DNA of 47,874 bases from Fidelibacterota bacterium. GTDB taxonomy: Bacteria > Fidelibacterota > UBA8477 > JABMPR01. The notes under the pieces are model-generated. The model did not search any database, was not told the DNA's origin, and worked only from the letters and a program-made list of their open reading frames with translations. A program made the position numbers and the translations under genes. Below, in pieces: positions 1 to 47,874 of the stretch. The stretch spans positions 1-47,874 of the forward strand of contig JABMQQ010000130.1 of assembly GCA_013202495.1 (NCBI GenBank). Reading direction: 5' to 3'. The stretch's first letter is position 1. Each line of letters begins with the position of its first letter.

Positions 1-227
1 GCATAGGTCCTCTCTAAAACCAGCATTTCATGCTACTTATACACTTTATCTCAAGCTATTACTTGAAATGCTGTGGCAAAGCCGCATAGTATAATTTTTC
101 GCAATAGCTGTCAAAAGATATATTGAAGTTAGGTCATTTTTTTTTGATTATGAACCGAGAATCGATTCAGATAGTCTTCAAGAATGTTTTTGAGACAGAA
201 TTTTTTACCGCTTCCATACCCCTCGAA
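1..227. other. Non-coding left flank with alternative hairpins
   Basis: No convincing gene is visible between the window edge and the end of the transglutaminase gene at 228; short open frames here have no recognisable content. A perfect 10-nt inverted repeat lies at 21-30 and 64-73 (CAGCATTTCA / TGAAATGCTG, 33-nt loop). The left arm can instead fold on itself (AGCAT at 22-26 with ATGCT at 30-34), so two mutually exclusive hairpins are possible. A run of five T follows at about 95-99. It may be the 3' end of a neighbouring transcription unit or a leader; its function cannot be told from the window. Confidence 0.3.
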
Positions 228-1328
228 CTATGGGAGTTCTACAGAGCGAATCACCTTGCGCGTGCTACTAAAATCAGCATTTATTCCACTGCTTGCCAGG
301 GTATACATCTGCATAAAATCAGTCTTTTCATGCTCTACTTCTGAATTCTGGAAATTTGCCCAAGCAGGAGTATGCTCAAGTGGAATATTTAACCCGATAG
401 AGGTGATAAGTCGTTTGTTGTCCAGGAACAGAAAGCCATTCTTGCGTGTGGCATCCACTGGTACCCACCCTTTGACAGGTAGATAGATTTCTGACCAGAC
501 ATGGGCTCCGGTATTCTCAGGTACAAAGTTAAAGCCAGATTGTTGCCGAGCTGGAATACCAGCAATCCTGCACATAGTCATAAATAGAGCAGAATATTGA
601 CCGCAATCCCCTCTCAGGGTTTCAAGGGCATTTTTTACACCTCGTTGCTCAGGGGGATAGATGTATGTCATGGACTCCTGAACCCAGTTGTAAATGGCTT
701 CAGCCTGGCTGATGGGATCTGCAATATTCTCCAAAAGCTGGAAAACAGTATCTACCAGAGCCTCTTCCTGCTCCAGAAAGCGTTCGGATCGCGCATATTT
801 CTCCCTGATCTCAGGGGGGATTTGATCCCAGTGCATGCGTTCAGCGGCTCTGTCAATCTCGGGTCTATAATCATAGGTGATATATCTGAATTCTCGAGTG
901 ATTATGAAATTAGTTTCGCTTTGAAGCAAAGGATTCCAATACAGAATCTGATTTCCGTATTCTGAATCAATGAAACTGTGATCAGGTTGTGGACGGATGG
1001 TGGACTCTGACAACATCATCTGAGTTGGATAATCCCTGATATCCGAGCTCCATATATGTAATGATGGTGGTTCCTCATCCCGGATGCCATTTGCCTGATT
1101 TGATTCGATGAGGGCATCCTTTGGTAACAGTTCAACATTTTTCACACTGATTGTGAGTTCACCAGTGACCAACCGAGGATTTGAATACTCACTGGAGAGT
1201 TTTTTCATCGCATTCTGGAGAATGATCATTTCATCAGGATCGGGACGAGTGCTCTGATGACTACAAGCGATTACCAAAAACATTATGAGTAGAGGCGCTG
1301 AGCGTAGAAGACTATTATTCAGAGACAT
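228..1328 (-). CDS. Transglutaminase-like lipoprotein
   Basis: This 366-residue protein belongs to the transglutaminase-like (cysteine protease fold) superfamily. The N-terminus is a lipoprotein signal with lipobox VIAC, giving lipidated Cys22. The catalytic triad is visible in the usual order: Cys242 in GDCGQY, His276 in GAHVW and Asp292 in VPVDAT, so the domain occupies about residues 205-300. The roughly 180 residues before it match no family I recognise. Bacterial members of this kind act as proteases, amidases or peptide crosslinkers at the envelope; the substrate here is unknown. The gene is followed by non-coding sequence and lies 25 nt downstream of a same-strand outer-membrane protein gene, so the two probably share a transcript. 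The domain call is firm, the substrate is not. Confidence 0.85.
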   Translation of the reverse strand: MSLNNSLLRSAPLLIMFLVIACSHQSTRPDPDEMIILQNAMKKLSSEYSNPRLVTGELTISVKNVELLPKDALIESNQANGIRDEEPPSLHIWSSDIRDYPTQMMLSESTIRPQPDHSFIDSEYGNQILYWNPLLQSETNFIITREFRYITYDYRPEIDRAAERMHWDQIPPEIREKYARSERFLEQEEALVDTVFQLLENIADPISQAEAIYNWVQESMTYIYPPEQRGVKNALETLRGDCGQYSALFMTMCRIAGIPARQQSGFNFVPENTGAHVWSEIYLPVKGWVPVDATRKNGFLFLDNKRLITSIGLNIPLEHTPAWANFQNSEVEHEKTDFMQMYTLASSGINADFSSTRKVIRSVELP

Positions 1329-1353
1329 ACAAGATTTCCTTAAATCAATATTA

Positions 1354-2211
1354 CTATTTCATACTCTTGGGAAAATCGAAGATGAGACTCAGTCCGATCA
1401 GTCTCACCTTTTGATATTCAAGTGTACTATAAGGTAAATGCCCCTGATAATAATTAAGTAAAAATTTCACTGGAGTTTGGGTACTTCTCGCAAACTCAAT
1501 TCCTGCGCCAATTCTTATATTGGGGACATATTCATTATGCTCATAAATCTTCACATCCATCCCAGCCACCAGGGCAAGTCCGGGCTGTTTTAATAGTGGA
1601 TGATGCCAATCTCCACCCGCTTGAAGCAGGAGGCGTTCTCGCACGGTATTGGGAGAAACATTATATCCAGCTACTCCATAGAGATTCCACCCATCCAATT
1701 GCTTAAACAGGGTGAGATCAAGCTGCTCATAATTTTGAGTTCGGAGTGTGGGAGTCACAACGAAGTTGCGAATGATATAGTCATCTCCCAGATGTGAGGA
1801 TTGGTGAAAGAGGCTTACCCGGTACAATGTGTTGGAATTGTGTTCATAGTGAAAAACTGAGGATATCCGATAATCTGCATTCTGAAGTCCTCCCATAAAT
1901 GCCTCACCCACATCCACGATTGAAAACTGTGAGTAGATGGTAAACTCCATTCCCAGTTCCCACTGTCTGGTCTCTGATTGTACTGACCGGATAAATTGCT
2001 GGTGCATGCTCAAAGAAATTGGGACGTACATAAGCTGCTGGGTCTCCCCTTCAACCTCATAGCTCAAAACACTTATGCTTTGTTGACCCGCTGCTGGATC
2101 CAGGTATCGAGATGGAAAGAATGACCCCTGGGGCAACCAGCTTATCTCAGAACCTGAGAGGGAACCTGCGGACAGGATGCTTAGCAGGACAACTAGAATA
2201 CGAATATGCAA
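1354..2211 (-). CDS. Outer-membrane protein, DUF1207-like
   Basis: This is an exported protein of about 285 residues with an N-terminal hydrophobic signal (about residues 3-20, ending SAGSLSG) followed by alternating polar/hydrophobic strands rich in Tyr, Trp and Gly, as in a small outer-membrane beta-barrel. The overall pattern, with an early FFPSRYLDP segment and a late YYQGHLPYS segment, resembles the DUF1207 family, whose function is unknown; this assignment is from memory and moderate. No ATG is available for the start. The TTG at 2211 lies 17 nt from the only Shine-Dalgarno-like stretch (GGGGAG, 2234-2229), whereas an in-frame CTG at 2223 lies 5 nt from it and would give MNIFLHIRILVV. 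The true start may therefore be the CTG or an in-frame ATT at 2217. Confidence 0.65.
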   Translation of the reverse strand: MHIRILVVLLSILSAGSLSGSEISWLPQGSFFPSRYLDPAAGQQSISVLSYEVEGETQQLMYVPISLSMHQQFIRSVQSETRQWELGMEFTIYSQFSIVDVGEAFMGGLQNADYRISSVFHYEHNSNTLYRVSLFHQSSHLGDDYIIRNFVVTPTLRTQNYEQLDLTLFKQLDGWNLYGVAGYNVSPNTVRERLLLQAGGDWHHPLLKQPGLALVAGMDVKIYEHNEYVPNIRIGAGIEFARSTQTPVKFLLNYYQGHLPYSTLEYQKVRLIGLSLIFDFPKSMK

Positions 2212-2437
2212 AAAAATGTTCAGAATATCTCCCCGAGTATGAATCCTATTTTTTTATAGGGTCTGGCTTCAGTAGAAAACTATTTTCAGCGCAGGATTGA
2301 ACAACCCTTATTTGTATCCTTTTAATGAGTTGATCTAGAACATGTGTATATATGATTAATATTTTATTATTATGTGCGTTTAGAAATTAATGCTTTTCAA
2401 TTCTTTTACAGACAAAGATAGGAAGTGACTTTCAAAA
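2212..2437. promoter_or_regulatory. Divergent intergenic promoter region
   Basis: This AT-rich 226-nt gap separates the minus-strand outer-membrane protein gene from the plus-strand cytochrome operon, so it must hold promoters for both directions. I see no pair of good -35/-10 hexamers. A TTGATC at 2330-2335 sits only 15 nt from a TATGAT at 2351-2356 on the plus strand, and a TATAAA lies at 2258-2253 on the minus strand. The assignment rests mainly on gene orientation. Confidence 0.4.
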
Positions 2438-3313
2438 TTGATTAAAGCAAAATTACATAATTATCTGATCATTCTCTTATCCCTGCTTACCATCGCGTTC
2501 CTGGTGCTCTATTCTGCCCAGAGTTTAAGCTATTTGAATACGCCTGTTGAAGAACGTTATCTGTTAAAAGAACTTGATAGTTTATTTGGCCCCTCAGGTC
2601 TTTATGGACATGGCGTTGGCTTTCTAGCAGCATTTTTTATGTTTTTACTCTGGTTGTATATAATTCGCAAGCGCTGGAATCGTCTACGGGGTATCGGACG
2701 TCTGAGCCAGTGGCTCAAATATCACATGTGGTTTGGGATTGTGGCTCCCCTTCTAGCTGGATATCACGCTGCCTTCAAATTCGAGGGTCTTATTGGCGTG
2801 ATGTATTGGGCCATGATAGCCGTCATGCTCAGCGGCATTGTGGGAAGATATTTATATGGCCATATCCCTCGTCGCCGGGATGGACACGAAATGAGCATGA
2901 AACAAATTAACACTGAGAAAGCTTCGAAACTGCGTTCCCTCCAGATGGAATTTGGGATTTCGCCTGAAGATATTAATAAGCTACAAGGCTTAACCCCTCA
3001 ACTAAGTGGTGCCGGAACACTGGTTTCACTTTATCACCTTGCGTTGTTTGATATAAAACGTCGCTATCAACTCAATCAGATTCTCAAAGACTTTGAGGTT
3101 CGATACGGCGTGAGTAAGCAGAACCTGGTCTTCTTTAAAGCAACGGTAGAAAAGCAGCTCATTATGAGCCAGCGCGTCATCGTACTTGATGCAGTGAGTA
3201 AAGTATTTCACTGGTGGCATGTCATTCATAAGCCTTTCGCCTATGCGATCTTTATCGTTTTAACCCTGCACATCATTCTCACCTTAAGTTTTGGATTCAC
3301 ATGGATATTCTAA
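2438..3313 (+). CDS. b-type-cytochrome-like membrane protein
   Basis: This 291-residue inner-membrane protein has about five hydrophobic segments (roughly residues 9-28, 56-76, 97-115, 118-140 and 267-288) and a charged soluble stretch between about 145 and 255. Histidines sit in or next to the membrane segments (His58, His96, His110, His142, and several in the last segment near WWHVIHKP), as expected for a haem b protein with two bis-His haems. It is first in a six-gene operon whose other members are a ferredoxin/flavin oxidoreductase and three multihaem cytochromes, so a role as quinone-linked membrane subunit passing electrons between the cytoplasmic oxidoreductase and the periplasmic haems is likely. 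The start is TTG: an in-frame stop precedes it, the next ATG falls deep inside the second membrane segment, and an AGGAAG lies 12 nt upstream. The haem assignment is inferred from spacing and context. Confidence 0.65.
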   Translation: MIKAKLHNYLIILLSLLTIAFLVLYSAQSLSYLNTPVEERYLLKELDSLFGPSGLYGHGVGFLAAFFMFLLWLYIIRKRWNRLRGIGRLSQWLKYHMWFGIVAPLLAGYHAAFKFEGLIGVMYWAMIAVMLSGIVGRYLYGHIPRRRDGHEMSMKQINTEKASKLRSLQMEFGISPEDINKLQGLTPQLSGAGTLVSLYHLALFDIKRRYQLNQILKDFEVRYGVSKQNLVFFKATVEKQLIMSQRVIVLDAVSKVFHWWHVIHKPFAYAIFIVLTLHIILTLSFGFTWIF

Positions 3314-4614
3314 ACAACGAATACGTACTATCCTGGTTATTGGGTGCCCTGCTTATTTTTGCTTTCACCGTGCCCTATCTCATCAGGTGGAAGCGCAAAC
3401 AGAACCAGACAGTAGAAAAGCTGAATGAAGCTACCCGTATTGGCGCAAATAAAGCTCTTATGCAGCACCCCATTATTGATTTATCCAGATGTATCGGTTG
3501 TGGTATTTGTACAAAAGTATGCCCAGAAGGTGAAGTACTGGGTCTGGTTGGTGGTAAAGCCGTTCTCATCAACGGGAGCAAATGCGTGGGACACGAAGTC
3601 TGCATGGAGAGTTGCCCCGTGGGTGGTATTGAGGTGGGTCTTGGTGACATATCCAGTAGAGAGGATATTCCTCAACTCAGCTCAGAGCTTGAAAGTAATT
3701 TTGAGAACATTTACCTCATCGGGGAGCTTGGTGGTCTGGCTCTTATAAGAAATGCTGTGAATCAGGGAGCCAGAGTGGCTAAATCCATACATTCAAAGCT
3801 GAATGGCTCAACCCCCTCTCAACCCATCGTTGTGGTTGGTGCAGGACCTGCGGGACTTTCATGCACCATTTCTCTCATGGAAATGGGATTGCCCGTTGTG
3901 CTCCTTGACCAAAGTGAACCAGGTGGAACCATCCTTCAATACCCCAGAAGGAAACTGGTCATGGTACAGCCCATAGAGATGCCAGGTTATGGTGAAATGG
4001 CCAATTCTGAATACTCAAAGGAAGAATTGCTCGAGATATGGGATAATATATTTGAAAGTCATTCTCCTGATTTTCGGAGCGGTCACCAATTGCAGACTAT
4101 CGAAAAAAATGACGATGGATATAGAATTACCACCAGTGCTGGTGAATTTTTAACCGGATATGTTATTCTCGCTCTAGGTCGGCGAGGTACACCCAGGAAG
4201 CTTGAAGTCCCTGGAGAAGATTTAAGTAAGGTTGCCTATAAATTGATGGATGCAGAGACTTATCAGAATAAACATATCCTGGTGGTCGGCGGTGGTGATT
4301 CTGCAGTTGAAGCTGCCGTGGGACTGGGTCAGCAAATAGGCAATACAGTAACCCTATCGTATCGCAAGAATGGTTTTGCAAGAATAAAGACCAGGAACGA
4401 CGAACAGGTCGCCAAAGCAGTCAAAAACGGATGGATTAATATCATGTATGAGTCCACTGTGGATTCAATCCATGACCAGCATGTGATCATCAATCATCTT
4501 GACCAAAAAAAGCAGGTTGAAAATGATTATGTATTCATTTTTGCTGGAGGAATCCCACCTTTCAAACTGATGAATTCAATCGGCATTCAATTTGGGACCT
4601 CTACATTATCGTGA
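3301..4614 (+). CDS. Membrane-anchored ferredoxin/FAD/NAD(P) oxidoreductase
   Basis: This 437-residue protein joins three parts. One membrane segment (about residues 9-28) is followed by basic residues. A two-cluster ferredoxin domain (about 55-112) has CIGCGICTKVCP for the first cluster (Cys64, 67, 70, 74) and CVGHEVCMESCP for the second, where His98 replaces the expected second Cys. From 174 onward comes a thioredoxin-reductase-like flavoprotein with a FAD GxGxxG at about 180-185 and a pyridine-nucleotide motif VVGGGDSA at about 328-335. The redox-active CxxC of true thioredoxin reductases is absent, so this is an electron-transfer module rather than a disulfide reductase. It overlaps the upstream gene by 13 nt and the downstream cytochrome gene by 4 nt (GTGA). 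It probably feeds electrons from NAD(P)H through FAD and Fe-S clusters to the membrane partner, or takes them in reverse. Confidence 0.82.
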   Translation: MDILNNEYVLSWLLGALLIFAFTVPYLIRWKRKQNQTVEKLNEATRIGANKALMQHPIIDLSRCIGCGICTKVCPEGEVLGLVGGKAVLINGSKCVGHEVCMESCPVGGIEVGLGDISSREDIPQLSSELESNFENIYLIGELGGLALIRNAVNQGARVAKSIHSKLNGSTPSQPIVVVGAGPAGLSCTISLMEMGLPVVLLDQSEPGGTILQYPRRKLVMVQPIEMPGYGEMANSEYSKEELLEIWDNIFESHSPDFRSGHQLQTIEKNDDGYRITTSAGEFLTGYVILALGRRGTPRKLEVPGEDLSKVAYKLMDAETYQNKHILVVGGGDSAVEAAVGLGQQIGNTVTLSYRKNGFARIKTRNDEQVAKAVKNGWINIMYESTVDSIHDQHVIINHLDQKKQVENDYVFIFAGGIPPFKLMNSIGIQFGTSTLS

Positions 4615-6248
4615 AATTGAAACATTTTGCTCTCGGATTATTTTTTCTCCTCAATTATCCTCTGACCCTGGAGGCTCAGTTGAGCCCTGGACCCCTGGCA
4701 GAGCCTCATGCCCATCTTTCCGGCTTCACCAACTGTCTCACCTGCCATACCTGGGGCAGCAAAGATTTAAGTCCAAAGTGCCTGGAATGTCATACACCAA
4801 TCCAAACCAGGATTGAGGATGAGCTTGGCTTCCATGGTAATCTCGAGGAAAACGATTGTCTTGCTTGTCATACTGATCATATGGATAGAAATTTTGAGAT
4901 GATCCATTGGGAGCCCTCTCAAAAGGATTTCGATCATCTGCAAACGGGCTATGAGCTAGAGGGGCAACACCTCAAACTGAATTGCAATGAATGCCACAAA
5001 AGCGAATTCATCATTTCAGAGGATGTTCTGGAATATGCCACATCCCTAAAAACAAGTGATGTGCTCTCATCCACATTCCTGGGTTTGGGATCTGATTGCG
5101 CCAATTGTCATGCAGATGTCCACGCCAACGAATTCGTAGACCAGACCTGCGACGATTGCCACAGTGAAAATAACTGGGATGATGCGAGAGATAACTACGA
5201 TCATGATTTTGATACCAATTTCCCTCTTCGTGGAGCTCATAAACAGCTCGAATGCGAAAAATGCCACACAGCATCACAGGAAGTCGTGGGTGAATTCCAG
5301 GCTCAGCAATTTACCGGTCTGAAGTTTAATCTCTGTACCAATTGCCACCAAGATCAGCACAAAGGATCATTTGGCTCAAATTGCCTCAAATGTCATACTG
5401 AGAGCACTTTTAAACAGGAAGATGTGGCTGGAGCATTTAATCACCAGGTGACACGCTACCCTCTGGTTGGCAAACACGCCATCGTCGAGTGCGAATTGTG
5501 TCACACCAGTAAGGATCGGTTTAAACTGGCTTCAAGCTTTGATCAATGTTCTGACTGTCACATAGATAACCATGAAGGCATCTTTCAGAAACCAGATCGT
5601 GATAATTCTTGTGATCAATGCCATAGCGTCCGTGGCTTTTTCCCTCCATTGTTCGGGGTGATAGAACATCGGAATACTCGATTTGCCATCGACGGAGCCC
5701 ATCTTGCTCAACCTTGTATCTTTTGCCACCAGCAAGATTTTGAACCTGTATATAGATGGGAGCCTCTAGCCTGTCAGTCTTGTCATACCACAGTTCATGG
5801 AGAACAGTTCACAGGATATCAACAGAATGGAAATTGGTGCGAGAGCTGTCATAGGACATCTGATTGGGCTGATTTGTCCTTCGACCATAACTCTACCCTT
5901 TTCCCCCTAACCGGGAAGCACGAAAAACTGGATTGTTCTGCTTGTCATGTTAGCAATGTAGAAATAACCCAGTATGAGGATACTGACTCTAGCTGCAACG
6001 ACTGCCACAGTGATATCCATTCGAAGCAGTTTGAGGAACAGATTTGCGAGGATTGTCATTCTACTCAGCACTGGAAAATTCCAGAATTTGATCATTTCAG
6101 TTTAACGGAGTTCCCCTTGGATGGTCAACACCAGGATCTGGCATGTGGTCAATGTCATAAGTTTGAGCTGCTGCTAAATACTATTCGCTTTAAACCCATA
6201 CCTCATAAGTGTCAGGACTGTCACAGCTTTGGGGATTTCAAGCGATGA
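4611..6248 (+). CDS. 20-haem periplasmic cytochrome c
   Basis: This 545-residue exported protein carries 20 CxxCH haem c motifs (counted by eye), the first CLTCH and the last CQDCH, about one per 27 residues. The signal peptide ends near LTLEA. Between the motifs runs a recurrent pattern of an FDH-like His, then a (F/Y)PLxGxH segment, then CxxCH; both extra histidines are natural distal ligands for bis-His haems. The translation start is GTG, overlapping the stop of the oxidoreductase gene (GTGA), and the end overlaps the next cytochrome gene by four nucleotides, so translation is probably coupled. The position just after the inner-membrane pair suggests it is the first periplasmic wire in the chain. 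No catalytic haem site or substrate-specific domain is recognisable. Confidence 0.88.
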   Translation: MKLKHFALGLFFLLNYPLTLEAQLSPGPLAEPHAHLSGFTNCLTCHTWGSKDLSPKCLECHTPIQTRIEDELGFHGNLEENDCLACHTDHMDRNFEMIHWEPSQKDFDHLQTGYELEGQHLKLNCNECHKSEFIISEDVLEYATSLKTSDVLSSTFLGLGSDCANCHADVHANEFVDQTCDDCHSENNWDDARDNYDHDFDTNFPLRGAHKQLECEKCHTASQEVVGEFQAQQFTGLKFNLCTNCHQDQHKGSFGSNCLKCHTESTFKQEDVAGAFNHQVTRYPLVGKHAIVECELCHTSKDRFKLASSFDQCSDCHIDNHEGIFQKPDRDNSCDQCHSVRGFFPPLFGVIEHRNTRFAIDGAHLAQPCIFCHQQDFEPVYRWEPLACQSCHTTVHGEQFTGYQQNGNWCESCHRTSDWADLSFDHNSTLFPLTGKHEKLDCSACHVSNVEITQYEDTDSSCNDCHSDIHSKQFEEQICEDCHSTQHWKIPEFDHFSLTEFPLDGQHQDLACGQCHKFELLLNTIRFKPIPHKCQDCHSFGDFKR

Positions 6249-9121
6249 GATTACTTCTTATCCTTGCCCTCTTCCTCTTGAGCAATGTTACCCATGCACA
6301 GGATGTTTCAGAGATCGAAACAGATTTAACGTGCGAAGTTTGCCATGCTGGTGGTGATTGGAGCTCTGATATAGGTCAGAATTTTGATCATATCATGACG
6401 GGGTACGAATTAAAGGGAACCCACGCTGAAATAGATTGTGGAAGATGCCATACAGGCTCTACACCGGCTGAGAAGCACAATTTTGGTCAGGTCTCCTCTG
6501 ATTGCCTGACCTGCCACGAAGATATTCACAATGATCAATGGGGTCAGGATTGTGAACGCTGCCATAGTCCTGATACATGGACTCTTTCGACTCAGCAACA
6601 AAACCATGATCTGACTAATTTTCCACTTCGGGGACCGCATCGAAGTTTGAGCTGTGAAAGTTGTCACCTAAGTAATCCTGGTTCAGGAGCCACCTTGCCA
6701 CTGGATTGTGCTGGTTGTCATTCTGCAGATTATAACGAAAGTGATAGTCCATCACATCAAATTCTGAATCTAGGGAACAATTGTGAGTCCTGTCATGCTC
6801 CGCAGAGCAATCGTTGGACCAGCTCCATATTCAATCACAATGATACTGGTTATTCTTTATTGGGGATGCATAACACCGTCAGCTGTGCCACCTGCCATAC
6901 CCAGAGTGCAGACAATACACCCCAGGAATGCATGAATTGTCATATGCCCGATTTTGATGCTACCACTCAACCTCCCCATCAGACAGAAGGGTTTCCACTG
7001 GATTGCCAATCATGTCATGACAGTTTTACCTGGAACTCCAGCTTCCTCCATGAGCAAACCGGTTTTCTGCTAGAGGGAGCGCACGAGACAACACTATGTT
7101 CGGATTGTCATACCGACCAAAATTTTGACAATACACCAGAGTTGTGTCAGGGCTGTCATCAGACCGATTGGGCGGCTACTGTAGTGCCGCCGCATGAGGA
7201 TGCAGAATTTGGCGAGACTTGCGAAGATTGCCACACCGTTACGGCCTGGCTACCAAGTTTATGGGATCATGACAGGGACTCTGAGTATCCTCTAACAGGT
7301 GCTCATATTGGACCAAGTTGTGAGGCCTGTCATACGGTTGCTCCATACTCAGCGCAGCCCTCTGAATGTGTAGATTGTCACCAATCCGACTACGATGAAT
7401 CCCTTGAGCCTAATCACCTAACTAGCGGTATGCCAACGACTTGTGATGTATGCCATACAACTGAGAATTGGAGTTCAGAGGAAATTGATCATACCCAGAC
7501 TGCCTTTCCTTTACAAGGAGCTCATACGGAAATTGAATGTATGACATGCCATGCAGATGGATATGATTTACCTACCGATTGCCAGGGTTGCCACCTTCCT
7601 GATTATACCTCAACAAGCGCTGGTCCCAGTCCTGATCATACCGAATATGGTTTCAGTCAGGATTGTTTAGTATGCCATGGCCAGGTAAGCTGGAAGCCCT
7701 CATCATTCGATCATGATGCCGATCTGACAGGTTTTGCCATACAGGGTGCTCATCTTGCTCTCCTTCCAGAAAATTGTTTTTCCTGTCATGAGACAGCACA
7801 ATGGACAGGACTCTCTGCGGATTGCTTCGCCTGTCATCAGAGTAATTTCGAGAACACCAGCGAACCGGATCATGATGCGAATGGGTATCCGCAGAATCTT
7901 TGTGAGACCTGCCATTCACAGGAAGTCTGGGAACCTTCGATTTTCAGTCATGAATCCAGTTCAATCAGTTGTGTTACATGCCATATGGTTCAATATACTT
8001 CAACCATTGATCCACCCCACGCTGAACTATCCTTCCCTACTGACTGTGCCGATTGCCATACCAGCACTGCGTGGACCCCCGGTACTTTTTCCCATGATGT
8101 TGAAACGGTGGGCTTTCTCACTGATGGTGCTCATTTGAACATTAACTGCAGTAGCTGTCATGAGACCTGGGAGCCCCCCACTGAGATCAGAACCTGTGCA
8201 TCTGCATCCTGCCATGAAGATAACTATTCAACATCAAGCAATCCGCCCCACGAAACCATGGGCTTCTCTCAGAATTGCTCGGATTGTCATACCACCACAG
8301 CCTGGCTCCCATCACAATTCAACCATGACACTCAGACAACAGGCTATGCCCTTGATGGAGCCCATGATAGCGCGGAGTGTCAGAGTTGCCACGCCCCCTG
8401 GGAAATAATTCCTGAACCTAGAACCTGTGCAGATGGAAGTTGTCATCAGGATAATTATTCAGAGTCAAGCAATCCACCGCATGCAACCATGAGTTTTTCT
8501 CAGAATTGCGAGGATTGTCATTCCACAACAGCCTGGTCACCCTCGCAGTTCCTGCACAATGAACTCAATACTGGATATCCTCTGGAAGGCGCTCACACAA
8601 ATGTTGTGTGTCAGAGCTGTCATTCACCATGGCAAATCCTTCCCGAGCCAAGAACCTGCGCAGATGGAAGTTGTCACTTACCAGATTATAATTCTGCTAC
8701 AGATCCAAATCATGCTTCCGCTTCTTTTCCTCTGGAATGCGAAACCTGCCATTCCATGACGGCCTGGGAGCCCTCAACCTTTGATCATGATGGGCAATTT
8801 TTCCCCATTTACAGTGGTCAACATCGCGATGAGTGGAACGATTGTTCCCAATGTCATGTAGATGCCAATGATTTTGCTGTTTTCACATGTTTCGGTGGGG
8901 ATTGTCACAATGTAACCGAAATGAATAGTGAGCACTGTGAAGGTGCTGATTGTGAGAGCTGCAATGGCCATACTTATCCAGCAACGGGTGTTACTCCCGA
9001 TGACTGCCTTACCTGTCATCCCAATGGGGATGAGGATGATTGCGGGGGTGATCTCCTGAATTTCTTCAAGATGAGAACGCTACCACAACCAACTGAGAAG
9101 AAATCTGATGAAACTCAGTAG
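6245..9121 (+). CDS. Giant multihaem cytochrome c, up to 36 haems
   Basis: I place the start at the ATG overlapping the previous stop (ATGA), which gives a clean signal peptide MRLLLILALFLLSNVTHA; an in-frame ATG 36 nt earlier would bury it. The 958-residue protein has 32 canonical CxxCH motifs plus four expanded CX4CH motifs (CASASCH, CADGSCH twice, CFGGDCH) in the C-terminal third, the variant known from some c3-type cytochromes. Spacing is one motif per about 27 residues, with the FDH...PLxGAH distal-His pattern repeated throughout, so the fold is probably an elongated haem wire. The last 80 residues contain four additional cysteines (HCEGADCESCNGH) outside any haem motif. The N- and C-terminal parts are paralogous to the next gene. 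It probably spans the periplasm or protrudes from the cell; which haem is the terminal one is unknown. Confidence 0.88.
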   Translation: MRLLLILALFLLSNVTHAQDVSEIETDLTCEVCHAGGDWSSDIGQNFDHIMTGYELKGTHAEIDCGRCHTGSTPAEKHNFGQVSSDCLTCHEDIHNDQWGQDCERCHSPDTWTLSTQQQNHDLTNFPLRGPHRSLSCESCHLSNPGSGATLPLDCAGCHSADYNESDSPSHQILNLGNNCESCHAPQSNRWTSSIFNHNDTGYSLLGMHNTVSCATCHTQSADNTPQECMNCHMPDFDATTQPPHQTEGFPLDCQSCHDSFTWNSSFLHEQTGFLLEGAHETTLCSDCHTDQNFDNTPELCQGCHQTDWAATVVPPHEDAEFGETCEDCHTVTAWLPSLWDHDRDSEYPLTGAHIGPSCEACHTVAPYSAQPSECVDCHQSDYDESLEPNHLTSGMPTTCDVCHTTENWSSEEIDHTQTAFPLQGAHTEIECMTCHADGYDLPTDCQGCHLPDYTSTSAGPSPDHTEYGFSQDCLVCHGQVSWKPSSFDHDADLTGFAIQGAHLALLPENCFSCHETAQWTGLSADCFACHQSNFENTSEPDHDANGYPQNLCETCHSQEVWEPSIFSHESSSISCVTCHMVQYTSTIDPPHAELSFPTDCADCHTSTAWTPGTFSHDVETVGFLTDGAHLNINCSSCHETWEPPTEIRTCASASCHEDNYSTSSNPPHETMGFSQNCSDCHTTTAWLPSQFNHDTQTTGYALDGAHDSAECQSCHAPWEIIPEPRTCADGSCHQDNYSESSNPPHATMSFSQNCEDCHSTTAWSPSQFLHNELNTGYPLEGAHTNVVCQSCHSPWQILPEPRTCADGSCHLPDYNSATDPNHASASFPLECETCHSMTAWEPSTFDHDGQFFPIYSGQHRDEWNDCSQCHVDANDFAVFTCFGGDCHNVTEMNSEHCEGADCESCNGHTYPATGVTPDDCLTCHPNGDEDDCGGDLLNFFKMRTLPQPTEKKSDETQ
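7985..8908 (+). repeat. Four in-frame 231-nt triheme repeats
   Basis: Inside the giant cytochrome gene, four consecutive units of exactly 231 nt (77 codons) run 7985-8215, 8216-8446, 8447-8677 and 8678-8908. Each contains two CxxCH motifs and ends in one CX4CH motif, so each adds three haems. Units two and three are about 70% identical at protein level by hand count (shared SSNPPH, FSQNC, PEPRTCADGSCH); the first and last units are more diverged. Exact length conservation shows growth by tandem duplication with no indels. Confidence 0.9.
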
Positions 9122-9929
9122 TTTCAAATTTCTTCTGGCTTTACTCCCCTTGTTTGTGCACCCACAGATGGTGGAGGATCGCTCCTGTCTGGATTGTCAC
9201 CTCTCAGGATCCTGGTTCCCCCTATCTGAGACACCCAGTTTCGATCACAATCAAGCCACAGATTTCAGGCTGCTTTTCAAACACGCCGATCTGGCTTGCA
9301 CTCAATGTCATTCGGGAAAAACAATAGATGAATTCCATAGCTTCTCCACCAAGGGCTTGGATTGTGCCAATTGCCATCAGGATATCCACCAGAACTATTG
9401 GGGCAATGATTGTGAGACTTGCCATAGCCCTCAGAACTGGGATCCAGCCATGGCCTATCGTCGACACAATGAGACCCTGTTTCCACTTGTGGCAGCACAC
9501 CAGTCCCAGAGTTGTTATTTGTGTCATACGACCCCAGGAATGGTGCCCTCTTTAGATTGTCAGGAGTGTCATGAGTCAGATTTCAGTCTTGAATTACCCG
9601 CTCACGTTGATCTTTCTCCCCTGACAGATTGTTCAACCTGCCATGCACCTACACGCTGGGATCAATTGCTGGCCATCAACCATGATGTCTTCTTCCCTAT
9701 TCACAGTGGAAAACATCGAGGAGAGTGGGATGCCTGTTCGGATTGTCATGAGCAGTCAGGTGAATATCAAGTGTTTACTTGTTTTGGATCTGGTTGTCAC
9801 GATGAGGGGGATATGAATGATGAACACTGTGAGGGTAATGATTGTGAGCAACGTAATGGTTTAACCTACCCACGTAGCGGAGTGGAATCAAACGACTGTT
9901 ACTTCTGTCATCCCAGGGGTAATGAATAA
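9108..9929 (+). CDS. 10-haem cytochrome c, short paralogue of the giant one
   Basis: This 273-residue exported protein has nine CxxCH motifs and one CX4CH (CFGSGCH). Its N-terminal 150 residues align with the start of the upstream giant cytochrome (shared DCANCHQDIH / DCLTCHEDIH, ETCHSPQNW / ERCHSPDTW), and its C-terminal 80 residues align with that protein's end (FFPIHSGKHRGEW / FFPIYSGQHRDEW, then VFTCFG, EHCEG, CHP). It is thus a version of the giant protein with the middle missing. The start ATG lies inside the upstream gene (14-nt overlap) and the stop overlaps the barrel gene by 8 nt. It may be the piece that sits in, or next to, the outer-membrane barrel; that is inference from gene order and size. 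Confidence 0.87.
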   Translation: MKLSSFKFLLALLPLFVHPQMVEDRSCLDCHLSGSWFPLSETPSFDHNQATDFRLLFKHADLACTQCHSGKTIDEFHSFSTKGLDCANCHQDIHQNYWGNDCETCHSPQNWDPAMAYRRHNETLFPLVAAHQSQSCYLCHTTPGMVPSLDCQECHESDFSLELPAHVDLSPLTDCSTCHAPTRWDQLLAINHDVFFPIHSGKHRGEWDACSDCHEQSGEYQVFTCFGSGCHDEGDMNDEHCEGNDCEQRNGLTYPRSGVESNDCYFCHPRGNE

Positions 9930-11547
9930 AATGCGGGGAGTGATGCGACAACTCGAAAAAAATATTTTACATCGCTTAATTTTGATGTTAGTACTCATTG
10001 GTTCTGGTATTGGTCAAGAACTGATTACGGGTTCTATTACCTATATCAGCCGTGACCAGGCCTACATAGATCTGGGGAAGAAAGCTGGTATACAAATTGG
10101 CGATAGTGTTCAAGTTTACCGCAATGATGTTTTGCTGGGTGTTGCCAGCGTCTCTCAAACCAGTGGTGCATCTTCTGCAATGGAGGGTTTGGATCCTTCT
10201 GTCATAGCCTGGGATATAGGGGACGATGTTCAAGTGGAAGTCAACCTGCCCAAACCCATTCAACCAACATCTACAGCTGCAATTGAGAGCCCTTCTGAAT
10301 CGAAGCCAGTTGTTCAGGTATTCCTGGACAGTAGTTCATATGCTCCGCGAACCCCGAGCAATATGAGTCTGGATTCAGATCGGTTTGCCCCCACCTTTAC
10401 TGGCTATGTCTCAACACGGGTTTCAGATCGAGGAGGTGATACCAGTGGGGTCAGGGAAACCAGAGGCTCTATATATGGCCAATTTAAGGTTCTTGATCTT
10501 GGAATTCGGCACCTGGATGTGAGTACCTATTTACGCAGCAATCGTTCCTCCAGAGATTCCAGTTCCCACACCAGTATTTACTCAATCATGCTGAGTTATG
10601 ACAATCCTGGAAGTCGTTTTAGCTATTTGCTGGGTAGAATGTATCATCCTCAATTTTCCATGTTAGGCACTATCGATGGTCTGGGTATGACCTGGAAATC
10701 AGATCGAAGAGTTATCGCTGTTGCCGCCGGTCTCATGTCTAACGTCAACGACATCCAGGGTCAGGTGCAACGCAATAAATTTGGTCTGCTTGATGAGGAA
10801 AGATTTAAATGGGGTAAGGTGCAGATTGGCGTTATCGGAGAAACCGAATCAGGCGCATTTTCCAGAAATTATCTCCTGTTGGGATCCACGTCGAAATTAA
10901 GTTCAAGTCTTAGAATACGAGGGTATAGTGAATTCGATCTCGATTTGCAAGATCAGTCTCAATTTCAGAGCACGGTCTCCCTTACCCGTTTTCGTGCTTC
11001 GATAAATTGGAGACCCTGGCGCTCTCTTATCAGTACTTCACGCTACAGTTATAGAGAGAACGTGATTGATTTACTCGATACAGCTGAAACGGAATTTGAG
11101 AAAGCTGCACGACATACTTTCAACACCAATTTGAGCCTTATGTTAGGCACTGGGATGAGCATTACCGGGCAAGCCAGTTTTAGAGGGGATGGAACCAACC
11201 GGCAAATCAAAATATTTGGCGCCTCCCTCAATCACCGAAACTTCACATCACAGTCCTATCAGCTGAATGCCGGTGGTATGGCTATGTTCTCCTATCTTAG
11301 TGAGGGTGGTCGCGTGTATGCCTCTGTAGGTCGAGATATCCTCCCCTGGTTGGATGTAGATTTATATGATGAGGTTTTTCTTTATCGTATTCTGGGTGAA
11401 TCCAGTTTTAGAACCCGACACTTACCTGAGATCTCTTTTTCTGCCAAAGTTCCTGGATTGCAGCGACTCAGATTACGCACAAGGTTTGAGCAGGAGAATG
11501 GGGAATTGCTCTATCGTTTTAGTCTCAGTGCCTCCAGGCAGTTTTAG
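9922..11547 (+). CDS. Beta-barrel outer-membrane protein, putative cytochrome porin
   Basis: This protein of up to 541 residues has a signal peptide (hydrophobic core LILMLVLIGSGIG), an N-terminal soluble domain (about 35-120) with a small SH3-like look (YIDLGKKAGIQIGDSVQVY), a proline/serine linker, and then about 400 residues of alternating amphipathic strands ending in RFSLSASRQF, the terminal Phe being typical of BamA-assembled barrels. It is last in the operon with three multihaem cytochromes, the arrangement seen in porin-cytochrome conduits such as those of metal reducers, though I see no direct likeness to MtrB. It probably sheathes a cytochrome across the outer membrane. The start is uncertain: ATGs at 9922, 9931 and 9943 are all in frame, the first overlapping the previous stop. 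Confidence 0.7.
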   Translation: MNKMRGVMRQLEKNILHRLILMLVLIGSGIGQELITGSITYISRDQAYIDLGKKAGIQIGDSVQVYRNDVLLGVASVSQTSGASSAMEGLDPSVIAWDIGDDVQVEVNLPKPIQPTSTAAIESPSESKPVVQVFLDSSSYAPRTPSNMSLDSDRFAPTFTGYVSTRVSDRGGDTSGVRETRGSIYGQFKVLDLGIRHLDVSTYLRSNRSSRDSSSHTSIYSIMLSYDNPGSRFSYLLGRMYHPQFSMLGTIDGLGMTWKSDRRVIAVAAGLMSNVNDIQGQVQRNKFGLLDEERFKWGKVQIGVIGETESGAFSRNYLLLGSTSKLSSSLRIRGYSEFDLDLQDQSQFQSTVSLTRFRASINWRPWRSLISTSRYSYRENVIDLLDTAETEFEKAARHTFNTNLSLMLGTGMSITGQASFRGDGTNRQIKIFGASLNHRNFTSQSYQLNAGGMAMFSYLSEGGRVYASVGRDILPWLDVDLYDEVFLYRILGESSFRTRHLPEISFSAKVPGLQRLRLRTRFEQENGELLYRFSLSASRQF

Positions 11548-11549
11548 TG

Positions 11550-11584
11550 ATCTACCTGCCAAGCAGGAAACTGTAAAGGTAGAT
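11550..11584. terminator. Hairpin between convergent genes
   Basis: The 38-nt gap between two convergent stop codons is almost filled by an 8-bp perfect inverted repeat (ATCTACCT at 11550-11557, AGGTAGAT at 11577-11584). A smaller hairpin CCTGC-CAA-GCAGG lies at 11555-11567 and competes with it. There is no T-run on either strand, so this is not a classic intrinsic terminator, but its place suggests a bidirectional transcript end. Confidence 0.4.
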
Positions 11585-11585
11585 T

Positions 11586-12344
11586 CTAGTGATCTGGCCA
11601 GGCAGGTGGTGCACCAATACCAACGGGTTCATTTGTTTCATCGCCAGAAATTAGAATTATCCAGGTAATAATGACTGCCGTAGCGCTGCCTACATAGTAC
11701 CAGCTATTGACATCTTTCAGCCTGGACAACCATGATCTATTGATTCTCTTAATGGGGTAAGGTGTGATTGATTCCATGTCCAATATTGACCGGATTGCAG
11801 CAGTTAATTCATTCTGTGCTGTTACCCTATCTTCAGATATTGAAAATGTTCCTGAGTCGACCGAATACGGAGCTGATAATTCATAATCCTGGAGAGTCAG
11901 AACATATCCAGTGTTGGCTGCTTTCATTTCCCAGACCAGGAGGTGATTGGCAGATGACAAGCTGGCATATTGAGCGAGACAACTATCACTCGTACACAGT
12001 AATTCTTGCTCCCAAACGGGTATAACAGGATCATTGAAATCTTCAAAGAGTAAATCAGTGTTGCCATGCAATTGCGCCAAAAAGATGGAATCAAGACCCA
12101 GGTCAAGAATCATTGGATCGTTTTCTTTGAATTTGCTATGTAAAAGATAGGTATCTTTTTTATTCTCTTCTACTGGTACGGGGTCAAAAACAATTAAGGG
12201 AATTTCACCCTGGGTAGATGTTGTGTCAGCCATAGTGTCTACATCACCAACGACCGAGTTCATAGAATCGGTGGGAATCCCGTCACTATCGTCCTGGCAG
12301 TAGCCAAAACCAACAAAAAGACATATGTAAAGAATTACTTTCAT
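11586..12344 (-). CDS. Exported protein with C-terminal membrane anchor
   Basis: I do not recognise this 252-residue protein with certainty. It has an N-terminal signal (MKVILYICLFVGFGYCQ), an acidic low-complexity stretch to about residue 60, a middle domain containing CTSDSCLAQYASLSSANHLL and then GYVLTLQDYEL, and one membrane segment at about 216-234 followed by a short Pro-rich tail. The middle motif (two Cys four residues apart, then an alpha segment and a beta strand) resembles the CsgG/FlgO-like domain found in many envelope proteins. The start codon overlaps the stop of the giant upstream gene (ATGA), so the two are translated together; it may help anchor or export that protein. Confidence 0.55.
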   Translation of the reverse strand: MKVILYICLFVGFGYCQDDSDGIPTDSMNSVVGDVDTMADTTSTQGEIPLIVFDPVPVEENKKDTYLLHSKFKENDPMILDLGLDSIFLAQLHGNTDLLFEDFNDPVIPVWEQELLCTSDSCLAQYASLSSANHLLVWEMKAANTGYVLTLQDYELSAPYSVDSGTFSISEDRVTAQNELTAAIRSILDMESITPYPIKRINRSWLSRLKDVNSWYYVGSATAVIITWIILISGDETNEPVGIGAPPAWPDH

Positions 12345-15300
12345 CGAACGAGTACCATCTTTTGAGTAGAACGATAAACACCTTTACCCGAGCCTGAATT
12401 GACACTTATGCGGTAAAAATAAATCCCAGAACTCACGGGAACCAAATGCTCATCAAGACCATTCCATGCTATGTTGTAATACCCAAGGTCGAAGACTTGA
12501 TTGACCAAAGTTTTTACAAATCTGCCGCGTATATCGAAGATATCTAGTTGTACTTCACCGGCAGAGTGCAAGCTAAAGCTTATATTTGTCTGGCCATTGA
12601 ATGGATTGGGATAGTTTCCGATAAGCTTATTGTGCTGGGGCAGTGAGCTTAATATTTCATCGATCTTCCTGTACACTTCCTGTGTTGGACCGCTGATCAC
12701 ATGGTACTTTCTTAAATATTCTGGTTGGAGTTCAATAGGATTCAGAACTATTCCACTCTCTACAGCAAACCATTCTCTTGTTTCCAGATCAAGGAGAACA
12801 ATACTATGGTGAGGTGCCAAATCTCCAACTAAATGATACTTCAACTCTACAGCTCTAGTGGACTGACTTACAGCGAGTTCCACATTCCACACCTCAACAT
12901 CATCATTCAGAATCCTAATATCGGATGAGTAATGCGAAACTGAGCTAACCATGTTTGGATTATGCACACTTAGCTGGAGATACTCACCCCAGGTCGGGGG
13001 TTCAATTCTATCAAATCTATCTCTTGTGTTACTTGCCTCAGAGGAACGGCCGATGCTATTATCATTATCAGACAAAATCCCATTACTCCCACCAAGGATT
13101 AATTCCCAACCATCATTCCAATTTATTTTTGGCAGAGATTCCGAGCGGGTCCCAGGTTTTAAAGTGATGGCAGTCAAAGAGTCTGTCCAATTGTATAGAG
13201 CATAGGCAGTCCAGGGACGTAGAGAATCAACCAGGGATGTCCACCCCTCACCGTTTGTATCGCTATAGACAAAGGGGCCACTGAACCTTACAGAATCAAA
13301 ACTGGTATATATGGGAAAGTTGTATGGGGAGCTAAACAGATTCCAACCCGCATTGAGTTGTACAGAGAATCCTGTGAGGTCTACTGAATATCCTTCACCC
13401 AGTACCAGGCTAGAGGTTTCTTCTAATCTTTGTTGGAACCAGTATCCCATTCCTGGAACAATTGTATCTGGAATTTGCCATCCTATTCCATCCCAGTCAT
13501 ACAACCGCCAGGTGTGATCTCCTTCAGACTCACCCAATGAATTTTGAAACAGATTCTCCACAGAGGAGTCATTTTGATAGGTGGGAATGGAGACCAAACG
13601 CCAGGTCTGGTTAGGTATTCCTGCTGGGTATCCACTACCCCGAGATGAGTTCATACTGATGAGATTAGCCATAAATGAAACAGGGATATTCCAAGCCGAG
13701 GTGGTGACAGTGGTCCCCATATCGTCGGATGCAATGGCATAGTAACTCACACCGGTTTGTGTGACTGCATTTGAGGGTATAAAAGCGCTCCATGTCTGTG
13801 CCCGAGTTACATTTTCCATTTCAACCGAGTCTGTAAGTGTGCTCCCTCCTACTTCGTAGTACAGCCAGGCTTCTATAGGGAGAAAATATTCGGGGAAGCT
13901 GATTTCAAGCTGGATGGATTCTCCTGAGGACTGGGGATTTTGTGTGAAATCGGATGATTCAACATCTGATAGTGGATGAACATACACATACAGAGAGTCC
14001 CAATTGGATACAAGACTTCCATCCGAAACTCTAAGAAGAAAAACCAGTGATGTATCAATGATAACGTGTGGGAGAAGCGAAATTAATACAGGTTCAATTG
14101 TACTATTTGCTACAACACCGTTTGGGATGTTCCATTCGTAAGTCAAAGAATCCCCATCAATATCATACGACAATTGAGCGCCATCGAGCTGAATGCCGGA
14201 GCCTGACAAATAGTCCTGATCCTGACCAGCATTTGCAATTGGAATATCATTTACATTCGCAACAACCAAGTCTACAACGATGGTATCAGAAGCTCCCCAT
14301 GGATCAATTACAGTGCAGCTAAATTGAACTGACCCAACCTGATCATTGCTCGGGACTCCTCTTACCGATGCCACATCATCAAAAGTCAGCCAGTCAGGTA
14401 AATTATAAACTGAATAGGTGAGACTATCACCATCCGGGTCCTCTGCCTGGCATACATATTCAAATGCTTGATTCTGAGAAATAGAATCTCTAACGCTACT
14501 TATAAAAACAGGTGTATCATTTACGTTACCGACCTCAATGGTGAAAGCTTGTGAAATATTTATGCTGGGTTGAACCGTATCATGAACAGTTACCACAATG
14601 TCATGAGAACCGACATGTTGGTCTGCTGGTGTTCCCGTAAGTAGATTAATACCATCAAACTGAAGCCAGGCTGGCAGAGCTAGAGCATTGTATATCAAAC
14701 TGTCACCATCTATATCACTGGCGATCAGCTGGTATTCATAATCAATCCCTTGCTCAACCTGCAGCTGGGGATTGCTGTTAAACTCCGGTAAATCATTGAT
14801 TGAAATAACATCGAAATAAACCACGCCTGTATCAGAATACAATTCACCATCAAAAGCCAAATATTTTAGAGAATCTGAACCATTGAAATTAGGATCAGGT
14901 GAGTAAACCCCCTCTTCCAAGATGCCGTTAACTGGAATTTGGGAAAAACTAAGGGTCAATTCATCAAATTCGATATCAGAAGCGAAGAGATCAAGTCCCA
15001 TAGATGAGTCCTCTTCCAGGACTAGATTTTGGGAAGCGACCTGCGGTCTGTCATTTACAGGTAGTACCGTGAAGTCTATCAACTGTGAAGTATTTAAGGC
15101 AGGGTTTTCAATCAGCGATAAATCAATAGTTAAAGTCTCAGCTCCAAACCAATTCTCATGTGGTACCTCTATGCTTAATTGATGGTCATCCAAAATTGAA
15201 ACCAGAAGACTTTCAGCTCCTGACACATTCCAGTTAACATCCTGAGGCTCAGGGTATATCAGATATTCATCTAATGCGATGATTGGAAATAATTCTCCTT

Positions 15301-18300
15301 CAGATATCTCATAATCAGGGATACTTAAAACACTCGGGGCAAGTTCATCCAGGACAGTAAAATGAACCAGAGTCGAATCCGAATACTGGTAAATAGTATT
15401 GATGTCTTGAACATTGATCTGTATGCCTTCTGTACCAGACCAATTGGGATTTACGTGGGTGATCTGAATCGTATTATCACTGATTAGCTCTAGTTCAATA
15501 TTCTGGGCTGTTAATTCAACGGGCTGGTCTGGCGTGCCCACAATTGCGTTGCTTTCAAAAGTGAAACGCTCATGAACCTCCAGTGTATCGAGACGCTGGG
15601 AATCATAGATTCGCAGTTCTAAATCTTCATCCAGACCCTGGCCATGTATGGTTAAAAAATAAAGTGCCTGCTCCCCCACTATGACGGGTTGTGCTATACC
15701 TCGACATTCATCACCAGAAAACACACCGAGTATATTTTGAAACACTTCAGAAGTTTGACCACGGAGATTTACGCGACTGGTCAGTGACATATTATGTTCA
15801 TAGTCGACCGGATTGAATGACCAGTCTGGAGTATTTACGGGATCCATTGAAAGTGCATAATCGTATGTCCAGACTACTGAATCACCATCAATTTCATTTA
15901 AATAGTCTGATAAATCCAGAATCTGAAACTCACCCCCTACACCAATGGTATCATCGGGGAGGCTCGAAATCTCCGGGGGATGATCCAAGGGAAATACATT
16001 GAAGATCACTTCGTCTGAAGCATACAGGGAATTTGCAGTCATGTCTGTCACAGTAAATATCAGTGTTTCGCTTCCAATCCACTCAGTATCGATAACCTGC
16101 AGATCAACCATATTTTCCGGATTGATGGTGACATTCAGATTGAGCTCTCCCTCAACTGACCAGGACACCTCATCATCATCCAATTCAGTTAAATAGTCAT
16201 CTAGATCAAATGCCGAAAACAGGCTACCCTGTTCAATAGTCTGATCAGGGATATCAGAAACGAGGGGGGTATGATCTTCAAGGATGGTAAAGCTGACCAA
16301 AGTCGAGTCTGAGTATTGATTCTCAGTTCCCTGATCTGTGGAAGAGAACCATACTCTTTCGGTCCCAGACCAGAGAGGGTCAACACTTTCAATTGAGACA
16401 TGGTCAGTTGGATCAATTGAAATGAGCAAAAATCCAGCCTGCATTTCCATTGGAATCTCTGGGGAGCCCACGGAAGCGGCTGGATCAAAGTCAAATGTTT
16501 CTCTGATGGGTAACTCTAATTCAATATCATTATCATAGAGTTTAAAGCTCAGCTGCTCTCCAGTCTCATTGGCATAGATCGTGAGAAAATACAACCATGT
16601 ATCCAGAGCCTGGATCGGGCTGGTGATACCCCGGCACTCCTCCCCTGAAAACACAGCCAGTGAAAGGTTGGCATGGCTGCTGGCCTGACCTCGATTCACA
16701 ATCGATGCTGTTAGCGTCATATCCGACTCATAATCTGCCGGATTAACAGTCCAGGAGGGTGCAGAATGCGTTTCGACAGGGGTATCAAAGGTGTATGTCC
16801 ATTCGGTGGAATGACCGTCAATTTCGATGATATAGTCATTCAATGCAATATTTTGAAAGCTACCACCATTCCCAATGATTTGATCAGGGATGGTATTCAG
16901 ACTTGGAGGATGGTCTAGGGGCGTGATACTGAAAATGGCAGTATCGGAACCATTAAATAGATTAGCATTATCATCAGTGGCTGTAAAGATTAGAGATTCC
17001 GAGCCTGTCCAGGAGGCATTTATAGCCGTAATACTGGTCAAGTTACCAGCATCGAGACTTACGTTTAATTCGGTATTCCCTGTAACAGACCAGATAACAT
17101 CATCTCCATCAAGTTCCGTGAGATAGTCATCCAGGTCAAAATTGACAAAGTTTTCTCCGAGCTCGATAGTTTGATTTTCGATGTCGTGAACCAGAGGTGT
17201 GTGATCCTGAAGTATACTAAAGGTCACGCTGATTGAATCCCTGTATGAATTAAGGGTCGCATGGTCTTGGGCTATGATTTCAAGGGATTCGGAACCGTAC
17301 CATTCTGAATCAACTGCCATGAGATTCAGATAGCGATTTGCTCCAATGGTCGTCAAAAGAAAACCAGCCTGAAGTTGAACAGGTGACTCAGGGCTTCCTA
17401 TAGCTACTCCCGACTCAAAGACTTGATCCTCCAATATGGGTAGTTCAATTTGATTTGGACTGTCATAAAGCCTGAAATGAAGTGTTTCACCTGAAGTATT
17501 TGAATAGACCGTCAGAAAGAATATCCATTCATCTATGGCCAGAACCGGACTGGCTATTCCGCGACATTCATCACCTACAAAGGCCGCCAAGGTGTAATCT
17601 GCAGACTGAACTGGAGCCCCTCGAGATGACATCTGAACAGTGAGACTCATACTTGAATTAAAATCAGCTGGATCCACATTCCAGGCAGGTACTGGGTCTG
17701 TTTCTGTCGGAGCCAGAAATTGGAGCGACCATTGAACTGAATCACCATCCACTTCAAGGAGATAATCCTCGAGATCAATAGACGTGAACGAACCACCAGC
17801 ACCGATAGTCTCACCGGGAATGACGGTCAATTCAGGAGGATGATCCAGGGCTAAAACACTAAAATGCACAGTATCGGTTGTTACCAGAGCTGAATCTGTT
17901 TGATCTGTCGCCATAAAGAAGATCGTATCACTACCTACCCACTGTGCATCCATCAAACTCACGGAAACCAGATTGTCAGCAGCTATGTCAATAATCAAGT
18001 GCTGAGACCCTGTGAAGCTCATGCTAACCTCATCACCGTCTAATTCGATGAGATAGTCATCCAGGTCAAATTGAGTAAAAACACCACCAATCTCGATGAC
18101 CTGATCTGGGATACTGGATAATGTTGGGATATGATCATAGAAAACAATGGCATTCAGCTCAAAGGGATAGGTGGGATTCCCATATTCAGCACCGGGAATA
18201 AACTCAATGCTTTCATTTATCGTAATGGTCGTATCCAGACCTGCAATATAGGTTTTGAGTGTGAGTGATTCTGAATTGAGGTTTGAATACATGGTCAAAA

Positions 18301-18568
18301 AGAAGAGCTGAGTCTCCCCCACCTGAACGGGATGAACCACGCCCCGGCATTCTTCACCAGAAAATGCCCCGAGTAGGTCGTTTGAATCAGCACTTATAGC
18401 ATGATCAATATTTAATAATGCGGTGAGGTTGGCTGAGTTTTGATAATCAGCAGGATTGACGCTCCAGGCAGGTTGATCGCGAGAATACGCACGGCTTGTG
18501 AGTAGAAATAAGAGAAGAACCAGTAATATTCTCTTGTTGATGATCAGTGGCTCCTTGTCAGTTTCCAA
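12341..18568 (-). CDS. Giant T9SS-exported repeat protein (about 2075 aa)
   Basis: This surface or secreted protein begins with a signal peptide (core ILLVLLLFLLTS) and ends with a T9SS type A sorting domain (about residues 1985-2075: GNYPNPFNGQTNISF, then GIYFYRI and a basic tail). Four copies of a module with W.VNPADY and GEECRG or GDECRG (near residues 71, 332, 641, 954) alternate with Ig-like domains marked DDYLTELDGD. From about 1170 come cadherin-like domains of the He_PIG / tandem-95 type (EEDSSMGLDLFASD, SDIDGDSLIYNALALPAWL). Asp-rich loops suggest Ca2+ binding. No catalytic domain is visible, so an adhesin or surface-layer role is likely. The longest frame starts at TTG 18568, but the only good Shine-Dalgarno (AAGGAG) lies six codons inside it; initiation at ATC or CTG just before IINKRILL is possible. 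Confidence 0.85.
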   Translation of the reverse strand: METDKEPLIINKRILLVLLLFLLTSRAYSRDQPAWSVNPADYQNSANLTALLNIDHAISADSNDLLGAFSGEECRGVVHPVQVGETQLFFLTMYSNLNSESLTLKTYIAGLDTTITINESIEFIPGAEYGNPTYPFELNAIVFYDHIPTLSSIPDQVIEIGGVFTQFDLDDYLIELDGDEVSMSFTGSQHLIIDIAADNLVSVSLMDAQWVGSDTIFFMATDQTDSALVTTDTVHFSVLALDHPPELTVIPGETIGAGGSFTSIDLEDYLLEVDGDSVQWSLQFLAPTETDPVPAWNVDPADFNSSMSLTVQMSSRGAPVQSADYTLAAFVGDECRGIASPVLAIDEWIFFLTVYSNTSGETLHFRLYDSPNQIELPILEDQVFESGVAIGSPESPVQLQAGFLLTTIGANRYLNLMAVDSEWYGSESLEIIAQDHATLNSYRDSISVTFSILQDHTPLVHDIENQTIELGENFVNFDLDDYLTELDGDDVIWSVTGNTELNVSLDAGNLTSITAINASWTGSESLIFTATDDNANLFNGSDTAIFSITPLDHPPSLNTIPDQIIGNGGSFQNIALNDYIIEIDGHSTEWTYTFDTPVETHSAPSWTVNPADYESDMTLTASIVNRGQASSHANLSLAVFSGEECRGITSPIQALDTWLYFLTIYANETGEQLSFKLYDNDIELELPIRETFDFDPAASVGSPEIPMEMQAGFLLISIDPTDHVSIESVDPLWSGTERVWFSSTDQGTENQYSDSTLVSFTILEDHTPLVSDIPDQTIEQGSLFSAFDLDDYLTELDDDEVSWSVEGELNLNVTINPENMVDLQVIDTEWIGSETLIFTVTDMTANSLYASDEVIFNVFPLDHPPEISSLPDDTIGVGGEFQILDLSDYLNEIDGDSVVWTYDYALSMDPVNTPDWSFNPVDYEHNMSLTSRVNLRGQTSEVFQNILGVFSGDECRGIAQPVIVGEQALYFLTIHGQGLDEDLELRIYDSQRLDTLEVHERFTFESNAIVGTPDQPVELTAQNIELELISDNTIQITHVNPNWSGTEGIQINVQDINTIYQYSDSTLVHFTVLDELAPSVLSIPDYEISEGELFPIIALDEYLIYPEPQDVNWNVSGAESLLVSILDDHQLSIEVPHENWFGAETLTIDLSLIENPALNTSQLIDFTVLPVNDRPQVASQNLVLEEDSSMGLDLFASDIEFDELTLSFSQIPVNGILEEGVYSPDPNFNGSDSLKYLAFDGELYSDTGVVYFDVISINDLPEFNSNPQLQVEQGIDYEYQLIASDIDGDSLIYNALALPAWLQFDGINLLTGTPADQHVGSHDIVVTVHDTVQPSINISQAFTIEVGNVNDTPVFISSVRDSISQNQAFEYVCQAEDPDGDSLTYSVYNLPDWLTFDDVASVRGVPSNDQVGSVQFSCTVIDPWGASDTIVVDLVVANVNDIPIANAGQDQDYLSGSGIQLDGAQLSYDIDGDSLTYEWNIPNGVVANSTIEPVLISLLPHVIIDTSLVFLLRVSDGSLVSNWDSLYVYVHPLSDVESSDFTQNPQSSGESIQLEISFPEYFLPIEAWLYYEVGGSTLTDSVEMENVTRAQTWSAFIPSNAVTQTGVSYYAIASDDMGTTVTTSAWNIPVSFMANLISMNSSRGSGYPAGIPNQTWRLVSIPTYQNDSSVENLFQNSLGESEGDHTWRLYDWDGIGWQIPDTIVPGMGYWFQQRLEETSSLVLGEGYSVDLTGFSVQLNAGWNLFSSPYNFPIYTSFDSVRFSGPFVYSDTNGEGWTSLVDSLRPWTAYALYNWTDSLTAITLKPGTRSESLPKINWNDGWELILGGSNGILSDNDNSIGRSSEASNTRDRFDRIEPPTWGEYLQLSVHNPNMVSSVSHYSSDIRILNDDVEVWNVELAVSQSTRAVELKYHLVGDLAPHHSIVLLDLETREWFAVESGIVLNPIELQPEYLRKYHVISGPTQEVYRKIDEILSSLPQHNKLIGNYPNPFNGQTNISFSLHSAGEVQLDIFDIRGRFVKTLVNQVFDLGYYNIAWNGLDEHLVPVSSGIYFYRISVNSGSGKGVYRSTQKMVLVR
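15060..17860 (-). repeat. Three tandem super-repeats of about 930 nt
   Basis: Within the giant protein, a unit of about 310 residues recurs three times, each beginning LDHPP at about 17855, 16925 and 15995 (minus strand). A unit consists of an Ig-like B domain, a GEECRG-type module and an Ig-like A domain. DNA around the DDYL motifs is visibly similar between units. Limits are approximate. Confidence 0.7.
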
Positions 18569-18586
18569 TTGATGTAAACAATCTTG

Positions 18587-18688
18587 CGAAGGGTATTGAA
18601 CCTTCGAAAGGTAGTGTGGATATGGACATTGAACTCGTCGAAAAAGAAGTTAGTGCCACACTTGGTCATTTCGACATGCTCAATGTCC
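18587..18688. repeat. REP-like inverted-repeat element between giant genes
   Basis: The 130-nt gap between the two giant genes contains two palindromic structures. The larger pairs 18624-18643 with 18669-18688: read outward, each arm is TTTCGAC, three to four variable bases, then TCAATGTCC, so the arms are 20-mers matching at 17 of 20 positions, with a 25-nt loop. Next to it is a smaller hairpin, CGAAGG at 18587-18592 with CCTTCG at 18601-18606. The arm consensus resembles the TTCGAC..GCTCA.. family of intergenic palindromes common in FCB genomes (recalled, not searched). It may act as a mobile REP-like repeat, an mRNA stabiliser or an attenuator between the two genes. Confidence 0.55.
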
Positions 18689-18698
18689 TGAGATTGGG

Positions 18699-21600
18699 TT
18701 ATTTCAGCATCAACATTTTGCGGACTTCGCGGAAGTTGCCGGATTGCATGACTACCAGATAAATACCTGAAGTCATTGGACGACCACCGTCATCCAGACT
18801 GTTCCATTCCACAAATTCGTAACCAGCCTGCATATCTTTATCAATCAGAGTACGGATTGCTTGTCCACGCAGGTTGTATATGCGGATACTGACATGTCCT
18901 TCTTCTGGTAATCCAAAGCCCAGGGTAGTGACTGGATTGAATGGATTAGGATAGTTTTGAGCCAGGCTATATGAGTCTGGAATATATCCAGGATCACCAA
19001 TACCTAATGTCTGCAAGGTCATAACGAGCGGTTCATTGACAGATCCCAGTACCAGGTTTGCCTGGAAGGTAATCGACGTTTCCATTGTCCATATATAGTC
19101 CTCACTGGCATCATAGTAGCTGAATGTTACATCCTCATCTTCACTATTCCCATAGACCATGAGAAAGACCATATATTGATCCAAAGCTTCTATGAAAACT
19201 GGCTGACTGACACCACGACATTCTTCTCCCACAAAGGCAGCAACTATATCCAATGTATCAACTGTTGCAATAAGTGTTGGATCGATGAGAGCAGTTATGG
19301 TCAGGTTATGCTCATAATCATGTGCATCCACAGTCCAATCAGGTACATCTTCAACCTGGATGAAAATTTCATTCCCCTGAGTTTGATCATTTTCAGTCGT
19401 TTTTGCCAGAAGTGCAGGTGGATCATTGTCCTGTAGTTCAGGATAGACAAGCTCGCCACCATTATAGGAGTATAGCAAATATCCTAATCTTGGATTCATA
19501 AATTGCATTGAGCCTATCCAGCCAAGACCTTCAACATACATAGCGAAGGTAAATTGACTCTTGATCACATCTCCAGAGATTGCTTCCAGAGACTGCAAGG
19601 CAATATCGACCACCATACTGGTTTGAGGCATGTAACTGATCCAGTTCCACCCGCTTGCTACAGGAATAGTATCCAACTCAACATTAACAGCATATCCCAC
19701 CATTTCAAGTGTATCCGATTCTTCAAGTCGAATCTGGTACATAGAACGGTTGGTTAAACTGTCAAGGGTTCCAACCCAACCATGGGTCTCCACATACTGA
19801 TTGAAGCTGGTCTGACTCTTGATAAGATCACCGCTGCTTGGGTTCAAGTTTTCCAGCACCGAATTTACTGACATATCATCATTCTCTAGATTGAGCGAGA
19901 ACCATGTCCAACCCACTGGGTAGTCTAATTGCTGTATAATCTGGTTGGTGGCAGTAATACTTGCCGGTGATGTAGGTGAGCCAAGAATACTATTTGCTTC
20001 AAAGGTGAATGATTCAACCACCATGCCCAATTCTGTACATTCTGTAGCATCCCAGATACGCATAGAGAGCTCTTCTCCCTGGATCTCATTGCTGTAGATC
20101 GTGAGAAATACTTCATATGGATGTGGTCCACCAAGATCGTCAAGTGTAGGAACATATTCTACATCGGCGACTCCACGAAGTTCGCCTCCAGCGAATACAC
20201 CGACTCGATCGTATACATCATCTGAGAGTTCACCGTCCACGGACAGGGTAGCAATGATGTTCATTGAATATTGGAAACTTTCAGCAGTAAGCTCCCAATA
20301 GGGTTCATAACATAGGACACGAATATCAATCAGCATGGGTTCATCTCCCATGGTGCCGCTGGCATAAATATTTTCAACATATTCACCTGCACCAGGTTGA
20401 TCACTCAGCTCGAAGGTAATGGTTTGCATACTTCCAGGTGTCAAGTTCCCAGATAATGGTGAAACATCTATCCATGATGGAATATTTGTCAATTCAAAGG
20501 CTCTGTTACTTCCACCATTGTTCACCAATTGCCGTGTTGTCATAAAACTCTCATCATCATAAATCACGATATTTGATATATCGGAACCAACCCATTCAAT
20601 TGGGTTCCTATTTACATAGAACTCCCATTCAATGGACTCAAGGCGAGGATTCCCATATACATCCTGAAGATTATGGACTTCCGCACGAAGCGTCTGGTTT
20701 TCAATAAAGTGATTTTGGATGTTTGGCTCAATACTTATCACATTTGCACCGCATGTATAAGAGAAATCCACGGGGTTTCCTGTTACTGTATTGAATAGCA
20801 GAATGTCTCCAGCACCTATATTGATGGCACCGCAATCAATATTTTCATTCAGAGTTATAATAATCTGATCATCAGGTCCAAGAATGCCATCCACTGGTGT
20901 TGGAGCACCAACTACAAGTGGTCCGGTGCGATCAATAACACCTGTGAGTATCTCTGACCTTCCCGGTACAAGACCTGCTTCACAAACCGCTGAAGCCCGA
21001 ATCTCGTAAGTTCCGTCTAGGATAATCTCAGGACTGATATTCCAGGGAACCAGATAAAAGCTCTCTAGGAGACTGTCAATAGGAATGGAGACCGCCACAA
21101 ACCAATCATTTTCGCGGATGGAATTATCTAAAACTACTAACTCACCTGATGCATTGATAGGCAGCTGGAAATTGTGCGTGGTTGTTTCCCCAAAGTCCTT
21201 GACTCCTTTAAGTAACAACTCAGTTGCGGGGGTTTTGTTTACTTGTGACCGCCCATGGATTATATCCCTCCCATCCGCTTGTAATGCGGGAATTGGGAGT
21301 GCATCCCCAAGAAATGGTCCCATTTTTTGAGCACCCTTTTGAGAAATCAACTCTTCAGTGATCAATTCAATGGCTCGCTGATTTGTGGTGGCAGCATCCA
21401 GAACCTGTCTGTACTGCAATTCGATATGTGTCAGATTTGCATCTGCGTTGTCATATCCATCCAGGGTCACCCAGAGACTATCTTCCTCACCGCCAATCAC
21501 CAGCCAATTGTCTTCTGGTACTGCAATATTGACTTCACTACATGGAACGGAGTATTCCACTGAGAAAGTCAAGGAATCAGATAATGGGATAGGTGCGGTT

Positions 21601-24600
21601 GCGTCCCCGCGATCCTGCCATAAGTCGAATTCACATTCAGATACGATTCGTACAATCATATCTTCATATACATACTCTTCTGGACCACGATCAATGGTCA
21701 TGGTCACCGGAGTTGATTGACCAGCTAACAGAAAGATGGGGAAGTCTTCCTCAAAATCAGTACCGTTGATAGCAAAGTGAGCTCCGTTGGGATTGGTGTC
21801 CTGCAATATCTGTATCAGAAAATACCCATCTTCTTCTGATTGACTGGTATTACCAAGTAAGAGAGAAAATACGGCAGGTTCATCCGGTGGTATGTCGATA
21901 GCTATGGTTTGATCAGCCATGAGTTGAGTACCTTCACGTGGAGCTGTATTCGACTCCCAGGGACAACTACTGGCACCACTTACTGTATTGAATACGGGGG
22001 TACCATAGGCACCATCCCAAAGGACATCCACACTAAAGAAATCACCGGGATCACCATCAGACAAGACATAACCCACTGTATTTGTATTAGTAGTTTCAGT
22101 GGTTGTACTGGTCCCCATAGTTAAGCGTGAACCAATTTTAACACCGCCGGATGCCCCTACACCAAGCAAGGTAGCGCCAACCTCAACCTGAACTGAGGAT
22201 TCAATCTCCATTTCAAATTCAAGTGAGAAGCTTGAGCTGGTTTCTTCAGTCTCTGAGTATTCAAAAGCTCCAGCTGCACCATCAAACGAGTAGTTTTGTC
22301 TAAATATTGCTGCTGCCTTAAGTTCATCATTTTGATCTATAATCTGTTGCCATAACTCAGCAGCAGTCGTATCACCAATTGTCCATAGAGAGGGAATTAC
22401 AGAACCCACAATATGTGATTCGCTATAGATATATGTTGTCTCAAAGCCATTGGGTGCCATAATAATTTCCTGGGAAATTATGGGATTACACCCCTCGTCA
22501 ATCTCCAGAATATCGGTGACTCCATAAGCAATATTCATAGCCCCACCGATAAACACATCTCCTCCATCACCCACAACCGCATTGTCATCAGATGTTTGAA
22601 AGATTTCTGTTGTTGATAGTGACCAGGTTTGTTCACTATAAGCACCTGCACTTACATTCAGTGACATGGCAGCAGTGATATCCATGGTTGTCTCTAAATC
22701 AATATCAGGAATACCCCATGCTCCAGCAGAAACAGTGACATCAGCTCCCAGATGAACAGCCGCATAGGATTCCACTCCAACACCGGTATTTATCCCCATA
22801 CTGAAGCTCGTGGAAGTAGATGTTTCCTGATCTATGAAAGAATAACTCTCATCCCCAGGTGGGTCTCTTAGTATCATGATGGGTATTTCAGGTGAAGATG
22901 TGGTAAATACGCTTGCTCTTGGACGATTCCCCAAGATATAAGCCCATTCTGTCGTGCTCACACTCTCATTGGTGGCAGTATTGGTAGCAACGACCTGCAG
23001 ATTCTTCTGATAGGGATAATCGCCACCACCTAGAATATTTGGATATCCACCTCCTGGTATGGTATAAGTAGTAAACCCATCGGTAAAATTCAATTCAGTC
23101 TCTCCAGCATCACCCATCTCATCAACAATGAGAATACTACCGGAATCAACAGCACAGATATTGGTATCGCCATTGTTAAAGTAAGATTCAAATATGTGTA
23201 TCTCTATTGTGGCATCCACCAACTCTTCCATTACTCGCAAACCGCAGTCATTGGTGGGAAAGCCAGTCACTAAAACTTCAGGAGATGCTTTATAAACAAA
23301 GGATATGCTGTTATGGCCATTTTCCAACGATACCGTATCACCGGTGAAAAAAGCATCTATGGCTGGGTTGGGGTGATCCACAGAGACATTGTAAATTTGT
23401 GGTGGCAAATCTTCAACCAGGAACTCCCCGCTGATCAAATCGGGTATGGTCGTAATTTCTAGACATCCACTCACACTGGTGATTGTGACTTCAATCTGAC
23501 CCTGGCTTGGAGTAATTGGGAACTCACAACTACCTCCCACCACTTTACCACTGAGATTAAAGGTTTTTTGATCATAGAAGGTAATTCCAGTGATAGGTTT
23601 GTTAATCGTAGGTAATTCGATGAATGGAGGTACAAAAGTATGGTCGTTCAGAACCGGGGTTAGGATTGCTCCTGTGCGACCCGGTTCGAATTCTGCTATA
23701 TATTTACCAGAGGCATCGGTCACTATAGGTGGAAATTTGGATTCACCATCTACCAGAATTTCTACACCACCAGCAAAACAATCCGTATTTTCAAATCTCA
23801 CAAAACCACTTATTGCGATCTGAGAGATGTCTGTAAAATCTACCCGGTCAACCGCAGTATTGCTGGGATTGAGAATGGCCTGGCGACTTTCGATATCAAA
23901 AATATGGGTAAAATATTCGTTCAGGGGTATATCCTCTATCCAGGACTCATCCTGGGGATTCATGAGAACTCCAGCATTACTGTTGCTGGTAAGATCTTCA
24001 ATGACTTCACCTGAGCCTTCGTTCAGGTTCCAGTAGGATTGTAGACCGGATTCATCGCCAACCAGAGCCTGCATCATAGTACCGGAGACCTGGGTTTCAA
24101 TGCGACCATAATCCCAAACCCGAAATTCATCCAGCATACCAAAATAATAGGATGAGCTCACATCAGGTGCTGATCGACCCACAACAAATTCTTGCAGTTC
24201 AGAAATAAAGTTGGCTTCAGGGGTCGTGGCGACAGGAACAGCATCAACATAAAGGGTCACAGCTACGCCATCATGTGTTGCGGCAACATGGTGCCAGATT
24301 TCATCATCATAGATGGTGCCACTATTAAGATCAATGGATGAGGATGAGTTATGCGTAAATCCAATGCTTCCATCAGCCAGCATTTGAATCTGGGTTCGAA
24401 TAGTTCCGTCAGCAGGGTTCACTGTAGAAAGGAGGGTCTGATCCTGACCACCGGCTGTTTTAAACCAACCTTCAATGGTATATCCCGCTGAAAAGTCCAG
24501 ACGTTTGAAATCGAATTGCAGATAATCATCAATTCCATCAAACTGAAGTGCTCTACCAATTGGGGTTTCCTTGACCGGGGTTACATCAAAAGTGGTACCA

Positions 24601-25919
24601 GCACCATAGTAGATACCTTTAATACTATAGTTGCCATCTTCATCAGTAAGTCCACTCACCCATACTGGGGCTTTCTGATCTGTGCGTGTGACACTACAGA
24701 TCACACCGTCGTAATCATTATTGGTAAGGTCAAAGATTTTAGTCCCGAGAACTTCATCAAATTTCCAGTAGGCTACCAGGCCAGCTTCTTCGCCGTTCAT
24801 AGTCCGCTGGTCATTAAATCGAATGTCTTCACGTTCACGCGCAACACTCCAGAAACGGATATCATCCAGACGTCCATGGAGATACCCTGAATCGTCCTGA
24901 GGTGTGAATTTACCCATACCAATATTGGCAGAACTGAGGATAGGGTTCATTTCGGAGGCAGTATCAATGAGATTTCCATCCACAAAGAGACTCATCTCAA
25001 GGCTGGAATGGGTTGCAGCAAAATGATGCCATTCAAGATCATTGTAAGTATCAATACTGTGGAGTTCTGCAGGAGATGCATCACCGGCAACGGCGCTATG
25101 GGTATAGCTGACCTGTCCGGAGGCATTCAATCCAACCCAGACGTACTGGTCCCCTGACTGTGTACCAATATCTGTGAGTGTGATAAAGGTTTGAACCGAG
25201 GCATCGGGGAAGGCCCTAAACCATCCCTCAACAGTATACTGGCTATCAATGGGCAGGGTTGTCAGCGTGTCAAATACAACAAAGTCAGAAGTACCATTAA
25301 ATTGAAGCGCACGACCCAGATTAGGTGTTAAACGGACTTCCACATTGGGTACAGGCACAAGATTTGGGGTACGAACCTTCCCAAGGATGAGACCATTGGG
25401 ATTCAGAAAACCAACATCACCCTCGGTATAGCTATCACCGTAATCATTATCAACAACGACTTCATATTCGTAAAATTCTCCTGGAAAAACATTGTAATCC
25501 TGATAAGAAGTCTGTTCCACAGGAACGGTGGTTAATAAGGTTCCATTGCGAAATAGTTTTGCCAGGGTTCCGGTGACCGGTGATCCCTGATCGTCTTCCA
25601 TAATTTCCCAGGTTACTTCAATGCGATCATCATGATCTCCATCGGTAGCAGTGACTCTGGGAGCAAAGGGTTCTGTCTCATAGTAGGTCCAGAAGCCCCA
25701 TCCCGGGCTGGTTTCGTTGATATATAGATCGGTAGATCCAACGGCTGTATTCAGCACGTTAAAGCTTGACTTGTTGGTGTTTGACTGACCCTCAGCAAAA
25801 CCATTTGTGGTACTAAAGTCATAGACGGACCACTCCGGTTCGCATTCGTATTGAGCATTCACGCTGTTAAACAAAGGAATCAAAGTTGCAATAACGAAGA
25901 GCATCTTTAACGATTTCAT
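18699..25919 (-). CDS. Giant T9SS-exported LamG-domain protein (2406 aa)
   Basis: This exported protein starts with a signal peptide (MKSLKMLFVIATLIPLFNSVNA) and ends with a T9SS type A sorting domain (last 90 residues, SLAQNYPNPFNPVTT). In between are a fibronectin III-like domain (about 82-172), two LamG/concanavalin-like jellyroll domains (about 200-395 and 450-655, each opening GRALQF(N/D)G and containing EGWF and WHH or WNL motifs), carboxypeptidase-regulatory-like segments, a long Ser/Thr-rich middle (about 1020-1330), a Big_5-like domain (GPDDQIIITLNENIDC) and two GEECRG-type modules (near 1911, degenerate GGELRG, and 2231). LamG domains bind glycans in many surface proteins, so glycan adhesion is the likeliest role. 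No enzyme active site is recognised. It follows the fibre-like gene by 53 nt and probably shares its transcript. Confidence 0.85.
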   Translation of the reverse strand: MKSLKMLFVIATLIPLFNSVNAQYECEPEWSVYDFSTTNGFAEGQSNTNKSSFNVLNTAVGSTDLYINETSPGWGFWTYYETEPFAPRVTATDGDHDDRIEVTWEIMEDDQGSPVTGTLAKLFRNGTLLTTVPVEQTSYQDYNVFPGEFYEYEVVVDNDYGDSYTEGDVGFLNPNGLILGKVRTPNLVPVPNVEVRLTPNLGRALQFNGTSDFVVFDTLTTLPIDSQYTVEGWFRAFPDASVQTFITLTDIGTQSGDQYVWVGLNASGQVSYTHSAVAGDASPAELHSIDTYNDLEWHHFAATHSSLEMSLFVDGNLIDTASEMNPILSSANIGMGKFTPQDDSGYLHGRLDDIRFWSVAREREDIRFNDQRTMNGEEAGLVAYWKFDEVLGTKIFDLTNNDYDGVICSVTRTDQKAPVWVSGLTDEDGNYSIKGIYYGAGTTFDVTPVKETPIGRALQFDGIDDYLQFDFKRLDFSAGYTIEGWFKTAGGQDQTLLSTVNPADGTIRTQIQMLADGSIGFTHNSSSSIDLNSGTIYDDEIWHHVAATHDGVAVTLYVDAVPVATTPEANFISELQEFVVGRSAPDVSSSYYFGMLDEFRVWDYGRIETQVSGTMMQALVGDESGLQSYWNLNEGSGEVIEDLTSNSNAGVLMNPQDESWIEDIPLNEYFTHIFDIESRQAILNPSNTAVDRVDFTDISQIAISGFVRFENTDCFAGGVEILVDGESKFPPIVTDASGKYIAEFEPGRTGAILTPVLNDHTFVPPFIELPTINKPITGITFYDQKTFNLSGKVVGGSCEFPITPSQGQIEVTITSVSGCLEITTIPDLISGEFLVEDLPPQIYNVSVDHPNPAIDAFFTGDTVSLENGHNSISFVYKASPEVLVTGFPTNDCGLRVMEELVDATIEIHIFESYFNNGDTNICAVDSGSILIVDEMGDAGETELNFTDGFTTYTIPGGGYPNILGGGDYPYQKNLQVVATNTATNESVSTTEWAYILGNRPRASVFTTSSPEIPIMILRDPPGDESYSFIDQETSTSTSFSMGINTGVGVESYAAVHLGADVTVSAGAWGIPDIDLETTMDITAAMSLNVSAGAYSEQTWSLSTTEIFQTSDDNAVVGDGGDVFIGGAMNIAYGVTDILEIDEGCNPIISQEIIMAPNGFETTYIYSESHIVGSVIPSLWTIGDTTAAELWQQIIDQNDELKAAAIFRQNYSFDGAAGAFEYSETEETSSSFSLEFEMEIESSVQVEVGATLLGVGASGGVKIGSRLTMGTSTTTETTNTNTVGYVLSDGDPGDFFSVDVLWDGAYGTPVFNTVSGASSCPWESNTAPREGTQLMADQTIAIDIPPDEPAVFSLLLGNTSQSEEDGYFLIQILQDTNPNGAHFAINGTDFEEDFPIFLLAGQSTPVTMTIDRGPEEYVYEDMIVRIVSECEFDLWQDRGDATAPIPLSDSLTFSVEYSVPCSEVNIAVPEDNWLVIGGEEDSLWVTLDGYDNADANLTHIELQYRQVLDAATTNQRAIELITEELISQKGAQKMGPFLGDALPIPALQADGRDIIHGRSQVNKTPATELLLKGVKDFGETTTHNFQLPINASGELVVLDNSIRENDWFVAVSIPIDSLLESFYLVPWNISPEIILDGTYEIRASAVCEAGLVPGRSEILTGVIDRTGPLVVGAPTPVDGILGPDDQIIITLNENIDCGAINIGAGDILLFNTVTGNPVDFSYTCGANVISIEPNIQNHFIENQTLRAEVHNLQDVYGNPRLESIEWEFYVNRNPIEWVGSDISNIVIYDDESFMTTRQLVNNGGSNRAFELTNIPSWIDVSPLSGNLTPGSMQTITFELSDQPGAGEYVENIYASGTMGDEPMLIDIRVLCYEPYWELTAESFQYSMNIIATLSVDGELSDDVYDRVGVFAGGELRGVADVEYVPTLDDLGGPHPYEVFLTIYSNEIQGEELSMRIWDATECTELGMVVESFTFEANSILGSPTSPASITATNQIIQQLDYPVGWTWFSLNLENDDMSVNSVLENLNPSSGDLIKSQTSFNQYVETHGWVGTLDSLTNRSMYQIRLEESDTLEMVGYAVNVELDTIPVASGWNWISYMPQTSMVVDIALQSLEAISGDVIKSQFTFAMYVEGLGWIGSMQFMNPRLGYLLYSYNGGELVYPELQDNDPPALLAKTTENDQTQGNEIFIQVEDVPDWTVDAHDYEHNLTITALIDPTLIATVDTLDIVAAFVGEECRGVSQPVFIEALDQYMVFLMVYGNSEDEDVTFSYYDASEDYIWTMETSITFQANLVLGSVNEPLVMTLQTLGIGDPGYIPDSYSLAQNYPNPFNPVTTLGFGLPEEGHVSIRIYNLRGQAIRTLIDKDMQAGYEFVEWNSLDDGGRPMTSGIYLVVMQSGNFREVRKMLMLK

Positions 25920-25972
25920 AAGGCTACCTTTTGAGAGGTTAATTTGATATTACTTATATCATTAAAGATGAA

Positions 25973-28261
25973 TTATCTTGGGACCAGTAAATAATTTGCC
26001 GTTCCACCATACCATGCGGCATTTGAATGATCACTCGAATTTCGATAGATGTATCTGGCAATTACAGTCCATTGATCTGAGGCCGTAGCACTGGCATAAC
26101 ATTCCATGATCATCATTGCATTGTCCCCCATACTTCCGGTTTCGTCCTGCCCCATTGATCGAGGAGATACAAAAATATTCCAATCATCTCGGGTGCCCCA
26201 GGGAACGGTAATGATTCCATTATTGCTGACGGAGCCTGATTCAGACAGCGCTTGTCCATGGCGAGTGATTCTACCAGCTACATCAAGTTTGGTTGTAGGG
26301 GTCGTCGTACCAACACCCACATTACCACCATTGCCAGCAATGGCAATGTCCAGGGCGGTAGCCGTGTCATAATCATAGGCATCCAATTTCATCTGTGTTG
26401 GTGTCGCAAATAGGTAGATGCTTCTTAACCCAATATTGGCTGCTAACCCTGCTGACGTAACACCACTAGCCATGATTTGAAAGTTTCCCGACCCGTTATG
26501 TCCAGCACCCGTACCCACATCCAGAAGGGCTCCGGGACTGGAATTACCCACACCTACATTTGTCATGAAATATGAGGGTGTACCAGAATACCCACTAAGC
26601 TGGGTTTGTGTTTCTCCATTGGCATTATTGACCTTGACTAATCCATCAGAACCGGCCTGTTGAACCTGGAAAATGTTATTATCAGTGGTATGGGAAGTTT
26701 GAATATTGAGCAGATCCCCATCTCCATCACTATCGATGGTCAGTTTTGCGCTGGGGTCTGTCTCATTGATACCGACATTTCCCAACGGATTGATAGTAAA
26801 CCTTGGAGTGTGTCCCCCGCCAGCAATAGTTGCAGATCTAAGGACAAAGGCATAATCTGAGTTATAATCGATATAGTTAATTCCATCTGGGCGCATCAAC
26901 TTCAATCGGTCTTCAAAATGTGATGTACCCGCAACGTGCAAGCGGCCCTGGGGTAAATTGGTTCCAATCCCCAAATTACCAGAGGCCGTCAATCTCATAT
27001 GGTCCCCAACAGCATTACTCCAGAATTGTAAATCATCTGAATCATCTGGTGTGTAGATGACATTTCTACCTGTTCCGTCAGACTCAAATGATATTCCGGC
27101 CTGATCGTCAGTGGAGGTAACCACAATTCGTTGAGCACCCGCTCCAGCCACATCCAATTGATAAGTTGGTGAGGCGGTACCTATTCCAATGTGTCCCGCA
27201 TTGGTAATCACCATATCAGTGCTTAAACCTGTTTTAAATTGAATTTCTCCAACACCATCCGCATCACTATCGGCAGTAATAAGTGTGTTCCCTGGTGCTG
27301 CAACGGCAGCAGCAGTTCCACCGAGATCAGCTGAAGCAAGGGATGATCCATCAGCAAAGATGAGAGCACCACCATTTGATATTTTGAGATTACCACCCAC
27401 ATCCAAAAGCTCACTGGGTGTCTCATTACCAACACCAATATTTCCTGAAGTAGCAAATGTCATCTTGTTTACTCCTTCACCGTCTGCTGGAGTAATTGAT
27501 CTAAAATTAAGCGTCTGAGCATTATTGTAATCGATGTAATTGGGACCTGCTTCTCTCATCAAGCGTAGACGATCTTGAGTGTAAACAGAACCCTCTATAT
27601 AGGCTGTACCTGTCACGTGTAATGGGCTAATCGGAGTTGTGGTTCCAATTCCAAGCTTGCCATCATTGGTTAAAGTCATGACATCATCAGTACCGTTGTA
27701 GAAATTTAAATCATCGCTGCTCCCAGGAGTATAGATGACAAACTCCCCTGAACCGTCTGATTCAAATGAAAGTCCTGCTTGATCATCATCGGAGGCCACC
27801 TTCACGCGTTGTATACCAGAGCCAGTTACCTCTAATTGATTTGAAGGACTTAAGGTTCCGATACCCACATTTCCAGTTGAGGGGACAATATTTGCTGAAC
27901 CGGTAACCGCATTGGCTGAAGGAGAGCTTTGTAGCGGAAGTCTTTGTGAAATTTCTGTCCCATCATCCACCTGAATGCCTAACCAATACTGATCAGTAAA
28001 ACTCAGGGAAGCCATGGAGGAGCTTTCTCCCAGCTTTTCAGAGAACACACCGTGAGATGTTGATACTGATCCATGAGTTTCTGTCCACAGTTCACTACCC
28101 CCTGTTTCGGCATCATATAGCTTAAATACGACGGTATGACTCCCATCAACAACAGTACGGCCGGCAGGGTCTCTTAGCACTCCCTGAACAGCAATGGTTT
28201 GAGCCAGAATAACTTGACTCATTAATAGTAATGCAATAGCTACACTCATAAAGTGTTTCAT
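25973..28261 (-). CDS. Fibre-like surface repeat protein (762 aa)
   Basis: This exported protein has a clear signal peptide (to about residue 20, VILAQ), an N-terminal domain of the IAVQGVLRDPAGRTV type common in FCB surface proteins, and then a shaft with at least eight copies of a short motif G(N/K)(V/I/L)G(I/V)G(T/N)xxP from residue 131 onward, as in phage tail-fibre-like trimeric beta-helices. Two larger units repeat around DDQAG(L/I)SFESDG (about 158-170 and 385-396) and LMRxxGxNYIDYN (about 234-246 and 455-467). I see neither a T9SS tail nor an S74 self-cleaving chaperone at the C-terminus. It opens a probable four-gene unit; AGGGAG sits 7 nt before the ATG. It is likely an adhesin or surface fibre. 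Confidence 0.75.
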   Translation of the reverse strand: MKHFMSVAIALLLMSQVILAQTIAVQGVLRDPAGRTVVDGSHTVVFKLYDAETGGSELWTETHGSVSTSHGVFSEKLGESSSMASLSFTDQYWLGIQVDDGTEISQRLPLQSSPSANAVTGSANIVPSTGNVGIGTLSPSNQLEVTGSGIQRVKVASDDDQAGLSFESDGSGEFVIYTPGSSDDLNFYNGTDDVMTLTNDGKLGIGTTTPISPLHVTGTAYIEGSVYTQDRLRLMREAGPNYIDYNNAQTLNFRSITPADGEGVNKMTFATSGNIGVGNETPSELLDVGGNLKISNGGALIFADGSSLASADLGGTAAAVAAPGNTLITADSDADGVGEIQFKTGLSTDMVITNAGHIGIGTASPTYQLDVAGAGAQRIVVTSTDDQAGISFESDGTGRNVIYTPDDSDDLQFWSNAVGDHMRLTASGNLGIGTNLPQGRLHVAGTSHFEDRLKLMRPDGINYIDYNSDYAFVLRSATIAGGGHTPRFTINPLGNVGINETDPSAKLTIDSDGDGDLLNIQTSHTTDNNIFQVQQAGSDGLVKVNNANGETQTQLSGYSGTPSYFMTNVGVGNSSPGALLDVGTGAGHNGSGNFQIMASGVTSAGLAANIGLRSIYLFATPTQMKLDAYDYDTATALDIAIAGNGGNVGVGTTTPTTKLDVAGRITRHGQALSESGSVSNNGIITVPWGTRDDWNIFVSPRSMGQDETGSMGDNAMMIMECYASATASDQWTVIARYIYRNSSDHSNAAWYGGTANYLLVPR

Positions 28262-28346
28262 GTTTCACTCCCTGTAAATGGTGAAGGATTGTTCAAATTT
28301 CTGTCCCCACTCTCCTATCGATGATGATTCAAATCTCGATGAAATT

Positions 28347-28371
28347 ATATATGACTTATATGGTCATATAT
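28347..28371. promoter_or_regulatory. Palindromic operator candidate
   Basis: A perfect 9-bp inverted repeat, ATATATGAC at 28347-28355 and GTCATATAT at 28363-28371 with a 7-nt spacer, overlaps the -10 region and expected transcription start of the fibre-gene promoter. This is where a repressor would bind. No regulator gene is in the window to match it with. Confidence 0.4.
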
Positions 28372-28398
28372 TATAATGCCCTAGCATGCTACTAACAA
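28370..28398 (-). promoter_or_regulatory. Promoter of the fibre-protein gene
   Basis: On the minus strand TTGTTA (28398-28393) and a perfect TATAAT (28375-28370) are separated by exactly 17 nt. Transcription would start near 28363, leaving a leader of about 100 nt before the ATG at 28261. This is the best sigma-70-type promoter I can see in the window. Confidence 0.45.
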
Positions 28399-28576
28399 CT
28401 ATTATAAATGAGGGTTTTTATCTTCTTTAAAGGTCAATGACTATTCTAACCCATAGAAGTGAACTTTTGTATCCTACCAAACATTTTGATTACATGTCAT
28501 CACAACAGATATGATTTAATGGAACCGTAAATATATAGAATGCAACTTTATGGAAGCAGTTTGCTTCTTTTGATTT

Positions 28577-28789
28577 TCAGAGAAGGTCCCCCAACAACAA
28601 AAGGCATCGACGGAGTGGAATATTTTGCAGGATTGAGGTCAGGCTATTCTCATCGAGGGCCTGTATCATTACATGGGCAACATTGCTATTTGCGGTATCC
28701 ATGGGGTGGAAGTGCATATCCTGCAGCCAGCAAGAATCAATGTAATTGGGCCCAATGGTACGCATAAGCATCTCCCATCCTATGACCAA
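28577..28789 (-). pseudogene. Decayed fragment of a fibre-protein paralogue
   Basis: The 685-nt gap 28262-28946 holds no intact gene. On the minus strand a 70-codon frame contains LMRTIGPNYID, which matches LMREAGPNYID in the neighbouring fibre protein at 9 of 11 residues, including the identical DNA 11-mer CCCAATTACAT. The sequence on both sides no longer resembles the shaft repeats and lacks the GxGIGT motifs, so this looks like the remnant of a second, degraded fibre gene. The rest of the gap, apart from the promoter and palindromes at 28347-28398, shows nothing I can name. The match is short and could be chance. Confidence 0.35.
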
Positions 28790-28946
28790 TGTTGCTTCTC
28801 AGACAAAAGAGGATATTATGCAATAAATAAAAGTCCCGGTATTACCCGAGATCCCAATTGACATCATTAATTATATTCGGTTAGAGAAGATTGTTTGTTT
28901 CTGTTATCTTCCTGATGCACAGCGTATTACCAAGCTTCTATAAAGT

Positions 28947-30632
28947 TTATCCCTCAGCATCCAGAGCAATAGAAACATAAACGAACACACCGTTCCAATT
29001 GATGGCTATCTCATTGGTAGCCCAGCTGCAAAGTTCATCGATAAAAGCTTTTGCAGGATAAGGAGATAGATAGGCATCTGCTCCACAATCCGCTTTGTTT
29101 TCGGGGTTAGGTCCACCTGAGATCCAACCGGGTTGTGGCTCTACAATATCATCCGCCTCTGAGGGACGGTGATGAATATGCATGGGTGTTTTTTCACCGA
29201 AGCCAGTGACAAATGAATATCCATTGGGATTTTTACCCAGAACCCAGTCAAAGGTAGATTGGGCCGCATCCTTATAGGCTTTATCGCCACTGATCCTATA
29301 AGTATAGATCAAGACCATAGCCTGATTAAGAAAATCACCACTGCTCCCCCATCTGAAAGCATCATTGGAAACAGCATAGGCGCTGTTCATCTGTTCACTT
29401 AATAGAGAATCCGCCAGCACCATGAAAGCTTTCTTGACATCTTCATCAGATTCATGATTCAATTGATCCATGGCAGCTAAGGCTGCGCCGTCTCTCCATT
29501 CAGGTACCAATAGGGGTGTTGGTATCGGCGCTTCATAATTCTCACCAGTAGTGATGCTTAACTCAGTAGCTGCCCAAAACTTTTCATCGTTAAAGGGTTT
29601 ATCGAACTGATCATAGGCTCCGGTTTGTATATCCTCGGGTTGCTTATAGTAGACATCCATATTCTTCTGTGCCCAATTCCAAGCTTTTAGTGATGCAACA
29701 AGGCACTCCTCTGAAAATTCCATGTCATATGGCTTATAGACACGACTGGCTTGAGCCATTGAGGCTGCAAAACCTAAAGCTGCTGCTGTGGTCTTCATGA
29801 CTACCCAGCGTGATTCTGTATCCATTTCGGGCATAATCATTCCGGGGAAACTTTTGGTTGTGAGCTTATGGTATACACCGCCATCCTCAGTATCCTGCAT
29901 GGTGAGCATCCAGTCAAGATTCCAGCGTATTTCATCCAATAAATCTGGTGTCTCATCACCACTTTCAGGGATGTTGGTTTCCAATATGCCAGACTTTTCA
30001 GGATAATGTTCAAAAGCACTCATCATGGTGGAAACCGTTATTGCTGAGTTGACGATATACTTGCCAAAATCACCTGCATCATACCAGCCTTTGGGTGAGG
30101 AAATCGTGCTTCCCTCAGGACGTGAGGTAGATGCCGCACTGGCATGAATAATAGCTTCAGTATCAGGATGGCCTGCAGCTCTGGCATAAACACCGGCATA
30201 TTTTTCTTCAAGAGTGACACCAGCTCGATGAAAGTAAAAAGCCTTCACACTTGCTGTAGACACCTCAGAAAAAACATTTCGATCAATATCAAATTCGTGA
30301 GAATTGCTGGCACCCACTTGTAGCCTATAGGAACCTGGTTGTGTAAAGCTTGAAAAATCGGCCAGACGGACCGTTTCACCTGACGCTTCCCAATATTGTG
30401 GTTCACCTAGAGTTCCCTTGTGTACAATGGTCTGAGTCTGAACATCAATGATGCTAAAGGTCTCAGATGACCCAATTGCCACTGCAGATTTATATCCATC
30501 AGGTAAGTACCCCAATTGGTTTAGATGAATGGTATTCTCAGGCTGGGGTACTGCTTGGCTAGCTGGAGTACATGATAGAATTATTCCAAGTATTGAGGAA
30601 AGCATTAAGTTTAAGACTACATTCCGTTTCAT
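28947..30632 (-). CDS. GH9 cellulase, lipoprotein
   Basis: This 561-residue enzyme is a glycoside hydrolase family 9 cellulase (inverting, beta-1,4-glucan). The N-terminus is a lipoprotein signal ending LSC (Cys21). An Ig-like CelD_N domain follows (about 33-115, opening [12 protein letters not shown]), then the (alpha/alpha)6 catalytic domain. Key sites: DAGDFGKY with Asp185 and Asp188 (catalytic base region), an HHRPSEAD-type motif near 484-490, and the acid Glu541 in NEIAINWN close to the C-terminus. There is no carbohydrate-binding module or T9SS tail, so it is anchored in the envelope by lipid and probably cuts oligosaccharides that reach the periplasm. The start codon overlaps the stop of the GH94 gene (ATGA). 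It is the last gene of the glucan cluster. Confidence 0.93.
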
Positions 30633-33082
30633 TTGGATTCACCCCTTTTTGTTAGTGTCGCCACTATGTTATGGGTACTACCAGCATTCATTACTGGGAT
30701 TTTATTCCCAACTATTGCCTTACCATCCAGAACAAGGTTGACATTCCCTTTTTCCAGATGATCAGGATTATTTACTTCAATTTTGTAAGTGGCTCCACGA
30801 AACTTTCGTTCAATGGTATAACTCCCCCATTCTCCAGGAATACAGGGATCAATAATTAATCCATCATAATCTGGTTGAACCCCCAAAATAAAGCGACTAA
30901 TTGCGTAGTAATTCCATGAGGCCGTTCCTGTGAGCCAGGAGTTCTTGGCCTCGCCTGGTTTGGCAGCGTCTTTTCCAGCAATCATTTGTGAGTAAACATA
31001 GGGCTCTGTGCGATGTAATTCAGACACATCTTCCAGATAGGCAGGTGCAATTTTTGAGTATGTCTCAAAGGCGCGGGAACCTCTACCAATTTTAGTTTCG
31101 GCAATGGTTATCCAGGGATTATTGTGGCAGAATATACCAGCGTTTTCCTTGTACCCGGGGGGATAAGTAGAAATCTCTCCCAAATTGAGTTTATAGCTCG
31201 TATAGGCAGGTTGGTTAAGTACAATTCCATGCTCACAATCAAGATGTTCCTTGACAGAATCCAGCGTTTGCAGGGCACGACCATCATCAATACCTATTCC
31301 AGCCATGACACACATGCCCTGGGATTCTATGAATATTTTGCCTTCATCATTTTCATGGCTGCCTACTTTTTCACCGAAATGATCATAGGCTCTTAAAAAC
31401 CATTCACCATCCCAACCATGCTCGGCAACAACCTGCCCCATCTTACCTACTTCTTGTTGAGCCCGTTGAGCCTCAGCTGTGTTACCGATCTCCTGGCAGA
31501 TCCTGGCGTATTCATTGCCATAGGCTACAAACATTCCAGCAATAAAAACTGATTCCGCCTGCCCCCCTTCTTTGTTTTCTGTGGTTTGGAATGATTCACC
31601 CGGGGTCTCTGAAAAACAATTCAGGTTGAGACAATCATTCCAATCGGCTCGGCCAATCAAAGGCAGGCCATGGGGTCCCAGATTATTGATGACATGATCA
31701 AAGGAACGCTTTAAGTGATCTGTCATTGGAGCAGCAAGCTCTGGATCATTTTCAAAATCTACGACTTCATCCAGGATGGAGAAATCTCCTGTTTCCTTGA
31801 GGTACTCGCTTACTGAAAGAATCAACCACAATGGATCGTCATTAAAACCTGTCCCTACTTCGTCGTTTCCACGTTTTGTAAGCGGTTGATATTGATGATA
31901 GGCGCCACCATCCCGTAATTGAGTGGCCGCCAGGTCCAGAATTCTCTCACGGGCTCTCTCTGGAATTTGGTGAACAAAACCAATAAGATCCTGATTTGAA
32001 TCTCGAAATCCCATTCCCCTGCCAACCCCACTTTCAAAATAGGAGGCGCTCCGGGAGAGATTGAAGGTGATCATACACTGGTATGGATTCCAGGTATTCA
32101 CCATTCTTTCCAATTTCGGATCTAATCCCTCAATGCGATATGTATTCAAAAGTCCAGACCAATGGTCTTTCAGATTGTCAAGCGCGCGATTCACTTGACG
32201 GGAATGCTTGAACTGATGATGCATGGCTTTGGCAATATCTTTGTTAATAATCCCCGGTGCAGTCCACTTCTTATCAGTAGGATTTTCCACATAACCCATG
32301 ACAAACATGATGTCCCGTGATTCCCCGGGAAAGAGCTCTACTTTAATATTATGGGAAGCAATGGGCGACCAGCCATGTGCCAGAGAATTCCTCGAGGCAC
32401 CTTCTGTAACCACCTGAGGTGCATGCAATCCATTATACAAACCGAGAAAGGCTTCTCGATCTGTATCAAAACCTGTCAGAGGATCGCTGCAGGCATAAAA
32501 AGCGTAATGATTGCGACGTTCGCGGTATTCAGTTTTATGATAGATAATCCGTTCTTCAACTTCAACCTCGCCAGTGTTAAAGTTGCGTTGAAAATTGGTT
32601 GCATCGTCTTGAGCATCCCACAGAGCCCATTCTACAAAGCTGAAAAGATCAAGTTTCTTGGGGACGCTGCCTGTATTCTTTAGCGAAATACGCTGAACTT
32701 CTCCCTTGAAATTAAGGGGAACGAGATGAGTAATTTCTGCTCTAACACCATTTCTCTCACCAGAGATGACAGAATAGCCTAAACCATGGCGACAAGAATA
32801 ATCTTCCAGCGTGGCCTGAACGGGTTGCCAACCTGGATTCCAGATATCATCACCATCTTTGATATAGAAGTAAGTCCCACTTTGATCGAGGGGAACATTA
32901 TTATAACGATAACGGGTAATGCGGCGCAGTTTGGCATCCTGATAAAATGAATAACCACCGCCAGTGTTTGAGATGAGCCTGAAGTAATCCTGAGTCCCCA
33001 GATAATTGATCCAGGGCCAGGGTGTTTTGGGAGATGTGATTACATATTCACGGCGTTCATCATCAAAATATCCGTATTTCAA
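30629..33082 (-). CDS. GH94 cellobiose phosphorylase
   Basis: This 817-residue cytosolic enzyme (no signal peptide) is a GH94 phosphorylase of the length usual for cellobiose phosphorylases. It would convert cellobiose and phosphate to alpha-glucose-1-phosphate and glucose, saving an ATP compared with hydrolysis. Visible features include the N-terminal [15 protein letters not shown] opening, the [10 protein letters not shown] segment, and the active-site [11 protein letters not shown] with the DWND aspartates at about 480 and 483. Cellodextrin or laminaribiose phosphorylase are the alternatives, but overall resemblance favours cellobiose. The start is TTG, supported by a Shine-Dalgarno (GGAGAGG) 7 nt upstream. 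It lies 16 nt after the symporter gene and overlaps the GH9 gene. Confidence 0.92.
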
Positions 33083-33098
33083 GATCTATCCTCTCCCC

Positions 33099-34889
33099 TT
33101 AATCGTTTGCTAACTCATCAAACCAGCGTTTTTTAAGCCAATAACTTGTCGCTACTGCCAACGCTACAGCAAAACCCATGGCATACCATTCGCGGATGAT
33201 GAGATATACGGGAGCTACTACCAACGAGGTCTGCCAGATGATGCCTACTGCAACATTGCTTAAGTCGCGACCTGCAGATGCACCTGTTTTGAATTCTGGG
33301 TTCTCTTTAAGAACTTCTGCAGCTACTGGATCCCAGAAGCCCCAGGGACGTACAGTGGTGTAGAAAGATTTGAGATCATCCATTTCATCGGGTTGTGTCA
33401 GAAGACTGCCAAGAATACTACCGACAGCACCGAGACCCATGGTAACAGGGAAATAGTACAAATAATCAGAAGCTGGTACGATCTGGGCCAGGACCATGGC
33501 TGTGACAATTCCAGAGAGCATACCCCAGAAGTATCCATAGCCATTAAAGCGCCACCAGTGCCATTTCAAGACGTTTGGAATAGTGAAGCCACCCCAAAGA
33601 CCAGTTACGATCCAGCCCATGGCAGAATGGATGCTCTCGGCCTGGGTGCCCATGACAACTCCCACCACAACGATGAGGATACTGGCACCATAGCTCATCC
33701 AGATAACTTTCTTCTCACTGGCATCTGGGTCGATATACCTTTTGTAGATATCATTGATCAGATATGCAGCACCGGCATTTACTGTTGAATCAAAGGTACT
33801 CATATAGGCTGCCAGCAAACCGGCGATGACCAGACCGGTTACCCCAACCGGAAAAAATTCTCGAATAACGAAAGGCATAAGCATTTCAAAATCAGCAGCA
33901 CCTTCCATACTACGGAGCTCGCCACTAAAGAAAACAAGTCCCAACACTGCGATACCACCGATCATGAGCCAGCGGGGAATTAAAGCTGCGGAAACCATTC
34001 CGCTCATCATGGCGGATTCTTTGGGGCTGCGAGTAGCCAGGACACGCTGCATATCATAATTGGGAGCTGTTCCCGCCATACTTGTGAGGATCCCTTTGAA
34101 GAGCATCATCATCCACACGATAGTGAACATATTATAACCGTCCGCCGTGATCTTTTCCGTCACGGAAGGGAGCAGGCCGGACCAATCCAGGTCAAGTGTG
34201 TAGCCAAAGAACAATGTTTTCCAGCCATCAGGGATTACTGCATTAAGAGCATCCGGTGCCACATTGCTCATGGCGATGAAGGCAATAAAGATGGAAGCGA
34301 TGGTCAACATGACAAACTGGAATACATCGGTAATTACCACACTGAACATTCCACCGAGGATGACATAGAAGGTCGTTATCGCCATGAGTACCATTGCATA
34401 TGTATCTGGAGTCCAATCCCAGGGTAGAAATGCTGCAGCAAATCGACCGACACCCTGATAGGCATAAATCAGGAAGCTGATAACCGATATCAGCGCAAAT
34501 ACCACAATCGCGATACGTGAGAGTTCGGCCCCGCGACCTTTACCAAAACGGGTTCCGATCCACTCAGCGCCTGTAACAACACCACTGCGACGGATCCAAA
34601 CCGCCAGGTAAATCATGAGGAATATTTGATTAAATGTGGGCCACAACCAGGGCAGCCAGGTGCCTTTAAGCCCATAGACGAAGAGCATGCTGACCAACCA
34701 CATGGTACCAGCTATATCAAACATGCTTGAGGCATTGGAGACTCCAAGAACATACCAGGGGATACTTCTGCCACCTAAGAAGTAGGCATCCATTCCTTCA
34801 CCTGCCCTGCTTCTCAACCAAAGTCCCATTAGCACTACAGCTACGAGATAGATAACAATAATCGAACTATCAATAATGTGGAGGGTCAT
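33099..34889 (-). CDS. Sodium:solute symporter (SSS family), sugar importer
   Basis: This 596-residue inner-membrane protein has about 14 hydrophobic segments and the signature of the SSS family (MDAYFLGGRSIPWYVLGVSN near residues 33-52; AGLLAAYMSTFDSTVNAGAAY around 355-375). SSS proteins couple sugar or other solute uptake to a Na+ gradient. Lying between a GH2 enzyme and cellobiose phosphorylase, it most likely imports cellobiose or glucose released outside the inner membrane; the substrate is inferred from context. A strong Shine-Dalgarno (AAAGGAG) precedes the ATG. Na+ coupling would fit a marine or saline habitat. Confidence 0.9.
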   Translation of the reverse strand: MTLHIIDSSIIVIYLVAVVLMGLWLRSRAGEGMDAYFLGGRSIPWYVLGVSNASSMFDIAGTMWLVSMLFVYGLKGTWLPWLWPTFNQIFLMIYLAVWIRRSGVVTGAEWIGTRFGKGRGAELSRIAIVVFALISVISFLIYAYQGVGRFAAAFLPWDWTPDTYAMVLMAITTFYVILGGMFSVVITDVFQFVMLTIASIFIAFIAMSNVAPDALNAVIPDGWKTLFFGYTLDLDWSGLLPSVTEKITADGYNMFTIVWMMMLFKGILTSMAGTAPNYDMQRVLATRSPKESAMMSGMVSAALIPRWLMIGGIAVLGLVFFSGELRSMEGAADFEMLMPFVIREFFPVGVTGLVIAGLLAAYMSTFDSTVNAGAAYLINDIYKRYIDPDASEKKVIWMSYGASILIVVVGVVMGTQAESIHSAMGWIVTGLWGGFTIPNVLKWHWWRFNGYGYFWGMLSGIVTAMVLAQIVPASDYLYYFPVTMGLGAVGSILGSLLTQPDEMDDLKSFYTTVRPWGFWDPVAAEVLKENPEFKTGASAGRDLSNVAVGIIWQTSLVVAPVYLIIREWYAMGFAVALAVATSYWLKKRWFDELAND

Positions 34890-34917
34890 AGTCAGAGGCT
34901 CCTTTGAGACTATTTAT

Positions 34918-36756
34918 TTACTTATTTTTACTGTGCTTAGGTAAATTCGTATAGTAATTTTGGAGAACATAGAATGCTTTTTTCTTCTCCCCATTGCTGC
35001 CAATCAATCCTTTTCGATTCCAGCCATCCTGGATTCCTGGTAATACCCGACGAGGTGAATGGAAATCAACCAATATCCATGGTGTTGCTCCACGTAATTG
35101 GGGAATTCTCTGTATCATTTCAATGGATTCTCTATATAGATACTCCTGAAATTCTTCGGTCCAGATGGTGAGACTATCACCATGTAAGCCCTGAAGCGCA
35201 CCACCACCAAATTCAGAAATGATAACAGGTTTATCTTGATCTATGGCCCATTTAATTTGGTCACACTTTTCAGGTAAGCCATCATACCAACCGATATATT
35301 GGTTAAAACTCAGGACATCCACATATTCAGCAAAAGGATCTGATATCTTTCTGGTCAAACCATCTTCTCCTTCTCCATGCATTTCCAGGGCTGCGCTGAT
35401 GAGCCGCGTCTCATCCTGTTGTAAGGTGAAGTCATGAAGTTTCTTCAGGAAATCCATTCTAGCATCACTGACAGGCGTCTCATTGGCCATGGACCATATG
35501 ATGACAGAGGCTCGGTTTTTGTCACGTGAGATAACTTCGCTAAGTTGCTGCTGTGCAGTAGCATAGGTCTGCTCGTTCTCCCATGAGATCGTCCAATACA
35601 CAGGATTTTCTTCCCAGACCAACATGCCTATCTCATCGGCTAAACGAACCATATATTCATTATGAGGATAATGGGCTAAGCGTACATAATTGCATCCTAA
35701 TTCTTTAGCCCAACCAAGCAGAAGATGAGCGTCTTCCATGCTGTGGGCTCGACCCCCTCGAAGGGGATTTTCTTCATGCAATGATATCCCCTTGAGAAAA
35801 ATAGACTCGCCGTTTAACAAGATGTCTGCGCCTTTGGTCTGAATGGTGCGAAATCCAATCTGATCGTGAATCTCTTCAGTCCCAGATTTAATAATCACAT
35901 CATAGAGTTTAGGGTTTTCTGGTGACCAGTATGTAATCCGCTTTGAAGAGATGTTGAGTTCAGCACGACCCAGATCATCAGTTTTAAGTTTTTTTCTCAG
36001 CTTCAATTCGGGAATGAGTAGTTCGACTTTGCGATTGGTCTCATCCACCCCATCGAGTTGAATGTATCCAGCAAGTGTTCGCTTGGAATCTTTGGCTAGT
36101 TGTACAAAATAGTCCTTAACAAAAGTTTCTGGCACTTCGACGATCTGGACATCCCGCGTCAGACCACCAAAATTCCACCAGTCTGTGTTTACGGTGGGGA
36201 CTTCATCTTTTTTACGTTTATTATCAACCTTGACGATGAGGAAGTTATCGTGTGTTTTGAGTAGATCTGTAATCTCATAATTGAAGGGTGTGAACCCTCC
36301 TTTGTGCATCCCCAATTTGTGGCCATTCAGGTAAACATCAGCTTGATAATTGGCAGCACCAAAGTGGACAAATACGCGATTATCTGCTGCTTCTCTGATA
36401 TAGTCGAAGGACTTCTTGTACCAGATAGTTCCCTCATAGTAGTAAAGCTTTTCTTTTTGTGAGTTCCAATCACCGGGCACATTAATCGTTTCGGATAGCT
36501 CAAAGTCATACTCGACTCTGTCCCAGGGGTTTACAGGCTTTTGATTGGCAAAATAACCGCCACTTTTACTGGGATCAGCATAGTCATCAAAAGGAGTGTA
36601 GCGATAATTGTAATATCCATTCTCGTAGGGATCCACAATGTAGTTCCAAATCCCATTTAAGGAGGTTGTCGTTCTTCCTGGGAGATTCTGGATCAACGAC
36701 TCTGCTCCCATGGAAATAAGGAAAAGGAGTAAAAAGAGTATCAGTCTTTTTAGCAT
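34918..36756 (-). CDS. GH2 glycoside hydrolase, exported
   Basis: This 612-residue enzyme is a family GH2 retaining hydrolase of beta-glucuronidase-like length. A signal peptide (LILFLLLFLISMGAES) directs it to the periplasm. The N-terminal jellyroll sugar-binding domain (about 50-215) and Ig-like domain (about 215-310) precede the (beta/alpha)8 barrel. The acid/base is Glu426 in SMANETP and the nucleophile Glu515 in ISEFGGG; their 89-residue spacing matches beta-glucuronidases. Specificity could be beta-glucosidase, galactosidase or glucuronidase; in a glucan cluster it may remove side groups or cleave terminal beta-glucose. AGGAG lies 6 nt before the ATG. No T9SS tail. Confidence 0.88.
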   Translation of the reverse strand: MLKRLILFLLLFLISMGAESLIQNLPGRTTTSLNGIWNYIVDPYENGYYNYRYTPFDDYADPSKSGGYFANQKPVNPWDRVEYDFELSETINVPGDWNSQKEKLYYYEGTIWYKKSFDYIREAADNRVFVHFGAANYQADVYLNGHKLGMHKGGFTPFNYEITDLLKTHDNFLIVKVDNKRKKDEVPTVNTDWWNFGGLTRDVQIVEVPETFVKDYFVQLAKDSKRTLAGYIQLDGVDETNRKVELLIPELKLRKKLKTDDLGRAELNISSKRITYWSPENPKLYDVIIKSGTEEIHDQIGFRTIQTKGADILLNGESIFLKGISLHEENPLRGGRAHSMEDAHLLLGWAKELGCNYVRLAHYPHNEYMVRLADEIGMLVWEENPVYWTISWENEQTYATAQQQLSEVISRDKNRASVIIWSMANETPVSDARMDFLKKLHDFTLQQDETRLISAALEMHGEGEDGLTRKISDPFAEYVDVLSFNQYIGWYDGLPEKCDQIKWAIDQDKPVIISEFGGGALQGLHGDSLTIWTEEFQEYLYRESIEMIQRIPQLRGATPWILVDFHSPRRVLPGIQDGWNRKGLIGSNGEKKKAFYVLQNYYTNLPKHSKNK

Positions 36757-36772
36757 GGAAATCTCCTAAGCA

Positions 36773-38059
36773 TTATTGGAGACCACCACGAATAGGATAG
36801 GAATAATATATTTTATTTGAATCTATTCGTGCCAGGACTCGATATGTATATAAGACCCCGGCAGATAAACCATTGTCTTCGAATTCATCCGCTATTCCAC
36901 CTAATTCTGCAATCTCCTCGAAGGATGCTTCCCCAACACGACGCTGGATGAATATTCTGTCATTTTCGGACGTACGGTTTCTCCAGGAAATCTTGAGCTT
37001 GCTGGAACCAACATTCGTCATTTCAAGATCGGTTGGTCCATCGGGGTGGGCATAAATCAGAATATCTTTAACCTCAGGCCAGGTTCTGTCCTCTCGCTCA
37101 TAAATTCTGAACCATCCTCCATCATCCCAGACCTGGAAGGGGATATTATTGCGCAGTGCTTCTTCTACATAAGTTGCATAATGACGCATCCTGGAATTGT
37201 AGTCGCATTCCTGAACAGCACCAAATTCACTAATCATGGCCGGAATATTGTTGGCTGCCGACCAATCTCCTGCCTGCCTGAACATAGATGCGATGTCATT
37301 TATATCTGCTTGTGTTCCCCAGGTCCCCTGCCCTTGACCGGCAAATGACCAGGGATCGTAGGAGTGCCAATAGGCCATGAGGTAGTCATCATCCAGAATA
37401 CTGGCTGACATCATTTGCTCAAGAGCAGACCATTCGTGCCCCGAATAGATCACAATCCTGGTGGGATTATTTGTCCTAATAATGGGCAATATTCTGGCAT
37501 TTAAATCATCTACTTGTGGAGCGGTCAATCCATGGGGCTCATTGATTATTTCAAATAAAAGTTTGTCAGGTTTGTCCTGGAATCTTTCAGATATTTGATT
37601 CCAGATAGATTCAAATCGTGCAACATTCGAATCAGAATAGTCTTCCTTGAGCCAACTCTCATGATGGGCGTTGAGAATGATATAGAGGTCTCGATCTAGG
37701 CCCCAATCAACCACTTCCTCCACGCGAGCCATCCAGGCTGGATCAACTGTGTATGGTGGATAATGCAATGTATGGGTTCCCCATCTCACAGGAACACGAA
37801 CACAGGTAAAGCCTGCTGATTTGTAATCATCAAAATAATACTCTTGTGCAGGCCCCGTATTCCATTCTCCTTCGTCGTCAGGTTCAAGGGTATTTCCCAG
37901 GTTAATTCCCCGAAGCATGAGCGGAATCAGATCCTGAGCCGTAGTAAGTGTGTCCTCTACTTGCTGCAAACTCTTCTTATCCTGATCTGTACAACCCACT
38001 GTGACCAAAAGGATGATCAATAAATAAACACGTACAAAATGAGGAGTAAAAGACGTCAT
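36773..38059 (-). CDS. GH5 endoglucanase lipoprotein with FN3-like domain
   Basis: This 428-residue protein is a family GH5 cellulase. A lipoprotein signal ends VGC (Cys23). The barrel (about 45-335) shows GINLGNTLE, NAHHESW (His132-133), the acid/base Glu174 in INEPHG and the nucleophile Glu278 in ISEFGA. A fibronectin III-like domain (about 338-428, DLEMTNVGSSKLKISWRN) closes it. Endo-beta-1,4-glucanase is the default activity; the subfamily cannot be fixed by eye and other beta-glucans are possible. It follows the DUF4956 gene by 42 nt and precedes GH2 by 16 nt. Confidence 0.9.
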   Translation of the reverse strand: MTSFTPHFVRVYLLIILLVTVGCTDQDKKSLQQVEDTLTTAQDLIPLMLRGINLGNTLEPDDEGEWNTGPAQEYYFDDYKSAGFTCVRVPVRWGTHTLHYPPYTVDPAWMARVEEVVDWGLDRDLYIILNAHHESWLKEDYSDSNVARFESIWNQISERFQDKPDKLLFEIINEPHGLTAPQVDDLNARILPIIRTNNPTRIVIYSGHEWSALEQMMSASILDDDYLMAYWHSYDPWSFAGQGQGTWGTQADINDIASMFRQAGDWSAANNIPAMISEFGAVQECDYNSRMRHYATYVEEALRNNIPFQVWDDGGWFRIYEREDRTWPEVKDILIYAHPDGPTDLEMTNVGSSKLKISWRNRTSENDRIFIQRRVGEASFEEIAELGGIADEFEDNGLSAGVLYTYRVLARIDSNKIYYSYPIRGGLQ

Positions 38060-38101
38060 GAAGTCTCCATCAGATACTTGGAGTAAAAGGTTTAGGGTTT
38101 A

Positions 38102-38785
38102 CTAACTCGAAAGGGACTCATCTGAGTATAAATTTATTTTATCGACATCTTTCAGACTGGAAAGCTCCTTGACAAACTCGTTCCCCTGTGAGGTTTGCCT
38201 GAGTGTCACATAGTAGGATATTTCATACTGTTTACTGCTACCCAGAGATCTGACATTAACCATGGTGTAAGAACGACAATGGGCCTTAATGATATCTATA
38301 TATGGCGGCTCCCCCCCATTGTGATCGCCGCTATAAGCGAACTGTAGTAAATTTTCATCACTTCTATGAGAGCCGTATCCAATTTTGCTCATGACCAATA
38401 GTACTGCGCTTATGGTCAGTGTGCCAATAATGGCTATCTGAGCCAGACCAACACCAGCAGCCAATCCGATGGTCAGGGAAAAGAAGATAAATACGATATC
38501 CATGGGATCTTTAACAGCTGTTCGAAAACGGATGATTGACATGGCACCCACCAAGCCAAAGGCCCGGGCAAGATTATTACCAATAACAATGATGACAACG
38601 GTCGTAATCATAGCCAACACAACCAGCGAGTTGGAAATGCTCTTCGAGTAGGAAGCACCACCAAAAGTCATTTTGTAAGTTTGTGCAATGACCAAACCGC
38701 ATAAAAAAGCTACGAGTAAGTTCAGAAGAACATCTGCAGTGCGGATATTCATGTCCATAAGTGACTGTAAATCTAATAATTGCAT
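38102..38785 (-). CDS. DUF4956 membrane protein
   Basis: This 227-residue protein has four hydrophobic segments in its first 135 residues and a cytoplasmic-looking C-terminal domain of about 90 residues. The conserved GLVGAMSIIRFRTAVKDP stretch near 77-94 is the hallmark of the DUF4956 family. These proteins are commonly encoded next to VTC-domain proteins and CotH kinases (established association); their biochemical role is unknown. Here it is 11 nt after the VTC gene, inside the glucan operon. It might be a small transporter or a scaffold for the VTC protein. Confidence 0.85.
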   Translation of the reverse strand: MQLLDLQSLMDMNIRTADVLLNLLVAFLCGLVIAQTYKMTFGGASYSKSISNSLVVLAMITTVVIIVIGNNLARAFGLVGAMSIIRFRTAVKDPMDIVFIFFSLTIGLAAGVGLAQIAIIGTLTISAVLLVMSKIGYGSHRSDENLLQFAYSGDHNGGEPPYIDIIKAHCRSYTMVNVRSLGSSKQYEISYYVTLRQTSQGNEFVKELSSLKDVDKINLYSDESLSS

Positions 38786-38796
38786 GCTTTCTCTTT

Positions 38797-39564
38797 CTAG
38801 TAATGACTCATAGAAATAATTTCACGTTTGGTACAATCCCCAACATGTTGATAATGGGCATCTACTCCTCTCACATACTTGGAGTAAGCTTGTTTTCTAA
38901 GATTGAATTTACGAATGATACGTTTGAACCACTCTGGCATGGGGTTTTCAGATTTGAATTCTAAAACAAATTCACTTTCAAGAAATGTAACCAGTTTATT
39001 CTCTTCAAAGAGATCATCTAAACCTGGAAACATCATAGATCGAATATTGCTATCAAAAGTAATTCGGTCAGAATGGTTAAATTTGCCAATATACGCCTCC
39101 CTGGTATAGGTCACCAGATTCACTGGGACACGGGAACTGCGTTTCAGGTAGAATAAAAATTTGCTGGCTTTTTCCTGTGAATTTGGAAAATCCTTGCGGT
39201 ATGGAAGGATTTTGTCCAAATCTCCTCCGGCCAGGAGGTTGGCCACATCTGCATATTTAACAGGCGTTCGATCTTTGGAAATATAGGTGTTATTTTTCCA
39301 CTTTATCTCGAGGAACACTTCACTGGCAGCATTCAACTGGTTATAGCCTCGCACCCGTAATTTTTTTCGCATCTGGAGGCCAGCATGCTTCTCGTAATAA
39401 TCCTTTAGCTCAAAAGTATCAAAATAAATAGACCGAATCTCGTAAATGTTGGATTCCTGGAGGGCGCGATGATTGTCAGCAATCACGTATGGAGTTATAG
39501 CATGACGAATCTCATCCATGGCGTACATGGGGATGATATACTTGTTTTCTTGACGACCGGGCAT
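38797..39564 (-). CDS. VTC-domain polyphosphate polymerase-like protein
   Basis: This 255-residue cytosolic protein matches the VTC domain (a triphosphate-tunnel fold that makes polyphosphate in yeast). Visible hallmarks are NKYIIPM at the start, IRSIYFDT near residue 45, the basic RKKLRVRGY near 66-74 and FLEIKWKN near 82-90, all tunnel-lining strands with alternating charged residues. Bacterial members beside DUF4956 are annotated as polyphosphate polymerase domain proteins, but their substrate is unproven. It lies 9 nt downstream of the HlyD-like gene and 11 nt upstream of DUF4956. No CotH kinase gene, the third usual partner, is in the window. Confidence 0.87.
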   Translation of the reverse strand: MPGRQENKYIIPMYAMDEIRHAITPYVIADNHRALQESNIYEIRSIYFDTFELKDYYEKHAGLQMRKKLRVRGYNQLNAASEVFLEIKWKNNTYISKDRTPVKYADVANLLAGGDLDKILPYRKDFPNSQEKASKFLFYLKRSSRVPVNLVTYTREAYIGKFNHSDRITFDSNIRSMMFPGLDDLFEENKLVTFLESEFVLEFKSENPMPEWFKRIIRKFNLRKQAYSKYVRGVDAHYQHVGDCTKREIISMSHY

Positions 39565-39573
39565 CTATGTATC

Positions 39574-40620
39574 CTAAAACAATTCTCTCAACATTTGAAA
39601 TACGCTCTTCGAGGAAAATTTTACAGAAGCTTCCAGCAATTGACCAGGAACCAATAAACCTTCAGAATTGTCAATCCGAATACGAACCAGGATTAATTGT
39701 TCACTGCCCACTTTGAGGATATGGTCATCAACCTGCATTTGTTCAGGACTCACATTCAATTCGAAATTTGGGCCAATTAACATTAAGTGGGATGTCCATT
39801 CAACCATGCTGAAGGATCCGCCCTGGATTGGCAACATGGCGACCAAAGTATCAACTTGTTCAACGCTCATGAGGGTATCTTCAGATAGTGGAAATAATAA
39901 TTTTCCAGAAAGTGGACTCACAAAGGTCATATGCGCCAACACATCACGTGCCAGAGCCAATTTTTTTTCTTCATCTGCTATCTGAGCGCGAAAGACATCT
40001 AATTTTCGGGTCTGAGCGCCACTCAAAGCTGATCCCAGATCGGCTTCAGCGATTGAGACCCTGATTGCATCCAGTCTTTCCCGACGCACTTCAATATCAT
40101 ATTCCTGCTGTGGTATGATTTTCCCCTCAAGGAGGCTTTTAGAGCGTTCGAGAATTTTTTGTTGCTCTTCAAGTCGTGCCCTGGCATAGGTCAACTGGAG
40201 CCTGGCAGCTTCAATCTCAGTTTCCTTGCTACCTGAACGTTCAAATTCAAGAGAGGCTTTAAGCGTGTTAATGTTTCCTTCAAGACTTACAATCTTATCT
40301 GAAAGTGTTGATGAATACAGCCAGGCAAGGGTATCCCCTGCCGTCACCAAACCCTGTGACAATTTGGGATTTGCTTTGTATACAACTAAACCCCCGCGAT
40401 CTGGCACCAAACTTCTGGAACTGAGAGTACGATTCTTCCATAAATCCTTATGAGAGGTAGAGTAGGCACCATTTCCATTGGATAGAACCTGAAAATGATT
40501 TGAAGCAGTGACCACAGCTTTGAGGGAGGTTCCATGTGGGAATGGCACAAACAATAGTACCACAATTAAAACTGCTGCAATCGCTATGTAAGGAGTTGTC
40601 CGCTTGTGCTTTACAATCAT
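39574..40620 (-). CDS. HlyD-like membrane fusion protein
   Basis: This 348-residue protein has one N-terminal membrane segment (about 10-28), a long coiled-coil hairpin (about 105-235, rich in Glu, Leu and Arg heptads) and a C-terminal beta-barrel-like half, the layout of HlyD/EmrA-type periplasmic adaptors. Such proteins normally link an inner-membrane pump to an outer-membrane channel, but no ABC, RND or MFS pump and no TolC homologue are in the window. Its immediate partners are VTC and DUF4956 genes, so DUF4956 may be its inner-membrane mate. It begins a sub-block preceded by a 128-nt gap, the largest in the cluster. Confidence 0.8.
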   Translation of the reverse strand: MIVKHKRTTPYIAIAAVLIVVLLFVPFPHGTSLKAVVTASNHFQVLSNGNGAYSTSHKDLWKNRTLSSRSLVPDRGGLVVYKANPKLSQGLVTAGDTLAWLYSSTLSDKIVSLEGNINTLKASLEFERSGSKETEIEAARLQLTYARARLEEQQKILERSKSLLEGKIIPQQEYDIEVRRERLDAIRVSIAEADLGSALSGAQTRKLDVFRAQIADEEKKLALARDVLAHMTFVSPLSGKLLFPLSEDTLMSVEQVDTLVAMLPIQGGSFSMVEWTSHLMLIGPNFELNVSPEQMQVDDHILKVGSEQLILVRIRIDNSEGLLVPGQLLEASVKFSSKSVFQMLRELF

Positions 40621-40723
40621 CTAGATACCATATTCCTTAAAATTGACTCTAATCAGTTTCTAAAGCATGAGACGCTTTTATCTCAAAATTCATTTGCTAA
40701 AAACTTAAATCATGAACCCTGTA

Positions 40724-40729
40724 ATTATA
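40724..40729 (-). promoter_or_regulatory. Possible internal promoter (-10 hexamer)
   Basis: A perfect TATAAT on the minus strand lies in the 128-nt gap 40621-40748, about 95 nt before the HlyD-like start codon. The matching -35 (GTGATA, 17 nt upstream) is poor. It is the only sizeable gap in the glucan cluster, so a secondary promoter here is plausible but weak. Confidence 0.25.
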
Positions 40730-40748
40730 AGCCTACAACCAACCAATA

Positions 40749-42713
40749 TCACGGAAGATAAATCATTTTCCTGACTTGCTGGTTGTCACCTACGGCTGCC
40801 CGATAGAGATACACACCTGCAGGTACGAACTGGCCATCAATATTTATACCATTCCAATAAATGGAAGGACTACTATTCTGCTCAATTTCAAAGGTCTTTA
40901 CCGTGCGTCCCAGTATATCTAATATCTCCACCTCTAAGGGAACCTCTGTCAGAGTCGTCACTGGAATGGTCGTACCCGCATTGAATGGATTTGGGAAATT
41001 TTGTTCCAGCGTAAAGGAAGTCGGTACTTCAGGAAAGGTGTATGCTGAATCCAGGGTAAAAACCATGGCTCTCAAATTGGGACCAGATTCCAATACCTGC
41101 AGTTTTAATTCATGCTCACCAATTGGAATGTCAAGACTTTCAATAACCAGGGGTGTATAGGATGTCCAACTACCTGTGACCGGGGTATCTTCAATGGTGA
41201 TCAATACCTCACCATCCAGGAATAATCTGAGTTTTCCAGAGTAGGATGTACTTGCGCATTCTATGCTCAAATCATAGATCCCACCGTATTCAGCCGTAAA
41301 GGTGTATTTCATCCATTCACCCTGGGTTGCCCACCCCACGTTTGGGATTCCCGAAGACTCAATTTGCAGATCTACACCATCATTTCGATACTGGTGTCCA
41401 TTATTCCAGGCAGTATAGTTATCCCAATGGACTGTTTCATAAACATCATCCAGATAGGCTACGCCTTGAGCTCCAATGTCGTAATCGGCTGTAAGGATAG
41501 TGCCAGGGATTGTGTGTTCCTTAAATGGAAGATTCTGAGAATTATATTCTGGGCTAAACCAGGAGGCTACAACACCAGGGCTAAAACGGCAATTCTCTGT
41601 TCTCAGATTGTCAGCCAACTCCATTAGAATCATCATGGCAGATTGCTCGCTGGGTTTCGGTCCTGTACCACTCCAATAGTTTCGCAATTGATCCCAATTG
41701 GCTGGTAGTGAGGCTGAATATGGACTTGTAATGGTGTCTACTTTCTTGGTTGTCCACCAACACCATCCAATATTGTGTTCTTCAAACAATTGAACTGCTT
41801 CATGAAACCAGGTATTTGAATTTTCCCCTGTTTCACTCATCCAGAGTGGAACATTATTGGCTCCCCGCAGATTGAGATAGCTCTGGATGGAGCCCTGATC
41901 ATTGGTGCTCCAATACTTGTGAAAACTGTATGACATGTTGATGTCAAAGGGTGGTGTAAGTCCGGCAAAATCAGTGGCGTACCAATTCCCTTCAATAAAC
42001 AGAATATGATTATTATCGACGGCTCGAATGACATTACGAAGGTTCACGTATAGGGAACGGAACTCCTGGGCAGTAACACCTTGAGGGAGAACGGGTTCAT
42101 TGAGTAAGTCGTACCCTCCCACCCAGGGCTCATCAACATAACGTTGGGCAATAGCTTCCCAGATTTCTATAGTATGAGCCTTATTTGAATCGGCCAACCA
42201 CAGACGCGCCGTCCCATCGCTATCACTGATAGGACCGTGGTTCTGTCCTCCCGGGGCACAGTGCATATCCAAAACTACATAGATACCAACATCAGAACAC
42301 CAGGCGATTAAGGAATCTGTAACTTCAAATCCCCATTCGCTCCATACACCTCTCGCAGGTGAGAACATATTATAGTGAAAAGGCATGCGGACATGATCAA
42401 AACCCCACTCAGCCAACTCAGCTATATCCTCTCGGGTCACATAATTTTCGTGGTAGGCCGCATAAAATTGATCGGCACCTACTTCCCCAACCACATCTAT
42501 AATATCATTTCTAATTGTTGTGGGAGATTGGGAAATGGTATGCAGCATGTATCCCTCGGGAACCAACCAACCACCCAGTCCCATGCCACGCATGAGTGCT
42601 GGATTTCCATCTGCATCAACAATATTACGCCCTTCGGCGTGAACAAAAGCCTGCAGTGGTAGAGCTGTTACTACCAGAAGAAAAAGCACAAATATTTTCT
42701 TCAATTTGTTCAT
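40749..42713 (-). CDS. GH5-CBM6 beta-glucanase, T9SS-exported
   Basis: This 654-residue protein has a signal peptide (MNKLKKIFVLFLLVVTALPLQA), a GH5 barrel (about 30-375) with GMGLGGWLVPEGYML, the acid/base Glu206 in LLNEPVLP and the nucleophile Glu294 in WMSETGEN, a CBM6 carbohydrate-binding module (about 402-550, opening EHTIPGTILTADYDIG and containing GEWMKYTFTAEYGG), and a T9SS type A tail (about 565-654, LEQNFPNPFNAGTTIP). CBM6 modules bind beta-glucan or xylan chains. The enzyme therefore acts on polymer at the cell surface or outside. The GLGGWL opening resembles exo-beta-1,3-glucanase-type GH5 enzymes, so a 1,3- or mixed-linkage glucan is as likely a substrate as cellulose. Confidence 0.9.
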   Translation of the reverse strand: MNKLKKIFVLFLLVVTALPLQAFVHAEGRNIVDADGNPALMRGMGLGGWLVPEGYMLHTISQSPTTIRNDIIDVVGEVGADQFYAAYHENYVTREDIAELAEWGFDHVRMPFHYNMFSPARGVWSEWGFEVTDSLIAWCSDVGIYVVLDMHCAPGGQNHGPISDSDGTARLWLADSNKAHTIEIWEAIAQRYVDEPWVGGYDLLNEPVLPQGVTAQEFRSLYVNLRNVIRAVDNNHILFIEGNWYATDFAGLTPPFDINMSYSFHKYWSTNDQGSIQSYLNLRGANNVPLWMSETGENSNTWFHEAVQLFEEHNIGWCWWTTKKVDTITSPYSASLPANWDQLRNYWSGTGPKPSEQSAMMILMELADNLRTENCRFSPGVVASWFSPEYNSQNLPFKEHTIPGTILTADYDIGAQGVAYLDDVYETVHWDNYTAWNNGHQYRNDGVDLQIESSGIPNVGWATQGEWMKYTFTAEYGGIYDLSIECASTSYSGKLRLFLDGEVLITIEDTPVTGSWTSYTPLVIESLDIPIGEHELKLQVLESGPNLRAMVFTLDSAYTFPEVPTSFTLEQNFPNPFNAGTTIPVTTLTEVPLEVEILDILGRTVKTFEIEQNSSPSIYWNGINIDGQFVPAGVYLYRAAVGDNQQVRKMIYLP

Positions 42714-42743
42714 AGACCTTAAATCTTTAAAAGTTAAAACCCA

Positions 42744-43844
42744 TTATTTCAACAGGATCACTTTCTGACTGACCTTTTGGTTTGCAGAGCTCACTTGAAT
42801 GATATATGACCCACTGGCTAGCAATTCTCCTGCCTGGTTACGTCCATCCCAACTAATTGTTTGGTAATTACGACCATTCGAAGGCAGAATAGACTGATGC
42901 TTTAGATTGCCTGAAGTATCATATATAAAAATATTGAGATCAATTGATTCGGGTGTATCAAATGAGAGTCTCACTTCTCCATTGAAGGGATTTGGATAAG
43001 CAGGTGACAAGTGAAATTCTGTCGGATTAATATATTGGTTCTCATCAACTGATAGCGCAGGTCCATCATATCCCAGGGCAGAAGGCGTGGTCATACATAA
43101 GATTAAATATCCACCATTAAATACAACATTGGCAGGTGTGAAATCGACATTGTTCCCATCCCACGTATGAGTTGCTTTCTGCCAGCGAGATGTGACCCAA
43201 AAATCAAAGTCATCTCTCCATAAAGGAGTAAAATCGTTATTTGTACCTGTGGAACCATTACCTGGATCGTAGGCAGCATAAGATGCCCAGTCATAAAATG
43301 CGTATACTGGTAAGATGTCAGGATTAAATGAGCCAGCCCAGGTTGTGTTTGAGGGTTGCCAGATATTCATCATGAGTTTTTGAGCATGGTACACAGAATC
43401 TGCTCGCTCCCCAGAAACCGTACGCAAGAGTCGATCTCCTTCATACCATCGAATGGCATCTGGAGTCCATTCAAATACATAAGTCGTAAATTCTAGATGG
43501 GGATTGACTGTGAGGAATACTTCAGAGGCATCTCCCCATTCATTCTGAATGATGACATTTGTCGAAACTTTATTATTGAGTTTTCCCATCCATTCCAGGT
43601 CAATTTCATTCCAATGCTGTGTCCCACTCAATCCCTGGGCATGATAATCTCTATAAGTAAAAAAGGAGCTCACAACGCCATGCCCTGCCGCTGACTTCAT
43701 TCTAACTTCAAAGCGGCCATACAAATAACTTTCGAAGGTTCTAAACTCTCCCCCGCGATAAAGTTTTGCATGACCTGCCACTGAGATTAGCAGTAATATG
43801 CATATTGTTAGAAAGCGGATTTTGGGAGTCATACCTGTTGTCAT
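42744..43844 (-). CDS. GH16 lichenase, circularly permuted, T9SS tail
   Basis: This 366-residue enzyme is a family GH16 beta-1,3-1,4-glucanase (lichenase). The catalytic motif is Glu80, Asp82 and Glu84 in HWNEIDLEWMG. The domain order is unusual: the protein opens right after the signal peptide with YRGGEFRTFESYLYGRFEVR, which in Bacillus lichenases is internal, while the strands that normally start the fold (LWRDDFDFWVTSRWQKA, HTWDGN, FNGGYLILCMTTP) come after the catalytic core at about 205-260. This is the natural circular permutation known from the Fibrobacter succinogenes lichenase. A T9SS type A tail (SPAYPNPFNGEVRLSF, about 285-366) follows. Two in-frame ATGs are near the start (43844 and 43832). 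Its neighbour upstream is a paralogue 7 nt away. Confidence 0.92.
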   Translation of the reverse strand: MTTGMTPKIRFLTICILLLISVAGHAKLYRGGEFRTFESYLYGRFEVRMKSAAGHGVVSSFFTYRDYHAQGLSGTQHWNEIDLEWMGKLNNKVSTNVIIQNEWGDASEVFLTVNPHLEFTTYVFEWTPDAIRWYEGDRLLRTVSGERADSVYHAQKLMMNIWQPSNTTWAGSFNPDILPVYAFYDWASYAAYDPGNGSTGTNNDFTPLWRDDFDFWVTSRWQKATHTWDGNNVDFTPANVVFNGGYLILCMTTPSALGYDGPALSVDENQYINPTEFHLSPAYPNPFNGEVRLSFDTPESIDLNIFIYDTSGNLKHQSILPSNGRNYQTISWDGRNQAGELLASGSYIIQVSSANQKVSQKVILLK

Positions 43845-43851
43845 AAGAATT

Positions 43852-45678
43852 TCATTTCAGTAATAATATTTTTCTGTTTTGTTGGAAATCGTCAGTTGCA
43901 AATCTCACGAAATATACGCCGCTGGACAGATCGTTACCTTGCAGGAGTAGTTGATAGGCTCCCCGTGTGTACAATTGGGAAGCTAAAATTTTAACTTCAG
44001 CCCCTCTCAAATCAAAAAGTGAAATCTTGACCTCAGCAGTTTCAGGGATTGAAAATTCCAGTCTGGTCGAATCATTAAAGGGATTTGGGAATATTTTTGT
44101 CAATTCATATTGTGGAGGTAGCGCAGGCTTATCAATCCCCACCCAGTAGCTGCCATCAATTTGTATGGCATTCAATAATGGACCAGCATAGGCATAGGAT
44201 TCACCATATATGAGAGCAGCACCTACTATATCCAGCGTACCATCAGTTATTTCCCAACCTGAGAGAGCGACAGTGAATATACCATAATTCCCAGATTGTT
44301 CATACACATCCAATTCAGCCACAACCAGGGAGTCTTCCACAAAGAGCTCGAATACCCGTTCCCCTACTCCAGTGTAGTAGTGTTCAGCAAAATGGAGTTG
44401 AATATCAAATACACCTGGAGCGAGACGAACATGATAGCGTGAATATCGATTGAGAGAGGTTGCCATCACTGAATCGAGGTCAGTGCCTTCCAGATCAGGG
44501 TAATCGGCTGCGGTCTGATAGTTCCCGCCATCATGACCATACTCCACATCTATGGACCACCATTGATCTGGTAGGAATCCATTCGCACCTGGTCCTGCGC
44601 AGTCAATATTGATGGGTAATTCCAGTGGTGTGGGCATGGTAATGGAAGTAAAAGTCACAGCCTGTGAATTTTGATTGATGGACTGATCTAAAACATTTTG
44701 AGCATACACTGTGGATGTAGAGCTGATTTCCAAACCCTCTATTCTCAATCCAACAGTCCGTTGGTCCTCATATAAATGAACAGCGCTGATAGGGTGGTTT
44801 GGGATAGTAAATATTGTGGATTGATTGGTGTGGTCTACATCCAATTCTTTATTAAATCGAACTACAACCGAATCAGCGTTATGTGCTCTGGCCCATAAAA
44901 TAACCGGGGCAGTATTGTCATTATAGCCTTCATATCCTGGTCTGGTGAGACATAGTATCATGTTCCCATCTTCGTAGACAATATTTTCCTCCATGAGAAC
45001 TGAATTGTTCCCATTCCAGGTATGGTCATCACTTTTTTCCCATAGCGTATCAATGAATGCATCGAAGTTATCGGTCCAAAGTGGGGAAAAATTAGAATCT
45101 GTACCCACACTACCAGTCCCAGGAGTATAAATAGCGCAGGATACCCAATCGTAATAGGCATAGCGTGGCATGGTGCTGGGATCAATAAATCCGACCCAAT
45201 CAGTATAGGATGGTGTCCAGATATTCATCATAAGTTTGGCTGATTGTGAGAGTGATGCGACATGCTCCCCGGTTTGTCGATAAAACTCCTCGCCATCAAT
45301 AAACCAGGCGACATAGTCAGGGGTCCATTCAAAGGCATAGTTATGAAAGCCAATGTGTGGATTAAAATTTATAGGATGTTGTCTCAGATGAGAGCCCCGC
45401 TCATCGATGACATTCACATCAACATTGTCTGGCCAGCGACCCAAAACTTCAAAATCGATTTCACACCAATCTGTCTCTGGAAAGGAATCATTATATGTGA
45501 AAAAACTTGCCAGGAACCCTTCTCCCTGGGGTGATTTCAGACGAGTTTCGAAGCGTCCGTACTGAAAATACTCATGGGTTCTTAATTCAGCTCCACTATA
45601 GAACTGGGCGTGGATATTACTCGTTATAGAGTATGCGATAAGTAGGAGGAGTAAATATTTTGTGTGGTGTCGAAACAT
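43852..45678 (-). CDS. GH16 lichenase, circularly permuted, malectin domain, T9SS tail
   Basis: This 608-residue enzyme is the longer paralogue of the next GH16. After a signal peptide (to about 25) it begins YSGAELRTHEYFQYGRFETR and has the catalytic triad Glu73, Asp75 and Glu77 in CEIDFEVLG. The displaced N-terminal strands (PLWTDNFDAFIDTLWEKSDD, HTWNGN, DGNMILCLTRPG) lie after the core at about 200-250, the Fibrobacter-type circular permutation. Then follow a Big_5/Ig-like domain (about 258-350), a malectin-like carbohydrate-binding domain (about 355-505, with RYHVRLAPGVFDIQLHFAEH) and a T9SS tail (about 522-608, FPNPFNDSTRLEFS). It should cleave mixed-linkage beta-glucan at the cell surface. 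It is 2 nt downstream of the PpiC-like gene. Confidence 0.92.
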   Translation of the reverse strand: MFRHHTKYLLLLLIAYSITSNIHAQFYSGAELRTHEYFQYGRFETRLKSPQGEGFLASFFTYNDSFPETDWCEIDFEVLGRWPDNVDVNVIDERGSHLRQHPINFNPHIGFHNYAFEWTPDYVAWFIDGEEFYRQTGEHVASLSQSAKLMMNIWTPSYTDWVGFIDPSTMPRYAYYDWVSCAIYTPGTGSVGTDSNFSPLWTDNFDAFIDTLWEKSDDHTWNGNNSVLMEENIVYEDGNMILCLTRPGYEGYNDNTAPVILWARAHNADSVVVRFNKELDVDHTNQSTIFTIPNHPISAVHLYEDQRTVGLRIEGLEISSTSTVYAQNVLDQSINQNSQAVTFTSITMPTPLELPINIDCAGPGANGFLPDQWWSIDVEYGHDGGNYQTAADYPDLEGTDLDSVMATSLNRYSRYHVRLAPGVFDIQLHFAEHYYTGVGERVFELFVEDSLVVAELDVYEQSGNYGIFTVALSGWEITDGTLDIVGAALIYGESYAYAGPLLNAIQIDGSYWVGIDKPALPPQYELTKIFPNPFNDSTRLEFSIPETAEVKISLFDLRGAEVKILASQLYTRGAYQLLLQGNDLSSGVYFVRFATDDFQQNRKILLLK

Positions 45679-45680
45679 AG

Positions 45681-47195
45681 CTAGTCCCCCATTTTCCTGC
45701 CATAGTTGAGTTTATTATCAGTTGTCAAGCGTGGGAAAGCCGGTACACTGAGTGGGAAGGGTACATTTCTATTACTTACCATCATGGGAATGTTGCTCAG
45801 CTCTATTTCCTCAAACATATCAGTATCTATCTCAATAAAGTCTGAATACTTATTTTGGAGTGAATCTATATAAGGATCCATATAGGTTTCTAAAATATCA
45901 ATTTCATTCAGCTTCAATGAGTCAGAGAGGCTATCCATAGCGGATCTCAGATAATCATTACGGCTCTGGCGGCTGACATAATGATCTTCCCACATCTGTG
46001 TGGACTGAACAATATTTGTAACCTCATCATATCCCAATCTGTAAGCCTCTTCTGTGAGGTAGTAATCTCTCACCATATCTGCTATGGCATATTTCAGCTG
46101 TTCAGGAAACTCACCATGGGACATAGTTTTGCTCCTGAATACCAAAGGATGCTTTTTGAGGTAAGCTTCAAACCTATCGATGGTCCAGGTCTCCCCATTC
46201 ACATCAAATAGTAGGGCATCACCAGGAATTCCGCCAGGTAAATCATTTAAGGACTCAGTGAACACTTGCTCCTCAGCATTCCAAACTGCGCGATTGAGCA
46301 TTTTCTTTTTGTCTTCGGCTGATCGTAAATATAATTGTGCAGATCGAGCAGAGTAGGATTTGAATACTTCTCTATTGAGATTCATCTCCTTATCAGCCAT
46401 GATAGTGCCGACGTAGCGTTTATAAATATCATCGGCCTGCACTTCAATGAGACGAGTATGGACATCCTCCCATTGTTGCTTTTTACTGAGCTCGGTAACA
46501 GCAGGTCTATCAATCCACCCCTGTAGCTTTAAAACGATGTACTGTCCATCTTCGAGCGCCATGGGACCTATCTCAGCACCCTTCTGATGATTCCCATCAA
46601 AAATGGCTGATCGAATATTTATATCTTCACGATCGAACCAGGTTAAAGATTTCTCAGGAATTGAATCAGAACCGGATAGTGATCTGGCCATGGTTTCAAA
46701 ATCGTAGCCATCAATGGTCGCGGCATTCCAGGCTTTGGCTGCATTAGAATCAGGTAAACTCACGAATTGGATAGTATAGGTTCGGCTGGCGAGGCGATTT
46801 GACCTTTTAAGCTCTGATGTATCTATGACAACGGCATCAAAGGCCTGCTTTTTAAATAGCCACTGTCTCATGGTCTGCTCCTGTCGACCCTGGATATAGG
46901 CATTAAAATCGCTATCCGCCTTAATGGGTGAATCTGGATGCTCTAATGCCAGCAGTTTCTCTGAGATAAGGCTATTCAAAATGATTTTGCGATGGATATA
47001 ATTTGTACCACTACAATAATTGGGACGAATAGTGTACTCTGAGCGACGCATGAAGTCTTCTTTTGTAATCACACGGTCCCCTATTTTGGCGAGGATCTCG
47101 CCTGCAGGAACAGTTTCCGATTCGCAGCTCACAAAAAGCAACAAAGCCACCCCGAATGTTATCGTCAGGGTGGCTTTAATTGATGGATAATTCAT
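45681..47195 (-). CDS. PpiC/SurA-like peptidyl-prolyl isomerase lipoprotein
   Basis: This 504-residue lipoprotein (lipobox FVSC, about Cys24) has a SurA-type N-terminal chaperone region (GEILAKIGDRVITKEDFMRR, then a helical block to about 115) and a parvulin-like domain (about 135-235: YTIQFVSLP, DFETMARSLSGSD, GPMALEDGQYIVLKLQGW). The remaining 270 residues are helical and may embrace client proteins. Such proteins fold outer-membrane or exported proteins in the periplasm. It sits between a PorV-like gene (3 nt) and a T9SS cargo gene (2 nt), so it may serve export of the glucanases encoded downstream. Isomerase activity is not certain because the parvulin part is divergent. Confidence 0.75.
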   Translation of the reverse strand: MNYPSIKATLTITFGVALLLFVSCESETVPAGEILAKIGDRVITKEDFMRRSEYTIRPNYCSGTNYIHRKIILNSLISEKLLALEHPDSPIKADSDFNAYIQGRQEQTMRQWLFKKQAFDAVVIDTSELKRSNRLASRTYTIQFVSLPDSNAAKAWNAATIDGYDFETMARSLSGSDSIPEKSLTWFDREDINIRSAIFDGNHQKGAEIGPMALEDGQYIVLKLQGWIDRPAVTELSKKQQWEDVHTRLIEVQADDIYKRYVGTIMADKEMNLNREVFKSYSARSAQLYLRSAEDKKKMLNRAVWNAEEQVFTESLNDLPGGIPGDALLFDVNGETWTIDRFEAYLKKHPLVFRSKTMSHGEFPEQLKYAIADMVRDYYLTEEAYRLGYDEVTNIVQSTQMWEDHYVSRQSRNDYLRSAMDSLSDSLKLNEIDILETYMDPYIDSLQNKYSDFIEIDTDMFEEIELSNIPMMVSNRNVPFPLSVPAFPRLTTDNKLNYGRKMGD

Positions 47196-47198
47196 AGT

Positions 47199-47874
47199 TT
47201 AGAAGGTTAAGCCTAAAGTATAGGCGTGGGTCCTTCCCATGATGCCAGCTTCCTTGAAAGCATAGTCAACTTTTACTGAACGGTTTCCAGGTACATAGAG
47301 TTCAATCCCGCCACCTGCAGTTAAACCAAATTCAGTTTCATCCATATAAAGCGCTTTGTATCCACCTCTAATGAAGAATTTCCCAGAATTAGAGATCTTC
47401 AAAGCGTATTCAGCACCCAAATTAATTGATTCTGAATTGTTATTGGGATGCAATGCATCAACTGCCAACGTCAATGATTGGAAGCTTGTTTGAATGGGTT
47501 TGTAGGACAGACCTATTCTAAACATCAGCGGGAGTTCCCAGGCCTGCGTTCTGTATTGACCAATCACATCACCATAGTTACCAGTTTCATCGATGGAAAT
47601 ATCAATGGGTTGTATCAGGTCGATACCATCATACTGCATGCGACTCCCATAATTTGAGATACTCATGCCAATGTCCAGACCACTTCCCTTCTCACCTCGA
47701 GGTGAAAAGAATTGGGTTTTGACAATGACACCGAGGTCGATGGCAAACGCAGAGGCGCTCTCATGCCAGATCTGGGAATTGATCATTTTAGCCGTAGCAC
47801 CAAAGGAGAACCAATTGGCTATTTTCCTGGCATAAGAGAGACCTACTGCGAAATCATTAGCTGTAAAATATTCA
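47199..47874 (-). CDS. PorV/UPF0164-like outer-membrane protein (partial)
   Basis: The gene runs off the right edge; 225 codons of its 3' part are visible, the frame staying open from 47874 with no start needed inside. The visible sequence (FAVGLSYARKIANWFSFGATAKMINSQIW in two pieces, then DLGVIVKTQFF, LDIGMSISNYG, LMFRIGLSYKP, TAGGGIELYV, and the terminal THAYTLGLTF) is a series of beta-hairpins of the FadL-like PorV/PorQ (UPF0164) barrel family. PorV in Bacteroidota shuttles T9SS cargo to the attachment complex. As the first visible gene of the glucan cluster it may be a dedicated partner for the T9SS cargo proteins that follow. Confidence 0.8.
   Translation of the reverse strand, partial: EYFTANDFAVGLSYARKIANWFSFGATAKMINSQIWHESASAFAIDLGVIVKTQFFSPRGEKGSGLDIGMSISNYGSRMQYDGIDLIQPIDISIDETGNYGDVIGQYRTQAWELPLMFRIGLSYKPIQTSFQSLTLAVDALHPNNNSESINLGAEYALKISNSGKFFIRGGYKALYMDETEFGLTAGGGIELYVPGNRSVKVDYAFKEAGIMGRTHAYTLGLTF

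Follow-up and report, generated by a model that had tools for sequence, protein, structure and literature searches.

A candidate PCC3-like electron conduit encoded by six genes in a Fidelibacterota genome

A genome of the marine and almost uncultured phylum Fidelibacterota (formerly Candidatus Neomarinimicrobiota) contains a run of six genes, here A to F, that lie on the + strand at positions 2438-11547 of the window (the whole stretch of 47,874 bp that was analysed) and contain 66 haem motifs (20 + 36 + 10). The question raised by this locus is whether its products act together to move electrons through the cell envelope and, if so, from which donor and in which direction. An original prediction from the DNA letters took the genes for an extracellular electron-transfer system of unfamiliar composition. 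That reading holds in outline, in that a barrel is predicted and the set is kept together in relatives, but the composition is familiar: it and the gene order match PCC3, a little-studied conduit proposed for iron bacteria, by the available parts of published descriptions (PMC5566968, PMC12016527, PMC8788666). With a probability of roughly 0.7, we read the six genes as encoding one hard-wired trans-envelope conduit of the PCC3 kind that would carry electrons from NAD(P)H to the outside.

Organization of the six genes

The genes and their probable products are as follows.

2438..3313, + strand: gene A, putative inner-membrane di-haem cytochrome b-like protein (291 aa, TTG start; from motifs and alignment)
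3301..4614, + strand: gene B, putative membrane-anchored Fe-S / FAD-NAD(P) protein (437 aa; from motifs, fold and Pfam)
4611..6248, + strand: gene C, 20-haem cytochrome c (545 aa; from motif count and PDB profile matches)
6245..9121, + strand: gene D, 36-haem cytochrome c (958 aa; the earlier open reading frame started at 6209, 970 aa)
9108..9929, + strand: gene E, 10-haem cytochrome c (273 aa; from motif count and likeness to D)
9922..11547, + strand: gene F, predicted barrel (541 aa, or 538 from 9931; from AlphaFold2 and fold matches)

The order originally given (membrane protein, ferredoxin/flavoprotein, three cytochromes, barrel) is borne out by motif, fold and neighbourhood analyses. If each frame is read from its first start codon, every gene overlaps its successor, all six being on the + strand, as had been reported; the starts of D and F are corrected, however, and the E/F overlap may vanish. 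The more likely start of gene D is the ATG at 6245, which gives a 4-base ATGA overlap with the preceding stop, and relatives such as those at loci L027, L031 and L033 also start gene D at the equivalent ATG. For gene F, 9931 is a possible start (its Met 4, conserved in every row of a 9-row alignment), which would put a 1-base gap in place of the 8-base overlap. An assembly artefact is rejected because the gene order is found again in independent genomes.

Gene A carries the motif WX3HX13H at residues 92-110 and 260-278, and SGIVG at 132. Both WX3HX13H motifs and SGXXG are present in 19 of the 21 rows of an alignment of A-type proteins (the window protein and 18 others), the remaining two being short proteobacterial plasmid proteins with one exact motif each; residues W92, H96, H110, S132, G133, G136, W260, H264 and H278 are invariant in a second alignment of 19 rows, and the family was also aligned in 13 rows. 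Hydropathy identifies four clear membrane segments, with the segment containing the first WX3HX13H under the threshold. Pfam matches to Ni_hydr_CYTB and Ferric_reduct are weak and both under cut-off, and a search of viral contigs gave no relatives of gene A at its sensitivity. Sequence searches of the PDB with A, D and F gave no useful match.

Gene B encodes an N-terminal membrane anchor followed by CxxCxxCxxxCP and CxxHxxCxxxCP motifs and then an FAD/NAD(P)-binding domain, which by fold and motifs resembles YpdA and the thioredoxin-reductase-type ferredoxin-NADP reductases. Its best Pfam matches are Pyr_redox_3, Fer4_2 and Fer4_10.

Genes C, D and E are the cytochromes, and a recount reproduces the earlier haem motif numbers exactly: C has 20 CxxCH (27.2 aa per haem), D has 32 CxxCH and 4 CX4CH (26.6 aa per haem), and E has 9 CxxCH and 1 CX4CH. 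In 2000 shuffles of each protein, CxxCH occurred on average 0.24, 0.43 and 0.15 times in C, D and E, with maxima of 4, 4 and 3. Gene D is built of triheme repeats of about 77 aa, and gene E is a short paralogue of it (head 41% and tail 50% identity) whose CX4CH site is present in all eight copies counted. The profile of gene C matches 3ov0, 1z1n, 28pb, 6r2q_A and 3oue in the PDB; its structural model is weak (pLDDT 70, pTM 0.35), and comparison of that model with PDB folds gave no match. The N-termini of C and E are signal-peptide-like by eye, yet fall under the hydropathy threshold used for membrane segments.

Gene F encodes a signal peptide (by eye), a small N-terminal domain (strands 34-106) with a weak FlgT_C match, a linker, and a barrel at residues 158-540 that is predicted by AlphaFold2 to have about 22 strands (mean pLDDT 80.7, pTM 0.60) and ends in a C-terminal Phe. 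The best 50 of its 221 PDB fold matches (E <=0.001) are all outer-membrane proteins, MtrB included, in agreement with the outer-membrane barrel first proposed.

Recurrence of the gene set and haem numbers

Relatives were tallied at 44 loci, being those of 80 with at least 8 kb downstream, by profile searches with no overlap filter; they include Calditrichota, Zixibacteria, KSB1 and Acidobacteria. Gene B is present in 43 of the 44, a barrel in 43, and at least two cytochromes of at least eight haems in 43, with all three in 42, such that the set looked for in relatives does stay together; 19 of the 43 barrel matches and 27 of the 43 B matches lie outside the alignments from which the profiles were built. 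Both B and the barrel are missing from locus L086, and at L111 the cytochrome frames are fragmented. The order A-B-C-D-E-F is conserved in 13/13 of the loci L045-L059 with at least 8 kb downstream (two of these 15 loci are shorter). Across the tally the placement of B varies (directly after A, directly before it, or at the far end), and its retention beside A across phyla despite these shifts suggests that it is a needed partner; by this pattern, B is a member of the conduit gene set. The two points on which the original prediction hinged have thus come out in its favour: the barrel is predicted to be of outer-membrane type, and the gene set is unsplit in relatives. The system is accessory, with A absent from 6/19 genomes of the genus, including three whose completeness is 90% or higher.

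The three cytochromes behave differently among these loci. Gene C has 20 haems in 30 of the 44 (17 in seven, 23 in three and other numbers in four), whereas the cytochrome after it ranges from 10 to 73, and the D proteins of several closely related species differ in length by whole triheme units of 77 aa. From this pattern we propose gene C as a periplasm-spanning wire and gene D as an extracellular one. The contrast between C, mostly with 20 haems, and its partner, with 10 to 73, is a sign, open to testing, that C spans a fixed gap and the partner extends into free space.

A different use of the same parts, which we consider very unlikely, is that D and E store haem and electrons in the periplasm or at the surface (a capacitor) and that the barrel serves export and not conduction. 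Changes of D by whole units would be expected under such a loose length constraint, and pilus ushers, which are large translocation barrels, head the fold matches of F. The usher matches, the best among those listed, are nevertheless weak, with TM-scores (by query length) of 0.37-0.48 at about 10% identity, and MtrB is also among the matches. A wire across a fixed gap explains better than a haem store why C largely keeps its length while D does not.

Relationship to known conduits

PCC3 was described in Sideroxydans, Leptothrix and other Alpha-, Beta- and Gammaproteobacteria (He et al. 2017, PMC5566968). In the available parts of that description, the signature of the PCC3 and PCC4 inner-membrane protein is two WX3HX13H motifs and SGXXG, on a PCC3 protein with five transmembrane helices (motifs on helices 3, 4 and 5); gene A shares the motifs at a similar size of about 300 aa. 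Gene C corresponds to a cytochrome placed in the periplasm, with around 20 haems (21, 24 and 27 in Gallionellaceae), and D and F to a giant extracellular cytochrome of variable size and a barrel. The low number of residues per haem in C and D falls within the published range of 22-39 (median 26; PMC5566968). The order reported for Slit_1446-1449 of Sideroxydans ES-1 (inner-membrane protein, periplasmic cytochrome, extracellular cytochrome, porin; PMC12016527, PMC8788666) is that of the window and its relatives, with B and E inserted.

There are also differences. The four-gene PCC3 descriptions, as far as available, name neither B nor a third cytochrome such as the 10-haem E; B is likely a cytoplasmic electron input added to the conduit. 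The roughly 22 strands predicted for F compare with many transmembrane regions, up to 42, in most PCC3 porins. The hosts here are FCB-group phyla and Acidobacteriota and not Proteobacteria, which would extend a PCC3-like conduit to these groups, including an almost uncultured marine phylum. There is no named Pseudomonadota among the 80 loci, and the likeness to PCC3 rests on motifs, order and published descriptions.

PCC4 similarly joins three multihaem cytochromes to a porin, other redox proteins and an inner-membrane protein whose motifs resemble those of gene A (PMC5566968), and in its subgroup II an Fe-S gene adjoins, as B does here. As described there, however, all three PCC4 cytochromes are assigned to the periplasm, with haem numbers of 4, 5 and 10 in contrast to 20, 36 and 10 here, and the subgroup II Fe-S gene is pfam13247, a family absent from the best 25 of the 29 matched by B.

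MtrCAB and MtoAB also join a barrel and cytochromes across the outer membrane, and the C profile finds 6r2q_A (E 1e-7) and F finds 6r2q_B (E 2e-6) of the Mtr complex. They differ in haem numbers and inner-membrane part, and F lacks a Pfam MtrB/PioB match, none being present in 27 F proteins at E 0.01; matches to the MtrA-family decahaem model TIGR03508 (C 36 bits, D 32, E 24.5) are all below its cut-off of 192. Conduction by MtrCAB across liposomes has reportedly been demonstrated. The core of NADPH oxidases and ferric reductases resembles gene A, a small membrane protein with two HX13H pairs, and an NAD(P)H-type flavoprotein adjoins it here; B differs in being a separate gene, thioredoxin-reductase-like and with two Fe-S sites.

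In the open-access literature searched, Marinimicrobia, extracellular electron transfer and multiheme were never found combined, and the open-access titles and abstract openings found do not name the cluster in these phyla. The available parts of PMC7399161, PMC13322032, PMC5317091 and PMC6295460 do not describe it; supplements of the MHCscan survey (PMC11475568) may list some of these genes.

Source and direction of electrons

A plausible scenario, for which we infer complex formation, localization, donor, direction and final acceptor, is that B sits in the inner membrane by its anchor, with its Fe-S/FAD part on the cytoplasmic side, and oxidizes cytoplasmic NAD(P)H or reduced ferredoxin. Electrons would then pass to two b haems of A, which would take them through the inner membrane in the manner of ferric reductases and NADPH oxidases. 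Gene C would bridge the periplasm and either reach the barrel F or enter it, and D and its short paralogue E, on the outside, would deliver the electrons to an acceptor that may be a mineral, a humic substance or a second cell. More tentatively, this hard-wired line could be independent of quinones, running from B through a two-haem b protein and a periplasmic ruler of about 20 haems to an outer cytochrome that grows by trihemes; it would then amount to a prokaryotic NADPH oxidase that works across the envelope, is ancient and common among FCB-group phyla, and acts as a redox valve when sugars are broken down.

Linkage to NAD(P)H fits the make-up of gene B, with quinol as an alternative donor. 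The same conduit could possibly have A fed by menaquinol, with B a side input or quinone reductase and outward respiration conserving energy via complex I. Quinone exchange was proposed for the PCC3/PCC4 inner-membrane protein by He et al. (PMC5566968), and A-type proteins may work without B because the four-gene descriptions available do not name it; set against this is the constancy with which B accompanies A in the tally above while its position moves.

Inward flow is unlikely in our view. Electrons from Fe(II), a mineral or a partner cell would run through D, F and C to A, and B would supply NAD(P)H or use the electrons for biosynthesis. The available reports place PCC3 in iron oxidizers and record a rise of the inner-membrane gene of one PCC3 copy with iron-oxidizing activity in Sideroxydans CL21, but both PCC3 clusters of Sideroxydans ES-1 were down-regulated with Fe(II). 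An oxygen sink exists, since the genome has two haem-copper oxidase genes over cut-off. Reduction of NAD(P)+ by Fe(II) would however be uphill, with no evident driver in the operon, and the neighbourhood is one of polysaccharide breakdown, as the original prediction had it, where GH9, GH94, GH2, GH5 and GH16 genes begin at 28.9 kb and some of them encode secretion-tail domains.

The conduit favoured here, from NAD(P)H outwards, has a related gene set in a cultured organism, Emticicia oligotrophica DSM 17448, which opens its function to bench tests. The Emticicia set is carried by the plasmid pEMTOL02 together with a cytochrome assembly gene of its own. Long genes upstream of A at some loci were candidates for such a role: the one in Emticicia is an assembly gene, and the one at L043 is PD40/Omp85.

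The operon and its likeness to porin-cytochrome complexes

The six genes, all on the + strand, occupy 2438 to 11547 and, as the original prediction described, encode three cytochromes with 20, 36 and 10 haem motifs and overlap in succession, the overlaps holding when each frame is read from its first start codon. Shuffled control proteins contain on average fewer than one CxxCH.

2438..3313, + strand: A, small inner-membrane protein, di-haem b-like
3301..4614, + strand: B, membrane segment at the N-terminus, two iron-sulphur motifs, FAD/NAD(P) domain
4611..6248, + strand: C, cytochrome with 20 haem motifs
6245..9121, + strand: D, cytochrome with 36 haem motifs
9108..9929, + strand: E, cytochrome with 10 haem motifs
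9922..11547, + strand: F, predicted outer-membrane barrel

For D, a start at 6245 appears likelier than one at 6209, because an ATGA there overlaps the stop codon of C and the same is seen in relatives such as loci L027, L031 and L033. F may start at 9931, since all of nine copies have a methionine at this position. Transglutaminase-like and DUF1207 genes (228-2211, - strand) run divergently from the operon, an adjacency kept in several same-genus relatives; in one same-genus genome, cytochromes with 4, 8 and 12 haems directly follow the operon (L036, 11943-14455).

No Pfam family above cut-off was found for F. Its AlphaFold2 model (27 sequences; mean pLDDT 80.7, pTM 0.60) has a small N-terminal domain, a low-confidence linker and a predicted barrel of about 22 strands (158 to 540), counted by hand with two short neighbouring pieces merged as one. 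Foldseek gave 221 PDB matches with E <=0.001, and the best 50 of the 221 are outer-membrane proteins, led by pilus ushers and followed by porins; MtrB from the Mtr complex ranks 35th (E 2.2e-6). The barrel proposed earlier is thus borne out in the predicted structure, and the matches to the model show fold class, not kinship.

The closest described system is PCC3, named in Proteobacteria by He et al. 2017 (PMC5566968), who list as its parts a porin, two cytochromes with median haem numbers of 34 (extracellular) and 21 (periplasmic), and a five-helix inner-membrane protein bearing SGXXG and two WX3HX13H motifs. It is described as a four-gene cluster of putative function (PMC12442390). Gallionellaceae periplasmic cytochromes are listed with 21, 24 or 27 haems and outer ones with 10-35 (PMC10734462), and the tag order in Sideroxydans ES-1 is inner-membrane protein, periplasmic (24), extracellular (28) and porin (PMC8788666, PMC12016527). 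The operon is alike in composition, motifs, haem density and order, so that the composition, first taken as unfamiliar, is not; it differs by B, by E and by host. We therefore liken it to PCC3 on these four counts, as a PCC3-like variant and not a proven member. It does not fit PCC4, whose cytochromes are given 4, 5 and 10 haems (PMC5566968).

Distribution and gene order

In the phylum, 245 genomes were searched with a profile of A and 38 gave a match, one of them through a weak 55-residue hit. Within the genus, 13 of 19 genomes have A, the present one among them; the conduit set is accessory there, because six lack A and three of these are at least 90% complete. Named genomes gave 115 confirmed relatives, of which the best 80 were retained; gene order was tallied in the 44 loci with at least 8 kb downstream, the remaining 36 being set aside. 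A barrel, B, and at least two cytochromes of at least eight haems were each found in 43 of the 44, and all three together in 42, so the set does stay together in relatives. The barrel and B profiles were built partly from the same loci; 19 of the 43 F matches and 27 of the 43 B matches come from outside the profile set. Profile search of locus L086 found neither barrel nor B, and L111 has a single cytochrome frame with at least eight haems, its other cytochrome frames being broken up. Across all 80 loci, cut-off contigs included, the counts are 49 (barrel), 58 (B) and 56 (cytochromes).

The order A-B-C-D-E-F is seen in 18 of the 44 loci (13 counted among L045-L059, plus L063, L064, L070, L094 and L116). 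A-C-D-F-B occurs in six of seven Calditrichota, three of five Zixibacteria and several further loci, B-A-C-D-F in L071 and L074 (Zixibacteria), L115 (KSB1), L077 and L109, and C-D-F-A-B in both Acidobacteriota (L122, L124). In a tree of A, with weak support on some deeper branches, the B-A loci form one clade of nine; B precedes A in eight, and the ninth (L089) begins at A.

Outside the phylum, a 19-row alignment of A-type proteins used as a profile gave 14 matches in 147 genomes, several partial; the regions around nine were inspected, and some, not all, carry the full set. In two genomes the A-type protein sits in a longer frame (about 660 aa), where it is apparently joined to a further part (L156, 8510-10492; L157, 4857-6842). 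Proteobacterial plasmids carry short and distant A-type proteins, each located after a 2Fe-2S protein (L126, 7773-8531; L127, 7785-8546), and on a Methylophaga plasmid a cytochrome comes after the short protein.

A related set is present on plasmid pEMTOL02 of a cultured bacterium, Emticicia oligotrophica DSM 17448 (L125, 11914-20610, NC_018749.1), the sole match to C at 1e-10 or D at 1e-8 among 72,556 plasmid records. First comes a cytochrome assembly gene with ResB and cytochrome c assembly domains; A (31% identity) and B are next, then C with 23 haems and D with 40, and the position of F is taken by a hypothetical protein weakly matching F (20% identity). A sigma factor adjoins the set.

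Cytochromes and the proposed electron route

Haem numbers of the first cytochrome in the 44 loci are 20 (30 loci), 17 (seven), 23 (three) and 18, 14, 11 and 9 (one locus each); the 11-haem case is the odd locus L086 and the 9-haem case the broken L111. The second ranges from 10 to 73, and the 10-haem protein of L080 may be E-type. In five of eleven relatives compared, D lacks one 77-residue block (about three haems); in two it equals the D of this operon in length, and in the remaining four it exceeds it by differing amounts. The near-constant length of C across phyla would fit the bridging of a fixed gap, and the free length of D a place outside; a periplasm-spanning idea is noted in PMC10734462. 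Haem spacings of 16, 27 and 34 repeat along part of D, and E is a short form of it (head 41%, tail 50% match). D relatives with 73 and 67 haem motifs occur in L118 (from 11551, Zixibacteria) and L120 (from 6407).

B is in 43 of the 44 loci, and its position in the order shifts. Its first iron-sulphur motif, CxxCxxCxxxCP, is found in 16 of 19 aligned copies, the second cysteine being replaced in L071, L077 and L125; the second motif, C-x2-H-x2-C-x3-CP, is in all 19, an invariant histidine replacing one cysteine. In its nucleotide part, B comes closest to YpdA, thioredoxin reductases and ferredoxin-NADP reductases. Positive residues flanking a membrane segment mark its cytoplasmic side (the positive-inside rule), and since RWKRKQ follows the membrane segment of B, this puts the redox part, as read from sequence, in the cytoplasm. 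Most copies share the stretch SYRK..F.RIK, which resembles NADPH-binding thioredoxin reductases, and for this reason NADPH is our first guess as donor.

Electrons would pass from NAD(P)H to B, then to the two b haems of A, which would carry them over the membrane to C, and from there through F to D and E. Such outward flow via A should cost membrane potential rather than build any, as in NADPH oxidases, and we therefore expect a redox valve in sugar fermentation, or low-yield respiration. If A is instead fed by menaquinol, normal respiration would run along this same wire; the sequence fits NAD(P)H and menaquinol input alike.

Host genome and neighbourhood

The contig (C115) belongs to a draft genome of 3.95 Mb with 86% completeness, which has two haem-copper oxidase genes over cut-off and further multihaem loci (L134-L139; contigs C140, C141, C8, C71 and C138) with up to 18 haems per protein. 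Named relatives are Candidatus Neomarinimicrobiota genomes (the phylum now Fidelibacterota), with A identity up to 97%, and the record names SI036, SI053 and BS150m suggest samples from Saanich Inlet and the Black Sea at 150 m. The polysaccharide-degrader setting was correctly recognised: downstream of the operon, at 28947-47195 on the - strand, are genes for GH9, GH94, a sodium symporter, GH2, two GH5 and two GH16, and three proteins of this locus have secretion-tail domains. Adjacent DUF4956 and VTC-domain genes lie within it (38102-39564, - strand).
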